NCBI RefSeq assembly: GCF_011046735.1
Contig: NZ_CP049258.1
Location: 620,001 to 684,000, forward strand
Length of the DNA stretch: 64,000 bases
DNA from: Nordella sp. HKS 07
GTDB taxonomy: Bacteria > Pseudomonadota > Alphaproteobacteria > Rhizobiales > Aestuariivirgaceae
Direction of reading: 5' to 3'
In this document: in pieces, positions 1 through 64,000 of the stretch
Numbering within the stretch: position 1 is the first letter of the stretch
How the letters are laid out: each line of letters begins with the position of its first letter
Translations under genes and position numbers: made by a program
Notes under the pieces: generated by a model
Seen by the model: only the letters and a program-made list of their open reading frames with translations
The model's database searches: none
What the model was told of the DNA's origin: nothing

Positions 1-91
1 GCGAAGGTAGTCGGCCAACACGATCCGAACGAGCACCTGCGTCTCTACGGCGAGGACTGTCGCGGCAGCTTCAGTTGTCATTGAGGTCCAG

Positions 92-520
92 CTATGTTGC
101 TGAGTTCCTGGAGTCGACGAGCTTCAACAGCAAGAGATGCCGGGCGATTTCAGCCAGAACACGCTCATGAGTATAGGGCTTGGGTATGAGCGGCGCAACC
201 ACGGAACTGGGAACATCGGATGCTGAGATGTGGCCCGATGTCATGATGCAGCCCGTTGCTGGATGGTTGTCGCGGATGTAGACAGCAAGCTGTAGTCCGT
301 CCATCGGGCCCGCCAAGCGCACATCAGTGAAGACCACCGCGACAGGGACACCGCTATAGAGGATGGCTATAGCGTCCTCAGCCTTAGCCGCCTCCAGCAC
401 GTGGTATCCGGCGCGGCGCAGAGCGTCGCTAATGTCCATGCGGATCAATACCTCGTCCTCCACGATGAGGATCGTCGGTCTATCCCGCTGATTTGGCATT
501 AGTTCCACCGTCACTTGCAT
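92..520 (-). CDS. Single-domain response regulator (CheY-like receiver)
   Basis: Stand-alone phospho-receiver with no output domain, so it probably passes phosphate on or blocks a partner. Numbered from the ATG at 520, the acidic pocket is E21/D22, the phospho-acceptor is D66 in the motif FTDVRL, the conserved Thr/Ser lies in CIMTSGH and the conserved Lys in the motif PKPY. Start choice: ATG at 520 has GAGG six bases upstream; ATG at 499 is possible; the longer frame to 592 adds basic residues unlike a receiver. Receivers of this type in alphaproteobacteria often act with HWE/HisKA_2 kinases, and one lies at 17.7 kb, but nothing here links them directly. Confidence 0.85.
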   Translation of the reverse strand: MQVTVELMPNQRDRPTILIVEDEVLIRMDISDALRRAGYHVLEAAKAEDAIAILYSGVPVAVVFTDVRLAGPMDGLQLAVYIRDNHPATGCIMTSGHISASDVPSSVVAPLIPKPYTHERVLAEIARHLLLLKLVDSRNSAT

Positions 521-987
521 CCGAACCTCATAGCGCAACCACCAACCGGACCTCCCCACCCTTCGTTCCCTAATGGCAGTCAAAACCGGCAAAAATCTTT
601 GAGAGGGTCATCGACAAGACCGGCGAGGGTCAACCCCCGTGGGGCCCTCAGACCCTCAGTATCCCGGATGCCCGCTTCTCGGTTCGCTTTCAGTACATTT
701 TAATGCCGAGTTTTTGGGATAAGGGCCAGATTTTGAAAATTGATCGGCAAAATAGCGGGCACCTCAAAATAACCGCCGCTCTTTACGCATCTCGTCCCGG
801 CGTTGTTGATCATGGCCATCTTCATTTTGCAAGTGCTCGAAACGGTTCCCGAGGTCGAGTTGGTCAAGCGATGAGAAGCAAATGCGTCCGGCAAGGGACG
901 TTACAGGCGGCAAGACGAGCTGGTTAGATCCTTCGTAGGACGGCCGGGAACGTCTGAGCCCAAGGACAATTTCGTCAGATCGGTTGT
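521..987. other. Intergenic stretch with no supported gene
   Basis: Short frames exist on both strands, but none has a recognisable domain or a ribosome-binding site. I see no strong hairpin or tRNA here. Confidence 0.5.
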
Positions 988-1803
988 TCATAATGCATGA
1001 AATCTTGCGCCTTGCTTGCTGACGCGCTCAATCACGACCCGAAGCTCCTCGAAGGACGTCACAAGAAATACGTTGCGCCTCGCTACCCAAGGGGCACCGC
1101 CAGCGAGCACAAGCTTGGCGCGCGCTGCGGTCGCTGCGGCTTGTAGCGCGTCTCCATTCGAGACGGCCCTTTGGCGCGTTAAGATCGCGGAGGCCGATAC
1201 GATGAGCAATTTGGGCTTCAGTTTCTGAAGCAACGAAGGTATTTCCTCCATCGGCGGACCCTCGCCTATAAGCAACACGCGCCAGCCGGCCTCGGCAAGT
1301 ACGAGTTCGGCCAGCGACAGGCCGAGAATGTGTCGCTCGCCTTCCAGGGAGCACAGAACCGCCCGCGGCGCCCGGTCATCGCGAGTAATGTCGCTGGCGC
1401 AGCTAGCGGTCGCGCGGCGCAACGTTTCGCTCGCGATGTGTTCCTCGAAGACTAAGCAGTTGCCGGCCTCCCACCGCCGCCCGAGCTCGACCACCGCCGA
1501 CGCCAACTCATCGGCCACCTGTGCCCAGCTACCGCAGCGCTGGCGGGAGGTCAGCAGCATGGACTTTAGCTGGTGGAAATCCCCGGCCAGGAGAATGTCG
1601 AGCCATAACGACAGCGGCTTTGCAATTTCTGGCGAGAGGGTTGAGGAAATAAGCCGCCGAACTTCGGCCAGGTGAATGCGCCGATGGCCTCCAGGCGTCC
1701 GTTCGGCGTGTAGGAGACCGCTGTCGACCCAACGTTGGATGGTCGCCGGCGCTACACCAAGCCGGCGCGCCGCCTCACCAGTCGCGACGATTTCTCGTTT
1801 CAT
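988..1803 (-). CDS. MerR-type HTH + cobalamin-binding regulator, CarH/LitR-like
   Basis: Transcription factor with an N-terminal MerR-type winged helix (ATIQRWVDSGLLHAER, then PGGHRRI) and a C-terminal B12-binding region. Numbered from ATG 1803, it carries the Wx9EH signature of CarH photoreceptors (W111, E121, H122) and an ExHxxG motif with H158 as the likely lower cobalt ligand. In CarH proteins dark adenosylcobalamin-bound tetramers repress DNA and light disassembles them. The start at 1803 is preferred over 1845 because homologues begin just before the HTH and AGGG lies upstream. It is divergent from the DUF1254 gene, with a 211-bp shared upstream region that could hold its operator. No carotenoid or photolyase genes are adjacent, so the target is unknown. 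Confidence 0.8.
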   Translation of the reverse strand: MKREIVATGEAARRLGVAPATIQRWVDSGLLHAERTPGGHRRIHLAEVRRLISSTLSPEIAKPLSLWLDILLAGDFHQLKSMLLTSRQRCGSWAQVADELASAVVELGRRWEAGNCLVFEEHIASETLRRATASCASDITRDDRAPRAVLCSLEGERHILGLSLAELVLAEAGWRVLLIGEGPPMEEIPSLLQKLKPKLLIVSASAILTRQRAVSNGDALQAAATAARAKLVLAGGAPWVARRNVFLVTSFEELRVVIERVSKQGARFHAL

Positions 1804-2014
1804 TGAACCCTGTCTTCGGAGCTCTTGTATTGCTATATGCGGCAATTCTGCAAGAGGAATCCGGCTCTGCTAGTGAATTGAGCGATTTTTATGTCATAGA
1901 ATCGCCCAAATCATATCCAATTGTCCGAGCCCAGTGCAACCTTCGGACCATGAGCCGGTCACTTGAATGCATGACCGTGACGTTTCGGGCCAACTGATCG
2001 AGGAACAGCCGATC

Positions 2015-3502
2015 ATGTTCAACAACCGAGCAGGTATGTTGGCCGGAACCCTGGCGCAGAATGCCGACTCGGAAACCACAGTCATCGAGACGCGTTTTGG
2101 TGCGTTGACGTTCGTTGACTCGCTGCCCACTGAGGAAACAAGGCAGAAGCTTTATGACGAGCTAGATTATCAAAGGGCCGTGCAAGCCATCTTATGGGCC
2201 GAGCCTGCCATCAACAACGCGTTGTTTCGGCGGGCCATGGACGTCGCCGGCGTACCCGATCTTGGCGCGATGATCTACGACAAGCGCATGCAGCCGGGTC
2301 AGGAGGCGCTGACCCCGAACCAAAGCGTGATATATCTTTACGATCGGATTGATTTGAGCGATGACCAGCCGGTTATCTATGTCGCGCCGCCGGGTCCCAT
2401 CAACGCCGGCTTCTTCGACATGTGGATGCGACCGATCCACGACTTCGGAATCGTCGGACCGAACAAAGGCAAGGGTGACAAGATTGTCGTCCTGCCGCCT
2501 CACTACGCTGGCGAAATGCCGGCCGGGTATCATCCGATCCAGTCGAAGACCAATCAGCTGTTCACAATCACGCGTGTGTTCGTCAATGAGACCATGAGTG
2601 AGAAGCAGGGTACCGCGCTGGTTCGGGAGATACAAACTTACCGACTGTCAGACGCCGCCAATCCGCCCGCAAAATCCTTCGTTCTGATGGGCGATCCAGC
2701 CGGGGGCGGCAAGGAGTTCCGCATGAATAGACCCACGGGGCTCGACTACTGGCGGCTCCTGCATCAGATTGTAAACGATGAGACGCTTGAAGAGCGTGAC
2801 CGTATCCCGCTCGGCAATCTGGCCTCGATTGGAATCGAGCGGGGTAAACCTTTCGCTCCCGATCCTCGCATGGAGAAGATTTTGGTCGACGCGGAACGGA
2901 CTGGCAAAGCGATCATGGTTAATGAGGCCTTCTCGCCGCGCGCCATCCCAGAGGGCATAGAAAAGCACTTCTATCCTTGCACGCAATGGGAGAACGTCCA
3001 GCTCTTGCCGGACATGAGTCAGACTGGACAGAATTTCGATTATGTGGTCAACCGGATGGTGGCGTTCTATCAGGCAAATGGCGCGCAACTCTTTTGGACA
3101 CCTCGCGACTTCCCGCCCGGTTTCGGCCAGAAATACCTTGGCGCGTACAAGGACGACTGGGGCGACTGGCTTAAAGGCGAGCACAGCTATCTCTTGCGTG
3201 TGCCAGCAAACGTGCCAGTCAAGGATTTTTGGTCGGTCGCCGTATACGACGTCGGGACACGCGCGCTGATCGAGACGCCGCAGCATCTCGCCGAGCTCAA
3301 TCCGAAAGTCCAGAAGCTCAAGACCGACGCGGACGGCTCGATTGATCTCTGTTTTGGTCCGACCGCGCCTCCGGGAATGGAGACGAACTGGGTGCAGACG
3401 ATTCCAGGCCGGGCCTGGTTCGCATATTTCCGTTTCTACGGTCCGACGGAAGCCTTCTATGACAAGAGCTGGCAACTGCCTGATGTTGTGAAGCTCGACT
3501 AG
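2015..3502 (+). CDS. DUF1254/DUF1214 domain protein
   Basis: About 495 residues. The N-terminal DUF1254 part includes the motif DQPVIYVAPPGP, and the C-terminal DUF1214 part includes FWSVAVYD and ends near WFAYFRFYGP. No enzymatic activity is firmly established for the family. Many members are exported, but no signal peptide is visible from ATG 2015 (GAGGA about ten bases upstream) or from the alternative ATG 1967. The gene is full length and intact. It is followed by the fossil of another family member at 3570, which suggests that this locus once held two copies. Confidence 0.8.
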   Translation: MFNNRAGMLAGTLAQNADSETTVIETRFGALTFVDSLPTEETRQKLYDELDYQRAVQAILWAEPAINNALFRRAMDVAGVPDLGAMIYDKRMQPGQEALTPNQSVIYLYDRIDLSDDQPVIYVAPPGPINAGFFDMWMRPIHDFGIVGPNKGKGDKIVVLPPHYAGEMPAGYHPIQSKTNQLFTITRVFVNETMSEKQGTALVREIQTYRLSDAANPPAKSFVLMGDPAGGGKEFRMNRPTGLDYWRLLHQIVNDETLEERDRIPLGNLASIGIERGKPFAPDPRMEKILVDAERTGKAIMVNEAFSPRAIPEGIEKHFYPCTQWENVQLLPDMSQTGQNFDYVVNRMVAFYQANGAQLFWTPRDFPPGFGQKYLGAYKDDWGDWLKGEHSYLLRVPANVPVKDFWSVAVYDVGTRALIETPQHLAELNPKVQKLKTDADGSIDLCFGPTAPPGMETNWVQTIPGRAWFAYFRFYGPTEAFYDKSWQLPDVVKLD

Positions 3503-3569
3503 CGCTTCAACCATCGACGCGATCAGAGAATAACCAGTCCGGTCGCGTGGTTCGACGCCCGCGCCATCT

Positions 3570-3782
3570 TTGGCATTGGCGGCTTGCTTGCTGCCACCGG
3601 CGTTCGTGCAGGTACAAACGCCCACTCCGCGCAACGCCGATTCTATCCGCGGCACACCGGAGGGCGCCATCATGCCGGAGGAATACGCTTGGGTTCTGGG
3701 CCGATTTATTTATCTCTGGGGCTGGCCGATGGCGAACACGCACGGCCGGGCGGCGGCGATGCTGAAAGTTACCGAACCAGGG
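3570..3782 (+). pseudogene. DUF1254 N-terminal fragment
   Basis: A short hydrophobic leader is followed by the motif EEYAWVLGRFIYLWGWPMAN, which resembles the start of DUF1254 proteins. Homology stops after about 65 residues, where a different gene remnant begins in another frame. It lies directly after an intact DUF1254/1214 gene. Confidence 0.5.
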
Positions 3783-3948
3783 GGGCACCGTCGCCGACAT
3801 CCTGATGGCGCACGTGCTCTCGTGCATCAAGGACGAGGGGTTGAGCGTGCCGTATCCGGGAATCGCGTCTTATCGGGATCGGTGCCTGGCTCGGCCCGCA
3901 TGGAAGCGGGCCGTCAAGGCATACTGCGCCCGGGTCGAGGCGGGATAG
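3783..3948 (+). pseudogene. Glutathione S-transferase C-terminal fragment
   Basis: Read in the frame ending at the TAG at 3946, the segment encodes TVADILMAHVLS followed by YPGIASYRDRCLARPAWKRA, the typical end of a GST C-terminal domain. The N-terminal thioredoxin-like half is absent. It joins the DUF1254 fragment, so the two form a deletion scar. Confidence 0.5.
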
Positions 3949-4220
3949 ATCGACATCATCGGCCAAGCCGCGTCTAACGCCACCTCCGCCGGAAGGTCCT
4001 AGCTTGCTGTGCCGCCAGGGCATGAGCCCACGACTTGGCATTGAGCGAGGGTAAGGGGCTGACCTCGGCGCGGTTGCCGCCGCTGGACCCGCGCCGGCGC
4101 ATTCGGAGATTTCTTATCCTGTGATAAAAAATCGGGCCTAAGCAGGTCGCCGCCCCGTGCAATTATGAGCCTTCACAATTCTGTTCCGGCATCTAGGCTC
4201 ATCCGGGATGGAGGCACCCA

Positions 4221-4663
4221 ATGAGAGTTTTGCTAGTCGCCGCCCTTTTGTGCACCACATGGTCGCCTTTGGCGCTCGCTGAGGACGAGCCCACAACATA
4301 CATCTGCAAGACGGAGCAAACGACGGGCTTTTCCTACAAGAACGGCGTCTGGAAACCTCAAAATGAATGGAAGCAATCGACGTTTGTCCTCCAGTACATG
4401 GGGGGCATGCCCGAAAAGTCGTATTGGGTTCTCACAAGACTCGGATTCCCTCTGGCGTTGGCTGATTGTGATGACAGCTACCTCGACTCATCCAAAAAAA
4501 GCGGGTGCGGGGGCCCCTTATTACCTGCACCGGCATCTCGGAGATGGAGATGAACACAACGACGCGGGCATTCATCTACTCGAACATCCAAAACTTTGTG
4601 GATGATTTCGATCAGGAAAATACAACGCCAACACTCAGCATAGGCAAGTGCTCGCCGTTCTAA
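4221..4663 (+). pseudogene. Secreted hypothetical protein, frameshifted
   Basis: Starts with a clear Sec signal peptide (MRVLLVAALLCTTWSPLALA), then about 90 residues of unrecognised sequence with paired cysteines. The first frame ends at 4553. In the +1 frame the coding pattern continues from about 4500 (ITCTGISEM and onward) to a TAA at 4661. The break lies between an A7 run and a G5/C4 run near 4494-4520. The intact protein would be about 147 residues. The function is unknown. Confidence 0.5.
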
Positions 4664-4775
4664 TCATAAAAGGGAAAACCAGCGTGCTTGCGCCCATGGT
4701 GAGACATTCTGGGATCGCTCCCCGGCAGCCCTGTTCACCCGAAACTTTGAAATATCACCACTCGCTGCCGAAGTG

Positions 4776-5540
4776 CTAGCTCAAGCCGACGCGCACGGCA
4801 CTGAAGGCATTGTCAAATTTGGTGTCGCCCGTGAGCTCGACGTTGCCCAGGAACATCTCGGTGTCGCCAAGATCGGTATAGCGGTATTCGATATTGGCGC
4901 TCAACTCGTCGGTAAAGGCATATTCGAACCCGCCGCCGAGCGTCCAGCCCCAGCGCGTCTCCGTGTCGTCCAAGTTGCCACCGGCAAAGTCGGGTTGCTT
5001 GATCTTCATGTCCACGCCACCGACGGCCGCACCGCCCGTCACATAGATCAGGGCACGATCCATCGCATAGCCAAGACGCAATCTGAGGGATCCCAGCCAG
5101 TCAATGTCCTGCTCGATTTTGCCAAGCGGAGTAAAGACTGTGAACATGATGTTCGTGTCACCCGAAAGGTCAGCAAACTCGAGGTCGCCCTCGACGCCGA
5201 GCACAAAACTATCGACCTGCCAGTTGTATCCGGCATGGGCCCCGCCGAGCCAGCCATCCATGCCAATCTTGCTGTCCTCGCTGGGTTCGATAATCACGTC
5301 GTCGCTGCTGGTATTGAAGATGCCCGTCGCCAGGATGACCGGGCCGAGCGCGTCTCGATCGAACTTCACATCGTTCTGACCCGAGCCATAGCCGCCTTGG
5401 AGCCCGATATAAGGCCCCGTCCAGTCGTATAGAGGTTCGACAAGATCGCAGCCTGTGCCCCGCTCACCATCAGCGCCGACGCAGCGCCAGCCAATATTGT
5501 CTTGCTGACGAACTGCGATTGTAAGAATGCCGCCCGGTGT
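4776..5540 (-). pseudogene. Outer-membrane beta-barrel protein (Omp25/31-like), broken at both ends
   Basis: The body has the usual small porin pattern: DWTGPYIGLQGGYG start, repeated glycine/aromatic strands, and EYRYTDLGD before the last strands. The signal peptide (SKTILAGAASALMVSGAQA) lies in another frame and meets the mature part at a missing base near 5450; that frame has no ATG upstream. At the end VRVGLS is followed by TAG, whereas the family ends with an aromatic strand. One base change to Tyr would give SYHF. Both defects would prevent export or barrel assembly. Confidence 0.65.
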
Positions 5541-5691
5541 GATCAAAAAGCCACAAAAGCGGCAGCCTTGTTGCCGGATTCCATCTGGGACATGACAGAT
5601 ACGGGTTTTCAACTTGAGATGTTAGGCGCGCGTCGATTCCCGTCACAGGCCCCAAGGTCCAATAGGTAGCCTCGTGCGGATGGCCTATCTT

Positions 5692-5779
5692 GGGTTGTCC
5701 TCTCTTTTTTGCCGAAGGAGCGGACGGAACCCAAGTGCCCCGTCCATCGGCCGCCCTAGCCGTGGGCGGGGTTTTCTCA
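5692..5779 (+). ncRNA. sRNA-like unit A1
   Basis: TATCTT box at 5686-5691, GTCC at 5697 and GGAC at 5722 as possible 5' stem, then CCCCG...CGGGGTTTTCT as terminator. The weakest of the A-type units. Confidence 0.3.
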
Positions 5780-5823
5780 TAAACCTAAGGTCCAATATCC
5801 AGCCGTCGCAATCAGAATAGGCT

Positions 5824-5909
5824 AAGCTGTCCGCTCGGCAGCGGACATCTCCCACAGGTCCTGGGAGGGGAAGCCCGTCGACGAGGTACCGACCCGGGCG
5901 GGGCTTTCT
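5824..5909 (+). ncRNA. sRNA-like unit A2
   Basis: TAGGCT box at 5818-5823, perfect 6-bp stem GTCCGC (5829-5834)/GCGGAC (5841-5846), second hairpin CTCCCA...TGGGAG, then a GC-rich terminator ending GGGGCTTTCT. Confidence 0.4.
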
Positions 5910-5971
5910 CATTGACGAATTGGTCCCAGCCTTGTGATCTGTTTACGCCACCTACGGACTCCCGCTAGGCT

Positions 5972-6058
5972 GGTGGTGTCCGCCCCGCCATACCCCCCGG
6001 AGGGGCCGACACCCGAACCTGACCCCGCCCTTGGCCCTCACGCTAAGGCGGGGTTTTA
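5972..6058 (+). ncRNA. sRNA-like unit B1
   Basis: TAGGCT box at 5966-5971, hairpin GTGTC (5976-5980) with CCCC/GGGG inner pairs and GACAC (6008-6012) enclosing a C-rich loop, then a perfect terminator ACCCCGCC (6022-6029)/GGCGGGGTTTT (6047-6057). Confidence 0.4.
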
Positions 6059-6105
6059 TATCCACCAAGGTCGCATATTCGCCCGCCGCGATTCGAGAGT
6101 ACGCT

Positions 6106-6178
6106 GAGCCGTCCGCCGCGCAAGGACGACTACTCTCCCCCTGCGAGGGAAGCCCCGCTCCGCCGGGCGGGGCTTTTT
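6106..6178 (+). ncRNA. sRNA-like unit A3
   Basis: TACGCT box at 6100-6105, GTCC (6111-6114)/GGAC (6124-6127) stem, linker CTCTCCCCCTGCGAGGG, terminator AGCCCCGC (6151-6158)/GCGGGGCTTTTT ending at 6178. Confidence 0.4.
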
Positions 6179-6260
6179 CATTAGTGGGAGCCGGCGTTGT
6201 GATCTTCTTAAGCAATCAAATTGCGCGCACTTTATGCTGCGTACGGATTCCCGCTAGGGT

Positions 6261-6345
6261 GGTGATGTCCGCCTCGCCAATCCCTGGTGGGCCGGCACCG
6301 AAGGAAAGCCCCGCCTGGCCGCCCTCGCCTTGGCGGGGCTTTCTC
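6261..6345 (+). ncRNA. sRNA-like unit B2
   Basis: TAGGGT box at 6255-6260 in the same surroundings as unit B1 (ACGGAnTCCCGCTAGG), a 5' hairpin starting at GTCCGCC, and terminator GCCCCGCC (6308-6315)/GGCGGGGCTTTCT. Confidence 0.4.
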
Positions 6346-6615
6346 AGCGCCCGAACGCACGCACCTTCACTGTCACCTGGCGGACGGTGATCGTCTTGTT
6401 CGCCGACTATCACGCCTTCTCGGCCAGTTCCTGCAGGTTGAGAACGTGCACCCCGCGTGATGACAGTCGCTCAACCGCGCGGACATAGGGCCGATCCGGG
6501 ACCGCGAGCGTATCTGAAGGTCGGCATTGCGCTCGCAGAATTGCCTGATCAACTGGTTTGTCTCGACCGGCTTTCCCCAAGGTCCAATAATCGCGGCATG
6601 TTGATGGCCTATGCT

Positions 6616-6694
6616 GGGTCATCTGCTGTCCACCCCCCGATGGACGGACGCCCGAAGAACCCCGTCCATGGCCTCGCCTCGGGCGGGGTTTTCT
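6616..6694 (+). ncRNA. sRNA-like unit A4
   Basis: Preceded by AAGGTCCAAT, as in A1 and A2. TATGCT box at 6610-6615, stem GTCCA (6628-6632)/TGGAC (6641-6645) with an exposed C-run loop, terminator CCCCG...CGGGGTTTTCT. Confidence 0.4.
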
Positions 6695-6756
6695 TACCCG
6701 CCGGGGAGCCTCAATAAAGTTTAACTTTACCGCTTCTAAACGCCCTCTATACGTCT

Positions 6757-6890
6757 TACGTCCGCTAGCCAGCCAACAGCAAGGCGCGGACATCTTCTGG
6801 GAGGAAGCCCCGTTTTCCAACCCCCGGTCACGGGGGTTCTTCGAAGAGAAAACCTCGTCATGAAGCGGACGGCGACATGGCGGGGTTTTT
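6757..6890 (+). ncRNA. sRNA-like unit C (divergent, longest)
   Basis: TATACG box at 6748-6753, stem GTCCGC (6760-6765)/GCGGAC (6786-6791), hairpin CTTCT/GGGAGGAAG, strong hairpin CCCCCGGTCACGGGGG near 6820-6836, and a final GGCGGGGTTTTTC. It may hold two terminators. Confidence 0.35.
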
Positions 6891-7222
6891 CATTTCCCGC
6901 ACGGCTAATCAGGGTCTCCCGTACCGAGGGCTTGCAGCGCCCCATAACGCTCGAGGTGGGCGTTGACCTTGTCGAGGCCGAGTTCATAAAGATCGCCAAC
7001 GCCCGGTCCCCATGACCGCCGGCGTCACCCCTCTGGCCTTGCCTAGCTTGCCGGGGCTAAAGTTGAGATCGCCGGGAGGGATTGCACACTCCCTGCGGCA
7101 GCCCCGTTGGAACCCCTTCCGGTTTCACCCCAAAATTTGTAGGTTGTTGCCCCAGATGTTGCCCCAGACCAAACGAGGCCATCTTGTTATCTTCAGAGTT
7201 TAGTCTAAGTCTTTGATTTCAT

Positions 7223-7268
7223 TGGCGAGCCCGGATGGGTTCGAACCATCGACCCTCTGATTAAAAGT
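7223..7268 (-). tRNA. tRNA-Lys(TTT) 3' half (remnant)
   Basis: Read on the minus strand, the segment runs from an anticodon loop with TTT through variable region, T-arm (GATGG-TTCGAAC-CCATC) and acceptor 3' side to encoded CCA. The 5' half is absent, since similarity stops in the anticodon stem. This is what remains when an element using a tRNA 3' end as attachment site leaves or decays. Confidence 0.6.
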
Positions 7269-7280
7269 GAGATGCACACA

Positions 7281-7339
7281 CGCAGGACTTAAAATCCTGA
7301 GCCCACAAGGCGTCCCGGTTCGATCCCCGGAGGGGGCAC
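7281..7339 (+). tRNA. tRNA-Leu(TAA) 3' half (remnant)
   Basis: Anticodon stem-loop CAGGA-CTTAAAA-TCCTG, long class II variable arm, T-arm with TTCGATC and acceptor 3' side GGGGGCAC. D-arm and 5' acceptor are missing, so it is not a functional tRNA. Confidence 0.6.
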
Positions 7340-7340
7340 A

Positions 7341-7399
7341 CGCAAGATTTAGGTTCCTGTGGGGGTGCCGGTGGGATTCTCGTCCCTCCGCCCCCACCA
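7341..7399 (+). tRNA. tRNA-Leu(TAG) 3' half (remnant)
   Basis: Begins CGCAAGATTTAGGTTC, containing a Leu(TAG) anticodon loop, then a long variable arm, an eroded T-arm (GGGATTCTCGTCCC) and CCCCCACCA. It follows the Leu(TAA) half directly, and both begin with the string CACACGCA. Confidence 0.55.
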
Positions 7400-7635
7400 C
7401 GGCGACCTTCGGCGCACCATGACCTCGATCATCGGTGGCCGTGATTCCTCGCCGCCGGCGGTGACGCCGCGCTCCTGCAGCGCGACGACGCCGAGCTCCT
7501 CGACCAGCATATGACGCGCGAACCGGCTGGCATCCTCAACGATCACGGTCCGCACGCCATTGCCCTCGATGCGATCCAGCAGGGCAGCGATGCCCGGACG
7601 CGGTCGATGGCATCGGCGCGTACCGCTGCTAAATT
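7400..7635 (-). pseudogene. Serine recombinase fragment
   Basis: On the minus strand the segment RPGIAALLDRIEGNGVRTVI followed by VEDASRFARHMLVEELG matches the catalytic domain of large or invertase-type serine recombinases. There is no start codon context and no C-terminal domain. It abuts the tRNA 3' halves, which fits a decayed integrative element. Confidence 0.55.
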
Positions 7636-7639
7636 CCAT

Positions 7640-8266
7640 GTTAAGATTGTGGAAAGGTCACCTCATTCAATATCTGGTGACTCGCAGAATCATCCGCGCC
7701 AGGGCGAGAATGATGAGCGACGAGCGCCTCTGAGAGAAAAAGCCGCGAAGAGTACCATCCAGCTCAGTCCCCGCGGGTGGCGCGCGTCCTTCCTCCCTTC
7801 AGGGCCATGGAAGCGAACATGCCGAACATTGTTCGCCGAATTTCGCAGGTGTTCGGAGCGAACGAACACGAACACACTCCTTTAGGAGTGTTCGTATGTT
7901 CGCCACCTTGTTCGGTGACTTAGCCCCTAAACCGCAGTTCCGAATATCCGCTTCCGGGTGCGTAGCGGACATCTTTGCTCAGGCCGTGGAGTTCCGCTTA
8001 TGACCCTAACCGGACCTCAGAAGAACTAGGTGAACCGTCACTGGACTGCGTTGTCCTGGAGGTCGTTGGCGAACTATCCGGCATTTGGGCGGACAGAACC
8101 TCCATAACGAATGCGGCCGCCGCTTTCTCGGAAGTACCCATTGATTCGGGAGGCTTGCTGTTTGTCTCTCGAAGCTGTCCGGGATGACCACAGAAATGTC
8201 TCCTTGCCAAGAAACTTACGCGTTCGGTATGACCGCGTGATAGGTTTCCTTGTCGAGGAGCGATAC
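7640..8266. other. Intergenic stretch with an inverted repeat
   Basis: No convincing gene. An 8-bp inverted repeat ACACTCCT/AGGAGTGT with a 2-nt loop lies near 7874-7891. A TCCGCTT...AGCGGACAT motif, also seen around the neighbouring cyclase genes, lies near 7948-7970. Confidence 0.4.
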
Positions 8267-10030
8267 ATGGCCGAACAGAGGAAACTCGCGGCTATCCTGG
8301 CGGCAGATGTGGTTGGGTTCAGCCGGCTCACCGGTGCGGATGAAGATCGCACTTTGGCGCGGTTGCGGGCGCTGCGCAGCGATCTGATCGATCCAACCAT
8401 AGCAGTCCATAAGGGTCGGGTGTTCAAGCGCACCGGCGATGGAGCCATCGTCGAGTTCCGCAGTGTAGTGGATGCTGTGCGCTGTGCTATCGAGGTGCAG
8501 AATGCAATGATCGAGCGCAATGCCGGCGTGCCGACGGAGCGGCGCATCGAGTTCCGAATTGGCATCCATGTTGGCGACGTGGTCGAGGAGAGTGACGGCG
8601 ATTTGATGGGAGATGGCGTCAATATCGCCGCGAGACTACAAGGGGTGGCCGCACCCGGCGCCATTTGTCTGTCGGAGGACGCCTATCGTCAGGTGAAAGC
8701 CAGGCTGGATCTCTTGGTCAGCGATCTTGGCGAGACGAAACTGAAGAACATTGCCGATCCGATGCGAGTTTACTCGCTGCGGGTTGGTGCCGAGGCAAAG
8801 GCGAAGCCGGAGCCGGGCGCGCCCATAGCAACTTCGGAAATGCGCGACAAGCCGTCTATCGCGGTCTTGCCCTTTCAGAATATGAGCGGTGATCCCGAAC
8901 AGGGCTATTTCGCCGATGGAATCTCCGAAGATATTATTACGGCCCTCTCAAAGCTGCCGCAACTTTTCGTGATCGCGCGCAATTCATCCTTCACCTTCAA
9001 GGGCAGGAACGTGAACGTACAAGAGGTGGGCAGGAGCCTGGGCGTACGCTATGTGCTGGAGGGCAGTGTCAGGAAGTCCAACAACCGGGTACGTATCACC
9101 GGGCAGCTGATCGATGCGACGACTGGCGGACATCTGTGGGCGGAGCGTTTCGATCGCGAACTGACCGATATCTTCACCGTGCAGGACGACGTGACGCAGC
9201 ACATTGTCGGCGCACTCGCACTCAATCTGACGGAAAGTGACAAGCAGCGGCTGACGACTGAGCATACCGACAACCTTGAAGCCTATGACAGTTTCCTGCG
9301 CGGCCGAGAGCAAGTGTGGCTGCTCACAAAGGGGGCAAACGCCCAGGGGCAGAAATTGTTACGGCGCACTATTGAACTGGATCCGACATTCGCCCCTGCA
9401 TATGCCTTCCTCGCTTGCGCGCACAATCTCGACTACGTGAACCGCTGGAGCCCGGTACCGTCGGAATCGCTGGAACAGGCGGATAAGGCAGCAACACGGG
9501 CGGTTTCGCTAGACGATCAATATCCGTACGCGCACTGGGCGAGAGCCATCGCCTATCTTTATATGCGACGACACGATTTGGCTATCCAGGAAGCTAAACG
9601 CACGATCTCCCTCGATCCAAATCTTGCCTTCGGCCATGAAGTGCTCGGTACTTCCCTGCACTTTTCGGGCAGGTCCGTGGAAGCAATTGCATGTTTCGAC
9701 CGAGCAATGGCCTTAGACCCTTATTTTCCGGACGTATGGCTCCATTTCTACGCTCAAGCGGTGTTCCAACTTCGCCGGTATGACGAAGCTGTCGGGATCC
9801 TCAAGCGGCGAATTGACCGCAATCCTCACACCGATGCCTCCCGCGTGCTGCTGGCGGCGAGCTATGGTCATCTGGGCCGCTTCGACGAGGCACGTGCCGA
9901 ATGGCAGGAAGTGTACCGTATCAATCCCGACTATTCCCTGGAACACCGCCGCGATGTGCTGCCATACAAGAATCCCGACGATTTCGAACTGATCATCGAA
10001 GGGCTGCGCAAGGCCGGCATCCAACAGTGA
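8267..10030 (+). CDS. Class III adenylate cyclase with FlgO/TolB-like and TPR regions
   Basis: About 587 residues. Residues 1-190 form a class III nucleotide cyclase domain (AADVVGFSRL with the metal-binding Asp, RTGDGAIVEF, GDGVNIAARL) that should make cAMP. A FlgO/TolB-N-like domain follows (SIAVLPFQNMSGDPEQGYF, HLWAERFDRE) and then TPR repeats (for example LDPTFAPAYAFLACAHN). No transmembrane helix is apparent. Start: ATG 8267 is preceded by GAGGAG at proper spacing; the open frame extends to 8111 but lacks a ribosome site. Soil alphaproteobacteria carry many such fusions. A frameshifted paralogue lies just downstream. Confidence 0.9.
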   Translation: MAEQRKLAAILAADVVGFSRLTGADEDRTLARLRALRSDLIDPTIAVHKGRVFKRTGDGAIVEFRSVVDAVRCAIEVQNAMIERNAGVPTERRIEFRIGIHVGDVVEESDGDLMGDGVNIAARLQGVAAPGAICLSEDAYRQVKARLDLLVSDLGETKLKNIADPMRVYSLRVGAEAKAKPEPGAPIATSEMRDKPSIAVLPFQNMSGDPEQGYFADGISEDIITALSKLPQLFVIARNSSFTFKGRNVNVQEVGRSLGVRYVLEGSVRKSNNRVRITGQLIDATTGGHLWAERFDRELTDIFTVQDDVTQHIVGALALNLTESDKQRLTTEHTDNLEAYDSFLRGREQVWLLTKGANAQGQKLLRRTIELDPTFAPAYAFLACAHNLDYVNRWSPVPSESLEQADKAATRAVSLDDQYPYAHWARAIAYLYMRRHDLAIQEAKRTISLDPNLAFGHEVLGTSLHFSGRSVEAIACFDRAMALDPYFPDVWLHFYAQAVFQLRRYDEAVGILKRRIDRNPHTDASRVLLAASYGHLGRFDEARAEWQEVYRINPDYSLEHRRDVLPYKNPDDFELIIEGLRKAGIQQ

Positions 10031-10247
10031 GGCGATGGGACCTACCGCTCGGTGAGCTGGCGGCGAACTCGCCCATTAGGAGCATGAGTATTGCGTAACC
10101 CCTTGTTGATGGCTGGCGTCTGGCCGGCCTGCCAAACTAGACAGTGTCGTCTCGAACGTGCTCAGAAATGAAGGACATCGCGGAAGTTATTTTACACATC
10201 AAGGGTCCTCGCACCTGGATGGCGCTCAAGTGGTTTTCATCTATGTC

Positions 10248-10362
10248 TGCTTGTGCCCTAAGGCGACATCCCAGCTATCAATTGCGATGCGCGGTTTTGA
10301 GGGGAAAGCTGCTGTGCCGCGGACATGGTCATGAAGTCCGAATCTGACCCCACAGCGGTCAT
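10248..10362 (+). repeat. Direct repeat, left copy (about 115 bp)
   Basis: Includes CCTAAGGCGACATC, GGTTTTGAGGGGAAAGCTGC and GCGGACATGGTCATGAAGTC, ending near ACAGCGGTCAT. It is roughly 90% identical to 12179-12292, so the second cyclase gene sits between two copies. No ORF is evident inside it. Confidence 0.8.
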
Positions 10363-10433
10363 CCGTTCCATTAGACTTCTCAGCGGGACACCAATACAAT
10401 GCGGTCTGCTTAGTCTGAGGGCAATCGCACCGC

Positions 10434-12177
10434 ATGGCCGAAGAACGCGCCCAGCGCCGCCTCGCTGCTATCCTCGCCGCCGACATAGTCGGCTACTCGC
10501 GCCTCATAGGCGCGGACGAGGAGGGTACGCTCGCAGCACTAAAGGCACACCGTCGCGAACTCACTGATCCCAAAGTTGAGCAGCACCACGGACGAATCGT
10601 CAAGACCACCGGTGACGGCGTACTGATCGAGTTTGCGAGCGTGGTGGATGCCGTACGTTGCGCGGTCGATGTGCTGCGTGGCATGGCGGAACGCAATGTC
10701 GGGGTGCCACCCGACAAGCGGATCGAATTTCGCATCGGCATCAACGTGGGGGACATCGTCATCGATGGTGACGACATCCTCGGCGACGGCGTCAACATCG
10801 CGGCGCGGCTAGAAGGGCTCGCTGAACCTGGCGGTGTACTCGTATCGCGCGCGGTCCGCGACCAGGTGCGAGACCGTCTCGAGCTTGCCTTCGAGGATCT
10901 GGGTGAGCGCGAACTAAAGAACATTGCGCGACCCGTGCGAGTTCTATCGGGTCCAGGTTCCGGTGGAGTCGATGACGGCGCATGCCCGGAGTGAGGGCCT
11001 GCCGCTACCAGACAAACCATCCATCGCTGTGCTCCCCTTCACCAATATGAGTGGCGATCCCGAGCAACAGTATTTCGCCGACGGCATCACCGAGGACATC
11101 ATAACCGAGCTATCCCGCGCGAGGGGCCTTTTCGTGACTGCCCGGAACTCCTCGTTTTCATACCGTGACAAGGCGGTGGATGTCCGGCGCATCGCGCATG
11201 AACTCAGTGTGCGCTACGTAGTCGAGGGTAGCGTCCGCAGGATGGCGGGTCGAATTCGCATCACGGCGCAATTGATCGATGCCGTGTCGGGCAATCATGT
11301 TTGGAGCGAGCGCTTCGATCGCAGCATTGATGACCTTTTCGCCATTCAAGATGAGCTTATTCAAACCATTGTCGCCACTATTACAGGACGGTTAGAGGAT
11401 GCCGAGATATGGAATTCGTCGCGCAAACGGACAGGCAGCTTGTCGGCCTATGACTGCCTCTTACGCGGCATTGAGCAGTTGCGCGCTTATGGCCCAGAGG
11501 TAAACCGCCGCGCACGCGAATTATTCGAGCAAGCCGTCGCGCTGGATCCACAATATGCTCTTGCACACGCATATCTTGCATTATCCCTGGTGATCGAGAG
11601 TGGGTACTTCAGCGCACCCGACGCAATCAAGCAACGTGCGCTGGAATCGGCGGTGACCGCTGTCGGGCTGGATCCGCGCGAAAGCCGATGCCACATTTTT
11701 CTCGGACAAATCCACCGTTTTCGGAGTGAATACGATCTGGCGATCTCGCACCTTGAGCGTGGCTTGGCGCTCAACCCTAACGACGCCACGGGAATGATCC
11801 ATTTGGCATCAGTACTTGGCGTTTCCGGCCGCGCTGAAGAGGGCCTTGAGATTATCCATCGGGCGATCAAGCTCGATCCATTTTTGCGCTTTTATTGGGG
11901 CGCCCTTGCCATCTGCCTGTACACCCTGAGACGCTACGAAGAGGCACTGGCTGCACATCAAAAGAGGCTCGAGAGCGACAAATCTCCCTGGTGGCTGGCC
12001 AAGGAAGCGGCCTGCCTGGCACAACTCGGACGTCTCGAGGAAGCGCATGCACTGGCAGCCGAGGTGTTGCGACGCAAACCGAGCTTCAGTGTGCGGGTAG
12101 AGATGCCGCACTACAAGTATCCTGGTGATGCAGAGAACTTACGCCAGGGTTTGCTAATGGCCGGGTTGCCGGAGTGA
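10434..12177 (+). pseudogene. Second class III adenylate cyclase/TPR gene, frameshifted
   Basis: The first frame (10434-10994) encodes an intact cyclase domain (ADIVGYSRL, KTTGDGVLIEF, GDGVNIAARLEG). The FlgO/TolB-like part (SIAVLPFTNMSGDPEQQYF) and TPR region continue in another frame to 12177. The break is near 10940, where one extra base separates the motif IARPVR from FYRVQVP. Otherwise the two parts join as in the intact paralogue at 8267. It may be inactive, or the two polypeptides could be made separately. It is flanked by direct repeats. Confidence 0.75.
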
Positions 12178-12178
12178 T

Positions 12179-12292
12179 TGCTTCTGGCCTAAGGCGACAT
12201 CCGAGCTAACAATTGCTATGCCCGGTTTTGAGGGGAAAGCTGCCGTGCCGCGGACATGGTCATGAAGTCCGAATCTGACCCAAAGCGGACAT
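12179..12292 (+). repeat. Direct repeat, right copy (about 114 bp)
   Basis: Partner of 10248-10362, starting two bases after the cyclase stop codon and ending ACCCAAAGCGGACATT. Confidence 0.8.
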
Positions 12293-12360
12293 TCGCTGGA
12301 GCTAGGTGCTATGCTGGTGGGCTTGGCCGAGAGGTATGCACACTTGTCTGAAGGCGAAGC

Positions 12361-12999
12361 ATGGAGGCTCTCATGGAGAGAAAGCGTGTGGGGATCGTTA
12401 TATACGAGGAGGTTGAGGTCCTCGATTTCTGCGGGCCATTCGAGGTTTTCTCAGTAACTCGCATGAGCGAGGAGAGACGTCGCGACGAGCCGTCGCCGTT
12501 TCTCCCTCTTCTGATCGCGGAACGCTCAAACCCGGTCAATGCAACCGGTGGCATGCAAGTGCTCCCGCATCATTCGATGTCCGACTGCCCGCCTTTGGAT
12601 ATCCTCGTCGTTCCGGGCGGCTGGGGCTACCGCCACCACATGAAGAACGTTGCGCTCCATCAGTGGCTCCGCTCGCGCGCCGCTCAGGCGGAAACAGTGA
12701 CGGCCGTTTGTACGGGCTCGCTCCTGCTGAGTTCTGCTGGGCTCTTAGACGGCCTGCGAGCAACCACTCATTGGCGCTTTCTGGATACGATGCGCGACTC
12801 CTTCCCTGAGATAAGCGTCCAGTACGACAAGCACTTCGTGCGGGACGGCCGCGTGTTCACCTCGGCAGGCATCTCGGCGGGGATTGATATGTCGCTCAAG
12901 GTGGTTGAGCAGTACTTCGGCGAGGCGATCGCCCGTGCTACCGCGCGCCACATGGAGTACCCATACCCCGACACAGATAGCCGACGGATACAGCTGTAG
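12361..12999 (+). CDS. DJ-1/PfpI family protein (class I amidotransferase-like)
   Basis: About 212 residues with the DJ-1/PfpI fold. The nucleophile elbow is AVCTGSLLLSSAGLL with the catalytic Cys, preceded by DILVVPGGWG and followed by ATTHW with the usual His. Family members include isonitrile hydratases, glyoxalase III-type enzymes and the N-terminal part of GlxA regulators; the sequence cannot decide between them. No C-terminal AraC domain is present. ATG 12361 and ATG 12373 are both usable; GGAG upstream of the second slightly favours it. The gene is intact. Confidence 0.8.
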   Translation: MEALMERKRVGIVIYEEVEVLDFCGPFEVFSVTRMSEERRRDEPSPFLPLLIAERSNPVNATGGMQVLPHHSMSDCPPLDILVVPGGWGYRHHMKNVALHQWLRSRAAQAETVTAVCTGSLLLSSAGLLDGLRATTHWRFLDTMRDSFPEISVQYDKHFVRDGRVFTSAGISAGIDMSLKVVEQYFGEAIARATARHMEYPYPDTDSRRIQL

Positions 13000-13079
13000 G
13001 GCAAAGACCCTTGCCGAGGGGCACGCTATTGCCGCGCGCGCCATTGACATAACAGGGCAGATCCAGCCAGCCATGGACG

Positions 13080-13560
13080 ATCCGCAGATCGCGAACAAGC
13101 ACAGAAGCGGCGCAGCGTCAGCGGCAGCCACTCATCCGGCACTAGAGCAAGCGCCTCGCGCATATCCGCCATCGAAACTGATGCCGGTTATCTTTCTGTT
13201 TTCGCGGAGAATAAACTTCCCTTTTCGGCAGGATCGGCAGTAACCGCAATGGCCGCCCTAACAGCCCACACCAACTCGCTGTCCCCTTTTCCACTCGTGC
13301 ACGTCAGCGCCGACTGCATCGATGATGCCGACAACCTCATGGCCGGGCACTCGGGGATATGTGATGCCGGGAAAAGCACTGAGCTTCACGAGCATGTCGC
13401 TGTGGCATACTCCCCAAGCCTGAACCTTGACGCGAACCTGTCGCGACACGGGCTTAGGAATATCGCGCTTCACCAGTTCGAACGGTCCTCCGGCCTTGGA
13501 ACGTATGGTCCGGCCGTGCGTCGCAAGAGATTCGTCGATATAAGGCGATCGATCCCCGGC
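13080..13560 (-). pseudogene. Zinc-dependent alcohol dehydrogenase, degraded fragment
   Basis: On the minus strand GGPFELVKRDIPKP, WGVCHSDM (catalytic zinc Cys) and GHEVVGIIDAVG match the N-terminal half of a zinc alcohol dehydrogenase. After GVGC a TAG interrupts the frame, which resumes as GGHCGYCRSCRKGKF, the structural-zinc cysteines. A further frameshift precedes DAAPLLC. The Rossmann domain is missing. An ordinary start codon is not found. Confidence 0.7.
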
Positions 13561-13681
13561 CAAGGGAAGCCGTCCTTGGACCGATGGCGATCGCAGAGAG
13601 TCAACCGAAGGTCGGCATAGGAGAGTGTTCACAATAACCGTCGCGTCGAAACCTTTGTGGTAAATCAAGCCAAAATCGTAC

Positions 13682-13774
13682 ATGAAGAAGATCTCGGTCC
13701 GCGATATCGAAGCTATCGCAAAGGGCATTGCAAGGTTCAACCTCGACAAGAGCTGGGAAGTCGTAAATGACTAG
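13682..13774 (+). CDS. 30-residue ORF overlapping the transpeptidase start
   Basis: Charged peptide beginning MKKISVRDIEAIAKGIARFN. Its stop overlaps the ATG of the transpeptidase gene (ATGACTAG), which would suit translational coupling. No good ribosome site precedes it. The same ORF is kept in the second copy of the segment with one change visible. It may be the tail of a lost gene. Confidence 0.3.
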   Translation: MKKISVRDIEAIAKGIARFNLDKSWEVVND

Positions 13775-14399
13775 ATCGATCCACATTGAGCAAGTGTCTG
13801 CCAAGAGATTGTCGCGGAGGGCCTTCTTCGCCGGTGCTGCAGCAACTATCCTCGCGGTGCCGGCACGGGCTGACGATGCCGACGATCCCTATCCTTTGCC
13901 GCCGTTCGACTACAAGAGGCTTCCGCCGGATTTTCGTCGCGCGGTTGTCGCCTACAATGGGCGGCATTGGCCAGGGACTATCATTATCGATACCTCGTCT
14001 CGGCAACTCTATATCGTGCTCGAGAACAAAACGGCGATCCGCTACGGCTGCGCGGTGGGCCGGGACGGCTTCAGGTGGGCGGGTCTGGCCGATGTCGGAC
14101 GCAAGGTTATGTGGCCGCGCTGGACGCCGCCCAAGGACATGATCGCGCGTAGCCCCGAAAAAGCAAAATGGGCGAACGGCATGCCGGGCGGTCCCGACAA
14201 TCCGCTGGGCGCCAGAGCCCTCTACCTATTCCAAAACGGCAACGACACGCTCTATCGCATACACGGCACAACGGAGCCACTTTCCATCGGAAAGAATGCC
14301 TCGTCGGGCTGCATCCGCATGGTCAATCAGGATGTCGTTGATCTTTATCGTCGGGTCCCTGTGGGAAGTCGGGTGATTGTCATGGCGGAGGGAGTGTAG
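13767..14399 (+). CDS. L,D-transpeptidase (YkuD domain), exported
   Basis: About 210 residues. The N-terminus has an RR motif followed by AFFAGAAATILAVPARA, a Tat-like or Sec signal peptide. The YkuD domain follows, with the catalytic motif HGTTEP...SSGCIRM containing the nucleophile Cys. Such enzymes make 3-3 cross-links in peptidoglycan or attach proteins to it in the periplasm. A near-identical second copy lies at 28958-29590. The gene is intact and shows no sign of decay, unlike the genes around it. Confidence 0.9.
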   Translation: MTRSIHIEQVSAKRLSRRAFFAGAAATILAVPARADDADDPYPLPPFDYKRLPPDFRRAVVAYNGRHWPGTIIIDTSSRQLYIVLENKTAIRYGCAVGRDGFRWAGLADVGRKVMWPRWTPPKDMIARSPEKAKWANGMPGGPDNPLGARALYLFQNGNDTLYRIHGTTEPLSIGKNASSGCIRMVNQDVVDLYRRVPVGSRVIVMAEGV

Positions 14400-14419
14400 G
14401 GTGAATCCCTTGCTGGCGT

Positions 14420-14712
14420 GTCGCCTTGGGCCAAGGCGGCCTAGCCTAGCGTCTTGTCTTCGGCCTTCCCTCTCGCGAGCGCCGCGGTCACTCGCTCGTG
14501 GATCATGGCCCGTTCGAGCTCTGCGAAGACGCCCATCATTTTGAACGTGGCCTCGCCAGCCGGGGACCGCGTGTCGACTGTGCAGATTATCGGGCGGGAG
14601 CGTTGAGCGCCTTATAGACCATGCCCCGGCTGCACCCCAGTGCCTTCGCGATCTCTGTCGCGCCAGCACCGCTCGCCTTCATGCTCTGGATCCTCTTCCA
14701 GTCGAACTTGAC
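14420..14712 (-). pseudogene. Resolvase/invertase C-terminal fragments
   Basis: Two pieces. Near 14600-14712 the minus strand encodes a resolvase HTH tail (SGAGATEIAKALGCSRGMVY). Near 14450-14590 lies a second recombinase piece (GEAMFKMMGVFAELER and IHERVNAALARGKAE) with a frameshift between the parts. Both match the better-preserved copy at 28522-28935. Confidence 0.6.
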
Positions 14713-14879
14713 CGGTAGTGTCCGGCATTAGCACTCATTGGACAGAATCGGCGGAATGCGGATGGAGGATTTCTGGCTCAAATTGAGGGATGGTGGGGAC
14801 CGGGAGGCGTTGAAGAGAATAAGGATAGTCGAATAGGTCACGGGCCGGTGTGCGATCATTCAACGATCGGTTCAGGCTC

Positions 14880-15146
14880 CTATTTTGCTTTCCGGATAAG
14901 AAGATCTATTCGCTCGCCCGCTTTCCATGGAGCTGGATGCGAGAGGCGTTCAACGGAAAAGCAGGTCTCAAGTCTGCCATTTACGATTATCCTTTGACTG
15001 GTCAGATGGGCAAAATCCACTGTGTCACGATCAAGTTCGACAGAGACTATCGTTCCAATTCCTCGCAAACTTATTCTGTCGAGGGTCGTGAAAGAGGGTC
15101 GGGGTAGCAGGCTCTTCTTACCGCGCGGTTTTGGTAACCCAGTCAT
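14880..15146 (-). CDS. Small hypothetical protein
   Basis: 88 residues. The C-terminal part (INVNG-like strand, CFSVERLSHPAPWKAGERID, LLIRK) has the beta-rich pattern GVERF...GE.I.LL of a small conserved family I have seen in rhizobial genomes but cannot name. No motif suggests an activity. The start is uncertain and the gene stands alone. Confidence 0.4.
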   Translation of the reverse strand: MTGLPKPRGKKSLLPRPSFTTLDRISLRGIGTIVSVELDRDTVDFAHLTSQRIIVNGRLETCFSVERLSHPAPWKAGERIDLLIRKAK

Positions 15147-15591
15147 TATTACCTCGCAATGAGCCCGCGGCCGAAGCGTGGGTTTGAAGGGTCCAACACG
15201 GACGTGCCTAACCCGCCACTGCTAGCCGGTTGCTCGTTTCAATTTGTCCGCTGGCAAACAATACCATGTTACACTTGTGTTCCATATTCGGAAAGATTTG
15301 GCGAGCGGGATACAGGTGAAGGTGAGGATCTGGCAGATCTCATTCAATCGAGGAATTCTTGAAATGCAGCCTCTGAGCGGCCCCTGATATGGCGAAACAT
15401 GCTGATCGAGGCCTGCGATAAGTTCTGTGCGCAATGCGGGATTCGAACCCCTCTCGGTTGAGAAAAACGGAAATAACAGGTAAATTTCTGTCTATCTGGG
15501 GCGACTTTGTTTTTAATGCGCGTTTGTACGTGCAATTTCTCAGCAGGCTAGAGGCGAAACCCGTCGCTTGAAATCAACATTGTTGTGCACA
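15147..15591. other. Intergenic stretch, possible eroded tRNA 3' end
   Basis: No gene seen. GCGGGATTCGAACCCCTCTC at about 15437-15456 resembles a T-arm read on the minus strand, but its stem pairs poorly and no acceptor end follows. Confidence 0.3.
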
Positions 15592-16029
15592 TCATTGCGG
15601 TAAACGCCCTTCAGGCGTCATCCTGTCCACGACATGCGGAAGCACTGAGGCCAAGCGCGAAAGCAAATCCGCGCGGCTCAAGCCAGTCTGTTTGACGAGA
15701 CTGTCAATGAGGTCTGGCCCTAACGCGCGTTCCATTTCCGTATCCCTGATTGGTTTGTTGGGTCCAGATTCTACCCATGAATCTGCAGTCGCACCCTGGC
15801 CGTTTTGCCGGAAGCGGTCAACGAGCTGACCAAGCCCACTATTCAAGTCGGTGCCTGTCGCGCTGCCACCAAGAGATTTTCGTGCGCTATCCAGAATTCC
15901 GCCGAGGGGGCTGTTGGGGTCAGACGTTCCGAGCCCTCTTACAAATTCTCCAATTTTGTCGCGATTTTGGTATCCCGCTATAGCTACCAGCCCCAAAAGA
16001 GCGGCAAGCGACGGCATTCCTCTAGCCAT
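15592..16029 (-). CDS. YidB-like protein (DUF937)
   Basis: About 145 residues starting MARGMPSLAALLGLVAIAGYQ, with a central glycine- and serine-rich stretch (GGILDSARKSLGG) and the family tail ALGPDLIDSLVKQTGLSRAD plus LPHVVDRMTPEGRLP. YidB-family proteins are small and uncharacterised. The start at 16029 has GGAGAGG just upstream; the longer frame to 16095 has none. The gene is divergent from the GlsB/YeaQ gene. Confidence 0.8.
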   Translation of the reverse strand: MARGMPSLAALLGLVAIAGYQNRDKIGEFVRGLGTSDPNSPLGGILDSARKSLGGSATGTDLNSGLGQLVDRFRQNGQGATADSWVESGPNKPIRDTEMERALGPDLIDSLVKQTGLSRADLLSRLASVLPHVVDRMTPEGRLPQ

Positions 16030-16137
16030 TATCCTCTCCCATTTTTCGTAGTAGTGGTGAACAAATTCGCGTCCAAAGGGTTCCAACTTAGGCATTTAAA
16101 AGTGCTACAGGAGAAATGCGACACAGGGAGACGCCTC

Positions 16138-16395
16138 ATGAGCTTTATCTGGACAATCATCATCGGACTCCTTGCAGGGGTAGTTGCCAAGTTCCTGATG
16201 CGTGGCCCCAATGAACCGTCCGGGTTTATTCTGACGACAATCCTGGGCATTGTGGGGGCGTTTGTTGCCAGCTATCTCGGCCAGGTCTTGGGATTTTACG
16301 GCCCGGGCGAAGGCGCCGGTTTTGTTGGAGCGGTCATTGGAGCTGTAATCGTGCTCGCTGTCTGGGCGATGATTACGAGGAAGAGGGCGGCCTGA
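16138..16395 (+). CDS. GlsB/YeaQ/YmgE-family membrane protein
   Basis: 85 residues with three hydrophobic helices and glycine zipper spacing (IIIGLLAGVVAKFLMRG, ILGIVGAFVASYLGQ, GAVIGAVIVLAVWAMI). The family is associated with stress responses and formerly called transglycosylase-associated. ATG 16138 has GGGAG at good spacing. It sits among other stress-type small genes (YidB, CsbD remnant). Confidence 0.85.
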   Translation: MSFIWTIIIGLLAGVVAKFLMRGPNEPSGFILTTILGIVGAFVASYLGQVLGFYGPGEGAGFVGAVIGAVIVLAVWAMITRKRAA

Positions 16396-16523
16396 AGGTC
16401 TCGCCGATAATTTCGAAGCCACTGAATTGGAAAAATATCAGGATCAGAAGTCCTAACAGGAATCCATCAATGGAACTTGCTGAGCCCTGAAAGGCTCGGA
16501 TGACGCCCGAAAGAAACATGCTC

Positions 16524-16705
16524 ATGGCCGTAAATAATCCGTCTGGTGAAAATGCGCGCAAAGGCGTAGTGCGAATGCGCTCTCAGCTCAAGGCCAAGAT
16601 CGAAGGCGAGGAACACTGGACCAAGCGGACAAGACTTCCGGCGAGTTCATGGCGCAGAAGAGGGGTCCGGAGGCGCCGCCCTATAAAGGCGTTCGGAAAG
16701 AATGA
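16524..16705 (+). pseudogene. Small conserved protein, frameshifted
   Basis: Encodes NNPSGENARKG and RSQLKAKIEGEEHWTKR, then after a one-base shift near 16625 DKTSGEFMAQKRG and PPYKGVRKE, stop at 16703. The full protein would be about 60 residues. A 5'-truncated relative lies at 30800-30985 (minus). I know this as a short conserved hypothetical family without function. Confidence 0.55.
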
Positions 16706-17053
16706 TGCGGGCTTAAGATTGCTATGGAACTCATGCTCGCCCTCATCATGGTTTGCGGAAATCACGGTTTACTGCTTTCCATTGCATCCAGAAAAACACT
16801 AGTCATTTCGTGATCCTCAAATCTCGCCGGCATAGAAAATCATCTGAACGGTCATGACCCGGCTCGGTGGCCCGCCAGGGCTGTAGCAGCGAAGTGATAA
16901 TTTGGCGGGCCCTAGGGCTACCTGCCGTTGGGGGGCTGGCAGGCTGCAGGCAACGATCACCCGCTTGGGTTGTTCCAAGGCGGCTTATTGGAGGACGATT
17001 CCACCGCGCACAAATTGTCGACGGGGAAGTTGTTCTAGAAGGAGCGCACCGGT

Positions 17054-17256
17054 ATGGATTTGGAACCGCGTCGAAGGCAATTGGAAGCAGGTGAAGAGCA
17101 AGATGAAGGAGAAATGGGGAAAGCTCAGCGCGATGATCTCGACGTCATAGATGGCGACCTGGATCATTCGAACGCAGGATTGAAGTGCGCTATGGGATTG
17201 CGAATGATCAGGCCAAGAAGGACATTGATACTTGGCATGGCGAGCAACGCTGGTAA
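17054..17256 (+). pseudogene. CsbD-family stress protein, three frameshifts
   Basis: Pieces in different frames make up a CsbD protein: WNRVEGNWKQVKSKMKEKWG, then DDLDVIDGD, then RIEVRYGIANDQAKKDIDTW, ending GEQRW at TAA 17254. Shifts lie near 17060, 17132 and 17172. CsbD proteins are about 65 residues and stress induced; this copy cannot be made as one chain. Confidence 0.75.
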
Positions 17257-17674
17257 TCGATAAGGCCCGGTTGCGGAATGAGGCCAGACTTTTTTGCATT
17301 TGCGAAGTTGTCCCGACAGAAAAAAGGGCCCGCCGATCTGAGAAAGGGCGGGCGTTCTCGGATAACAACAACCATGAGGAAAGTTGTGATTGTGGTTCAG
17401 GTATTCACCAGAAGCTGCCACCGCTGAGAGCAATCAAAAAGTGGTCCGGCGAATTCCCATGCCAGCAAGGCGACGAGAGGACCCCAAGGTGATAGGACTG
17501 CCGGCCGCCCACGCGACTTTTCCGGCAAATGATGAGAATATATCTTCAATGCCGCGTGATTTTTTCACACGCCCGCCAGGAACGTACCCGAGCCGACGCT
17601 TTCGCCGACATCAAATTAACAGTAAAAGGTTCCATGAGAGCATTCGTCAGGGTGCGTTTGAAGAGGTCTGCGGC

Positions 17675-18769
17675 GTGACTGAAGCAAATGACAAGAGCGA
17701 TCAGGTTGAAGAGTTGCTGACGACGCCGGATTTGGCCGGTGCTCTCGAAAGCGAACAGTTCAGGCGATTTCTCGACCAAATCCCTATCGCAATCATCGTT
17801 GCGGAAATGGTATCCCAGGAGCGCATTATCTATGCTAATCCGGAGTTCGAGAAACTAACCGGACAAACCAGCGCCGCCATTCAGGGTAAATCATGGTCGG
17901 TCCTTCACGGAGAAGGAATTGGTGAGAAGCCTGGCTTGAAGCTCAGTTACGCCCTTGCGAATGAAAGCGAATATGTGGGTACCTTCCGTATTGAGCGTGC
18001 TGAGAGTGAACCGTCATTGGTCGATGCTTATTCCAACGTAATCGTCGATGACAATGGAACGCCGGCTTTCAGGCTTGCCGCGCTGGTCGATGTAACTGCC
18101 CACGACCAGCCCCAACGGGAGGAGCTTGAAAAACAACTTCGTGACAAGGATATGCTTCTTCGAGAAATTCAGCATCGCGTCAAAAATAACCTTCAGATGA
18201 TAACTGCTTTGATCCGGCTTGAGGCTCGCAACGCATCTGGCAGGCTGGACAGTAGGCCTTTCGACCGGCTCGCAGGACGCATTGAATCTCTGCAACTTCT
18301 ATACAAATCCCTCTCGGAGGGTGATCAGAGCCAAGAAATCGACCTTGGCACCTATCTAAGTCAAATCGCCTCGAGCGTGATGCATACGCACGCCGTTGAA
18401 GGTATCCGTCTTGACCTGAAAGTCGATGCGTATCCAGTCTCAGTCAACGTAGCGATGCCTACCGGTCTCGTCGTCAATGAGTTGCTGACAAATTCCCTGA
18501 AGCATGCATTCAAAGGGCGTGACGGCGGCACCATCACCCTAAACTGCCTGACCGACGAGATCGGATGCCGTGTGATTGTAGCCGACGACGGCGTCGGACT
18601 TCCCGATGGTAAGAACTGGCCAGAGAGAGGCAAGCTCGGGGCACTTATTGTCCAGTCGCTGCGTGAAAATGCCAAAGCTCACATCGAAGTCGCTTCGACC
18701 CCACAAAAAGGAACGCGGGTGACAGTCGTTTTCACCCGCGCCGCAGCGGCGCCGGAAACGATGAGCTAG
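17675..18769 (+). CDS. PAS-domain sensor histidine kinase (HisKA_2/HWE type)
   Basis: PAS domain (FLDQIPIAIIVAEMVSQERI, NPEFEKLTG) followed by a HisKA_2 dimerisation helix with the phospho-acceptor His in LLREIQHRVKNNLQMI and an HATPase domain (N-box VVNELLTNSLKHAF, G-boxes ADDGVGLP and KGTRVTVVF). The PAS lacks the flavin-binding Cys motif of LOV domains. No transmembrane helix is seen, so it should be cytosolic. GTG 17675 has GAAGAGG eight bases upstream; the frame stays open to 17390, but that part does not read like protein. Kinases of this class often feed the general stress response, and small stress genes lie just upstream. Confidence 0.85.
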   Translation: MTEANDKSDQVEELLTTPDLAGALESEQFRRFLDQIPIAIIVAEMVSQERIIYANPEFEKLTGQTSAAIQGKSWSVLHGEGIGEKPGLKLSYALANESEYVGTFRIERAESEPSLVDAYSNVIVDDNGTPAFRLAALVDVTAHDQPQREELEKQLRDKDMLLREIQHRVKNNLQMITALIRLEARNASGRLDSRPFDRLAGRIESLQLLYKSLSEGDQSQEIDLGTYLSQIASSVMHTHAVEGIRLDLKVDAYPVSVNVAMPTGLVVNELLTNSLKHAFKGRDGGTITLNCLTDEIGCRVIVADDGVGLPDGKNWPERGKLGALIVQSLRENAKAHIEVASTPQKGTRVTVVFTRAAAAPETMS

Positions 18770-19130
18770 GGCAGTCCCATAGTGGTTTGGAACGGCGATT
18801 CTAGCTCTTCAATCAGCCACACCGCGCTTTATCTCTCATCCGGGGAATGACTTCTCGTGGACGGGCGGGCCCCCGCCAAGAGATTAACGACATCACACTT
18901 GGCATTTTTGGGACCGCGAAACTGGGAAGCTCGCGATGCGCGGAACTCAAAAGCCACCGGAATATTCGCGTGATTGTATTTCCGTAGCTTTTTCGTCACT
19001 CATATCGTGCGGAGAATGTTTCGATCGGAATTGCCGCCTCAAATTCGTAGGTCGTACGCACTGAGTTGGCCATCACGCCGACCAGATTAGCCATCACCAA
19101 GTCGCCTGTTCAGCCCCAGCTCGCTCCAGC
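18770..19130. other. Intergenic stretch with nothing recognised
   Basis: No gene, tRNA or strong hairpin seen between the kinase and the RHH gene. Confidence 0.5.
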
Positions 19131-19388
19131 TCATTGAGCCGTATCATCATCCCGGTCCGCCGCTCTCATTCCTCGCCGCATTATTTCGCGCACGGCTGCT
19201 GCTCGATTGGGCAGACGGTTCTCAAAACGCCAGTCATCTATTGCCTTCAGCTCCTGAGATGTCAGCATCACTTGAAGGCGGATTAAACGTTGCCCTGAGC
19301 GCAATTCCACCCTCGCGTCAGTCCCGGCTCGACGAGCCTGCGAATAGTTCGATGATCTCTGAAGCAAGCGAGTTCGGCGATGATCCAT
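19131..19388 (-). CDS. Ribbon-helix-helix-type protein
   Basis: The C-terminal part (LQVMLTSQELKAIDDWRFEN, then RLPNRAAAVREIMRRGM) matches the RHH fold of small DNA-binding proteins used as antitoxins or repressors. The N-terminal 35 residues do not look conserved, so the true start may be later or the gene may be broken. It overlaps the next minus-strand ORF in another frame. Confidence 0.5.
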   Translation of the reverse strand: MDHRRTRLLQRSSNYSQARRAGTDARVELRSGQRLIRLQVMLTSQELKAIDDWRFENRLPNRAAAVREIMRRGMRAADRDDDTAQ

Positions 19389-19537
19389 TTGACTCGGTGG
19401 CCGCGCGTCATTCGCTCAAATTTCGGCCCATACACAGACTTGATGAGATCTTCCGGTAGCCTGGTTGTCACAACAGGATAATGGAACGTGGCGAGTCGAC
19501 CGCGTGCTTGCTTCAGTAGGTTTGTTGACTTCGCCAT
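19283..19537 (-). CDS. Hypothetical ORF upstream of the RHH gene
   Basis: About 84 residues from ATG 19537 (MAKSTNLLKQARGRLATFHY), rich in basic residues. Not recognised. It overlaps the RHH gene by about 100 bases in another frame, so the two may be halves of one frameshifted gene. Confidence 0.3.
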   Translation of the reverse strand: MAKSTNLLKQARGRLATFHYPVVTTRLPEDLIKSVYGPKFERMTRGHRVKWIIAELACFRDHRTIRRLVEPGLTRGWNCAQGNV

Positions 19538-19621
19538 GTTTTCTGTATGCACAAAAAACGAGCCGAAGCAAAGCGCAAACTGGGTATGACCCCCTTGCAT
19601 GCGGCAGTTAGGGGGCCACGC

Positions 19622-19834
19622 CTACTTGAGCATCTTCTCGGCAACGGAGCAGATGTGAACGCCAGAAGCTTTGAAATCGTGGGCGTTGAAGGTCAGCCAT
19701 GTCTCGCGGCTTCCTCTAAACCCTAGTGTAGTTTCCGAGGAGGCAGTCAAAGGCTCGGCCGACACACAAGCTGGGTCGGCCATGAAGTCGACTTCCCTCA
19801 GCGCGTCTTGGTGCTGCTTGCTACTGCAAAACAC
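19622..19834 (-). pseudogene. Possible PIN-domain C-terminal fragment
   Basis: The string ETWLTFNAHDFKASGVHICS resembles the last conserved block of PIN ribonucleases (LLTFNAKDF). The first acidic residues of a PIN domain are absent. With the RHH-type gene nearby it could be the rest of an RHH/PIN toxin-antitoxin pair. Confidence 0.3.
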
Positions 19835-19960
19835 CTTTTCGCATCTGTCTCAAGCATTTTGACGGCTGATAATCAACGACCTGCCTGCAAGCATGCGCTT
19901 TTGGGAACTTAATCGAGTAAAGAATCTTTCAAATTTAGGTATTTTTGCGAGGAGCGCATC

Positions 19961-21425
19961 ATGCGGCTTGCAACCACTCCTCTTTTCTCAGTCGTGGGAG
20001 GCAACATTGGCCCTGACTGTCCCTATTCCGACGGCAGATGTAAACCTCAATCCCTCAGCAAAGGCGGCAGCCAACATTTCCATTTCCATAGACACTTTTT
20101 ATGACGACTTGGCACCCTATGGCAGCTGGGTGCACTACGAAGATGCTCATGTTTTTGTCCCAAGTCGCGTCCGCCATGGTGGCGGCCCTATACGATTGGA
20201 CACTGGGTCTACACCAGACGATATGGCTGGCTATGGGTATCGGACGAGCCCTTCGGATGGGCCGCGTACCATTATGGCCGCTGGGGTTTTTCCAAGACAT
20301 CGGCTGGTATTGGATCCCGGGCAGACGCTGGGCACCGGCATGGGTCTCTTGGCGCCGCAGCAGGGACTATGTTGTATGGGCGCCGCTTCCACCACGTTTC
20401 GATGACGATTTCTCGATCGAGATAACGGTTCGCGATATTCCCAACGATTACTGGGTCGCCGTACCCTCGCGCAGTTTCCTAGAGAGGGACCTTTCGGCGT
20501 CGATCATCGATGATGACCACGAGCGCTTCCGGGCGGTCGAAGAGACCAAGCCGGTCGGCAATGTCACCATCCAAAACAATATTGTCGTGAACAACGCCAT
20601 CGATGTCGGTTTCGTCGAGAAGCAGACGAAGCAACAGGTGAAGCCCGTCGAGGTGAATGAGACGGATAATCCCAAGCAGGCCGGGAAAGGAGGCGCGGGA
20701 AAAGTTGCTGTGTTCACCGGCGAGTGAAGCAGGAAATCGACGCGAAGCCCGCGCAAGTCAAAGAAGTCCAAGAGGTCACGAAGGAAAGAGCGAAGCAGGA
20801 GAAGCAGGCTCCGGGTCCTGCCCGCGAAACCGAGCAGCCGCAGGGCGGTAAGAAGAAAAAGACGCTGCAGACCGAGGAGCAGATAACGGCGCTCGATGAA
20901 GCGCAACAACAACAGGGTGAAGGGCAGCCGACCGGAAAGAAGATAAAGAAGGAAGAGGTCCAGCCGCAGCCGGGCGCGGAGCAACTAGCGAAGAAGAAAA
21001 AGGCTACCGGCCAGGCCGTGGAGGCGCAACCTCAGCAAAGCGAGGAGCAGCCGATTCAGAAAAAGAAAAAGGCGACCAAGCAGTCGACACAGCCGTAGGA
21101 GGTGGTGCCTCAGCAGGGCCAAGAACAGCCGGTCAAGAAGAAGAAAAAGGCCGGAGTACAATCCTCTCAAGGCTCCGAGCCGCTCCAGAATTCGGAAGAG
21201 CCAGTCCAGACCGAGAAGTCAAAAAAGGAAAAGGTTCAACCCGCGCTGGAAACCCCGGCAATAAAGTCGAAGAAAAATGTCCCGGCGAGTAAATGTGATC
21301 CTGCCACAGGCGAAGGCTGCGCCCAATCGAGTCAAAAGGGCTCCATAAGGAAGGACTTGCCCGGCTTTCCACCGTGCGCCCTTCTCCTCCGCCTCGCTCG
21401 CTTTTCAGAAACTCAAGTGAGATAG
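19961..21425 (+). pseudogene. DUF6600-type exported protein with Lys/Gln-rich tail, multiply broken
   Basis: A good ribosome site (GAGGAG) precedes ATG 19961, but the signal peptide, the DUF6600-like domain (FYDDLAPYGSWVHYEDAH, then GWYWIPGRRWAPAWVSWRRS) and the tail lie in different frames, with shifts near 19990, 20180-20300 and 20720. A TAG at 21096 cuts the tail. The tail repeats EEQP...KKKKKA-type units, giving a low-complexity charged stretch of over 200 residues, and ends near CDPATGEGC. Such proteins are secreted; their function is unknown. Confidence 0.65.
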
Positions 21426-21489
21426 TACCGCCCTGGCGTCCGATCGCCGGCAATGGACCTCCTGCCTGCGGCATGCTCGCGTCGAGTAA

Positions 21490-21903
21490 CTAAAATGCGC
21501 ATGCCCAGCCGGCCGGAAGTTCCGTCCACCACTCCGGCCATTTGACTTTGTGTGGCAGACGTGTGGCTCGCAGAATAATCCGTTGCTCATCAGATGTAAG
21601 ATGGCGCTCACCAAGTCGTGCCAACGCGGCTTCGATAAGCCAGGGCTCGAGCAGGATACTGGCCGTATCGCGATAGGGATCAAGCAACTTTGCCATTCGC
21701 AAGGTCTCAAGCGCAGAATTCACGCTACCGGGAGTGACAATCTGCAAGCTAATCGCCGACTTACCAGGCTGGCCGACAATTCGCTTGTCCGTCGCTTCGT
21801 CAAACGCCAGAATAGCGGCGCGGGCAGCAGCGCTGTCACCCTCGAGCCCACACTTGGTGATCTGCAAAAGGAAGGCTTCCGCTCCGCTCTGCTCCGACCT
21901 CAC
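21490..21903 (-). CDS. Hypothetical protein, probably truncated
   Basis: 137 residues, helical (GLEGDSAAARAAILAFDEAT, LLEPWLIEAALARLGERHLT, EWWTELPAGW). It resembles the C-terminal region of DUF5681-like proteins, but I am not certain. It ends close to the left attachment site of the element, on the chromosomal side. Confidence 0.4.
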   Translation of the reverse strand: MRSEQSGAEAFLLQITKCGLEGDSAAARAAILAFDEATDKRIVGQPGKSAISLQIVTPGSVNSALETLRMAKLLDPYRDTASILLEPWLIEAALARLGERHLTSDEQRIILRATRLPHKVKWPEWWTELPAGWACAF

Positions 21904-22070
21904 GGACGGTTACCATCTGACCAAGAACCGCTTCCACGCTGGTGCGCACTCGGAGTGCGGTAGGTTGATAGCGATAAGAGTAACTTCGCCCCGACGTATG
22001 AGCCATCCGATCCGATATGGGACAAATATTGGACAGGACGAACTCAAGCCAACTAAGTATTTGAAATGAT

Positions 22071-22116
22071 TGGCGCCCCCTAGGGGACTCGAACCCCTGT
22101 TTCAGCCGTGAGAGGG
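22071..22116 (-). repeat. Left attachment site: 46-bp copy of the tRNA-Glu 3' half
   Basis: Identical to 53385-53430 and in the same orientation. It runs from the anticodon loop (CTCTCAC) to the encoded CCA. About 13 bases to the left (22058-22070) also match with one change. On its right side the tRNA sequence stops and element DNA begins, so no whole tRNA exists here. Confidence 0.9.
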
Positions 22117-22315
22117 TGGTTTTGTGGGGTTTTTCTTTCCGCCACCGTTCACCAAAATGCAATCTTTTCAACGTTTTCATCCCCTAGCATCCGTCCCTGT
22201 ACACAGGCGTTTATTCGACGTATATTCGACCCATCCCTTTTCCGCCGTCGCAGCTATTCGTCCGATATTCGACGACGGGGGCACCGGCCGGAAACATGGA
22301 GGAGAAGTGTCGAAT

Positions 22316-23695
22316 ATGGCACGGACATTGAACGAAGCGCCAGTCACCACAGCCAATGCCCGCTCGAAACTCGTAACGGGTGAATATGCAAGGCGGCTCG
22401 ATGCCGACGCGGCGCTCTGGTACCGCAAGGGCGTCAGGGGTGGTGTCTGGTTTGCCCGATGGCGCAATCACGGGCCGGGTGCGAACTACAAGCAGAAGCC
22501 GATCGGGCCAGCCAATGACCTCAACGACAAGCCGACGGACGGCCTGTTTACTTTCCTGCAGGCTGAGAAACGGGCGCGCGATATCATTGCCGAGGCTCGC
22601 CAGGCTATCACCGCGGAAGCGGACGGGCCGGCGCCGACGGTGCGCTCTGCCGTCAAGAGCTACGTCGCCGAACGCGACGACCGCGCCAGCCGCCGCAAGG
22701 GCCTAGCGGTCCGTTCTGATGCCGCTCAGCGCCTGGGGCGCTACGTGCTCGGCCATACCAAGCGCGGCAAGCGGAAGGCCATTCCGGCGGCGCCGTTGGC
22801 GGACGCGGCGCTGCATGCCCTGACAGAGACGGACCTCAAGAAATGGCGCGCCAGTCTGCCAGCACAACTCAAGGCCACGACGCGCCAGCGGCTCATCAAC
22901 GACGTGAAAGCCGCCCTCAACAGCGGCTATGAGGCGCACCGTGCGACCATGCCGGCATCGCTACCTACCATCATTAAGCATGGCCTCAAGGCCGAAAAGA
23001 TCGACGATGACGAGGCGGTGCCACTGGCACGCGAAAACCAGATACTCACCGATGCCCAGGTCAGCGCCCTGATTGGTGCTGCTCGCGCGGTCGATGCGGA
23101 ACAAGGCTGGGACGACGACTTGTTCAGGATCATCCTCGTGCTCGCAGCGACCGGCGCTCGCTTCTCGCAGATCGCGCGCATGAAGGTCGGCGACGTCCAG
23201 AGAGCGCATGGCCGATTGATGGTCCCGGTATCGCGCAAAGGGAAAGGAAAGTCAGGCCAGATTGCCGTGCAGGTGGGCCGAGATGTGCTCGACGAACTCC
23301 AGCGTGTTGTGACTGGCCGCAAGCCGGACACGCGCTTGCTGGAGCGCTGGAGGTTTGAGCAGCGGCCGGGTGGGATCGAATGGCATCGAGCCGACCGCGG
23401 TCCCTGGCTGAGTTCGAGCGAGCTTGTTCGGCCTTGGGGCGAAATCCGACAGCGCGCCGGGCTGCCCAGTGCAATCCCCTACGCATTGCGTCATTCATCG
23501 ATCGTTCGAGGGATCCGGGCGAACCTCCCGATCCGCTTGGTCGCCGCATTGCACGACACGTCGGTTCCGATGATCGAACGTCATTATTCAAAATGGATTG
23601 TGGACGGTCTCGAGGAGCTGGCGGCAAAGGCAATCGTGCCGCTCGTGCCGCAGGACAGTGGGGGGAAAGTGATTATCCTGAAGAGCGGCATGTAA
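22316..23695 (+). CDS. Tyrosine recombinase (integrase)
   Basis: About 459 residues. The core-binding region lies near residues 90-220. The catalytic domain shows Arg in TGARFSQIARM, Lys in SRKGKGKSG, Arg in YALRHSSIVRG (Tyr replaces the usual first His), His in LHDTSVPMIERHY and the nucleophile Tyr in HYSKWI. It should catalyse crossover at the tRNA-Glu 3' half next to it. ATG 22316 follows GGAGGAG; the open frame extends upstream into the attachment site. Its stop overlaps the start of the next gene by one base, implying coupling. Confidence 0.9.
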   Translation: MARTLNEAPVTTANARSKLVTGEYARRLDADAALWYRKGVRGGVWFARWRNHGPGANYKQKPIGPANDLNDKPTDGLFTFLQAEKRARDIIAEARQAITAEADGPAPTVRSAVKSYVAERDDRASRRKGLAVRSDAAQRLGRYVLGHTKRGKRKAIPAAPLADAALHALTETDLKKWRASLPAQLKATTRQRLINDVKAALNSGYEAHRATMPASLPTIIKHGLKAEKIDDDEAVPLARENQILTDAQVSALIGAARAVDAEQGWDDDLFRIILVLAATGARFSQIARMKVGDVQRAHGRLMVPVSRKGKGKSGQIAVQVGRDVLDELQRVVTGRKPDTRLLERWRFEQRPGGIEWHRADRGPWLSSSELVRPWGEIRQRAGLPSAIPYALRHSSIVRGIRANLPIRLVAALHDTSVPMIERHYSKWIVDGLEELAAKAIVPLVPQDSGGKVIILKSGM

Positions 23696-24366
23696 TGAGC
23701 GAGTCACCCGCCCCCGATGTCGACGCCATGATCGCTGCTGCCTCAGCGCTGCTCCCGGCCGAGGCTCTGAAAGCGGCCGTAGAAGCGAGTAGGAGCAGGC
23801 TGTGGATGAAGCTTATCGCAGGGGGACATCCTTTCCATCCCCCTCCGCCGGCTTATCGTACATCCTGGCTGGGGCGCATTTACTACTGGGTGTGGCGCCT
23901 GGGTGTACGACTGGACGGCGTTACGGTGGAAAAGCTTCTTGCTCGGGCCAGAGACGGCGACAAATCCGCCGATAACCTCGTGCGCGGATTGGCCGCCCAT
24001 TGCTTGCGCGAGCGCATCGCCATGCCGCCCTGCCTAAGCGAGTATGCCGCGGACAAGATGTTGGAGAGCATCCATATCTCCGAGAAAGCGCGGCGGTTGG
24101 TGGAGAACTACCCCCGCGATCATATGATCTTGAATGCGGTTTATCGCATATCCAAGGATTTTGGTATTCCAGCGACATGCAGTTGGAATGCTGGGTCCAG
24201 CACGCCGAAATCCGCCTGCGCAATCGTCTCCGCGGCCCTTGCCCGTAATAGCATTCATATCTCCGAAGATGGGGTCAAGAAAATTTGGAATCGCAAGAGC
24301 AAGGACTTCGAAAAAATGAAGGTCGTCGACACGCTTATGGGAATAAATGAAATAGAAAGCTCATAG
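23695..24366 (+). CDS. Hypothetical protein coupled to the integrase
   Basis: 223 residues starting at TAATG, overlapping the integrase stop. Mostly helical, with a Pro-rich stretch (HPFHPPPPAYR), an aromatic segment (GRIYYWVWRLG) and a basic C-terminus. I do not recognise a domain. The tight coupling to the integrase suggests a role in excision, regulation or maintenance of the element. Confidence 0.6.
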   Translation: MSESPAPDVDAMIAAASALLPAEALKAAVEASRSRLWMKLIAGGHPFHPPPPAYRTSWLGRIYYWVWRLGVRLDGVTVEKLLARARDGDKSADNLVRGLAAHCLRERIAMPPCLSEYAADKMLESIHISEKARRLVENYPRDHMILNAVYRISKDFGIPATCSWNAGSSTPKSACAIVSAALARNSIHISEDGVKKIWNRKSKDFEKMKVVDTLMGINEIESS

Positions 24367-24469
24367 GACATGTGACGGCTTCACGTGTCCCCGTGTCATT
24401 CGTATCCGGTTCGCATACTTCTCCCACACACGCACTGGCGGTTCGGTGCACAAACGTGGAGAAGTTTTA

Positions 24470-24679
24470 ATGTCTCAAGATGAAGTGCCGACGAAACGCC
24501 GACTCGCGCATTCGTTTGAGTCTGCGGCGGAAGCATCCGGCGTGGGTCGATCCTCGCTTTACAAGTACGCCAAGGCCGGCCAGCTCAAAGTCCGCAAGGC
24601 GGGTCGCCGCTCGATAATCCTAGATGACGATTTGCGCGAAATGCTCGCGAACCTTCCCCGCTGGGAAGTCAAGTGTTGA
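24470..24679 (+). CDS. Small HTH protein, excisionase-like
   Basis: About 69 residues. The pattern SFESAAEASGVGRSSLYKYA, then AGQLKVRKAGRRSIILDDDL, is a MerR/excisionase-type winged HTH that binds DNA near attachment sites. ATG 24470 has GTGGAGAAG upstream. It lies between the integrase pair and the polymerase-like gene, in the same direction, as expected for a recombination directionality factor or a repressor of the module. Confidence 0.7.
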   Translation: MSQDEVPTKRRLAHSFESAAEASGVGRSSLYKYAKAGQLKVRKAGRRSIILDDDLREMLANLPRWEVKC

Positions 24680-24748
24680 TGGACGAAGAAACAGCGCTCG
24701 TCATCGGCATGCCGGGCCTTCTCGTTGTTTGGGTTAGGGCGGGATGCG

Positions 24749-26080
24749 ATGGCGGATGATCTCATAAGCAAGCGCGTTTTCGCGCGCCCATTGCGGTTCG
24801 ACCTCGATGTTGATGCAATGGCTCTGTTCCAGCTCATCGGGACGTTAGCCTTTGATGATGCGGCTCGACGCATCATGGCGCATCTCGCTGCAGAGGCCGC
24901 AGCCAGCCCGGACGGCGGCTGGATTCATTACGCACGCGCCAGGAATTGGTACTCAAACCGACGCTATCTGCATGAAGTGCAGACCTACGCGAATGTCATG
25001 CGTGCCGTTGCCGGTCTTGAGAAAGAGGGGCTGATTGAGCATGTGAAATCGGAGCCCGGACGGCGCGGCACCGAATCCTTAATGCGCGCTTCTCGGCGGC
25101 TTCTGCAAATAATGCCGTCGGCGACACAATTCCTGAACACGAAGGATCCGGAAGTAATCTATCTGATGAAGAGGGAACAGACCTTCGAGAAGAACGGGCG
25201 GAAGTGGACAGAGCCGGCAAGGTCGATCCCGTATGAGGATACAGACGGGACCAGGCGCATGCGGCGGGACTTGCGATCCATCAATGAGGGCGTCGCCGGC
25301 GTTGAACTCCGGCATCCGAAGATAGGCATCATTCGCCCCGGAACGCCAATTCCGCGCCTGGGCAAGAGCAACCCCGGACCCGCGTTTATGGGAATGAGGC
25401 GGAAGTTTACCGAGAGATTCGATCAGCATGGCCGCTTCTATGCCTGGTGGCAAAACCTGCCCGGCAAAGAACGCGGGCTGCTGCTGCTCGACGGCGAGCG
25501 GGTTATCGAGGAAGACTATCGCCAGATTCATCCGACTCTGCTCTATGGCATGCGCGGTATTCGCCTGGAATGCGATTTTGACGCCTACACAGTCGACGGC
25601 CTTCCCCCGGAATTGCGCCCGCTGCTCAAGGTTGTGTTTAATGCGATGGTGAATGCGCGTGGGCGCCAAGGTCTTCACTTCACCATCACAGACAGGGCCA
25701 GGGAACTCACCGCGGCGGGCGAAATCCCGCCGGGCTTTGATGGGCATGCAGCCGCTGTCCTCCTCATGGATGCCATGTTGAAGCGGCACGCGACTATCGA
25801 AGACGCGTTCTTCAGCGATGCCGGTCTGACGCTCATGCGCGCCGATAGCGATATGGCGGAAGACGTCATGCTCACGCTACTTCGCGACGGGATTGTTTCC
25901 CTCGGCATTCATGACAGCTTCATTGTCCAGGCCCGCCATGGGGGAAAGCTCACGGAGACCATGGAGCGCGCCAAGGCCGTCATGCTCGACAAAATGAGCG
26001 GCCGAAACGTCGTTAAACTCACCCCCCGGAAAGAACGGGTCAGGAACGGGGCCAAGCTATTGATCCAGAACGAAAACTAG
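24749..26080 (+). CDS. Family-A polymerase-like protein with N-terminal winged-helix-like region
   Basis: About 443 residues from ATG 24749. Residues 1-130 are helical with basic patches, like plasmid replication initiators. The C-terminal half has the three palm motifs of family-A DNA and single-subunit RNA polymerases in order: motif A EEDYRQIHPTLLYG (D256), motif B RPLLKVVFNAMVNA with the R-x3-K spacing (R290, K294), and motif C GIHDSFIVQ (H388-D389). No exonuclease domain is present. Relatives are usually annotated as hypothetical. Polymerase or primase activity is inferred from the motifs only. The neighbours suggest a role in copying the element. Confidence 0.6.
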   Translation: MADDLISKRVFARPLRFDLDVDAMALFQLIGTLAFDDAARRIMAHLAAEAAASPDGGWIHYARARNWYSNRRYLHEVQTYANVMRAVAGLEKEGLIEHVKSEPGRRGTESLMRASRRLLQIMPSATQFLNTKDPEVIYLMKREQTFEKNGRKWTEPARSIPYEDTDGTRRMRRDLRSINEGVAGVELRHPKIGIIRPGTPIPRLGKSNPGPAFMGMRRKFTERFDQHGRFYAWWQNLPGKERGLLLLDGERVIEEDYRQIHPTLLYGMRGIRLECDFDAYTVDGLPPELRPLLKVVFNAMVNARGRQGLHFTITDRARELTAAGEIPPGFDGHAAAVLLMDAMLKRHATIEDAFFSDAGLTLMRADSDMAEDVMLTLLRDGIVSLGIHDSFIVQARHGGKLTETMERAKAVMLDKMSGRNVVKLTPRKERVRNGAKLLIQNEN

Positions 26081-26320
26081 CCAAAGGTACTATGAAGGGG
26101 GGGCGTACTATTATTGGCTACCTTGCCGCCCTGCCCCTGTCTGCTGCCCCCGCGCCTGCTCCCCCTCAGATACTGGGAAGGAGGAGCAAAATCAAATCGG
26201 GCGATTTTCACCCACGCGCTTCCGTTTGAATAAGTCGCTATAATGGCATATATTTGCCCACTTAAGGCGCAAACATGCTGGGCAAAAATTTCTCAATATC
26301 AGTGACTTAACCATAAATTT

Positions 26321-27113
26321 GTGCTAATATCGAATTCTAGACGAATAAGGGTTTCTGTGCAGCATGCTAGCGCGTTACGAAGATTTCGGCGGAAGGCCAT
26401 CCAACCGGCGGGGGACATCCATAGTCTCGCCATCTCAACGGTCGGGGGTCGCCAATTGAGCAGGAAACCCTCATCGGAAAAGTCAAAGTCTGACCCAAAT
26501 GTTAACGTAATTGAGGTGCCGTGCGCACCCGGCGAAGATGTTGACCTTGCCACTGCCAGGGTTTGCATCGGGCCTTACGCGGCAAATGCCTTGGCTCTCA
26601 AGCTCTTTGCCAAGGGTAGCACGGGCGGCAACATGCCATCCCCGGCGGTAGTCACGGCTCTTATCGAATCCTCAAAGAGCGTCCACAATAACGACATGAG
26701 AGACGTGGAGGCGATGCTTGTTACCCAAGCGATGACCCTCAACGCCATGTTCGCGGATCTTTCCCGGCGGTCCGCAATCAACTTGAACAGCAATTACCTT
26801 GAAGCGGGCGAGCGATACTTGAAAATGGCGATGAAGGCTCAGAGCCAATGCCGAATGACGCTTGAAACGCTCAGCGCCATCAAAAACCCCCCCGGTTATC
26901 TACGCCAAGCAGGCCAACATTGCCCATGGGCCGCAACAGGTAAACAACGCGTTCCCCTCGACTTCGCGCGCGAAGCAAAATTCAAATTCGCCAAACAAAC
27001 TATTGGAGCAGACCGATGAAATCCCAATGGACGCCGGAGCGCCGGCAACGCCAGGCAACAGCAATTCAGCGTTGGAAACCTTGGGAGAAATCGACCGGCC
27101 CTCGAACGCCTGA
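26321..27113 (+). pseudogene. Conserved hypothetical protein, frameshifted in a C7 run
   Basis: The first frame encodes a helical protein (DVEAMLVTQAMTLNAMFADL and TLETLSAIKNPP). At a run of seven C (26887-26893) the reading passes to the next frame, which continues VIYAKQANIAHGPQQVNNA to the stop at 27113. Homologues in alphaproteobacteria keep both parts in one chain, usually next to a short gene like the one at 27016. One extra C explains the break. The start is uncertain; a later TTG near 26456 fits the family better. Confidence 0.6.
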
Positions 27114-27243
27114 GGGCAAGGCTATCGTCTCTCGCAACGCCAACAAGGGAGGAAAGCGCGAATTGCTTCGGGAGGAGATGCGGGAGTTTCGACAGTTCAT
27201 TAAGGATGCCACGGTGATTCTGGACGAGGCGACTCAGTGTTGA
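27016..27243 (+). CDS. Small conserved hypothetical protein
   Basis: 75 residues, basic, with the motif WKPWEKSTGPRTPEGKAIVS (the TGPRTPEGK core is typical of the family). It overlaps the end of the frameshifted gene upstream by about 100 bases and forms a conserved gene pair with it in related genomes. Function unknown. Confidence 0.7.
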   Translation: MKSQWTPERRQRQATAIQRWKPWEKSTGPRTPEGKAIVSRNANKGGKRELLREEMREFRQFIKDATVILDEATQC

Positions 27244-27282
27244 CAAATATGGGTTTGTCTCGCCCTTCGCACTCCCGCGCGC

Positions 27283-27319
27283 CGGGTTATGACGGCGCAC
27301 GAGGCGTCGTCATAACCCG
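27283..27319. repeat. Perfect 12-bp inverted repeat
   Basis: CGGGTTATGACG (27283-27294) and CGTCATAACCCG (27308-27319) with a 13-nt loop and no T run. It may be an operator or a structured RNA. The rest of 27244-27704 shows no convincing gene. Confidence 0.6.
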
Positions 27320-27704
27320 CGTACCGGTCAGAAAGGTCGGAGCATTCGCGGGCGGCGCTCCTATGGGGTCGGTGAATTACGCACTTCAGACTCGCTTGGC
27401 CACCTTTTTTAGCGTCGAGCGGGAGCATCCGATTGTGACAACTATGTCGTCTGCCCTTTCTTCAGCTTGAGAATGGCTTTGTTCCGTTCCGCCTCTTCTG
27501 GCAGACCCCTCCGGCAAGAACCGTCTGTTCCCAATTGCACACCGCCAGGGGCCCGCAAGGGAGTCGCTAGGATCGCGTAGGAGAGTCGTACAGCGGGTTC
27601 TGGCTCGGCCGAGTGTCGGGCATAGGGCGCCCACGGTGAGTCTCAGTGACTCTCTAAACGGCGTTCAGGGTCTATCGGGGCTAAGCGCCCTATCGGCCCG
27701 TTTC

Positions 27705-28052
27705 CTATTGCTTGGCGCACGGCCACTTTCTCTTGAGAGCCCTCAAAGCAACGGAAGCAGCCGAGCTTGCGCGAGCTTGTGGTTGTACCTCCAACTCCTT
27801 CAAGACAACTTTTCGGAGCTTCTCCACCTTTGCTCTGGGAGGGAGGCAGATCACCAATTTTTGTGTGGCAATCACCGCCGCCTCATTTGCTGTATCAACA
27901 ACTGCGGCAAGATAGGACGCACAGCGAGCGCTTGACCGACTGCACTCGGTATAAAGCTTGTCAGTGTTCCACATGCTTTTTGCTGCAGCGGGTAGTGCCA
28001 GCGTCAGACACGCAAGCACCCCAAAAGCGGCGACTGTACTAACCCACGGCAT
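27705..28052 (-). CDS. Exported Rap1a/Tai-like protein
   Basis: About 115 residues. A signal peptide (WVSTVAAFGVLACLTLALPA) precedes a domain with the cysteine pattern of the Rap1a/Tai family: LYTECS, SARCASYLAAVVD, LVICLPP and a final KWPC. Family founders are immunity proteins against type VI amidase effectors, but many members are orphans, and no effector is adjacent here. ATG 28052 is chosen; the frame extends four codons to a TTG. Confidence 0.65.
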   Translation of the reverse strand: MPWVSTVAAFGVLACLTLALPAAAKSMWNTDKLYTECSRSSARCASYLAAVVDTANEAAVIATQKLVICLPPRAKVEKLRKVVLKELEVQPQARASSAASVALRALKRKWPCAKQ

Positions 28053-28252
28053 TGAGATGTCCAACGTGCCCTATGCGACCGAGTTCCGCGGGAGCATGGA
28101 CGCAAGCGCGTCTACTTGGGGTGTACCCTCTGTGGACGTCTACTGACCGGCCCAATCCCGTGCACTATGGGTTTGTAACGACATAGTTGACAGCAACGAC
28201 TCCGTGGTCTAAGAGCCATAGTGGACACACACCCGGACGGAGACCACGCACC

Positions 28253-28770
28253 ATGTCAACGCATATCGGATACGCCAGAGTGTCCACCACCGATCAGAAC
28301 ACCGACACTCAGGCTGAACGGCTCAAGGCCGTAGGGTGCGCCGTGATCCGCAAGGAGAAGGTTTCCGGTAAAAGCCGAGATGGACGCAGTGAACTGGCGA
28401 CGGTTCTGGAGTTCATCCGGCCCGGCGACGTCCTGACCGTGGTAAAGCTCGACAGGTTGGGCCGTAGCAGAAGGGCGCGCACCTCCGCGTCCTCGAACCG
28501 GCGATCAGCACCGACGGGCCGATGGGCAAGGTCATGCTCACCGTTCTCGGCATGGTCGCTGAGATGGAGCTAGGCTTCATCAAGGAGAGGCAGCTCACCG
28601 GCATCGCGAAGGCGAAGGCTGCAGGGGTCTACAAGGGAAGGCCGGTCAAGCTCGACTGGAAGAGGATCAAGAGCATGAAGGCGAGCGGTGCTGGCGCGAC
28701 GGAGATCGCGAAGGCGCTGGGGTGCAGCCGGGGCATGGTCTATAAGGCGCTCAACGCTCCCGCCCGATAA
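28253..28770 (+). pseudogene. Serine resolvase with an internal deletion and frameshift
   Basis: The N-terminal part is a typical resolvase (IGYARVSTTDQNTDTQAERL, with the nucleophile Ser), reaching LDRLGRS near 28470. About 14 codons are then missing and the frame changes to HLRVLEPAISTDGPMGKVML, followed by the C-terminal HTH (GATEIAKALGCSRGMVYKAL). The catalytic domain is therefore incomplete. Its 3' end lies inside the 1.1-kb duplicated segment. Confidence 0.75.
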
Positions 28771-28935
28771 TCTGCACAGTCGACACCCGGTCCCCGGCCG
28801 GCGAGGCCATGTTCAAGATGATGGGCGTCTTCGCAGAGCTCGAACGGCCATGATCCACGAGCGAGTGAACGCGGCGCTCGCGAGAGGGAAGGCCGAAGAC
28901 AAGACGCTAGGCGGCCCCAAGATTGGCCCAATGCG
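28771..28935 (+). pseudogene. Second serine recombinase fragment
   Basis: Encodes SPAGEAMFKMMGVFAELER and, one frame on, AMIHERVNAALARGKAEDKT, from the catalytic-domain end of a different resolvase. A frameshift at about 28850 separates them. Confidence 0.6.
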
Positions 28936-28957
28936 ACAGGCCAGCAAGGGATTCACC

Positions 28958-29590
28958 CTACACTCCCTCCGCCATGACAATCACCCGACTTCCCACAGGG
29001 ACCCGACGATAAAGATCAACGACATCCTGATTGACCATGCGGATGCAGCCCGACGAGGCATTCTTTCCGATGGAAAGTGGCTCCGTTGTGCCGTGTATGC
29101 GATAGAGCGTGTCGTTGCCGTTTTGGAATAGGTAGAGGGCTCTGGCGCCCAGCGGATTGTCGGGACCGCCCGGCATGCCGTTCGCCCATTTTGCTTTTTC
29201 GGGGCTACGCGCGATCATGTCCTTGGGCGGCGTCCAGCGCGGCCACATAACCTTGCGTCCTACATCGGCCAGACCCGCCCACCTGAAGCCGTCCCGGCCC
29301 ACCGCGCAGCCGTAGCGGATCGCCGTTTTGTTCTCGAGCACGATATAGAGTTGCCGAGACGAGGTGTCGATAATGATAGTCCCTGGCCAATGCCGCCCAT
29401 TGTAGGCGACAACCTCGCGACGAAAATCCGGCGGAAGCCTCTTGTAGTCGAACGGCGGCAAAGGATAGGGATCGTCGGCATCGTCAGCCCGTGCCGGCAC
29501 CGCGAGCATAGTTGCTGCAGCACCGGCGAAGAAGGCCCTCCGCGACAATCTCTTGGCAGACACTTGCTCAATGTGGATCGATCTAGTCAT
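28958..29590 (-). CDS. L,D-transpeptidase (YkuD), second copy
   Basis: Same 210-residue protein as at 13767-14399 with two differences (Met for Ile in the signal peptide, Glu for Ala in FRREVVAYN). The YkuD motif HGTTEP...SSGCIRM is complete, so both copies should be active in periplasmic peptidoglycan cross-linking. A 30-codon ORF overlapping its start is also kept. It lies inside the tRNA-Glu element. Confidence 0.9.
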   Translation of the reverse strand: MTRSIHIEQVSAKRLSRRAFFAGAAATMLAVPARADDADDPYPLPPFDYKRLPPDFRREVVAYNGRHWPGTIIIDTSSRQLYIVLENKTAIRYGCAVGRDGFRWAGLADVGRKVMWPRWTPPKDMIARSPEKAKWANGMPGGPDNPLGARALYLFQNGNDTLYRIHGTTEPLSIGKNASSGCIRMVNQDVVDLYRRVPVGSRVIVMAEGV

Positions 29591-29759
29591 TTACGACTTC
29601 CCAGCTCTTGTCGAGGTTGAACCTTGCAATGCCCTTTGCGATAGCTTCGGTATCGCGGACCGAGATCTTCTTCATGTACGATTTTGGCTTGATTTACCAC
29701 AAAGGTTTCGACGCGACGGTTATTGTGAACACTCTCCTATGCCGATGCTGCGCACGCGA

Positions 29760-30024
29760 TGAGGTGACGCTTGCGCAAGTCCAACTATTCCGGCTCAACA
29801 TGGTGCTGGCATGCCTGGGCTGCGGCCACAAGCAGCTGATGGATCCTGACGAGCTTCTGAAGAAATGGCCGCCAGAGACGACGATGAAGCAGATCGCCAC
29901 GCATGCCCGGTGTAAAAACAGAGGGTGCCGTGGTAACTACGGCGCCGAGGTGCTGTTTCGTACCGGAGAATTTCCAGAAGACTGGTGGCCGCGGACGCCG
30001 GCAAACCGAATGAGGCGCGCTTAA
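29760..30024 (+). CDS. Zn-ribbon-like hypothetical protein, N-terminus cut
   Basis: Cysteine pattern CLGCGHK...CKNRGCRG over about 80 residues suggests a small zinc ribbon. The reading frame enters from the duplicated segment with no proper start; the first Met is at 29802, just before the first cysteine pair. The duplication boundary at 29748 has probably replaced its beginning. Confidence 0.45.
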
Positions 30025-30102
30025 CTATGACCTTGGCGCGTGGCGACCGATATGCAACACTTTAGGTTGCCGGGCCGAATCCGGCAGCGCTCCCACCACG
30101 GG

Positions 30103-30226
30103 GCCCGTCGGCAAGCTTGCCCCCCAAACCCCAAGCGCCGACGGGCTTCGCGCTCAGCTGGACGTCCGGAACCATTCAACGAGCACCCGCATTACGAAGA
30201 TGGCCATGATTGCGCTCATGGCCATC
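30103..30226. other. Structured non-coding region with two perfect hairpins
   Basis: GCCCGTCGGC (30103-30112) pairs with GCCGACGGGC (30137-30146), and GATGGCCATGA (30199-30209) pairs with TCATGGCCATC (30216-30226) around a 6-nt loop. No credible gene covers it. The remaining sequence from 30025 to 30420 shows nothing else. Confidence 0.5.
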
Positions 30227-30432
30227 TAGCCCGTCGGGCTATGGATTGCCTCCCAGTCCGGCGGGCGCCCTAAAACGCACATTGCCGGGATGGCCGCCCG
30301 TATCCAACTTACGGAACAACCTAAGCGGCTCATCGTTGCCTGTTGCCTGCCCCACGGCAGGTAGCCCCAAGGCCGCCAAGTGACCACTTCGCTATGCCCA
30401 ATCCCTGGCGGGCCCCCGTCGAAGCGTCGACA

Positions 30433-30633
30433 ATGAAAACCCGGACGACCATCTATGCTGGCGAGAATGGAGAGACGCCAGTTGTCCGCCAGGTTGAGAT
30501 CGTGGTGGAAGGCCGCCGTCCCCTACAAGAAATGTCGCGCCTGCAGGAACTCCCGGAGAATTTCTGCATTGATCTGATGATCCTCTTTGACATCAGCAGA
30601 CTAAACCCGCTTCCCTGGCGGGTTCTTTTTTGA
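30433..30633 (+). CDS. Short hypothetical ORF
   Basis: About 66 residues beginning MKTRTTIYAGENGETPVVRQ. The N-terminal 45 residues look protein-like; the end runs into a terminator-like hairpin, so the true gene, if any, may be shorter or broken. Not recognised. Confidence 0.25.
   Translation: MKTRTTIYAGENGETPVVRQVEIVVEGRRPLQEMSRLQELPENFCIDLMILFDISRLNPLPWRVLF
30604..30632 (+). terminator. Rho-independent terminator
   Basis: ACCCGC-TTCCCT-GGCGGGT followed by TCTTTTTT. It would end transcription from the left. Confidence 0.6.
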
Positions 30634-30799
30634 AATGCTAGCGTGCTCGGCGGCGTGGTCGAAGCTGTCTCCCACGGCTCTCTTCGCAAAGCTGCTTATG
30701 CATGAGATATAACTCGGCGATTTCTCGCTCGGATATCTGCTCGAGAGCTGGGCGCTTTTGATCTGCTCATCCAGGCGCTGGGTCTTCGGACCAAGCGAG

Positions 30800-30985
30800 C
30801 GGGAGTTGCCAGGCCTAATTCCTTCCGCACCCCCTTATAAGGCGGGGCTTCAGGGTCCTTCTTTTGAGACATAAACTCGCCGGACGCCTTTTCCCGCTTC
30901 GTCCAATGCTCCTCGCCTTCGATCTTAGTCTTAAGCTGAGAGCGATTGCGGTCGGCGCCTTTGCGCGCGTTATCGCCGGGCGGTG
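30800..30985 (-). pseudogene. 5'-truncated relative of the 16524 small protein
   Basis: Minus strand encodes DNARKG, RSQLKTKIEGEEHWTKREKA, SGEFMSQKKDPEAPPYKGVR, as in 16524-16705 but in one frame. No start codon is available because the upstream sequence changes abruptly into an autotransporter fragment at about 30985. Confidence 0.5.
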
Positions 30986-31288
30986 GCGTGACTCACCCTC
31001 GCGCTGATGTCGCCATAGTTTGTTACGTTTCCGCCTTGGTTCAACGATATGCCATAGGTGTGTCCCAGAATTATTCCTGTGGACTGGTTGACCAGCGAGC
31101 CGTTGGCATTGAAGGCGAATCCGGCGGCAGTTCCGTCGGTGGAACTGATGACCGTGCCGGCGTTTGTGAAGGTCACAGGCGCAATGCCATTGATGATCAG
31201 AGCGTGTCCGGCCGTGGTCGCCACGGTGGTGCCAAGATTTAGCAGGTAGGCGTTATCAGTCGACAGTGTCTGCGTGGTCGTGCTGGGC
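30986..31288 (-). pseudogene. Autotransporter passenger fragment
   Basis: About 100 residues of Gly/Asn/Thr-rich beta-helix sequence (NAYLLNLGTTVATTAGHALI, FTNAGTVISSTDGTAAGFAF, NQGGNVTNYGDIS), typical of autotransporter adhesin passengers. No signal peptide or barrel is present. It is joined on both sides to unrelated fragments. Confidence 0.5.
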
Positions 31289-31295
31289 CCGACGA

Positions 31296-31667
31296 CATGG
31301 CGCGCACTGACGCAGCCGCATCTTTTGGCGGAATGGCTGGCGAAGACGCACTTCAACCCGCAAACCTGACATCGCTTCACGGTGAAGATCGATCCGCAGC
31401 CCGACAGAAGCTTCATGTTCGATTGCGAGGTCACCTCCGTCGATCCGAACAAGGTGCTTACCTATACGTGGAATTCGGTTGGCGATGAGACGGGAAAGGG
31501 CTGCGGAGCGTCGTGACCTGGCCCTCACCGCCACGCCCACCGGCACGCGCCTGCGCATGGAGCAGTCGGGCTTCGCGCCGGACCAGCCGGCCTACTTCTA
31601 TGGCGCTCGAATGGGTTGGCCGCAATTCATGGCGAAGCTCGAACAGCTTCTCACAGGGCTCGATTGA
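31296..31667 (+). pseudogene. SRPBCC/AHSA1-type protein remnant
   Basis: Reads ALTQPHLLAEWLAKTHF, stop (TGA, probably from Gly), HRFTVKIDPQPDR, CEVTSVDPNKVLTYTWNS, then after a frameshift near 31510 LTATPTGTRLRMEQSGF to LLTGLD at 31667. This is a recognisable AHSA1/START-like domain with one nonsense change and one frameshift. Confidence 0.55.
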
Positions 31668-31876
31668 AGCGGAAGCCTGCGGTTTTCGGATAAACCGATA
31701 CGCAAAAACAAGGAAATAGAGCGGCGCATAATCGCTCGGCCTGAGGCGAGGACACGAGAGCGTTCAACTTGGGCGGAACGGGTCGCGAAGGGCACGCATG
31801 CTTACATAATTTTGGTAACAGCTGCTTCGAGGAAGAACGCGGCTCTCTCGAAGAACGTTGAAAGGCGTGCTCGCTG

Positions 31877-32131
31877 ATGGTCGAGCGGAAAGACGCAGAC
31901 GCAAATGACGCCGGGCTGGTGGCGTTCGTCGTGCTTGTCCGCTTTCACGGCGTTGACGCCGATGCCGAGCAGATCTGTCGCCGCATCGCGCCTGAAGAAG
32001 CCATAGGAGTCGCCGGCATGCTGCGCCATGCCGGATCCTGCGGGGGCGAGGCGCGCTGTCTCGCCAGCAATTGGAAGTGGAGAAGACTCCGCTCCCGGCG
32101 ATCGCCAGCCGCCGAGACGGGCAGTTCTTAA
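31877..32131 (+). pseudogene. Fragment of a type I secretion ATPase (C39-like N-terminal domain)
   Basis: Encodes DANDAGLVAFVVLVRFHGVD and ICRRIAPEEAIGVAGMLRHA, matching the N-terminal C39-peptidase-like domain of HlyB/PrtD-type transporters, then a frameshift near 32040 into KTPLPAIASRRDGQF. The membrane and ATPase parts are absent. Confidence 0.45.
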
Positions 32132-32336
32132 TCCTCAAAAGTAGCCGGCGCCAGCGCTGCTTTGTCGCCGCAAGGCTACACTCCCGTCATAGACGCCAAA
32201 TCGCGCTGAAGCTCAACTGGTCAAGAATGTTGAGCGGGCAGACGCCGTAGGCTGCTTTGACTTGCGAAAGACGCTGAAAGGGTCCAGCCTAAGGTGGGCG
32301 ACACACTGTTCACTGGTAAGTAAGGAAGGATAGAAA

Positions 32337-33587
32337 ATGAATATCCGTCACCTTCTCGATCCTGAACAAGTACGCCTGGCAAGAAGGCGTAAGGGCGGGC
32401 TTACTGCTGCTAGACATGTGCTGGCGGCCGTCACTCTGACGGTCGGCGTTGCCGCGCTAAGCGTTCCTGCCTGGGCGCAAACGGAAGACGAGCTAGCCAA
32501 GCAATACAAGATCGAATCCATGAAGCAGGCGCTGGAGACGAAGGAGCGCTACGATCTCTATGGCCTGCGCTTCGCCAGTGACCAGTCGGCAGTCCCGGCT
32601 GACGCGCAATCGCTCCTGGACGACATTGCGGCGACGCTCAAGAACTTCCCTGAATGGCATTTGAGAATTGTCGGTCATACCGACGCCACGGCTGATCCGC
32701 AGCACAACCAGGCCCTGTCGCTCGACCGCGCCAACGCCATCAAGGCGGGGTTGGTCGAACGCGGCGTTGACGAGCAAAGGCTGGCTACGGCCGGCGCCGG
32801 CGAAAGCCGGCCTCTGGCCGGCAACGATACGCCTGAGGGGCGTGCTCTGAACCGCCGGGTCGAGCTTATTCGATTCACCGACTCGGCGGAGGCCAAGCGC
32901 CTGCTCAAGGCGATGTCGGATTATCTGGATGCGCAGAAAGCGATATCGTTCGACTACGATGCGGCGCTCGAGGTCGTAACCAATGATAAACAGAAGCTGG
33001 CGCTCTCGAGTTCCGGCATGGTGACGCTCAACCGTCCGGATAAGATCCGTGCGGCGCGCGCCGGCGGCTTCGTGGACGTCGAAACCCTGTTCGATGGCAA
33101 AACCCTGACCGTGCTCGGAAAGAACGCAAACAAATACACCCAGCTTGAAGTCCCCGGCACGATCGATCATTTGATTGACGAGTTGAGGACCAAATACGAC
33201 CGACCCCTGCCTGCCGCCGATCTGTTGGGGACGAACGCCTACGCCGCCTTGATGGAAGACGTTTACGACTCGAAAGATCTCGGCAGTGGAGTGATCAACG
33301 GCACCGAGTGCGATTTTCTCGCTTTCCGCAAGGACGAGGTGGACTTGCAGGTCTGGATCGCCCACGGAGATAGTCCCTATCCGTGCAAATATGTCCTGAC
33401 CTCGAGGCTCGTCACCGATGGACCGCAGTACAGTGTGGAGATCCGGAATTGGAGCACCGGCGACAAGGCCATGAAGGATGACTTTGCGTTCCAGAACGCG
33501 ACGAACGCGGAGAAGATCGACCTGAAAGACTTGCAGGACAAGACGAGTGAACTTCCCTCGAACTTTGCAATGGGAGGCAAACAATGA
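32337..33587 (+). CDS. OmpA-domain + DUF2092 fusion, exported
   Basis: 416 residues. After a signal peptide ending near VPAWAQ, residues 60-185 form an OmpA-like peptidoglycan-binding domain (LRIVGHTDATADPQHNQALS and RVELIRF). Residues 190-410 match DUF2092, a LolA/LolB-like lipid-carrier fold (LKAMSDYLDAQKAISFDYDA, VTLNRPDKIRA). Proteins of this kind probably act in the periplasm, perhaps moving lipids or lipoproteins while tethered to the wall; this is inferred. The stop overlaps the next gene (ATGA). A version without the OmpA part is encoded at 47106. Confidence 0.8.
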   Translation: MNIRHLLDPEQVRLARRRKGGLTAARHVLAAVTLTVGVAALSVPAWAQTEDELAKQYKIESMKQALETKERYDLYGLRFASDQSAVPADAQSLLDDIAATLKNFPEWHLRIVGHTDATADPQHNQALSLDRANAIKAGLVERGVDEQRLATAGAGESRPLAGNDTPEGRALNRRVELIRFTDSAEAKRLLKAMSDYLDAQKAISFDYDAALEVVTNDKQKLALSSSGMVTLNRPDKIRAARAGGFVDVETLFDGKTLTVLGKNANKYTQLEVPGTIDHLIDELRTKYDRPLPAADLLGTNAYAALMEDVYDSKDLGSGVINGTECDFLAFRKDEVDLQVWIAHGDSPYPCKYVLTSRLVTDGPQYSVEIRNWSTGDKAMKDDFAFQNATNAEKIDLKDLQDKTSELPSNFAMGGKQ

Positions 33588-33775
33588 CCATATTGAAGCG
33601 AGTTGCGATATTGGTTGCCGCTTTGATCGCACTGGGCGGTGTGAGCGAATTGGGTCGGCATCTGTCCATCCAGGGGCTGCCCGGTTTTGTCTCGACCGCG
33701 CAGGCTGAAGTCGGCCGGCCGCTGACACCGGTCAGCGTTGCCGGTGTGGCCCGGCGGACGGCGCGGCGTAACTAG
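33584..33775 (+). CDS. Small exported partner of the DUF2092 protein
   Basis: 63 residues: a signal peptide or single membrane helix, then the conserved tail AEVGRPLTPVSVAGVARRTA. ATGA overlap with the preceding gene shows translational coupling. The same pair recurs at 47106-48122 with an almost identical tail, so the two proteins likely work together. No function is known to me. Confidence 0.75.
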   Translation: MTILKRVAILVAALIALGGVSELGRHLSIQGLPGFVSTAQAEVGRPLTPVSVAGVARRTARRN

Positions 33776-34060
33776 AGCATGATCCGGAAAAGTGCGAAGC
33801 GGTTTTCCGAAAAGATCATGCGCAAACGAGAAGATCAAGCATGATGGCTTTAGAAGATCGCCTTTCTCAACCCTCATGCTGAGGTGCGACCCCGGCCTTG
33901 AGCCGGGGGAGCCTAGATCACGATCCGTTCAGATCGAACGATCTGAACGGATTAACGTGATCGATTCATAGTTGGCGCGCGATCGGACGGAAAACCGGTA
34001 CCCACTTTTCCTGATCGCGCGCCGAGCATTCATCAGGATAAAGCGACCCTTCGAGGGCCG
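33776..34060. repeat. Cluster of rhizobial-type palindromic elements
   Basis: Three palindromes in a row. GCATGATC-CGGAAAA...TTTTCCG-aaaa-GATCATGC (about 33779-33826); ATCCGTTCAGATCG/CGATCTGAACGGAT with flanking GATCAC/GTGATC (about 33916-33960); GGCGCGCGATC...GATCGCGCGCC (about 33973-34023). Similar REP-like elements are common in Hyphomicrobiales. One may also end the operon upstream. Confidence 0.7.
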
Positions 34061-34183
34061 CTTCGCGGCCACCTCGGGGTGAGGGTGACCCCCTTACCTC
34101 GCCTTCGCCGCTTTTGTCTGGGCGCGAACAGTGGGCGGAAGACAATGCTCTCGACCCTCGCAACTCTAACCCATCTTGCGGCG

Positions 34184-35431
34184 CTATCCGCCGGCCACTG
34201 GATGCGCAATTGAAAAATACGGCAAGGCAAGAAAGACCTTGGCCACCACGGCATTGGCAAGATCGACGAAGAACGAGCCGGCCAGTGTAATGAGAAGGAA
34301 GGCCTTTGGAGAAGGTCCGTAGCGATGTCCGACCTCATCCATGGTCGCCATGGCTACGGGCATGGAAGACAGGCCAAAACCCAGAAACCCGCCTGACGTG
34401 ACAGCAGCGTCATAGTCGCTGCCGAGTAGCCGGAACAGGACAAAGTAGGCAATCGCTACGGTGGCTACCACTTGAATCACGACGTTCAGCATGAGCGGCA
34501 CGATGATCACGGCCACCGAGATCAAAGGCGTCGACATCAGTGCCATCACCAGGAAAAGCTGAAGTGCCACAGCTCCACCTTTCTCGATCGGTGCAAAATC
34601 CAATGGGTGCTTCAAGATGTCCGCAACATTTGTAATGACCACGCCGGCTAACATGGCAGATAAGAACCCTGGCAGCAGCAGTCCTGCCTCACGCGCATAT
34701 TGGTTAAGCTTCTCGCCCATCAAGACAGCGAGTGCGAGAACGAAGACGGTCGACAAGAGGCTCTCGATTTGACCGGTCTCTGCCGCTTTCGACGCCTTGG
34801 CGGGTGGAGGAGCTGCAAACGTGACATCGGTCTTGGCACCCTTTAGCCCATGCAAGTTGTGTCGCTTCACAATCCAACCCGTGACGGGGCCTGAGACGAG
34901 TGCACCCGCTATTACGGCAAGCGTCGCTGCGCCGACGGCCACGACCTGTGCGTTCTGGAGTCCCTGACTCTGTAGCTCCTTGGCCCATGCCATGGCAGTG
35001 CCAGGGCCGCCAACGAATGATAGGGACCCAACCAGCACGCCATAAGCCGGATGAACTCCCCAGAACGTCGCAAGCGCAGCACCAGAGAGGTTCTGTACCA
35101 TCAGTGCGACGACCGTAACCGCACAGAGAATGAGCAGCGGTTTCCCACCGCTCTTCAATGCCGCAAGCTTTGCCGAAAGACCGATCGTCGTAAAGAAGAT
35201 CAGCAGCAGAGCGTCCTTGAGGCGAGAGCCGAAGACGACATCGAAATCGACAAATACTTGAAGAAGCAGTACAGCTACCGCAACGATCATGGCTCCGACC
35301 ACGGCGTTGGGCATATCAATGCGCCGCAAGAAGGGAACAGCTTGGCGAATGTATCGGCCCACAAAGAGTGCGATCACCCCAACGATAAGGGTTGAGAGCT
35401 CATCAAGCTCAAAACGTGTCATTGCTTCCAT
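34184..35431 (-). CDS. gltS: Sodium/glutamate symporter (GltS family)
   Basis: 415 residues with about ten transmembrane helices in two inverted halves. It carries the GltS hallmarks: LLIFFTTIGLSAKLAALKSG, LVGSLSFVGGPGTAMAWAKE in the first re-entrant loop and GFLGFGLSSMPVAMATMDEV in the second. It should import glutamate with sodium across the inner membrane. It is the last gene of an apparent operon with the AspT-type exchanger and decarboxylase. Intact. Confidence 0.9.
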   Translation of the reverse strand: MEAMTRFELDELSTLIVGVIALFVGRYIRQAVPFLRRIDMPNAVVGAMIVAVAVLLLQVFVDFDVVFGSRLKDALLLIFFTTIGLSAKLAALKSGGKPLLILCAVTVVALMVQNLSGAALATFWGVHPAYGVLVGSLSFVGGPGTAMAWAKELQSQGLQNAQVVAVGAATLAVIAGALVSGPVTGWIVKRHNLHGLKGAKTDVTFAAPPPAKASKAAETGQIESLLSTVFVLALAVLMGEKLNQYAREAGLLLPGFLSAMLAGVVITNVADILKHPLDFAPIEKGGAVALQLFLVMALMSTPLISVAVIIVPLMLNVVIQVVATVAIAYFVLFRLLGSDYDAAVTSGGFLGFGLSSMPVAMATMDEVGHRYGPSPKAFLLITLAGSFFVDLANAVVAKVFLALPYFSIAHPVAGG

Positions 35432-35561
35432 GATCTGACCACCACCCCATTGCGACGATCAGGGCATTCACTCAGCCTGAAGGTCTTTCCAACTGGTCGT
35501 TGCCACTGTCCGATCAACAAGAACGGACACGCTGACGTCCACGATTCAAGCAATTCACTTA

Positions 35562-37259
35562 CTATGCCAGGATCATCGCGAAGTACCCGAAAACGGTCAA
35601 CAAGACGCCCGACACGGCATAGGCCACAGGGAAGCCAATCCATGGTACATTGCTCTTGATCTCAACGGCGGCTTCTCGGCAGGGGCCGGAGTGGCTACGG
35701 GCGCCGGCAACGCCGCCCATCAACACAGCCGGGTTGATCTTGAAGACATGATAGCCCAGTGCCCATACGATGACCGGCGGGATCGAGCAGGCAATGAAGC
35801 CGATGATAAAGATCTTCAGCGCCAGTATGCCGGTGAGCTGCGTCAGCAACGAGTTGCCGGCATTGATCCCGACGATCGCTACAAAGACGATGAGGCCAAG
35901 GTCTTCAAGGATGTTGCGGGCCGCATTCGGCGTGTTGCCGAAGAAGCGGAGCCGCGAGGCCATCGACGACACGATCACACCCGATACCAGCAGGCCACCG
36001 GCATTGCCGAGTCCGATGGAGGCACCGAAGGCCGGGAACTGAATGGCGCCGATGAGAAAGCCGAGGATCATACCGAGCGCCAGCGTGAGCAGGTCGGTTG
36101 CCGTGCTCGGCCGCACAACCCGTCCGAACAGCGACCCCACGCGGCTGACGGCATCTTTGAGGCCGACCACCGACAGGATATCCATGCGCTGCAGCTTGGT
36201 ATTCGTTCCGATCGGGATATTGACGCCGCCACGCTCCAGCTTGACCAGCTGGATCTGGTCCACATCCGGCAGGGCCCGCAGTTCGGCTTGCGACAGTTTC
36301 AGCATATCCTTGTTGGTGACGACAATCTCAGCCGCGTCGAGCGGAATGTCGAGCGCCGTCTTGTCTGAGACTTCCTGACCGATGAGCCCCATCTTCTCGG
36401 TCATCAACTCGCGGCGGCCACCAAGCGCGATGATGTCGTTGGCCGCGAGCTTGAGTTCCGGCGAGACCTGGAGGGGGTGGCCATCCCGCACGACATTGAC
36501 CACGCGATACTCCGGGTGCGCCCTCAGCAATTCTCCGATGGTCTTACCGATCCAGGTCTTGTTCTCCAGCCGATAGGCGCGCAGGCCGCCGGTCGTCCAG
36601 CCGCTGAGCGTCGGCGTGTCGCCACTCGCCACACCGAACTTCTTTTCGTACTCTCTGGCGCTCGCTTCGGCGTCGACGCCCCACCATTTCGGCAGGTACT
36701 TGGTGATCAAGATGATGCCTACGGTACCCCAGATATAGGTGATGCCGTAAGAAAGCGCGATCATCGAGCTGACCTGCTCCGGCGATGTACCTGCGGGCAG
36801 CGTGAGCACGCCGGCGTTCACCGCTTCTTCGGCAGAGCCGATGGCAGCAGACATGGTTTGCGAACCAGCAAGTATGCCACCTGCGGCGCCAGGCGGAAGA
36901 TCCATGAAGCGGACGCCAACCACAACGAGCAAGAGGCCGACGACGCAGCTGACGATCGCCAGTAAAGTGAACTTCAGGCCATCGCCGCCGAGGCTGTTGA
37001 CGAAGGATGGCCCCACACGGAGACCAACCCCATACATGAAGAGATAGTAGAACATCGATTTTGTGAAGTTGTTGAGTTCAAGCTTCACGCCATAAGCCGA
37101 ACCCCAGACGGCCAGGCCGCAGCCGACGATGATCGCCGCCGCGACCATGCCGAGACCATAGCCGCCGATAGTCTGGCGCCCGATCCACACCGCCAATCCA
37201 ACGGTCAGAAACAGCAAAATGAAGGGATTGTTGCCCAGCCACTGGAAAAAACCCAACAT
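35562..37259 (-). CDS. aspT: AspT-type amino-acid exchanger (AAE family)
   Basis: 565 residues. Two membrane halves each begin with an AspT/YidE duplication domain, separated by two RCK-C (TrkA-C) domains around residues 200-370 (RLENKTWIGKTIGEL, DIIALGGRRELM). Signature loops GGILAGSQTMSAAIG and GGVAGARSHSG lie in the halves. The founder swaps aspartate for alanine during decarboxylation and so makes a proton gradient. It lies 24 bases behind the decarboxylase, implying that the exchanger imports its substrate and exports its product. Substrate assignment is inferred. Confidence 0.85.
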   Translation of the reverse strand: MLGFFQWLGNNPFILLFLTVGLAVWIGRQTIGGYGLGMVAAAIIVGCGLAVWGSAYGVKLELNNFTKSMFYYLFMYGVGLRVGPSFVNSLGGDGLKFTLLAIVSCVVGLLLVVVGVRFMDLPPGAAGGILAGSQTMSAAIGSAEEAVNAGVLTLPAGTSPEQVSSMIALSYGITYIWGTVGIILITKYLPKWWGVDAEASAREYEKKFGVASGDTPTLSGWTTGGLRAYRLENKTWIGKTIGELLRAHPEYRVVNVVRDGHPLQVSPELKLAANDIIALGGRRELMTEKMGLIGQEVSDKTALDIPLDAAEIVVTNKDMLKLSQAELRALPDVDQIQLVKLERGGVNIPIGTNTKLQRMDILSVVGLKDAVSRVGSLFGRVVRPSTATDLLTLALGMILGFLIGAIQFPAFGASIGLGNAGGLLVSGVIVSSMASRLRFFGNTPNAARNILEDLGLIVFVAIVGINAGNSLLTQLTGILALKIFIIGFIACSIPPVIVWALGYHVFKINPAVLMGGVAGARSHSGPCREAAVEIKSNVPWIGFPVAYAVSGVLLTVFGYFAMILA

Positions 37260-37283
37260 ATTCGCGCCTCCCCAAGCTCGCTC

Positions 37284-40001
37284 CTATTGTGCGGCTCTCG
37301 ATGCAGCGGACTTGCCGCGCAGCTTTTCCGGCCTGATCAGTTTCAGCCCCTTCGCGGATTCGTATCCATGAATCTCCTTGACGTCGAGCTTGCGCATGAA
37401 GCCGATCGCGTCTTGCGTCAGGACCTGGCCGGGTACCATGATCGGGAAGCCCGGCGGATACGGAATAACGAAGTTTGCCGAAACCAGATCCGGACCTTTT
37501 TCCAGCCGCTTGTTGATTTCGGGACTGTTCAGCGGAATGTACTCGCACGACGATTCGTCATAGGCCATGAAGAAAGCGGTCCGCATGTCGCCTTCGTTCG
37601 TATGCTTGCCGGCATTGCCCCTGAACGCGTCATGGAAGCGGCTGAAGTTCGGAAGATCGGGCACGTCATGCATTAGACTCTTGGTTCGCGCCGCAAAACC
37701 CTTGCGCTCGCCCTCGCCGCCGGTCGCGAAACGTTCCTCGATCTCGCCGCAAATCTCGACGAGAACGCGAACGAGATGGGCAATGTCACTGCGGGTATTG
37801 TTGATGTTCGATTGCAGCAATACGGAATTGCGCGATGTCTTGTTGACCTGGATGTTGAAACGGCTTGCCAGCAGGCTCTTGAATTGAGTTCCGTCAAAGC
37901 CGGCGTTTCCGCACACAAGGGTCATGCGCGTCGGATCGAGATAGAACTCGTCCTCGCGCATCGCCTTGACGATATCGCCCCACGTCGTACCCGGCACCAG
38001 ATAATCGACGAAACCAGACTGGCGGAACGCCTCGGGAATCAATTCGTCGGCGCCGAGCACCTTGAAGTACTTCGAGATCACGGGATGCGAGTTGACAATC
38101 GCCCTGATCTTCAAGGCAACGGAGATCGCGTTCATGACCAGGCCATAGCCTTCGAGCTCCATCTGGCGCCGCGCCACATCAAGGCTTGCGATCAACTGCT
38201 GGTTAGGGCTGGTCGAAGCATGGGTGAATATGGCCTCGTGGAACTGGCTTTCCACGGATCCGAAGTCGACGTCCTTAACCAGCACCATGGAACCCTGCCG
38301 TATGGCCGACATGGACTTGTGGGTGGAATTGGTCTGATAGACGCGCAAACGCACCTTGCGCGGATCGGGAACAAGCCGCGTTGTCATCAGCTTTTCGCGC
38401 GACGGTTTTGGCCCCAGATCCTTCTGCTGTTTTTCATAGGCTGCGACCGAGGCGGGATCCTGCAGCCAGCTTTCGATGGCGGCTGCGGCGCCCATGCCGG
38501 TCCGCGGCCTGAGGAAGGGCGACCAGCGCGCGAAGCCCGACCATGCTTCATCCCAAAGGAAGATCAGATCCGGCTTTATGGCGAGGCACTCCTCCATCAC
38601 CCGCCGCGTATTGTACATATGGCCGTCGAAGGTGCAGTTGGTGAGATCGAGAAGACGGAGGCGGTCGAGGCGGCCCTCGTCACGCAGATCCAGCAGCGCC
38701 TTCTTGATGGACTGCAGCGGCACCGCGCCATACATCGAATACTGAGTGAGCGGAAACGCCTCAACATAAAGCGGTTGACCACCGTTGAGCACCAGGCCGT
38801 AATGGTGTGACTTGTGACAATTGCGGTCGACAATGACGATATCGCCGGGAGCGACCAGCGCCTGGACCACCATCTTGTTGCTCGTTGACGTTCCATTGGT
38901 CACAAAGAACACGTGATCGGCGCCAAAGGCGCGCGCCGCCATGTCCTGGGCTTTCTTGATGTTGCCCGTCGGCTCAAGAAGGCTGTCGAGGCCTCCCGTG
39001 GTGGCGCTGCTCTCGGCCAGAAACAGATTGATGCCGTAGAACTCGCCCATGTCGCGAATCCATTCCGATTGGAACACCGATTTGCCGCGGGCGATCGGCA
39101 AAGCGTGAAATGTGCCGATCGGGCGCTGCGCATAACGCTTCAGATTGTCGAAGAACGGTGTTTCAAAGCGCTTCTGAATTCCCTCCAGAACCGCGAGGTG
39201 AAGCTCCAGCAGCTCTTCCACGGCATAGAAAATCCGCGTAGCGCAGGCGGCCGCGGGATCGGAAGCGAGTTTCTCGACGGCGCGGTCGGTGGTCACATAG
39301 ATGTCGAGGTCCGGACGGAGATTCTTCAGGATGCCTGCAAGCCTCAAAGCGGAAGCGTCTGCCGCCAGGGCACCCATCGTCTGGTCAAGGATGCGGCGCA
39401 ATACCGGCGCGTCGTGGCTTGATCTGAAGGGCACGCCTTCTGCGACGATGACGGCAAGAATCTGCGGGTTAACAATGGCCGCACAGAGCGCGTCCTCAAA
39501 GCTTCCGACGATGACCGGTTCGTAGATGAAAGAATCCTCGACCCGCCGCAGCCGACGGAATTCCGCGCTGAGGGCGGCCCAGCGCGAAGCGGGTTGCGGA
39601 GTCACGAGCAATACCTCGAAATAGGGCCGCCGCGCATCGCGTCCTGCGATCACGCTCGGCAGCAATTCGGGCAACGCATCGGCGCTCTCTGACGCCTGAT
39701 CTGTTTCGGCCTGATGCGAATAGGACTTCGTTAGAATCGCATTAGAAAATCGGCTTATCAGTTCAGCGGTGGCGCCAGCATCGCCAGCGGCAATCTTCTC
39801 ACGCAGGCGGCTCATCAGCCGAACGCCAGGATAGGCATGAAACTCTTCGAGGGTGGAGATCTCGCCCAAGCTATCCTCGACCGCAGCGCGGCTGCCATTG
39901 CCAGAGACCCACTTCTGGGCGGCCGTGAGCGTGTCACGCCAGCGATCCGAACGGGCTGACTGCATGGCGAAGAAATTGTCGATCCGATCAGGGGCGGCCA
40001 T
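37284..40001 (-). CDS. PLP-dependent Orn/Lys/Arg-type decarboxylase
   Basis: 905 residues, in the size range of the large acid-induced decarboxylases plus an extended N-terminus (receiver-like wing). The PLP domain shows VTNGTSTSNKMVVQAL, DRNCHKSHHYGLVL with the ring-stacking His, DEAWSGFARW, and the Schiff-base Lys562 in NSTHKSMSA. A C-terminal Orn/Lys/Arg-C domain ends the chain. Such enzymes release CO2 from a basic or acidic amino acid and consume a proton. The adjacent AspT and GltS genes hint at an acidic substrate (aspartate or glutamate), but the fold family usually uses basic ones. Intact. Confidence 0.85.
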   Translation of the reverse strand: MAAPDRIDNFFAMQSARSDRWRDTLTAAQKWVSGNGSRAAVEDSLGEISTLEEFHAYPGVRLMSRLREKIAAGDAGATAELISRFSNAILTKSYSHQAETDQASESADALPELLPSVIAGRDARRPYFEVLLVTPQPASRWAALSAEFRRLRRVEDSFIYEPVIVGSFEDALCAAIVNPQILAVIVAEGVPFRSSHDAPVLRRILDQTMGALAADASALRLAGILKNLRPDLDIYVTTDRAVEKLASDPAAACATRIFYAVEELLELHLAVLEGIQKRFETPFFDNLKRYAQRPIGTFHALPIARGKSVFQSEWIRDMGEFYGINLFLAESSATTGGLDSLLEPTGNIKKAQDMAARAFGADHVFFVTNGTSTSNKMVVQALVAPGDIVIVDRNCHKSHHYGLVLNGGQPLYVEAFPLTQYSMYGAVPLQSIKKALLDLRDEGRLDRLRLLDLTNCTFDGHMYNTRRVMEECLAIKPDLIFLWDEAWSGFARWSPFLRPRTGMGAAAAIESWLQDPASVAAYEKQQKDLGPKPSREKLMTTRLVPDPRKVRLRVYQTNSTHKSMSAIRQGSMVLVKDVDFGSVESQFHEAIFTHASTSPNQQLIASLDVARRQMELEGYGLVMNAISVALKIRAIVNSHPVISKYFKVLGADELIPEAFRQSGFVDYLVPGTTWGDIVKAMREDEFYLDPTRMTLVCGNAGFDGTQFKSLLASRFNIQVNKTSRNSVLLQSNINNTRSDIAHLVRVLVEICGEIEERFATGGEGERKGFAARTKSLMHDVPDLPNFSRFHDAFRGNAGKHTNEGDMRTAFFMAYDESSCEYIPLNSPEINKRLEKGPDLVSANFVIPYPPGFPIMVPGQVLTQDAIGFMRKLDVKEIHGYESAKGLKLIRPEKLRGKSAASRAAQ

Positions 40002-40407
40002 TGCAGTACCCTCCAGGCTCTGAGCAATCTACTGTTATCAACCCGCGCTTCGCGGCTCATACCGACAGTGGTGCGAACTTTTTTCGCCATGGTGCAATGA
40101 ACGGACACGCATATCCGGCCGACATTGCTGAACCGACCCTAAGTGAATCTTATCGGACAACTGTCGATTGCGCAACGTTGGCATTACGTGCACCTCGAGC
40201 GATTGCCGGAAACGCTCGTGATCTATGGCAAACGACTGCCCGGCAATTTTCCTCCCGGCAGGCGGCTGTCCGGCATCGAACTCGCCGGCAAGGCTCTGTG
40301 CGGCACCCGCCGCTCCGGCCAGCGCCGCGAAGATGCGGTTGCACACGCCCTGCGGCTTCAGCGGATGAACCGGTTGTACAGCGTCTTGTGTGTCATCGAC
40401 GCGCGCC

Positions 40408-40726
40408 TGTTCCTGATGGTGACATACGTAATCAAGAAGGCCGTTCACGATTGGAACGATGAGCGTGCCGCTGTCATAATGAGAAATTGCCGCAAAGCCA
40501 TGCAGCCAAACGGGAAGGTGCTCCTGGCCGAGACGCTTGTGCCGTCGGGCGAGGAACCCGACCGCATCAAGAGTATCGACGTGGTCATGCTCGCCGTCAC
40601 CGGCCGCCTGGAGAGGACGTAGGCACAGTTTGCAAGCCTGTTCGACGCCGCCGGGCTACGGCTTGAACGAGTGATTCAGACCAGAGGACCCACTTCCATT
40701 CTTGAGGCGTCTCCGGCCTACGGATG
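40408..40726 (+). pseudogene. O-methyltransferase C-terminal fragment
   Basis: Encodes KKAVHDWNDERAAVIMRNCR, QPNGKVLLAETLVP and, after an in-frame TAG at 40621, AQFASLFDAAGLRLERVI and SILEASPA. This is the SAM-binding C-terminal part of a family-2 O-methyltransferase. The N-terminal half is missing. Confidence 0.6.
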
Positions 40727-41047
40727 AAGGTCTCCCCGAGCGAGTTTAATGGGTATTGAGCCTGGTACCTGGCTAGCTTGCTTAAGCCGTAGGCGAAAAC
40801 GGAACGCTGCGGGGACGCACTCGTCCGACCGGACAAGGTGTATTGCAGACCCTGATCGCTCGCTCATGAACTTGTGCCGTTTCGGCTTTTCGGCGCTTTT
40901 TTGGGTGTTCTGTTTGCGGTGTTTTTTGCTATGGTTCCCGCTAGCCCGGGACAACCGGACCCCATCGCCGAGCCCCCCGCCGGAAAAGGTAGACCAGCTT
41001 ATCAAACTTGCTCGCCGATCCCTCGGCATCACGCTTGGAGGTAAGTG

Positions 41048-42059
41048 ATGAACACAAGGCAAATCGTTCGCTGGTCGCGCATAGCGGCCCTCGCGACACT
41101 CGTTAGCGCGCTGTCATTCGCGGCGCAGGCACAGGACTATCAAGCCGCGGTGAATGCGGCGCTGGCCAAGTACAAGGATCTCAAGGAAGGCAAGAACGCC
41201 GACTACATTCCCGCGTTAGCAAAAGTGGACTCGAATATCTACGGTATCGCCTTGGTCACCGTGGACGGCAAGGTGTATAGCGCCGGCGATCTCACCTCGG
41301 AAGTTTCAATCCAGTCGATCTCCAAGGTCTTTACAATGGCAAAGGTGATGGAGGAACAGGGACCCGAAGCTATCGCCAACAACATGGGCGTGGATGCGAC
41401 CGGACAAGCCTTCAATTCCATCGAAGCGGTTGAGCAATACAAGGGCTCGGAAATGAATGCCATGGTAAACCCCGGAGCCATCACGGCGACGAGCATGGTG
41501 TCCGGAAAATCGCGGGACGAAATTTGGAACAAGATTCTGAACTTCCATAGTGATTTCGCCGGTCGACCGCTCAAAGTCAATCAAGAGGTCTTTAAATCCG
41601 AAGCCGAGACCAATCAACGCAACCAAGCCATCGGCCGCCTGATGTACGCGTATGGACACATCAAGGCTAATCCGGATCAAGCCACCGACATCTACACCGA
41701 GCAGTGTTCCATCAGCGTAAACGTTAAGGATTTGGCGACGATGGCGGCGACGCTGGCCAATGGCGGTAAGAATCCGGTAACGGGCAAGCAAGTCATGAAA
41801 GCCGAAAACGTTCCCGAAGTGTTGGCGGTCATGGCCACTGCCGGACTGTACGACGATTCCGGCAAGTGGTTGTTCCGCACCGGCCTGCCCGCCAAGAGCG
41901 GCGTCGGCGGCGGCATCATCGCCGTCTCGCCGGGCAAGTTCGGCATCGCCGTGATCTCCCCCGCCGCTCGATGCCGCCGGCAACAGCGTCAAAGCCCAAA
42001 ATGCCATCGCTGACATTTCTAACGCCGTCGGCGGCAATCCCTACGCGCCGAAGAAATAG
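41048..42059 (+). pseudogene. glsA: Periplasmic glutaminase (GlsA type), frameshifted near the end
   Basis: Signal peptide (LATLVSALSFAAQAQ), then a serine beta-lactamase-fold glutaminase with the S-x-x-K catalytic motif in SIQSISKVF and conserved NPGAITATSMV, NQAIGRLMYAYG and SGVGGGIIAVSPGKFG. It should hydrolyse glutamine to glutamate and ammonia. At a C5 run near 41950 one extra base shifts the frame; the family ending PLDAAGNSVKAQ continues in the next frame to TAG 42057. About 34 residues are replaced in the product, so activity is uncertain. ATG 41048 follows GGAGG. Most family members are cytosolic, so the signal peptide is notable. Confidence 0.75.
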
Positions 42060-42136
42060 CTACCGGCTGAGGATGGACCGACATAAGACCCATGGATGGT
42101 CCCGGCAAGACAGCGCGCGTCGCTGACTTGCCGGTG

Positions 42137-42768
42137 TTAGCGCAAAAGCGCCTCATCGCGCTTGAGGAATTCGCGTATGTGTCCAAGCAATTCGCAATCG
42201 CGGATCGTAATGTCAACGGCGGTCGTCATGTCCTTGCATCCCGTCCGTCGCGACCCCTTTTTGCAACAGAGCGTCCAAGCAGAGCCGTCGCCGGGTCTAT
42301 CAGCAGCCTCGACGTTGGCGTGCCACAACGATCCAGAGAATGTGAACATATCGCCTTTGGTATAGCTACGGCCTGTTTGCCACGTGCCAGCATAACGGGG
42401 CGTGGACTGCTTCTCGATCTCGGCGAGACGCTCCTCGATGTTCACGGTGTACAGCCCGTCAGTCTCTCGGTAGATCCGGACGTGCTCTTCCAGCCAGTTG
42501 CACCATTGTCGTCCACATTGGGGTCGCCCATGAAAAGGGGACCTATCGGCTTCTTGTATCAGGGCGATTACGTCCTCTTTCGGAGCATGCTCGTCAGGGA
42601 ACTTGGGAAGGTCAATCTGCGAGGCGACTGATGCAGCTTGAACCCTCTCGCCCTTGCGTCCCGCAGGCGTTCCGCGAACGTGTTGCGGCTGATGCCGAGC
42701 GCCACTGGCTCGATGCCGTGAAGGCCATAAAGGTCAATCCTGTCTCTCCTGAAGCTTGAGCGGGTCAC
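42137..42768 (-). pseudogene. Prophage fossil: HTH/phosphoesterase-type protein joined to a tail-type domain
   Basis: The start encodes an HTH (EPVALGISRNTFAERLRDAR), followed by FMGDPNVDDNG and, after a frameshift, EEHVRIYRETDGLYTVNI, as in a phage metallophosphoesterase-like family. The end (MNIEERLAEIEK, YAGTWQTGRSYTKGDMFTF, GSLWHANVEAADRPGDGSAW) is a carbohydrate-binding-like module common in phage proteins. The pieces are fused and broken. Confidence 0.5.
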
Positions 42769-43245
42769 AGGGCGACTTGACCACCGTCATCAGATTGCCA
42801 TTCTCCGTACGGCCTGACTGCGCGGCGACCCAATTGGCGGTGACCTGCTGGATAACGGAGATGAAGAGGGCCGTGGTGATCCCGAACATCATCAGACCGT
42901 TGGCAGCCTGAAGCGGCCCAAGCGGCCGCATTTGGCCATCCAGTACAACGTCACCATAACCGAGCGAAGTGAAGGTCACGCCCGAAAAATACACCGCCGT
43001 TTCAAAGTCCGCAAATGCACCTAGCAGTCTGTATAGCAATGCCCAAAACGCAACCTGGACGTTGCGCCGATCATTAGCACTACCATCAGAATCGAGAATT
43101 GCAGGAAACTCCTGCGCAGCGGCTTAGGGCCAAGCGGTTGCCGGGAGGCCTGGGCGAAGTAACGGGCGGCGAACACGGATGCCAGCACTTGAAGTGCTAG
43201 GCATGTCAATATCGCCAGCAAGCCGAGAGCAATAACCGCGATCAT
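42734..43245 (-). pseudogene. Potassium-type ion channel, frameshifted
   Basis: The first part (from 43245) holds one helix and the start of a second. The frame is lost near 43050 by a missing base, and the other frame continues WALLYRLLGAFADFETAVYF, pore helix and filter TFTSLGYGDVV, then a last helix. The repaired protein, about 170 residues, would be a small two- or three-helix channel related to the intact one at 45725. It overlaps the AI-2E-family gene by four bases. Confidence 0.65.
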
Positions 43246-44348
43246 GGCGGCGGATCGTCAGTCCGCGGACTGCCCTCAATGGGGTCGTACCGCAGCCACT
43301 CAATGAGCAGTACGTAACCAACGGCCAGGAGCACAGGGCCCACAAACAGGCCGAGAAGCCCGTCAGCGATCATGCCGCCAATCACACCAATGAGAATGAC
43401 CGGCATTGGAACTTCAAGTCCGCGGCCGAGCATCAATGGCTTAAGGAGGTTGTCGCTGAGCCCAGCAATGATGGTCCAGATCGAAAAGATGATCGCTGGC
43501 GTGGTCGCTTCCGTCGCAAGAACATAGGCTATGACAGGTAGTGTTACCAGCACCGCCGGCACCTGCACGATGGCAAACAATAGCACCACGAGCGTTAAAA
43601 CTCCGGCTGATGAAAGACCTATGGCGAAAAAGCCTGCCCCGATCAGCAGCGACTGGATGACCGCTACGCCGACTACGCCGACTGCCACACCTCGGATCGT
43701 AGCGGCGGTCATCGCAACCAGCCGGGGGCCTTGTGCCTTGCTGCCGGTGATACGTTCCAACAGGCGACTGGCGAATTCGGTGGCGCTGTCGCCATAGGCT
43801 ATGAGCACGGCAGCGACTGCGAACGAAAGTACGAACGACAGTTGACCGGCGGCCAAACCGCCCGCGAACGACGCCAGCGATGATGCAATCCCACTGAGCA
43901 TCTTGCCGTACTTGGCAAGCGCCGCCGGCATGTTTGTCGCGACGAGCGCCCATATCTCGGTCAGTTTCTGGCCGACCAGCGGCAGGTCGGCAAGCCGTGG
44001 AGGCGGCGGCGGCACCGTCAGGCGGCTGTCGTGCAAGCCTGAGACGAACTCAAGTATAGAAGACCCAAGTGACGTCACCACCATGACCAACGGTACCAGC
44101 ATCAGCACGACGCTGACCAACCCAATTAACGTCGCCGACCAGCGATTGCCGACGCGGACGACTAAGCGTTGGTGCACCGGATAGAGCATCACCGCGAGGA
44201 TCACCGACCAGAGCAGGATGCTAGTAAAGGGCAATATTATGCGGCTACAGGCAAAGATCAGTAAGCCCACGAGTCCGATCTGAAGCGCGGCATCGAGCAT
44301 TCTCAATAGCGACGGCGCGCGCTCAGGGGGTGTCACGTTCGGGTCCAT
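43242..44348 (-). CDS. AI-2E/PerM-family membrane transporter
   Basis: 368 residues with about seven to eight helices and the family blocks FTSILLWSVILAVMLYPVHQ, IQSLLIGAGFFAIGLSSAG and DGLLGLFVGPVLLAVGYVLL. Family members have been linked to autoinducer-2 export and to sodium/proton exchange; the substrate here is unknown. Its stop overlaps the start of the broken channel gene, so the two formed an operon. Intact. Confidence 0.85.
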   Translation of the reverse strand: MDPNVTPPERAPSLLRMLDAALQIGLVGLLIFACSRIILPFTSILLWSVILAVMLYPVHQRLVVRVGNRWSATLIGLVSVVLMLVPLVMVVTSLGSSILEFVSGLHDSRLTVPPPPPRLADLPLVGQKLTEIWALVATNMPAALAKYGKMLSGIASSLASFAGGLAAGQLSFVLSFAVAAVLIAYGDSATEFASRLLERITGSKAQGPRLVAMTAATIRGVAVGVVGVAVIQSLLIGAGFFAIGLSSAGVLTLVVLLFAIVQVPAVLVTLPVIAYVLATEATTPAIIFSIWTIIAGLSDNLLKPLMLGRGLEVPMPVILIGVIGGMIADGLLGLFVGPVLLAVGYVLLIEWLRYDPIEGSPRTDDPPP

Positions 44349-45110
44349 TATTGCTGCCCCTTCCCAGCTAATCTGGATTTCCCAGGTAGCTCCGTGCTCC
44401 GGCTGACTATTTACCTGTTTCGGCCTTCCTGCAAGACAGACGCAAAAATGCTCGCTGGCCGCGCGCCTCGGACAGACCCTTGGGGCTGCTTCGCATTCGG
44501 CATCCGCCTTCGGTCTCGAAGGGAGACCCGGTAGGATAGATGGTAGGACACGGTTAATCTGAAAACATAAAACTAAGTAAATTCAGAAATATAGTATCAA
44601 TTATGGCGGCGGCCGAGCCGGCCGCACCTGGCGGCTGAGCAACGGAACAGTGACGGGCCGGCAGTGCGGCAATGAAATTTGTTGAGCATCCAGCCGGACG
44701 CCCTGAGCATCTGATGTATTCAGGGCAAAGCGGAGATGCTTCTTAGTCCGAGTAATTGAACACGCGGGCGAGGCAGTTCGGAGCCTTGAAAACGCGGTAG
44801 AATCGCGATTGTCGCGGCTGTGGAGACAGCGACCATCGCTGTGCGGCCGGGACGGAATGGCCGGAGCTGCTGGATAGCCTGCCGTTCAAGCCCTCTCAGG
44901 TGTATCATCGGGCCGAGCGGGTTTACATGCGCCTTGCCTTGTCTCCCTTGGCATTTGAGGGAGAATAGGCGTCGGTCGTGAGGCTGAACATAGTGGCCAA
45001 CGTCAACACAGTGCAAAATCAAGGATTGCGCTTCCCTGCAGACGCGGCGGGTTTTCGCATCCGCCTACTCCGCCCGATTTCGATCGCGACCGGCGCCAAG
45101 AACACCTGCC
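44349..45110. other. Intergenic stretch without a supported gene
   Basis: Only short frames without recognisable domains. It lies between the AI-2E-type gene and a binding-protein fragment and may contain the promoter of the AI-2E/channel operon near 44349-44580. Confidence 0.4.
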
Positions 45111-45448
45111 GACGTCTACTTTACGACGCACATGGCGATGAGTACGGACATTCCCCTGGTCGCCAAATTAATCGACGCCTACCAGGCCGAATACGGTGTC
45201 CCGCCGGAGAACGCCTTTGCCGGCCTCGGGTACGATTCGGTAAGCCTGATGCTCTAGGTAATGAACAAGGCGACGGATCTGAGTTCGAGGGCGATCAACG
45301 GCGCCATCTTCACGATCACCAGCTTGGTCGGCGTAACCGGAATGCAGACTTCTCGAACAAATCCCGCGCGCCGGACAAGGAAGTGACCATAATCGCCGTC
45401 AAGGACGGCAAGTTCGTACCGATCGGCAACCGCAAGCCGGCGGCCTGA
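45111..45448 (+). pseudogene. Fragment of a branched-chain-amino-acid-type binding protein
   Basis: Encodes DVYFTTHMAMSTDIPLVAKL, IDAYQAEYGVPPENAFAGLG, YDSVSLML, stop, then KATDLSSRAINGAIFTIT and, one frame on, KEVTIIAVKDGKFVPI. This is the last third of a LivK-type periplasmic ABC-transporter binding protein with one nonsense codon and one frameshift. Confidence 0.65.
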
Positions 45449-45724
45449 ATGATGTGAGGGTCTGCACGCCTGCGACTTCCGGCGAGACGCAGAGGACGCC
45501 GCCGTCGCCGAAAGCCATGGCTGCTGGTCGAGCAGGTCTCGATCAGGCGCCGGACTCCGCATTGAAGCGGCGGAAACGCCAAGGAACCGTGCCAGGATGA
45601 TGCCCTGCGCACGCCTCATACGGACCCAAGCATCCGAATACTTGGCTGTTTTTCAATCGTCGCGGGTTGGCTCAGACAAGAAGCGCGTCCACAGGGTCAG
45701 GCACAAGAGTAAGGGAGAGCCTTC

Positions 45725-46162
45725 ATGCTGATCCAGTTCATCGTCGCAGCCGGTCTGATTGCGGTTACTGTCGCTATCCAGGCGGCATTCATGTCTAGCG
45801 GTATACATGCATTTAAGTGGGCCGAAGAGCACCGGCCCACAGTCATCGCTCAAAGGTCGATGATCGTGACAGTGATCTGGGTTGTGTTCCTGATGATCCC
45901 GATTATTGTTGATGTGGTCGTGTGGGCGGCCTTCTATTATCTGCTGGCTGCGTTCCCGAGTTTTGAGGAATCACTCTATTTTTCGACGGTCACGTTTACC
46001 ACCGTCGGATACGGCGACATCGTTCTTGGCAATGAGTGGCGCCTGTTGGCAACCTCTGAAGCAATGAATGGATGGATCATCTTCGGATGGGCCACAGCAT
46101 TGATAATGGCCGTCGTTCAGCGCGTGTATTTCCGCCCCGATGCGCGTGGAAAAGACGAATGA
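45725..46162 (+). CDS. Small potassium-type ion channel
   Basis: 145 residues. Helix 1 (FIVAAGLIAVTVAIQAAF), helix 2 (VVFLMIPIIVDVVVWAAFYY), pore helix and selectivity filter TFTTVGYGDIV, then a last helix (IIFGWATALIMAVVQRVY). No regulatory RCK domain. It should form a tetrameric cation channel in the inner membrane. A ribosome site (AAGGGAGAG) precedes the ATG. It is the intact relative of the broken channel at 42734. Confidence 0.85.
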   Translation: MLIQFIVAAGLIAVTVAIQAAFMSSGIHAFKWAEEHRPTVIAQRSMIVTVIWVVFLMIPIIVDVVVWAAFYYLLAAFPSFEESLYFSTVTFTTVGYGDIVLGNEWRLLATSEAMNGWIIFGWATALIMAVVQRVYFRPDARGKDE

Positions 46163-46319
46163 TATCGACCGGGCGGCTCCCGATCCAGCTCTGGCTTCAG
46201 CTATTGCGGGGCTGAACGGACGTAGATCAGACCTGGTGCGTGCAGAACGCGCTTGTTTGACGGCGCCGTGCTACAATGATTGGAATATTTTCGTGCACTC
46301 GTCCTTGCCTCCAAAGCGC

Positions 46320-46433
46320 GAGGATCAATGTTGCAACGGGGCCATCACGAACGGTAGGTGCCGAATGCACGGCGGTCGATCACCGGGCGCACCAAAGCCA
46401 GACCTCTTTCAGCGGCGCTTACGTGTGATCTGA
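46320..46433 (+). pseudogene. HGG-motif protein fragment
   Basis: Encodes GAITNGRCRMHGGRSPGAPK, the core of a small conserved family often found near phage or island genes. The rest of the family sequence is missing. Confidence 0.4.
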
Positions 46434-47105
46434 TCTGCGAGGACGGCTAGGATAACTACCACGCCGGTCGCCACAGGCGACGGAGTCATACCGACGTTGT
46501 AGCGGATTTAGATGTCCGATGCTGTTGCGCTGCACACACGCCCGATGCGCCACCTTGGAGGTGGAGAATGCATCTAAGTGGCCGTTCAAGCTTACGTACT
46601 TGCACCTAAAGTCTCTCTCCCGCCATTTCTTCGAACGCGCCGAGCTGCTCGACATCAAGATCGGGCGATGCAGCAACTCCTGCTGTGCTGCGATGGTGGT
46701 GAAATGGATAATAGATTGGTCCGTCGCTCAGCACCAATTTCCTTGCGCGCTGACGAAGAATGCGCAGCGGCTTCACTTAGAGTTGCATTCCGCGGCCATG
46801 GATAGTATTGAATGTGTGGGACTCGGCAATGACGCGTAGCACTGAGGTCAGGCATGACTTGGTGTCGCCATGTTAGGTGCCTTGAGCCCCAAAAATGCCA
46901 ATCCACTGGCCATTTCACGCTGCACTGTGGCGGGTTGAGCGGAAGACTTCGCCCGGCTTCCTCATATTCAGATCGAGTAGCTTTACATTCAGAGCCAAGA
47001 CGCAAGTTTTGGCGGGATGGCGCATGACATTTCTGACCTGCGTTCGAAGACCTGAGGCGCCTGGACGTGGCCGTGCCTTGCAAACGCAATGTTTCGGAGG
47101 ACAAC
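46434..47105. other. Region without a recognised gene
   Basis: Several frames of 75-190 codons exist on both strands, none with family similarity I can name or a convincing ribosome site. Confidence 0.4.
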
Positions 47106-47906
47106 ATGAGCCGCTCAGTCATCAAACGAATGAGGAGTGCCGGATTTGTCGTTGCCGCACTGTTGATGGCGGCCACGACCTCGATAATCTCTGCCCATGC
47201 CGATGAGGCTGATGCCAAGAGACTGTTCAAGGCGATGTCGGACTATCTGGCCGCCCAGAAGGCGATCTCCTTCGAATTTGACACAAGCCTGGAGGTCACC
47301 ACCAAAAAGGAACAGAAATTCGCGCTCGCCAGTTCGGGCGCCGTGACCCTCAACCGACCGGACAAGCTGCGCGCCACACGCACAGGCGGCTTTGCCGATG
47401 TCGAGTTGGTCTTTGACGGCAAGCTCCTGTCGCTCCTCGGCAAGAATCGCAACCTCTATGCCCAGGTTGAAATGCCAGGGACTGTCGATCAAATGGTCGA
47501 TAAGTTGCGTGACAAGTTCAACAGGCCGCTCCCGGCCGCCGATCTGTTGGTATCAAATCCCTATGATGAGTTGATGCCACTGGTCATGAATATGAAAGAT
47601 CTGGGAAGCGGTGTGATCCGCGGCGTCGAATGCGACTATCTGGCGTTCCGCACGAAGGACGCTGTCGATGTGCAGATCTGGATCGCCCAAGGCGACCGCC
47701 CCTATCCATGCCGCTATGTGGTTACCAACACCATGGTGAAGGGATGGCCGTCCTATACGATTGATGTGAGATCCTGGAAGACGGGCAGCGAAGTTGCGTC
47801 CGATGATTTTGCCTTCAAGGCGCCGGCGGGCGCCAAGCAGGTGAAAAAACTCGCCGACATTCCCGACATCGATGAACTGCCCGACAACTTCCGGCCGGCC
47901 AAATGA
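47106..47906 (+). CDS. Exported DUF2092 protein
   Basis: About 266 residues. A signal peptide (SAGFVVAALLMAATTSIISA) is followed by a DUF2092 domain (LFKAMSDYLAAQKAISFEFD, VTLNRPDKLRA, FDGKLLSLLGKN, YPCRYVVTN) with a LolA-like beta fold, so a periplasmic lipid or lipoprotein carrier role is possible. It matches the C-terminal two thirds of the OmpA fusion at 32337. GGAGG precedes ATG 47106. The small partner gene follows after 15 bases. Confidence 0.8.
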   Translation: MSRSVIKRMRSAGFVVAALLMAATTSIISAHADEADAKRLFKAMSDYLAAQKAISFEFDTSLEVTTKKEQKFALASSGAVTLNRPDKLRATRTGGFADVELVFDGKLLSLLGKNRNLYAQVEMPGTVDQMVDKLRDKFNRPLPAADLLVSNPYDELMPLVMNMKDLGSGVIRGVECDYLAFRTKDAVDVQIWIAQGDRPYPCRYVVTNTMVKGWPSYTIDVRSWKTGSEVASDDFAFKAPAGAKQVKKLADIPDIDELPDNFRPAK

Positions 47907-47921
47907 CAAGGAGGATGACCG

Positions 47922-48122
47922 ATGCCGCTCAGGATGATAGCCATTTCGATATTCGTTGCGCTTCTCACGGCCTTCTCTCTTGAGATCGCCGAAGGTCCGG
48001 TAAATCTCGGTTTTGTTTCCAGTGCCGAGGCCAAGGTTGGCCGCCCGCTGACGCCGGTAAGCGTCGCAGGCGTGGGGCGGCGGACCGCCAGGCGATGTGC
48101 CGCGGGTGTCTACAACTGTTAG
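47922..48122 (+). CDS. Small exported partner of the DUF2092 protein, second copy
   Basis: 66 residues: a hydrophobic leader, then KVGRPLTPVSVAGVGRRTAR, as in the 33584 gene, plus a C-terminal CAAGVYNC that the first copy lacks. AGGAGG precedes it. Confidence 0.75.
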   Translation: MPLRMIAISIFVALLTAFSLEIAEGPVNLGFVSSAEAKVGRPLTPVSVAGVGRRTARRCAAGVYNC

Positions 48123-48213
48123 CAGGAGCTTGAATACCGGCGGCGTGGCGGCGTCGCCGGAAGACCCAGAACCATCGTCATGTGTTCCGCCAAACGGTAG
48201 GAGGAGGAATATT

Positions 48214-48558
48214 ATGAAGTATACTCTGATCGTCGCCGGAGCGGCGGCATTGGCAGGCTTAGCCGTCGTGCCGCTGGCCTCAGCCGGCGAGCGTGTGGAA
48301 AACCCCGAGACAATCTTCGCAAAGGGCATGAAATGGAGTGAGAGGAACGGTGAGAACAAAGGGGTTCTGCAGCTGAATGCCAACGGCAGCGCGCGCATCA
48401 ACTGGAACGGTACGAGCTATCGGGGCCATTGGGAGAAGGTCGACGATTACCGCGTCAAGACGACGTGGGAGAGTGGTGGACCGCCGGGCAGTGTGTGGTC
48501 CATTCGTGAAACCGGCAATGCGGAGATTCCTTATGTTGCAAGCCGAGCGGAGCCGTAG
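48214..48558 (+). CDS. Small secreted hypothetical protein
   Basis: About 114 residues. Signal peptide (VAGAAALAGLAVVPLASAG) and a beta-rich domain (GVLQLNANGSARINWNGTSY, GHWEKVDDYRVKTTWES) reminiscent of small periplasmic lipocalin-like proteins, not assignable with confidence. A strong GAGGAGGA site precedes it and a terminator follows, so it may end the DUF2092 operon. Confidence 0.6.
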   Translation: MKYTLIVAGAAALAGLAVVPLASAGERVENPETIFAKGMKWSERNGENKGVLQLNANGSARINWNGTSYRGHWEKVDDYRVKTTWESGGPPGSVWSIRETGNAEIPYVASRAEP

Positions 48559-48571
48559 CACAGGGGCAAAG

Positions 48572-48602
48572 CACAAGGGCCCGTTGCCGGGCCCTTTTTT
48601 AG
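48572..48602 (+). terminator. Rho-independent terminator
   Basis: AGGGCCCG-TTGC-CGGGCCCT followed by TTTTTT. It lies just after the small secreted gene. Confidence 0.85.
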
Positions 48603-48620
48603 TTCAACGAAGGAGCATTT

Positions 48621-49211
48621 TTAGAGGTCGCCGAGACCGCCGAAATTCCAGATGATCGCGGCGCGCACCGTACTGGTGTTGATATCGGTGTCAAAGTGGG
48701 GGTTCAGATTGCCATCGTTGATGTCAAAGTCTGAATTGTTGAAATCGTCGTAGATATATTCAGCACGCAGTATGGACGACTCCGACAAGGCCCAGTCGAC
48801 ACCCACACCGATGTTCCAGCCCTATTGCGATTCGGTGCCATCATTAACATCAGAGTCATGGTCGAGTTCGAAGTACGACGCGCCGCCTGCAATGAACGGC
48901 ATGAAATCGCCAGCAGACCAGCCGAGCCGAGCCCGGGATATGTCCGTTCATGCCGGTGTCGACATTCAGATCGCCGCTATTAGGGCCGAGATCATTGATG
49001 AAATTGCTGCCATCGGCATCAACCCAGCCGAGGTCACCCTCGACTCCGAATACGATGCAGTCACTCTGGAAATTGGCGCCCAGAAGACATGGGCGATCTC
49101 GCCCTCTTGGTAATCGCCGATCGGCACGTTTGGTCCGATGACTTCCTCTCCCTGCGCCTCCAAACCGATGCTCTGGTCCACGGTGGAGGTTTGAGCATAA
49201 CCCACCTGCAT
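48621..49211 (-). pseudogene. Outer-membrane barrel protein (Omp25/31-like), multiply broken
   Basis: Pieces in several frames: a leader and TSTVDQSIGLEAQG from ATG 49211, CIVFGVEGDLGWVDADGSNF in another frame, and GVDWALSESSILRAEYIYDD to VRAAIIWNFGGLGDL at the end. Together they form a small outer-membrane barrel of the family also seen, broken, at 4776. At least two frameshifts and one stop are visible. Confidence 0.6.
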
Positions 49212-49393
49212 GGGTAATCCCTATCGAAGATCCAGCCACATTGTGGGAAAAACAGTCGCAAAAATGGCAAGCCCCGAATTCATAAAAAGTGCTACAAACC
49301 CCAAACAGGAACTTTCCCGACCAAACTCGAAGCTGAGGTTTAGTCCACACAAATCGCGGGCGAATCCTTCGCTTAGAGTAAGGAGGATGCGCG

Positions 49394-50020
49394 ATGTCTA
49401 CGAACGGTGCAGGGTTTGGTCGAGCCGTTTTCGGCTACCTTAAGGCAACGATCATTGGTGGACTGCTCTTTCTTCTGCCGATTATTCTTCTCGCGTTAGT
49501 TCTCGGCAAGGCAATGCAGGCAGCAGCCAAAATTGCAAAACCGGCTATTTCCCATCTCCCGCCCACATTCCTCGGGATTGGAATGGCCTCACTGCTGGCA
49601 GCATTGATTTTGATCGTCATCTCGCTAGGTGCCGGCCTCTTAGCTCGGACACGATACGGCAAGGCAACCCTGCAGTGGTTTGAAGATTCACTATTTGGTG
49701 GCTTGCCGCAATATCAGCTAGTCAAGAGTCTTGGCGAAGGCCTCGCTCATGTCGAAGGTGCTGAAAGCGTAAAGCCGGTCCTTGTGTCCATCGAGGACGG
49801 TTGGCAGATCGGTTACTTGCTGGAAGGTTTGGAAGCAGACTGGGTCGCCGTGTTTTTGCCGCAGGCACCAACGCCAATGTCCGGCAATGTGATGTATCTT
49901 CCTGCCAATCGGACGCTGCCGCTCAACATATCCATGGCACAAGCGATGTCGCTCGTGAAGCGGATTGGGGTAGGTTCCGGGCAGGCTCTGAAGGGAATGA
50001 ACTTGTCTCGGGACAGCTAA
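49394..50020 (+). CDS. DUF502 family membrane protein
   Basis: 208 residues with two N-terminal helices (GGLLFLLPIILLALVLGKAM and SLLAALILIVISLGAGLLAR) and the C-terminal soluble domain with VFLPQAPTPMSGNVMYLPA and ISMAQAMSLVKRIGVGSG, the marks of DUF502. The family has no known biochemical role. The gene is intact and preceded by AAGGAGGA. Confidence 0.85.
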   Translation: MSTNGAGFGRAVFGYLKATIIGGLLFLLPIILLALVLGKAMQAAAKIAKPAISHLPPTFLGIGMASLLAALILIVISLGAGLLARTRYGKATLQWFEDSLFGGLPQYQLVKSLGEGLAHVEGAESVKPVLVSIEDGWQIGYLLEGLEADWVAVFLPQAPTPMSGNVMYLPANRTLPLNISMAQAMSLVKRIGVGSGQALKGMNLSRDS

Positions 50021-50109
50021 CGCGGAATCTTCAGGAACGGGGAGCGCCAGTCCGTTAGGTGAGACCTCGCCGCAGGCGCTGTTGAACCTCAAGGCGGATA
50101 GCAGGTTGA

Positions 50110-51220
<1,111 letters not shown>

Positions 51221-51633
51221 GGTTATTCGGAGAGTCATCGACTATGAACGACAAACACGCGCGGCCTTTTTGCCCCGCTCATGCTCGGTGTTCGTGGCCT
51301 CTCCCTTCCTCAACCCGCCAATTCGCATCCGCCTTGTCATAACTGTAACGGACTTCTCTACTGACAATCGAGGTGAACACTTCGATTGGTTCAGAGATGA
51401 AAGGGCCACTATTCTGAAATTACCGGTTCGCCAAGGGATCAGCTTCAAAAACGGAGGGTCGTCCCTTGAAAGCGGTTTGATCGATCACCATATGTAGTAA
51501 TTGACTGAGTGTGGCACAATAACCGTGCCTCCATTGGAGGATGGCCGCGAGATTCAGTCAAACTACTCTCCCATCCTCATTCACGGCCCGACGCAAGTTG
51601 GGTTCCCACTCATTTCCATTAAGGAATATTGAA
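51221..51633. other. Intergenic stretch without a supported gene
   Basis: A 75-codon frame at 51270-51497 has no recognisable domain. Nothing else seen. Confidence 0.4.
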
Positions 51634-51936
51634 ATGAATTTAAGCCCTGAATCCATGGAAGCTGTACAGAGTGAGTTGAAGCATTTCGCTACGGATCTGA
51701 ATCTATCAGAAGACCAAAAAACCCGATTGAAGTCTGCGCTGGAGAGTGCTCGCGAGAAACTTGATGAAATTCGCAAGAACAATCCGGATATCACCAAAGC
51801 CGACGTGATTGCGAAGCTGAAGGGGGCTCGTGCTCCTCTGCGCGAGCGCGTGGTAGAGTTCCTTACACCAGAGCAGCTCACGAAGTGGGATGCCGAAATT
51901 GCCAAGGCCAAGGCATTCCTTGGTTATGCCGTATAG
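51634..51936 (+). CDS. Small helical hypothetical protein
   Basis: 100 residues from ATG 51634: DLNLSEDQKTRLKSALESAR, RKNNPDITKADVIAKLKG, FLTPEQLTKWDAEIAKAKAF. The pattern LTxxQxxxLxxxL...LTPEQxxKW is that of small helical Spy/CpxP-like proteins, but there is no signal peptide from this start. The open frame extends to 51541 without a better start. Confidence 0.6.
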   Translation: MNLSPESMEAVQSELKHFATDLNLSEDQKTRLKSALESAREKLDEIRKNNPDITKADVIAKLKGARAPLRERVVEFLTPEQLTKWDAEIAKAKAFLGYAV

Positions 51937-52082
51937 GTAGACTCTGAAGATTGGCGGCCTGACCAGAACAGACTGGTCAGGTCCGCCCGTCGCATCCGTT
52001 AGTCAACGGGCCCGCGTGCCGTTCAAAACGTGCTCCTTGTGACGCTCGCCGCGGTCCAAGCACCCTCCTCCTAGTCGTTAAC

Positions 52083-52571
52083 TTGCTGTTGACAACATAT
52101 CCTGCACTATGTGCGGGTGGGAGCGCCGATTCGGTTGCTGCTTTTGGGGAGATCCGTTTGGGCAAGCGGAGAAAGACCGGGAAACCACAACCAAGCATCT
52201 TCAGTGGATTTTCCGAATATCACGAGGCAAAACGGCTCGCCTCTGAGATTGGAAAGCGCGACAACCTGCATGAGGATGTCATCTTTTCAGATGCCATGCA
52301 TGTGGCTGTCACGCTTGCCCTGGAGGACGAGGGAATATCCTACACGATGCCGAACGTTGCTTGGATGTTCCGCCGCGTTCTGCCAAGGGAGGTGCGTGAC
52401 ATCCTGCTGCTTCGCCGGCACTATCCCGACGACTACAGGAGTCTACCGATGGCTGGTGCGACGGAGAGTCTGAGTTCATCAGAGATGGACGCCGCGGCCG
52501 AGCTGGCTAAGAAGCTTGCCCCCGAACAGCTGGATGCATTCTTTTTCTGCGACCGCACGGGCACCGCTTAG
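52083..52571 (+). CDS. Hypothetical protein
   Basis: Up to 162 residues; a TTG at 52158 with GGGGAG upstream may be the true start (about 137 residues). Contains EYHEAKRLASEIGKRDNLHE, MPNVAWMFRRVLPREVRDIL and a Ser-rich acidic C-terminus. Not recognised. Confidence 0.5.
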   Translation: MLLTTYPALCAGGSADSVAAFGEIRLGKRRKTGKPQPSIFSGFSEYHEAKRLASEIGKRDNLHEDVIFSDAMHVAVTLALEDEGISYTMPNVAWMFRRVLPREVRDILLLRRHYPDDYRSLPMAGATESLSSSEMDAAAELAKKLAPEQLDAFFFCDRTGTA

Positions 52572-52675
52572 CGCGGCTACCCTCAGCGATCCCTCACATT
52601 CGGGGCGGTTGGAGTCCCAACGAAATGGTTGAACGCCGAGGGCCCGACCTCGACGCGGGCGAGACAAACCTCTCC

Positions 52676-52994
52676 TTATTTGACGAAGGCCCAGGCCAGG
52701 CCCGCTGATACAAGCTTTGCGCCAATGTCGGGCTCGTCCGTCGAGCAGCGGGCAATTAATCTTCCATAGGTATCGCGCTCGTGGCCAACGCAGCTAACCG
52801 TCTTGCCCTCGACCCTGGCAGCCAAGGCGGCAATGGCAGCCTTGGAGCAATCCCTTCGGCAGCTGGCATCTTTGCGCTGGCTCGGGCGCATCTATTCCGT
52901 GCTGACGGATTTCTTCCGATCCAACCCATATCGTATCGCCATCGACTATGACCGCGCGGGCGGAAGCCAGTGCGGCTTGAGGATTATCAGCCAA
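52676..52994 (-). pseudogene. Thermonuclease-family (SNase-like) protein, frameshifted
   Basis: From ATG 52994 the frame encodes VIVDGDTIWVGSEEIRQHGI, the start of an SNase domain, then shifts near 52880 to SKAAIAALAARVEGKTVSCV, HERDTYGRLIARCS and LVSAGLAWAFVK. Conserved Asp and Arg residues of the nuclease are spread over the two frames. Confidence 0.65.
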
Positions 52995-53384
52995 TTACCC
53001 ACCAACCGCGAAGACGACGAAGCCAGTCAGTATCCACATCGCGGCAGCTTGTTGCGCCCTCGACTGCCGGGAGAGGGGACGGTGAGTGCCTATCCGACGG
53101 GCACTCAACCTCAATCGCCGGACGCCGAAACTAGGACGGACCCTAGGACGAAAAAAGAAGTGCTTAAGAAATTACAAATAAAAACAATAATTTAGGTCGT
53201 AAAACTGGCGGAGAGGATTTCGAACCACCTCAAACGCGCACCAGGAAGTCGGCAAGGGCGTTTCACTACCAGCGCTCACCTTCGACCTTGCGCAGCAGAG
53301 CTTTCCGTGTGCCCGCGTGTGCTGACGTTTATTCGTCCGGTATTCGACGATAAGGCTGATTTGATCTTAACTATTTGAAAAGAT
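52995..53384. other. Right end of the element, possible tRNA-Ser remnant
   Basis: No gene seen. TGGCGGAGAGGATTTCGAACC near 53208-53228 resembles the 3' end of a tRNA-Ser read on the minus strand, with a truncated T-arm. TTATTCGNC...TATTCGACGA motifs recur at both element ends (22211-22270 and 53329-53350) and may be integrase arm sites. Confidence 0.35.
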
Positions 53385-53460
53385 TGGCGCCCCCTAGGGG
53401 ACTCGAACCCCTGTTTCAGCCGTGAGAGGGCCGCGTCCTGGGCCGCTAGACGAAGGGGGC
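53385..53460 (-). tRNA. tRNA-Glu(CTC), intact, host of the element
   Basis: Acceptor GCCCCCT/AGGGGGC with discriminator G and encoded CCA, anticodon stem-loop CGGCC-CTCTCAC-GGCTG (anticodon CTC) and T-arm AGGGG-TTCGAGT-CCCCT. Its 3' half (53385-53430) is duplicated at 22071-22116. The 3' part was therefore supplied by the element on integration. Confidence 0.95.
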
Positions 53461-53527
53461 GCACTGTTCGAGGGGCCCGATATAAGGGGACAGACGGGAA
53501 AGCGCAAGCCTCCTTGCGTGCCCGCCC

Positions 53528-53875
53528 TCACTGACCCTCCGGCTTCAACCTGACCCGGCTGACGATCACACCCTTCTTCGTGTCGACGACCACCACTTCT
53601 TGGGCGCCGCCGGCGCTCACCTGCACAGCCATGGTGTTTCCGTCGAGCGTGACAGCTCCGATCGTGGCACCCGCCGGCACGCCGATCTCGACCAGGCTCG
53701 CTTTCGGTGGCGCTTCCGGCGCCTTGGCGCGCGTCGCCTTCCAGGCGATGCCGCCCAGCAGCACCACGAGCATGATGACGAGCAGCCCGCCCATGATATA
53801 GACGGTCCATTCGAGGAATCGTAAGCCCGGCTGCGGCGGGGTATCCCCCATATCCGGTTGCTGGTTGTCCGTCAT
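53528..53875 (-). CDS. DUF6476 single-helix membrane protein
   Basis: 115 residues: a Pro-rich N-terminus, one transmembrane helix (WTVYIMGGLLVIMLVVLLGG) and a beta-rich C-terminal domain (LVEIGVPAGATIGAVTLDGN). It is characteristic of alphaproteobacteria and of unknown role. It is divergent from, and overlaps by two bases, the RluA gene. Confidence 0.75.
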   Translation of the reverse strand: MTDNQQPDMGDTPPQPGLRFLEWTVYIMGGLLVIMLVVLLGGIAWKATRAKAPEAPPKASLVEIGVPAGATIGAVTLDGNTMAVQVSAGGAQEVVVVDTKKGVIVSRVRLKPEGQ

Positions 53876-54875
53876 GATGTCTCCATCGCTAGAATTTCTG
53901 GAAGCGGCCGTCCCGCCCGAGGCCGCGGGCGAGCGGCTCGACCGCTTTCTGCCGCACCGGTTCCCCGAAGTGAGCCGGTCGCGATTTCAGACCCTTATTG
54001 CCAATGGGTGCGTTGATGTCGAGGGGGCGCCCGCGACCGAGGCGCGCCGCAAGATGAAAGCGGGTGACAGGGTGACGGTGCGTCTGCCACCGCCCGTCGC
54101 GGCCGAGCCCGAGCCTGAAGCCATCGCGCTCGATGTCGTCTACGAGGACGAGGCCCTCATCGTCATCGACAAGCCGGCGGGCCTCGTCGTCCATCCCGCC
54201 GCCGGCCATCACTCGGGCACCCTCGTCAACGCCCTCCTCGCCCATTGCGGCGACAGCCTCTCCGGCATCGGCGGGGTGAAACGGCCGGGCATCGTGCATC
54301 GCCTTGACAAGGACACATCGGGCCTGCTCGTCGTCGCCAAGACCGACCAGGCCCATAAGGGCCTCTCTGAGCAATTCGCCGCCCATGGCCGCGACGGCAG
54401 GCTTGAGCGCGCCTATCTCGCCGTCTGCTGGGGCGCATTCGAGCGCCAGCGCGGCACCGTCGACGCGCCGATCGGGCGCCACGCGACGGCGCGCGAGAAG
54501 ATGAGCGTCACCCGCCATACCCATGCCCGCGCCGCCATCACCCATTATGAGGTCGAGCAGAGCTTCGGCTCACCCCCGGTGGCGAGCCTCCTCACCTGCC
54601 GGCTCGAAACTGGCCGCACCCATCAGATCCGCGTGCACATGGCCCATATCGGTCACCCGCTCTTGGGCGATGAGACCTATGGCAGGGGCTTCAAGACCGC
54701 CATCCACAAGCTCCCCGAGACTGCGCAAACAGCGCTCAAGGCGCTGGGCCGCCAGGCGCTCCATGCCGCGGTCCTGGGCTTCGAGCATCCGGTCACGGGC
54801 GAGCCTATGTCTTTCGCGAGCGATCCGCCGCCTGATCTTAGCGCCCTCATCGATACCCTGGCCTCATCCTCATAG
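53874..54875 (+). CDS. RluA/RluD-family pseudouridine synthase
   Basis: About 333 residues. An N-terminal S4 RNA-binding domain (RLDRFLPHRFPEVSRSRFQT) precedes the catalytic domain with IVHRLDKDTSGLLVVAKT, which carries the catalytic Asp, and RLETGRTHQIRVHMAHIGHP. It converts specific uridines, most likely in 23S rRNA, to pseudouridine. Two adjacent ATGs (53874, 53877) are usable. The closeness to rpoH is common in alphaproteobacteria. Confidence 0.9.
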   Translation: MMSPSLEFLEAAVPPEAAGERLDRFLPHRFPEVSRSRFQTLIANGCVDVEGAPATEARRKMKAGDRVTVRLPPPVAAEPEPEAIALDVVYEDEALIVIDKPAGLVVHPAAGHHSGTLVNALLAHCGDSLSGIGGVKRPGIVHRLDKDTSGLLVVAKTDQAHKGLSEQFAAHGRDGRLERAYLAVCWGAFERQRGTVDAPIGRHATAREKMSVTRHTHARAAITHYEVEQSFGSPPVASLLTCRLETGRTHQIRVHMAHIGHPLLGDETYGRGFKTAIHKLPETAQTALKALGRQALHAAVLGFEHPVTGEPMSFASDPPPDLSALIDTLASSS

Positions 54876-55628
54876 TCCCTTCGCCGCAGCGAGGATCGCC
54901 TCGGGGCCCAGCGCCTCATAGCCGATGAAGGGCCGGTCATGCATGATCATGAGCAGCAGCGCCGTCGCCACCATGACCGTGACGAGCGCCAGCGCTATGG
55001 CGCGCGCTCTGTCGTCGTCGATATGCACGAAGGTGACGGCCACCCCCAGGATCAGCGCCAGGATCAGCATCACGACCCACTGGTCCTGATTGACGCTGTT
55101 GCGCGCGATGTCGAGGCGACGCTCGCGCGCCTCGCCTACCGCGTTGAGCGCCTGGATGATCTGGTCGGAGAGCATCTGCTCGCTCCCCGCCAGAGATACG
55201 GCGGCGCCATAAAGGGCGTTGAGAACCTCTTCCGCGGCGCGGCTGCCGCCGGTCTCCGTCATATGAGGCCATTCGGCCGCCGATTGCTCGGCATATTCAT
55301 GGACCAGAACGACGAGCTCCGAGCGCCTGGGCTCGGGGAACAGATGCGCCAGCGTGCGCAGCTGACGCACCTGGCGGGCCTCGACGGCAACCGCCTCATA
55401 GGCCTTGTCCTCCGCCGTCCACACGCTCGACGACAGGAAGGTGGTGGCGAGCACGAACAGCGTGCCGCAGATGCCCTGGATCACCGGTGACATGCCCTTG
55501 CCCCAGCGCATCAGGGGCGCGAGATACGGCAGCTTGGGCAGCCACCACAGAAGCGCGCTGACGAGCCCGGTCATGAGCGTCAGGACCGGCAACAGGAGAG
55601 GGAAAGACAGGAAATAGAGCCAGGTCAT
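54870..55628 (-). CDS. DUF4239 membrane protein (bestrophin-like)
   Basis: 252 residues: two N-terminal helices, a central soluble helical part (VAVEARQVRQLRTLAHLFPE) and two C-terminal helices (VVMLILALILGVAVTFVHID and AIALALVTVMVATALLLMIM). This is the DUF4239 layout, related to bestrophin-like anion channels. Its end overlaps the end of the convergent RluA gene by six bases. Confidence 0.75.
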   Translation of the reverse strand: MTWLYFLSFPLLLPVLTLMTGLVSALLWWLPKLPYLAPLMRWGKGMSPVIQGICGTLFVLATTFLSSSVWTAEDKAYEAVAVEARQVRQLRTLAHLFPEPRRSELVVLVHEYAEQSAAEWPHMTETGGSRAAEEVLNALYGAAVSLAGSEQMLSDQIIQALNAVGEARERRLDIARNSVNQDQWVVMLILALILGVAVTFVHIDDDRARAIALALVTVMVATALLLMIMHDRPFIGYEALGPEAILAAAKGL

Positions 55629-55898
55629 CGACCGCTTCCCCGCAAAAGCGCTCCTTATTCATATATCCCAGCGACAGTTTGTCCATGGCCGCGTCCGCCA
55701 GCTCCACAGAACCGGAATAGTTCTGATATTTCAGTCAGTTGCGCGCTTGTTCCAGCCTTGCGCCGGGTGCAATCCAATATTGCAACTTGTTTAGTTTCTT
55801 TTTTTCGGGGAACGGTCTTAAATTTCGCACATTGAACCCTATATCCTCATCACCGGAGAAGGCCCTGCCTTCGCCCGGCCCGTGAAAGGGGGGAAAAC

Positions 55899-56813
55899 AT
55901 GGCCAACAGACCTATTTCAGCACTGCCGAGCGTATCGAGCGAAGGCGGCCTTTCCCGCTATCTGCAGGAAATCCGCCAGTTCCCGATGCTGCAGCCGGAC
56001 GAAGAGTTCATGCTCGCCAAGCGCTGGAAAGAGCATGGCGACCGCGAGGCTGCGCATAAGCTCGTCACCTCCCATTTGCGCCTCGTGGCCAAGATCGCCA
56101 TGGGTTATCGCGGCTATGGCCTGCCCATTTCCGAAGTCGTGTCGGAAGGCAATGTCGGCCTCATGCAGGCGGTCAAGCGCTTCGAGCCCGACAAGGGCTT
56201 CAGGCTCGCGACCTACGCCATGTGGTGGATCAAGGCCTCGATCCAGGAATTCATCCTGCGCTCGTGGAGTCTCGTGAAGATGGGCACCACGGCCAGCCAG
56301 AAGAAGCTGTTCTTCAACCTGCGCAAGGTGAAGGGCCAGATCCAGGCTCTGGACGAGGGCGATCTGCGCCCCGATCAGGTCAAGGAGATCGCCCGCCGCC
56401 TGGGCGTGCCTGAGGAAGATGTTGTGTCGATGAACCGCCGCCTGTCGGGCGACGCCTCGCTCAACGCGCCGGTGCGCGCCGAGTCCGAGGGCGAATGGCA
56501 GGACTGGCTGGTCGACGACACCGACACGCAGGAAGACGTCCTCGTCGAAAGCGAGGAGAAGAGACTGCGTCTCGACCTCCTGAGCGAGGCGCTCGAAAAG
56601 CTCACCGACCGCGAGCGCCGCGTCTTCGAGGCGCGCCGCATGGCGGAGGAGCCCGCCACGCTCGAGGACCTGAGCCAGGAATTTGGCGTATCGCGCGAGC
56701 GCATCCGCCAGATCGAGGTCCGCGCCTTCGAGAAGGTGCAGAAGGCGGTGAAGAACGCTGCCCAGAAGGCCCTGGCGCCGAAGGCCGCTTTGCCCGCCGA
56801 AGCCCGGGTATAA
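55899..56813 (+). CDS. rpoH: RNA polymerase heat-shock sigma factor RpoH
   Basis: 304 residues. Region 2 (EEFMLAKRWKEHGDREAAHK, TYAMWWIKASIQEFILRSWS), the RpoH box (QKKLFFNLRK) and region 4 HTH (LEDLSQEFGVSRERIRQIEV) are all present. It directs transcription of chaperone and protease genes on heat or envelope stress. GTGAAAGGGGGGAAAAC gives a strong ribosome site before ATG 55899. CTTG near 55755 followed by a CCAATAT box could be a heat-shock-type promoter, not confirmed. A terminator follows. Confidence 0.95.
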   Translation: MANRPISALPSVSSEGGLSRYLQEIRQFPMLQPDEEFMLAKRWKEHGDREAAHKLVTSHLRLVAKIAMGYRGYGLPISEVVSEGNVGLMQAVKRFEPDKGFRLATYAMWWIKASIQEFILRSWSLVKMGTTASQKKLFFNLRKVKGQIQALDEGDLRPDQVKEIARRLGVPEEDVVSMNRRLSGDASLNAPVRAESEGEWQDWLVDDTDTQEDVLVESEEKRLRLDLLSEALEKLTDRERRVFEARRMAEEPATLEDLSQEFGVSRERIRQIEVRAFEKVQKAVKNAAQKALAPKAALPAEARV

Positions 56814-56825
56814 CTGTAACCAATC

Positions 56826-56862
56826 CGAAGCGCCGTTCCGCACCCGCGGAGCGGCGCTTTTT
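56826..56862 (+). terminator. Rho-independent terminator of rpoH
   Basis: AAGCGCCG-TTCCGC-ACCC-GCGGAGCGGCGCTT followed by TTTCTTT. Confidence 0.8.
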
Positions 56863-56869
56863 CTTTGCT

Positions 56870-57360
56870 CTCTCCCCGTCATCCCGGCGAAAGCAGGTAT
56901 CGTATGCACACATCTCGTGAGGGATGCGTCCTTACCCTCGCCCCGCTTTAGCGGGGAGAGGGAGGGGCCCATTGCACAGCAATGGGAGGGTGAGGGGCTT
57001 TTGCGAGATTGAGTTCGACCTCAGACAACTGAACTCTCTCGCAACAAGTATGCCTCACTGCGTCGGTGGCGGTGCCCCTCACCCTTCCCGCCGCTGCGCG
57101 TCGGGCCCCTTCCCTCTCCCCGCTGCGCTTCGCTTGCAGGGCGAGGGTAAAGCGGCAGGCCGGTCATCAGATGTGAATCCGATAGCGGCGAAAACCGGGA
57201 TCCATTGAATAGGAGCAAACGGGCAGTGCTGTCTGCGCTGCACCCAACGCGTCATCCCGGCGAAAGCCGGGACCCATTAGATAAGCACAAGCGGGCGGCG
57301 TTGGCCGCGCTGCGAGAATTTATTGGATCCCGGCTTGCGCCGGGATGACGAAATCAAAAA
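56870..57360. repeat. Intergenic palindromic repeat cluster
   Basis: Holds CCCCGCTTTAGCGGGG, CCATTGCACAGCAATGG and two copies of the TCATCCCGGCGAAAGCCGGGA-type palindrome in opposite orientation (about 57252 and 57327). These are REP-like elements of the order and carry no gene. Similar sequence ends the window at 63925-64000. Confidence 0.7.
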
Positions 57361-57372
57361 TGACTTGGCCCC

Positions 57373-57975
57373 TCACTGCCCGATGATCAGCGGATTGCTG
57401 CCGGCCGGCACCGGCTTCGACCAGAAGATCTGCACCGCCCATAATTCGTCGCCGCGCTGGATCACGCCGGTCGACACGAATTCATAGTCCCGCTTCATCA
57501 GATTGCGCCGGTGGCCGCTGCTGTCGAGCCACAGATCGAATAGGCCCTTCGCTTTGCTGAGGTCGGCCGGACCCTTCTTGCGGTCGCTGGCGGCATTTTC
57601 ACCGCGCGCTTTGTAGATCAGATCGGCCTGCGCATAGGCGTCGAAACGCTGGCCGAAGGAATGCCCCTGACGCGACGTATGGCGCGATTTCCCGGCGAAC
57701 ATCATGTCGGCCGCCTGGGCGCGGGCCGCCTCGCGCATCATGTCGCTGGCGATGAGCCCCTTGCGCCCATTGGACTGCCGGTAGGAAGAGGCGAGCTTGT
57801 CGAAATAGGCCTCGAAATCGGGCCTCGCCCGGCTGTTTCCGGGCAGGCTCGCCAGCACGGAGCGGGCATATTGGGCGTAATCGCCGGCTGCACCAGCCTC
57901 GCCCGAAAAGGCCCCCGTCCCCAGCACCGGGAGAAGAAGCAAAACACCTAGCACGGAACGACGGGTCTGGCTCAT
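57373..57975 (-). CDS. CAP-domain (SCP/PR1) exported protein
   Basis: About 200 residues. A Tat-like leader (MSQTRRSVLGVLLLLPVLGT) precedes a CAP domain with SRHTSRQGHSFGQR, AYAQADLIYKARGENAA, DLWLDSSGHRRNLMKRDYEF and STGVIQRGDELWAVQIFW. The His and Glu residues of the CAP cavity are present. Bacterial CAP proteins act outside the membrane with mostly unknown roles. The start at 57975 is preferred over 58119. It is divergent from the membrane protein gene. Confidence 0.85.
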   Translation of the reverse strand: MSQTRRSVLGVLLLLPVLGTGAFSGEAGAAGDYAQYARSVLASLPGNSRARPDFEAYFDKLASSYRQSNGRKGLIASDMMREAARAQAADMMFAGKSRHTSRQGHSFGQRFDAYAQADLIYKARGENAASDRKKGPADLSKAKGLFDLWLDSSGHRRNLMKRDYEFVSTGVIQRGDELWAVQIFWSKPVPAGSNPLIIGQ

Positions 57976-58057
57976 GGAGGGTCCCTGGATCATGTCGCGA
58001 CACGCCTTGACGGCGCCTTCGGGCTTTCTTATGGCGGAAGCACGAGGGAGAGACATT

Positions 58058-58852
58058 ATGACCCGCCAGCTTCCGGCCGGAACCTGCATCCGGCACGCCA
58101 TCAACAGTGTTCGCAACAATCTGACCTATGCCTTCCGCATCAGCTGGCCCTGGTATGTGATCGTCATTCCGCTGATCATCGTGGCGAATCTGCTCCTGAG
58201 CTACGCCGCCGGCGGCAATCTCTTTGAAGCCCCCGGGCTCAACCTCTTGAACAGCCTGATCAGCGGCCTTCTCATCGGTTTCGCTTTTGCGTCCATCGCG
58301 GTCAACTGGCACCGATACATCCTGCTCGACGAGGTGCCCGATGCACGCGGGATCCTGCGTGTCGATGACAAGACCTGGCGCTATTTCGGCAACATGCTGC
58401 TGATCTTCGTGATCCTGGTGGCGGCCGGCATGGTGATCGGCGTTCCTCTCGGCATCATTGGCGGCATCGCCTTCGCCAATGTGGCCGATTACCTGCCGAT
58501 CCTCCTTCTCCTCATCATAATTCCGGTTGTCAGCACCCTGGCATTGCGGCTCAGCGTGAAGCTGCCGGCGATAGCACTTGGCCGCGGTGATTTCGGGATG
58601 AAGCACGCCATGAACGCAACCAAGGACAATCTCCAGCCGATATTCCTGGTGGCGCTGTTCGAGGTGGCACTCTTCCTCGGCGCGATCGTCCTCATCGGCG
58701 CAATAAGCTATGCCTTCCATGTGGTGAGCCCGACGCTTGCCGCGGCCATCGCCTTCGCTCTGCAATTCGCGGCGAACTGGATCATCACCATCTTCAGTAT
58801 CACCGTCCTGACCTCGCTTTACGGCTTCTTCGTCGAAGGTCGCGATTTCTGA
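58058..58852 (+). CDS. Six-helix membrane protein, first of a tandem pair
   Basis: 264 residues with a short basic N-terminus (MTRQLPAGTCIRHAINSVRN), about six helices, SIAVNWHRYILLDEVPDARG between helices 2 and 3, and a conserved end (ITVLTSLYGFFVEGRDF). Not assigned to a named family by me. GAGGGAGAG precedes ATG 58058. The next gene is a clear paralogue. Confidence 0.7.
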   Translation: MTRQLPAGTCIRHAINSVRNNLTYAFRISWPWYVIVIPLIIVANLLLSYAAGGNLFEAPGLNLLNSLISGLLIGFAFASIAVNWHRYILLDEVPDARGILRVDDKTWRYFGNMLLIFVILVAAGMVIGVPLGIIGGIAFANVADYLPILLLLIIIPVVSTLALRLSVKLPAIALGRGDFGMKHAMNATKDNLQPIFLVALFEVALFLGAIVLIGAISYAFHVVSPTLAAAIAFALQFAANWIITIFSITVLTSLYGFFVEGRDF

Positions 58853-58908
58853 CACCGCGCGGCCACCGACGTGATGACGGACCAGCTCCACATCCACAGG
58901 AACACGCC

Positions 58909-59697
58909 ATGACCCGCCAGCTTCCGACCGGACTCTGCATCGAGCATGCCCTCACCAGTGTGCGCAACAATATCGGCTACGCCTTCCGCATCTCCTGGCC
59001 GTGGTATGTCGTCCTTGCCGTCGTGAACATCGGCATTCTTACATTTTCCGGCTACGCCGTCGCCGGCGGCATCGACGTTCATCCCGTCATCTTCATGCCG
59101 ATCATTCTCGTGATTGCCCTCATCAACATGCTGGCCTTCGCCTCCATCGCTGTCAATTGGCACCGTTATATTCTGCTCGACCAGGTCCCCACCGGCAGCG
59201 AGCTCTTCCGCCTCGACGGTTTGACCTGGCGCTATTTCGGCAACATCCTGCTCATCGGCTTGATCGTCGCCGTTGCCTTTCTGCTCCTGGTGCTGCTGTT
59301 GCAGGTCTTTGCGTCTCTGTCGACCATCACAAGCATAGCGGCCATCCTCATCGGGCTGGCCGGCCTCGTCTTCGCGTCGATCTCGATCTATCGTCTCAGC
59401 GTCAAGCTGCCGGCGGTGGCGCTCGGCCGGCGCGACTTCTCGCTCTCTCACGCCTGGGCGGCCTCGCGCGGCAACAAGCAGCCGATCTTCTTCGTCATCC
59501 TGTTTCAGTTCTCTCTGGCGATTGGCATCGCGATCGCCTTCCTCGCCCTCGACTTCGCGCTGGCGTTGATCGATCCGATCATCGCCTTTGTCGTCTCCCA
59601 GCTGTTGCAGATATTCGTCGGCTGGCTGCTCGTCATCCTCGGCATCACCATCCTGACCTCGCTCTACGGCTTCTTCGTCGAGGGACGTGATTTCTAG
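58909..59697 (+). CDS. Six-helix membrane protein, second of the pair
   Basis: 262 residues, similar along its whole length to the gene 56 bases upstream (same MTRQLPTG start, SIAVNWHRYILLDQVP, TWRYFGN, SVKLPAVALGRRDF, and end LTSLYGFFVEGRDF). A recent tandem duplication; the pair could form a heteromer. Function unknown. Confidence 0.7.
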   Translation: MTRQLPTGLCIEHALTSVRNNIGYAFRISWPWYVVLAVVNIGILTFSGYAVAGGIDVHPVIFMPIILVIALINMLAFASIAVNWHRYILLDQVPTGSELFRLDGLTWRYFGNILLIGLIVAVAFLLLVLLLQVFASLSTITSIAAILIGLAGLVFASISIYRLSVKLPAVALGRRDFSLSHAWAASRGNKQPIFFVILFQFSLAIGIAIAFLALDFALALIDPIIAFVVSQLLQIFVGWLLVILGITILTSLYGFFVEGRDF

Positions 59698-59790
59698 AGC
59701 ATCGGCCCGAGAAGCCTGTGGTCGGGCTTGACCCGACCATGCGCAGCGGTTCTCGGATGAGCCGATGCGTAAATCAAAGAGTTAGAGCGC
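59698..59790. repeat. REP-like palindromic element
   Basis: AGAGCATCGGCCCGAGAA...TTCTCGGATGAGCCGATGCGT with an inner GGTCGGGCTTGACCCGACC. It lies between convergent genes, so it may also act as a bidirectional terminator. Confidence 0.6.
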
Positions 59791-59808
59791 CGGAGCGTCT
59801 TGACCCGG

Positions 59809-60675
59809 TTAGCGCGCCGGATTCTTCGTCTTGATATAATCCACGATCACGCCGAACTGTTCTTCGAACAGCAGCATCGGCGGGTGGCCGCCTGCCATGT
59901 CGCCCACATAGGTGATAAGAGGCGACTTGGCCGCAAAAGCCGCATACTCCGCCGGCCAGCGAAGCGGGCTCGCGGCGCCATAGAGAAACATCGTATCGAA
60001 ACTGAGGCGCTTCAGCTTGTCGAAATGATCGAAATTCCAGACAGCACTTCCCGCCCGCAGCGCCACGGTCTCGGGATCGAAGCTGAAGACGAAGCGGCCG
60101 TCCTGAAGGCGATAGCGTTCACGGTCCAGATAGGCTTGGAACTCTTTCGGCACCCGCGTCAGTGTCGGACGCACCTTCGCGAGGAATTCGTTGCCCTCGG
60201 CCACAGAAGAGAATGATTGACCGATGAGTACCGCGAGCTTCTCGCCATAGAGAGGTATTTCGGGCGCCGATCTGACCGGGACATCGACGAGGACCGCTGA
60301 TCGTGGGCGAACGCTCAGCGACAGCAGGTATAACAGGAGAATCCCCCCTCCCCAGGAGGTTCCGACAAAATGTGTCACCGGCCCATGATAGCGTTGAACG
60401 ATCGCGGCAAGACATCTGACATAGGAGGTCCAGTCATAGGCACGGGGGTCGTTCAGATAATCGCTGTCGCCATGGCCGATCCAGTCGGGCGCCAGCACAT
60501 CGAAACCGGCCGAGTTGAGGCTCATCGCCATGGGCGCATATTCGGCGCCGTTCACGCCAAGACCGTGCAGGCAGATCACCTGGCCTTTCGGCCGTCCAAC
60601 GCGCCATTCCCGCAGGCTGATCACCACGGGCTTGTCCATGACCGTGACGTCGAGCCGTGTCTTGCGCTCGTTCAC
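59809..60675 (-). CDS. Alpha/beta hydrolase
   Basis: 288 residues with the alpha/beta hydrolase core: LHGLGVNGAEY (oxyanion hole), nucleophile elbow GTSWGGG with Ser, an acidic residue after the late helices, and the catalytic His in MAGGHPPML. A thioesterase or esterase role is likely. It is the last gene of a P450-ACP-hydrolase set, eight bases after the ACP gene, so release of an acyl product from the carrier is a reasonable guess. Confidence 0.8.
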   Translation of the reverse strand: MNERKTRLDVTVMDKPVVISLREWRVGRPKGQVICLHGLGVNGAEYAPMAMSLNSAGFDVLAPDWIGHGDSDYLNDPRAYDWTSYVRCLAAIVQRYHGPVTHFVGTSWGGGILLLYLLSLSVRPRSAVLVDVPVRSAPEIPLYGEKLAVLIGQSFSSVAEGNEFLAKVRPTLTRVPKEFQAYLDRERYRLQDGRFVFSFDPETVALRAGSAVWNFDHFDKLKRLSFDTMFLYGAASPLRWPAEYAAFAAKSPLITYVGDMAGGHPPMLLFEEQFGVIVDYIKTKNPAR

Positions 60676-60683
60676 GGGAGAAC

Positions 60684-60935
60684 TCAGGCGCGCTCGGGCC
60701 GCCGCGTCGCAATGAAGCGCGCCAGATTGCTCAAGGTCGCCTGCTTCATCACATCCGCCGGCTCGACGATGAAATCATAACGCTCCTCGAGCGCGACGCA
60801 GAGATCCATCAGCGTCAGGCTGTCGGCATTGAGGTCGGCGAATACGATATCTTCGTCCACCTCGCCGGCAACGTCTTGAACAAGCCCCAGCTCATTCAAA
60901 ACATTGCGCAGCTCGGCTTCGATTTTCTCACTCAT
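60684..60935 (-). CDS. Acyl carrier protein
   Basis: 83 residues, acidic, four-helix ACP with the phosphopantetheine site at Ser39 in NADSLTLMDL. It is not the main fatty-acid ACP by context. Its start overlaps the P450 stop (ATGA), so the two are translated together. Confidence 0.85.
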   Translation of the reverse strand: MSEKIEAELRNVLNELGLVQDVAGEVDEDIVFADLNADSLTLMDLCVALEERYDFIVEPADVMKQATLSNLARFIATRRPERA

Positions 60936-61954
60936 TGGATATGCTCTGTTCTCAGATGGCGCGGCATCACGAAAATGTTGCTCGGCTCGAACTCACAGGC
61001 AACCGAGGCCACCCGAGATGAAAACCTGCCGAAGGTCTCGATCATTGCGCGCCAGACGTCAAGGGAGATCGGACGGCCGAGGCAGGAATGCACACCGGCG
61101 CCGAACAGGGCCTGCTTGTTGACACCGCCGTTGTCGCTTATGGGCTGGAAATACAGCCTCACCCGGTCGCCGGCCGCGATCTTGTGCGCGCCGACCGGAA
61201 TTTCGGCCGCAGCGACCCGCTCGGCGATGGCGACTCCGGTTTCGGGCGGAAATTCGGGGAACTCGATATCGGCGAAGCGCCGGCCCAGATTCTGCTGCAG
61301 TACCGCGTGCAGGGAGGTTGCGAGCGTGCCGAGGAGCGAATCGCGCCCGAGCACGAGAAGGGCCACCGCCTGCGCCTGATCGACATCCGGCGCCGTCTCG
61401 GCGAGGCTCCGGCGCAATTGGTCGAGTTGCCTCTCGGCCTCGCCCAGAGCCGCAAGGCTGACGAAGCTATCGAACAGCCGCGTGATGACCAGCTTGGGAA
61501 ACGCGAGAGGGCCTGGGCAGCCGCACATATGGGCGAAGAGCTCGGATACGAGCGGCGAGAGCGCTGTGGATAACCATTCGGGATTGGCCTCGCGATCGAG
61601 CGGCGCGATATGGCGGGCCATCATATCCGGCATGGCGGCGGTGATCCGCGGCCGGCCTCGCGAAATTAGGTCGGCCAGGCCGCGCCGGATATCGCGATGA
61701 ACCTGTCCCTCGAGCAGCAAGGGAATGCAGCTCACCGCGAATATAAGATTGGGAAATTGCCGCTTGTAGCGGGCCTCGAGGATTCTGATGTTCGCAACGG
61801 TGTGCGGCACCACGAGCCGCTTATCGTCCCGCAGCAGGTCGATGACCAGCTCAGACTTGTAGACAATCCAGCTTTTCAATTCCTGGTTGAAGAATATATC
61901 TTCCCCGGCCTTGAACTCCGCTCGCCGAGACTCCCGATAATGCAGAGAGAGCAA
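60932..61954 (-). CDS. Cytochrome P450-like protein, short, without a clear ExxR motif
   Basis: 340 residues, shorter than the usual 400. The haem loop FGAGVHSCLGRP (Cys291) is clear, and LLVLGRDSLLGTL stands where the I-helix AGxDT motif lies. The expected K-helix ExxR is not found: the aligned segment reads EFPEFPPE. The N-terminal region is also reduced. It is translationally coupled to an ACP, as in systems where a P450 oxidises an ACP-bound chain. It may be a specialised or non-classical P450. ftsH ends 69 bases upstream on the same strand. Confidence 0.7.
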   Translation of the reverse strand: MLSLHYRESRRAEFKAGEDIFFNQELKSWIVYKSELVIDLLRDDKRLVVPHTVANIRILEARYKRQFPNLIFAVSCIPLLLEGQVHRDIRRGLADLISRGRPRITAAMPDMMARHIAPLDREANPEWLSTALSPLVSELFAHMCGCPGPLAFPKLVITRLFDSFVSLAALGEAERQLDQLRRSLAETAPDVDQAQAVALLVLGRDSLLGTLATSLHAVLQQNLGRRFADIEFPEFPPETGVAIAERVAAAEIPVGAHKIAAGDRVRLYFQPISDNGGVNKQALFGAGVHSCLGRPISLDVWRAMIETFGRFSSRVASVACEFEPSNIFVMPRHLRTEHIQ

Positions 61955-62023
61955 TCCAGACCCCTATTACCTCGCGACACAGGGCACGTCTATGGCATCC
62001 AAATCATGGCGCTGCAACAGTGT

Positions 62024-63838
62024 CTATTCGGCGGCCGCCTTCACCGGCAGCAGTGCCTTGAAATCCTCGGGCGTGATCGTTTCCTTTTCGAGCAGGATCT
62101 GTGTGCCCGCCTCCAGGTCCTTGGCCCGTGTCGTCAGGATCTTCTTGGCCCGCGCATAGGCCTCATCGATCAGTTTCTTGACCGCGAGGTCGATCTTCTG
62201 CGCCGTTTCGTCCGAGTAATCCTTCTGGCGCACACCCACCACATTGTCGGCGAGATAACTTGAGCCCTGGCGCTCGAACACCGCTTGGCCAAGCTCCTTC
62301 ACCATGCCGAAGCGCGTCACGATCTGGCGCGCTATGTCGGTGGCACGCGTGATATCGTCGGCGGCGCCGGTCGAGATTTCCTTGAAGATCAGCTCCTCTG
62401 CCGCGCGCCCCGCCATCAGCACCACCATGCGGTTCTTCAACTCCTGCATCGTGATCAGAAACTTGTCCTCGGTCGGACGCTGCATCGTATAGCCGAGCGC
62501 CCCGATCGAGCGCGGGATGATGGAGATCTTCTGCACCGGGTCCGCCCCCGGAAGGGTCGCGGCCGCCAGCGCATGGCCCATTTCGTGATAGGCGACGCGC
62601 TTCTTGTCTTGCGGATTGAGCACGCGGCTTTTCTTCTCGCTGCCGGCGACGAGGCGCTCGAAGGCGGCGAGGAAATCCGCCATGGTGACGCTCGGGGCGC
62701 CGCGCCTGGTCGCGAAGATCGCCGCCTCATTGATGAGATTGGCGAGATCGGCACCGGCGAAGCCGGTGGTCAGTTGCGCCAGCTGCTCGAGATCGACATC
62801 CTTGTCGGCCTTGATCTTCTTCATATGCATTTTGAGAATCTCGACGCGGCCAGATTTGTCGGGCCGGTCTACAACCACCTGCCGGTCGAAGCGCCCAGCG
62901 CGCAGCAATGCCGGATCGAGGATCTCCGGACGGTTGGTGGCGGCCAGCAGCACGATGCCTTCTCTCGGATCGAAGCCGTCGAGCTCGGTGAGGAGCTGGT
63001 TGAGCGTCTGCTCCTTCTCGTCATTGCCGCCGAAGTTGGGACCTGAGCGCGCTTTGCCGAGCGCGTCGAGCTCGTCGATGAAGATGATGCAGGGTGCGGC
63101 CTTGCGCGCCTGCTCGAAGAGATCGCGCACGCGGGCAGCACCAACGCCGACGAACATCTCGACGAATTCCGAGCCCGAGATCGAGAAGAACGGCACTTTC
63201 GCCTCACCCGCCACAGCCCTGGCGATCAGCGTCTTGCCGGTGCCGGGCGGGCCCACCAGCAATATGCCGCGCGGGATGGTGGCGCCGAGGCGCTCATATT
63301 TCTCTTTGTCCTTGAGAAAGGAGACGATCTCGACGAGTTCGGCCTCCGCCTCGTCGACACCCGCCACATCGGCGAAGGTGACGCCGGTATCTGTCTCGAC
63401 ATAGACCTTGGCCTTGGACTTGCCGACATTCATCATGCCGCCCAGCCCCTGCTTGTCGATGATGCGGCGGAAGAAGAACATGTAGAGAGCGAAGAAGAAC
63501 AGCACCGGCACGATCCAGGAGAGCAGCGTGGACAGGAAGCCGTCGCTCACCTGGCCGGAGAACTTCACATTGTTCTGCGCGAGGTCGTTGGCGATGTCGG
63601 GCTCGACCCTCGTGGTGGTGAAGAACTCCTTGCCGTTCTGCGGTGTCTTGAACTTGCCTTCGATCGTGTTCTGGCTGACCGTGACTTCGGTGATCTCGCC
63701 CTTCTTGAGCAGCGCCAGATAGTCCGAATAGGCGAGCGGCTCGACAGTGCGATAGGTCTGCCACCAGCCCTGGAGGAGGAGAATTCCCGCGAAGGCGAGC
63801 GCCACGTACCACAGATTGAACTGCTGCTTCTTGTCCAT
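62024..63838 (-). CDS. ftsH: FtsH-type membrane AAA+ zinc metalloprotease
   Basis: About 604 residues. Two N-terminal helices flank a periplasmic domain (residues 10-120), then the AAA module with Walker A GPPGTGKT, Walker [12 protein letters not shown], pore motif [12 protein letters not shown] and Arg finger region, then the zinc site HEMGH and a C-terminal helical part. It degrades membrane and short-lived soluble proteins such as RpoH. ATG 63838 follows GGAGG. The usual tilS-ftsH-glmM context is absent, so it may be a second FtsH of the genome. It could co-transcribe with the P450 set downstream. Confidence 0.9.
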
Positions 63839-63899
63839 GCCGCGGCCTCCTGAAACTATTCTCAATGGCGAGCTTAACAAGGTGGCCGGGGAGAGTCAC

Positions 63900-64000
63900 C
63901 TTGAGCGGCCGCGCGCAGCCGTCGCCTCATTTCCCCCTCGCCCGTTGCGAAGCAATGGGAGAGGGTCGCCGAAGGCCGGGGAGGGCTCGTCTGGGTATCA
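63900..64000. repeat. REP-like GC-rich repeat at the window edge
   Basis: Contains CCCTCGCCCGTTGCGAAGCA and GGGAGAGGGTCGCCGAAGGC, similar to the cluster at 56930-57150. No gene. Confidence 0.4.

Follow-up and report, generated by a model that had tools for sequence, protein, structure and literature searches.

A polymerase-like gene on a tRNA-Glu island

The window (the whole stretch of Nordella sp. HKS 07 DNA that was analysed, 64,000 nucleotides) holds a genomic island integrated at a tRNA-Glu gene, with the gene P0001 near its integrase end:

22068..22116, no strand: left att repeat, 49 bp, the 3' part of tRNA-Glu, an exact copy of 53382-53430
22316..23695, + strand: tyrosine integrase (PF00589, 1.2e-8)
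23695..24366, + strand: protein of 223 aa that overlaps the stop of the integrase, no Pfam match
24446..24679, + strand: HTH_17 (AlpA/excisionase-like) gene (PF12728, 4.1e-6, just above cut-off), 69 bases 5' of the P0001 ATG
24749..26080, + strand: P0001, TV-Pol-type family-A polymerase gene, 443 aa
53382..53430, no strand: right att repeat, 49 bp, exact repeat
53385..53460, - strand: intact tRNA-Glu (ctc), the integration target (ARAGORN; uninterrupted site in two congeners)

The reading frame of P0001 is open throughout its 443 codons; an in-frame TTG lies 24 bases 5' of the ATG, and residue numbers here count from the ATG. The Pfam matches bear out the integrase and excisionase-like neighbours that an earlier note had read from the sequence.

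A third att copy is found 44 kb further left (G000:C1:597796). The interval is a second island of 44 kb (G000:C1:597796-642070, its right end corresponding to window 1-22069), in tandem at the same tRNA-Glu; P0001 belongs to the right-hand island. In congener G001 the left flank of the third att copy (about 43 bp matched) directly abuts an intact tRNA-Glu, and congener G003 has the same empty-site arrangement, judged from match positions. These sequences adjoin in the congeners, and therefore about 75.6 kb, comprising two tandem islands, lies between them in Nordella. On the other side the match spans 124 bp through the tRNA, followed in both congeners by 1.4-1.7 kb of other sequence before homology resumes.

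Helicase, relaxase and SSB families are absent among the 25 island proteins scanned with Pfam (a crude gene pick gave 52 frames, the small ones covered in part), and two neighbour proteins of P0001 have no Pfam family. A search for iterons beside P0001 gave nothing beyond repeats of 15-19 nt that occur twice, and we therefore claim no origin. The cargo at window 32337-51217 includes a Glt symporter, an Asp-Al_Ex permease, an Orn/Lys/Arg decarboxylase, a glutaminase, part of an asparaginase and two DUF2092 proteins; it looks like a glutamate/amino-acid set, perhaps for acid tolerance. A serine resolvase-like gene (28187-28770) is split across two overlapping frames, the first part matching PF00239, and is apparently broken.

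Family matches and distribution

Neither Pfam nor NCBIfam places P0001 in a family, the sole weak Pfam match being MarR, below cut-off. The PHROGs scan yields phrog_4756 (function not assigned) at 9.6e-39, and all 62 members of a family alignment, A4, share this match; with these matches the observation of the earlier note is more than chance. P0001 belongs to one family with the phrog_4756 proteins that Vibrio, Aeromonas, Rheinheimera and related phages carry. The classical family-A DNA polymerase model PF00476 matches 0 of the 62 A4 members at E 0.1, while PF00940, for T7-type RNA polymerase, gives weak matches to three (best 0.04). Agreeing with the earlier note's description of a protein lacking an exonuclease, no nuclease appears in the Pfam matches of P0001 or among the 13 families that those 62 A4 members hit (E 0.1).

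A tblastn search with P0001 found 187 phage records and 3 plasmids (E up to 0.01), the phage records all below 60% identity (Rheinheimera 115, Vibrio 50, Aeromonas 14, and others). One of the Rheinheimera phage relatives carries the UniProt name DNA polymerase. A phrog_4756 profile search detected the family in 6 of 100 relatives, in 32 of 385 genomes from the class and in 25 of 398 from the phylum, in samples that overlap one another. Single-protein scans of genome contigs and viral contigs recovered no relatives; searches with alignments as queries yielded 63 named bacterial loci and, with another query, 5 viral contigs. Searching phages with a viral-contig relative produced 149 records, ICP1 isolates included, and no relative turned up when the PDB was searched by sequence. 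The phage carriers of phrog_4756 have genomes of about 80-145 kb, whereas P0001 sits on an integrated island. No integrase was seen in four annotated phage stretches around phrog_4756 genes; a plasmid carrying a family member does have one.

Predicted fold and conserved core

The predicted model and the family alignments define these parts of P0001:

24812..25138, + strand: winged-helix region, residues about 22-130 (predicted model)
25397..25999, + strand: palm and fingers core, residues 217-417 (predicted model, fold matches, R229 in 98/98)
25514..25531, + strand: motif A, D256 to H261, with H261 at the Pol I steric-gate Glu position
25616..25654, + strand: motif B, R290-x3-K294, with N298 and N302 (98-member counts)
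25910..25921, + strand: motif C, HDSF, residues 388-391 (98-member counts)

The earlier note had proposed a family-A palm and fingers, to be given up if the fold lacked an RRM-like palm; the model has the family-A palm-fingers fold, RRM-like palm included. Strands 217-221 and 227-231 form a beta-hairpin with R229 on it. The thumb of TV-Pols consists of two antiparallel helices; the model shows one long helix (166-183) in that position, and no second one was identified. Foldseek TM-scores are low (best 0.32 by query length), with a single PDB match below 0.001; the fold matches include T7 and mitochondrial RNA polymerases. Plasmid Rep proteins are absent among the matches listed for the N-terminal model, which does not exclude a Rep relation. 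In an hhalign alignment with the C-termini of 12 polA proteins and one SP6 DNA polymerase (E 0.0021, but probability only 13%), D256 falls on the Asp of DYSQIE, R290 and K294 on motif B, and the HD of motif C on its HD counterpart. Compared by profile, DNA polymerases match across the entire core and T7-type RNA polymerases at motif C alone.

The motif residues stand where the earlier note had put them (D256 in EEDYRQIHP, R290-x3-K294, HDSF at 388-391), and its further proviso, that they be conserved in homologues, agrees with the counts. These come from 103 proteins of at least 390 aa, pooled from two sets with fragments excluded beforehand and reduced to 98 by removing 5 repeats. D256 is kept in 97/98 and D389 in 97/98, next to H388 (97/98) and a Ser (82/98); motif B has R290 in 94/98 and K294 in 98/98. 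The hairpin R229 and R242 are each conserved in 98/98, Y280 in 96/98 and the fingers D278 in 90/98. Two residues before the motif-A Asp, 90 of the 98 members have Glu (Glu254), where the Pol I consensus is Ser.

The residues by which Pol I selects against ribose have been replaced. In ungapped hhalign stretches H261 aligns with E710 of E. coli Pol I, the Glu at position +5 from the Asp of motif A, N298 with F762, and N302 with Y766. Glu occurs at the gate position in 0 of 98 members and His in 72, the others being Phe (6), Gln (5), Asn (4), Gly (3), Tyr (3), Met (2) and Ser, Cys and Leu (1 each); a universal His, considered from its frequency in A4 (55/62), was rejected on the wider set. The N298 position has Asn in 44, Leu in 29 and Phe in 3. 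At N302 (K+8) Asn is found in 76, Phe in 13 and Tyr in 0, so the motif B Tyr of T7-like RNA polymerase (PF00940), Y639 of the T7 enzyme, is absent there as well. The text of PMC2579912, PMC10061031, PMC7581432 and PMC11348598, as far as available to us and with figures and supplements aside, does not comment on the replacement of these residues.

Genomic context of homologues

Recombinases are frequent at homologue loci: tyrosine recombinases at 35 of 68, serine recombinases at 25, and either kind at 45 (28 when only the 41 loci of 16 kb or more are counted). None of 20 control windows centred on polA has one (0/20 vs 45/68, p 3e-8). This contrast is best taken as indicative, because the recombinase profiles were built from the case loci themselves and the control windows, 4 of the 20 shorter than 17 kb, all come from the window's own order. 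The question raised in the earlier note, whether homologues always lie beside integrases, receives a divided answer: the association holds for the 45 loci and fails for the other 23, including all 13 Methylobacterium loci, several of which (L080-L083, L127) nearly duplicate one another and do not count as independent.

Among the neighbours, restriction-modification and defence families turn up repeatedly. Of 223 listed neighbours (a list without recombinases and without nine loci), 103 were scanned, and no helicase is among their 24 families at 1e-12; nine long neighbours scanned later contributed one type III restriction Res subunit as the only helicase-like match. A Thioclava plasmid has an annotated DEAD/DEAH protein two genes from the polymerase. 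These helicase-like neighbours look like restriction genes rather than D5 helicases.

Comparison with TV-Pols and PolA-SSB primases

The TV-Pol family was described in 2008 by Iyer, Abhiman and Aravind, who proposed that its enzymes unite primase and polymerase activity (PMC2579912). P0001 shares the marks of its core: a minimal family-A core, the invariant hairpin Arg, two Asp, the fingers Asp and RxxxK. Like a subset of TV-Pols (PMC2579912), it has no nuclease, falls within 400-600 residues and carries an N-terminal domain; like them, too, it and its relatives lie beside resolvases or integrases in mobile regions rich in restriction-modification. P0001 is a further member of this described kind. 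The N-terminal domain of the subset was predicted to be all-helical (PMC2579912), whereas the P0001 model has a winged helix with strands, and in contrast to helicase-linked TV-Pols no D5-type helicase was found adjoining P0001. A profile link to phage Ma-LMM01, a named TV-Pol carrier, was not significant: one search gave no match at E 1, and in another gp030, identified as its TV-Pol in this analysis, scored E 0.91, behind an unrelated frame with 0.42. The gp030 protein has His at D+5 and Asn at K+8, as P0001 does, and transposases adjoin it.

CcPol-MP of SCCmec is a PolA-SSB primase (Bebel 2020, PMC7581432; Rice 2023, PMC10061031), a group that Rice 2023, in the part available to us, calls a possible subset of TV-Pols. 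According to the portions of these papers used here, CcPol, like P0001, is a family-A polymerase core from a recombinase-bearing island; it primes only with its OB-fold partner MP and alone performs primer extension only (PMC7581432). Its authors, in the same portions, knew in 2020 of no other biochemically characterised TV-Pol. CcPol is Pol I-like and retains E710 and F762, both of which its authors cite for dNTP preference (PMC7581432), where P0001 has His and Asn and its family has Glu in 0/98 and Phe in 3/98. CcPol also adjoins a helicase and has the SSB partner MP; with no adjacent helicase and no recognised SSB, P0001 is not a PolA-SSB primase as these are defined. It may nonetheless act like one, with the winged helix replacing MP. 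The piPolB of pipolins, as described, is also a polymerase carried by an integrated element and is able to start strands, but it belongs to family B and P0001 to family A, and it is an analogue only.

Proposed role of P0001

Computation gives P0001 a family-A palm-fingers fold whose catalytic residues are conserved in distant homologues; the same chain bears a winged-helix-like N-terminus and lacks a nuclease domain, and the gene is often located beside site-specific recombinases. Catalysis is likely, judging from the conserved residues. Island replication or priming is the best reading of the role we infer, and the earlier note's suggestion of a family-A polymerase possibly replicating or priming the excised element is supported. 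P0001 is probably a single-chain TV-Pol-type primase-polymerase of the tRNA-Glu island. The integrase and its HTH_17 partner would excise the island, the winged helix would bind element DNA, and the core would start and extend DNA on the excised element; host helicase and replisome would supply the remaining functions, and the copy number of the circle may be kept or raised before transfer or reintegration. Against this count the lack of a recognised OB-fold partner, given that CcPol primes only with MP; the 23 of 68 loci without a recombinase, which include every Methylobacterium locus; the absence of a D5-type helicase beside P0001; the low TM-scores with a single PDB match below 0.001; the lack of iterons or an origin; and the profile link to Ma-LMM01 that is not significant.

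P0001 could instead be primer-dependent only, filling gaps or making the second strand of single-stranded DNA (of an excised or incoming element) while host primase starts strands, which we consider unlikely. CcPol without MP does no more than extend primers (PMC7581432, in the part used here), neither a recognised SSB partner nor a D5 helicase adjoins P0001, and second-strand synthesis is one possibility named in the available part of Rice 2023 (PMC10061031); on the other hand, TV-Pol context elsewhere implies priming (PMC2579912), and the fused winged helix could provide the template binding.

Loss of the Glu and Tyr that select against ribose (0/98 for the gate Glu, 0/98 for the O-helix Tyr) is the ground for a further reading, P0001 as an RNA-making primase or small RNA polymerase; the weak PF00940 matches (3/62, best 0.04) point the same way, as do the fold matches to T7 and mitochondrial RNA polymerases. 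We regard this as quite improbable: the alignment with DNA polymerases spans the whole core and that with T7-type RNA polymerases motif C alone, the T7 enzyme's own Tyr is missing too, and ribose could be kept out by a gate residue as bulky as His, Phe or Tyr. A defence or counter-defence protein with polymerase chemistry, in place of an element replicase, would suit the restriction-modification and defence neighbours, the loci without recombinases and the possibility of defence that Rice 2023 raises for PolA-SSB primases (PMC10061031, in part), but is very improbable, as the defence neighbours differ between loci and phages themselves carry homologues.

A bolder form of the primase-polymerase reading, which we consider unlikely, is a one-chain family-A enzyme whose sugar gate (His/Asn for Glu/Tyr) is relaxed or re-invented and that makes unaided ribo- or mixed-nucleotide starts on the excised island, the winged helix doing the work of MP. 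If true, the family would be a living intermediate from DNA polymerase I to T7-type RNA polymerase, found in proteobacterial islands and in Vibrio and Aeromonas phages. The branch is not rare (the 32 of 385 genomes of the class), its core is smaller and the ribose-selecting residues of Pol I are lost; one purified protein of the P0001 type could test the 2008 proposal of joint primase and polymerase activity and reveal the sugar used.

Additional family members

A further family copy in the genome of P0001 itself (G000:C1:5639149-5639661, - strand, a 179-aa open frame) was set aside, being a short, truncated remnant. A hypothetical protein of Vibrio phage ICP1_2006_C (L158:5458-7119) is a family member, at 4.1e-43 with A4. 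A Pseudodesulfovibrio locus encodes two family members in tandem (L100:6235-7572 and 7821-9155); the first is the only one of the 98 to lack D256 and D389, having Gly and Glu instead, and its tandem partner keeps both Asp.
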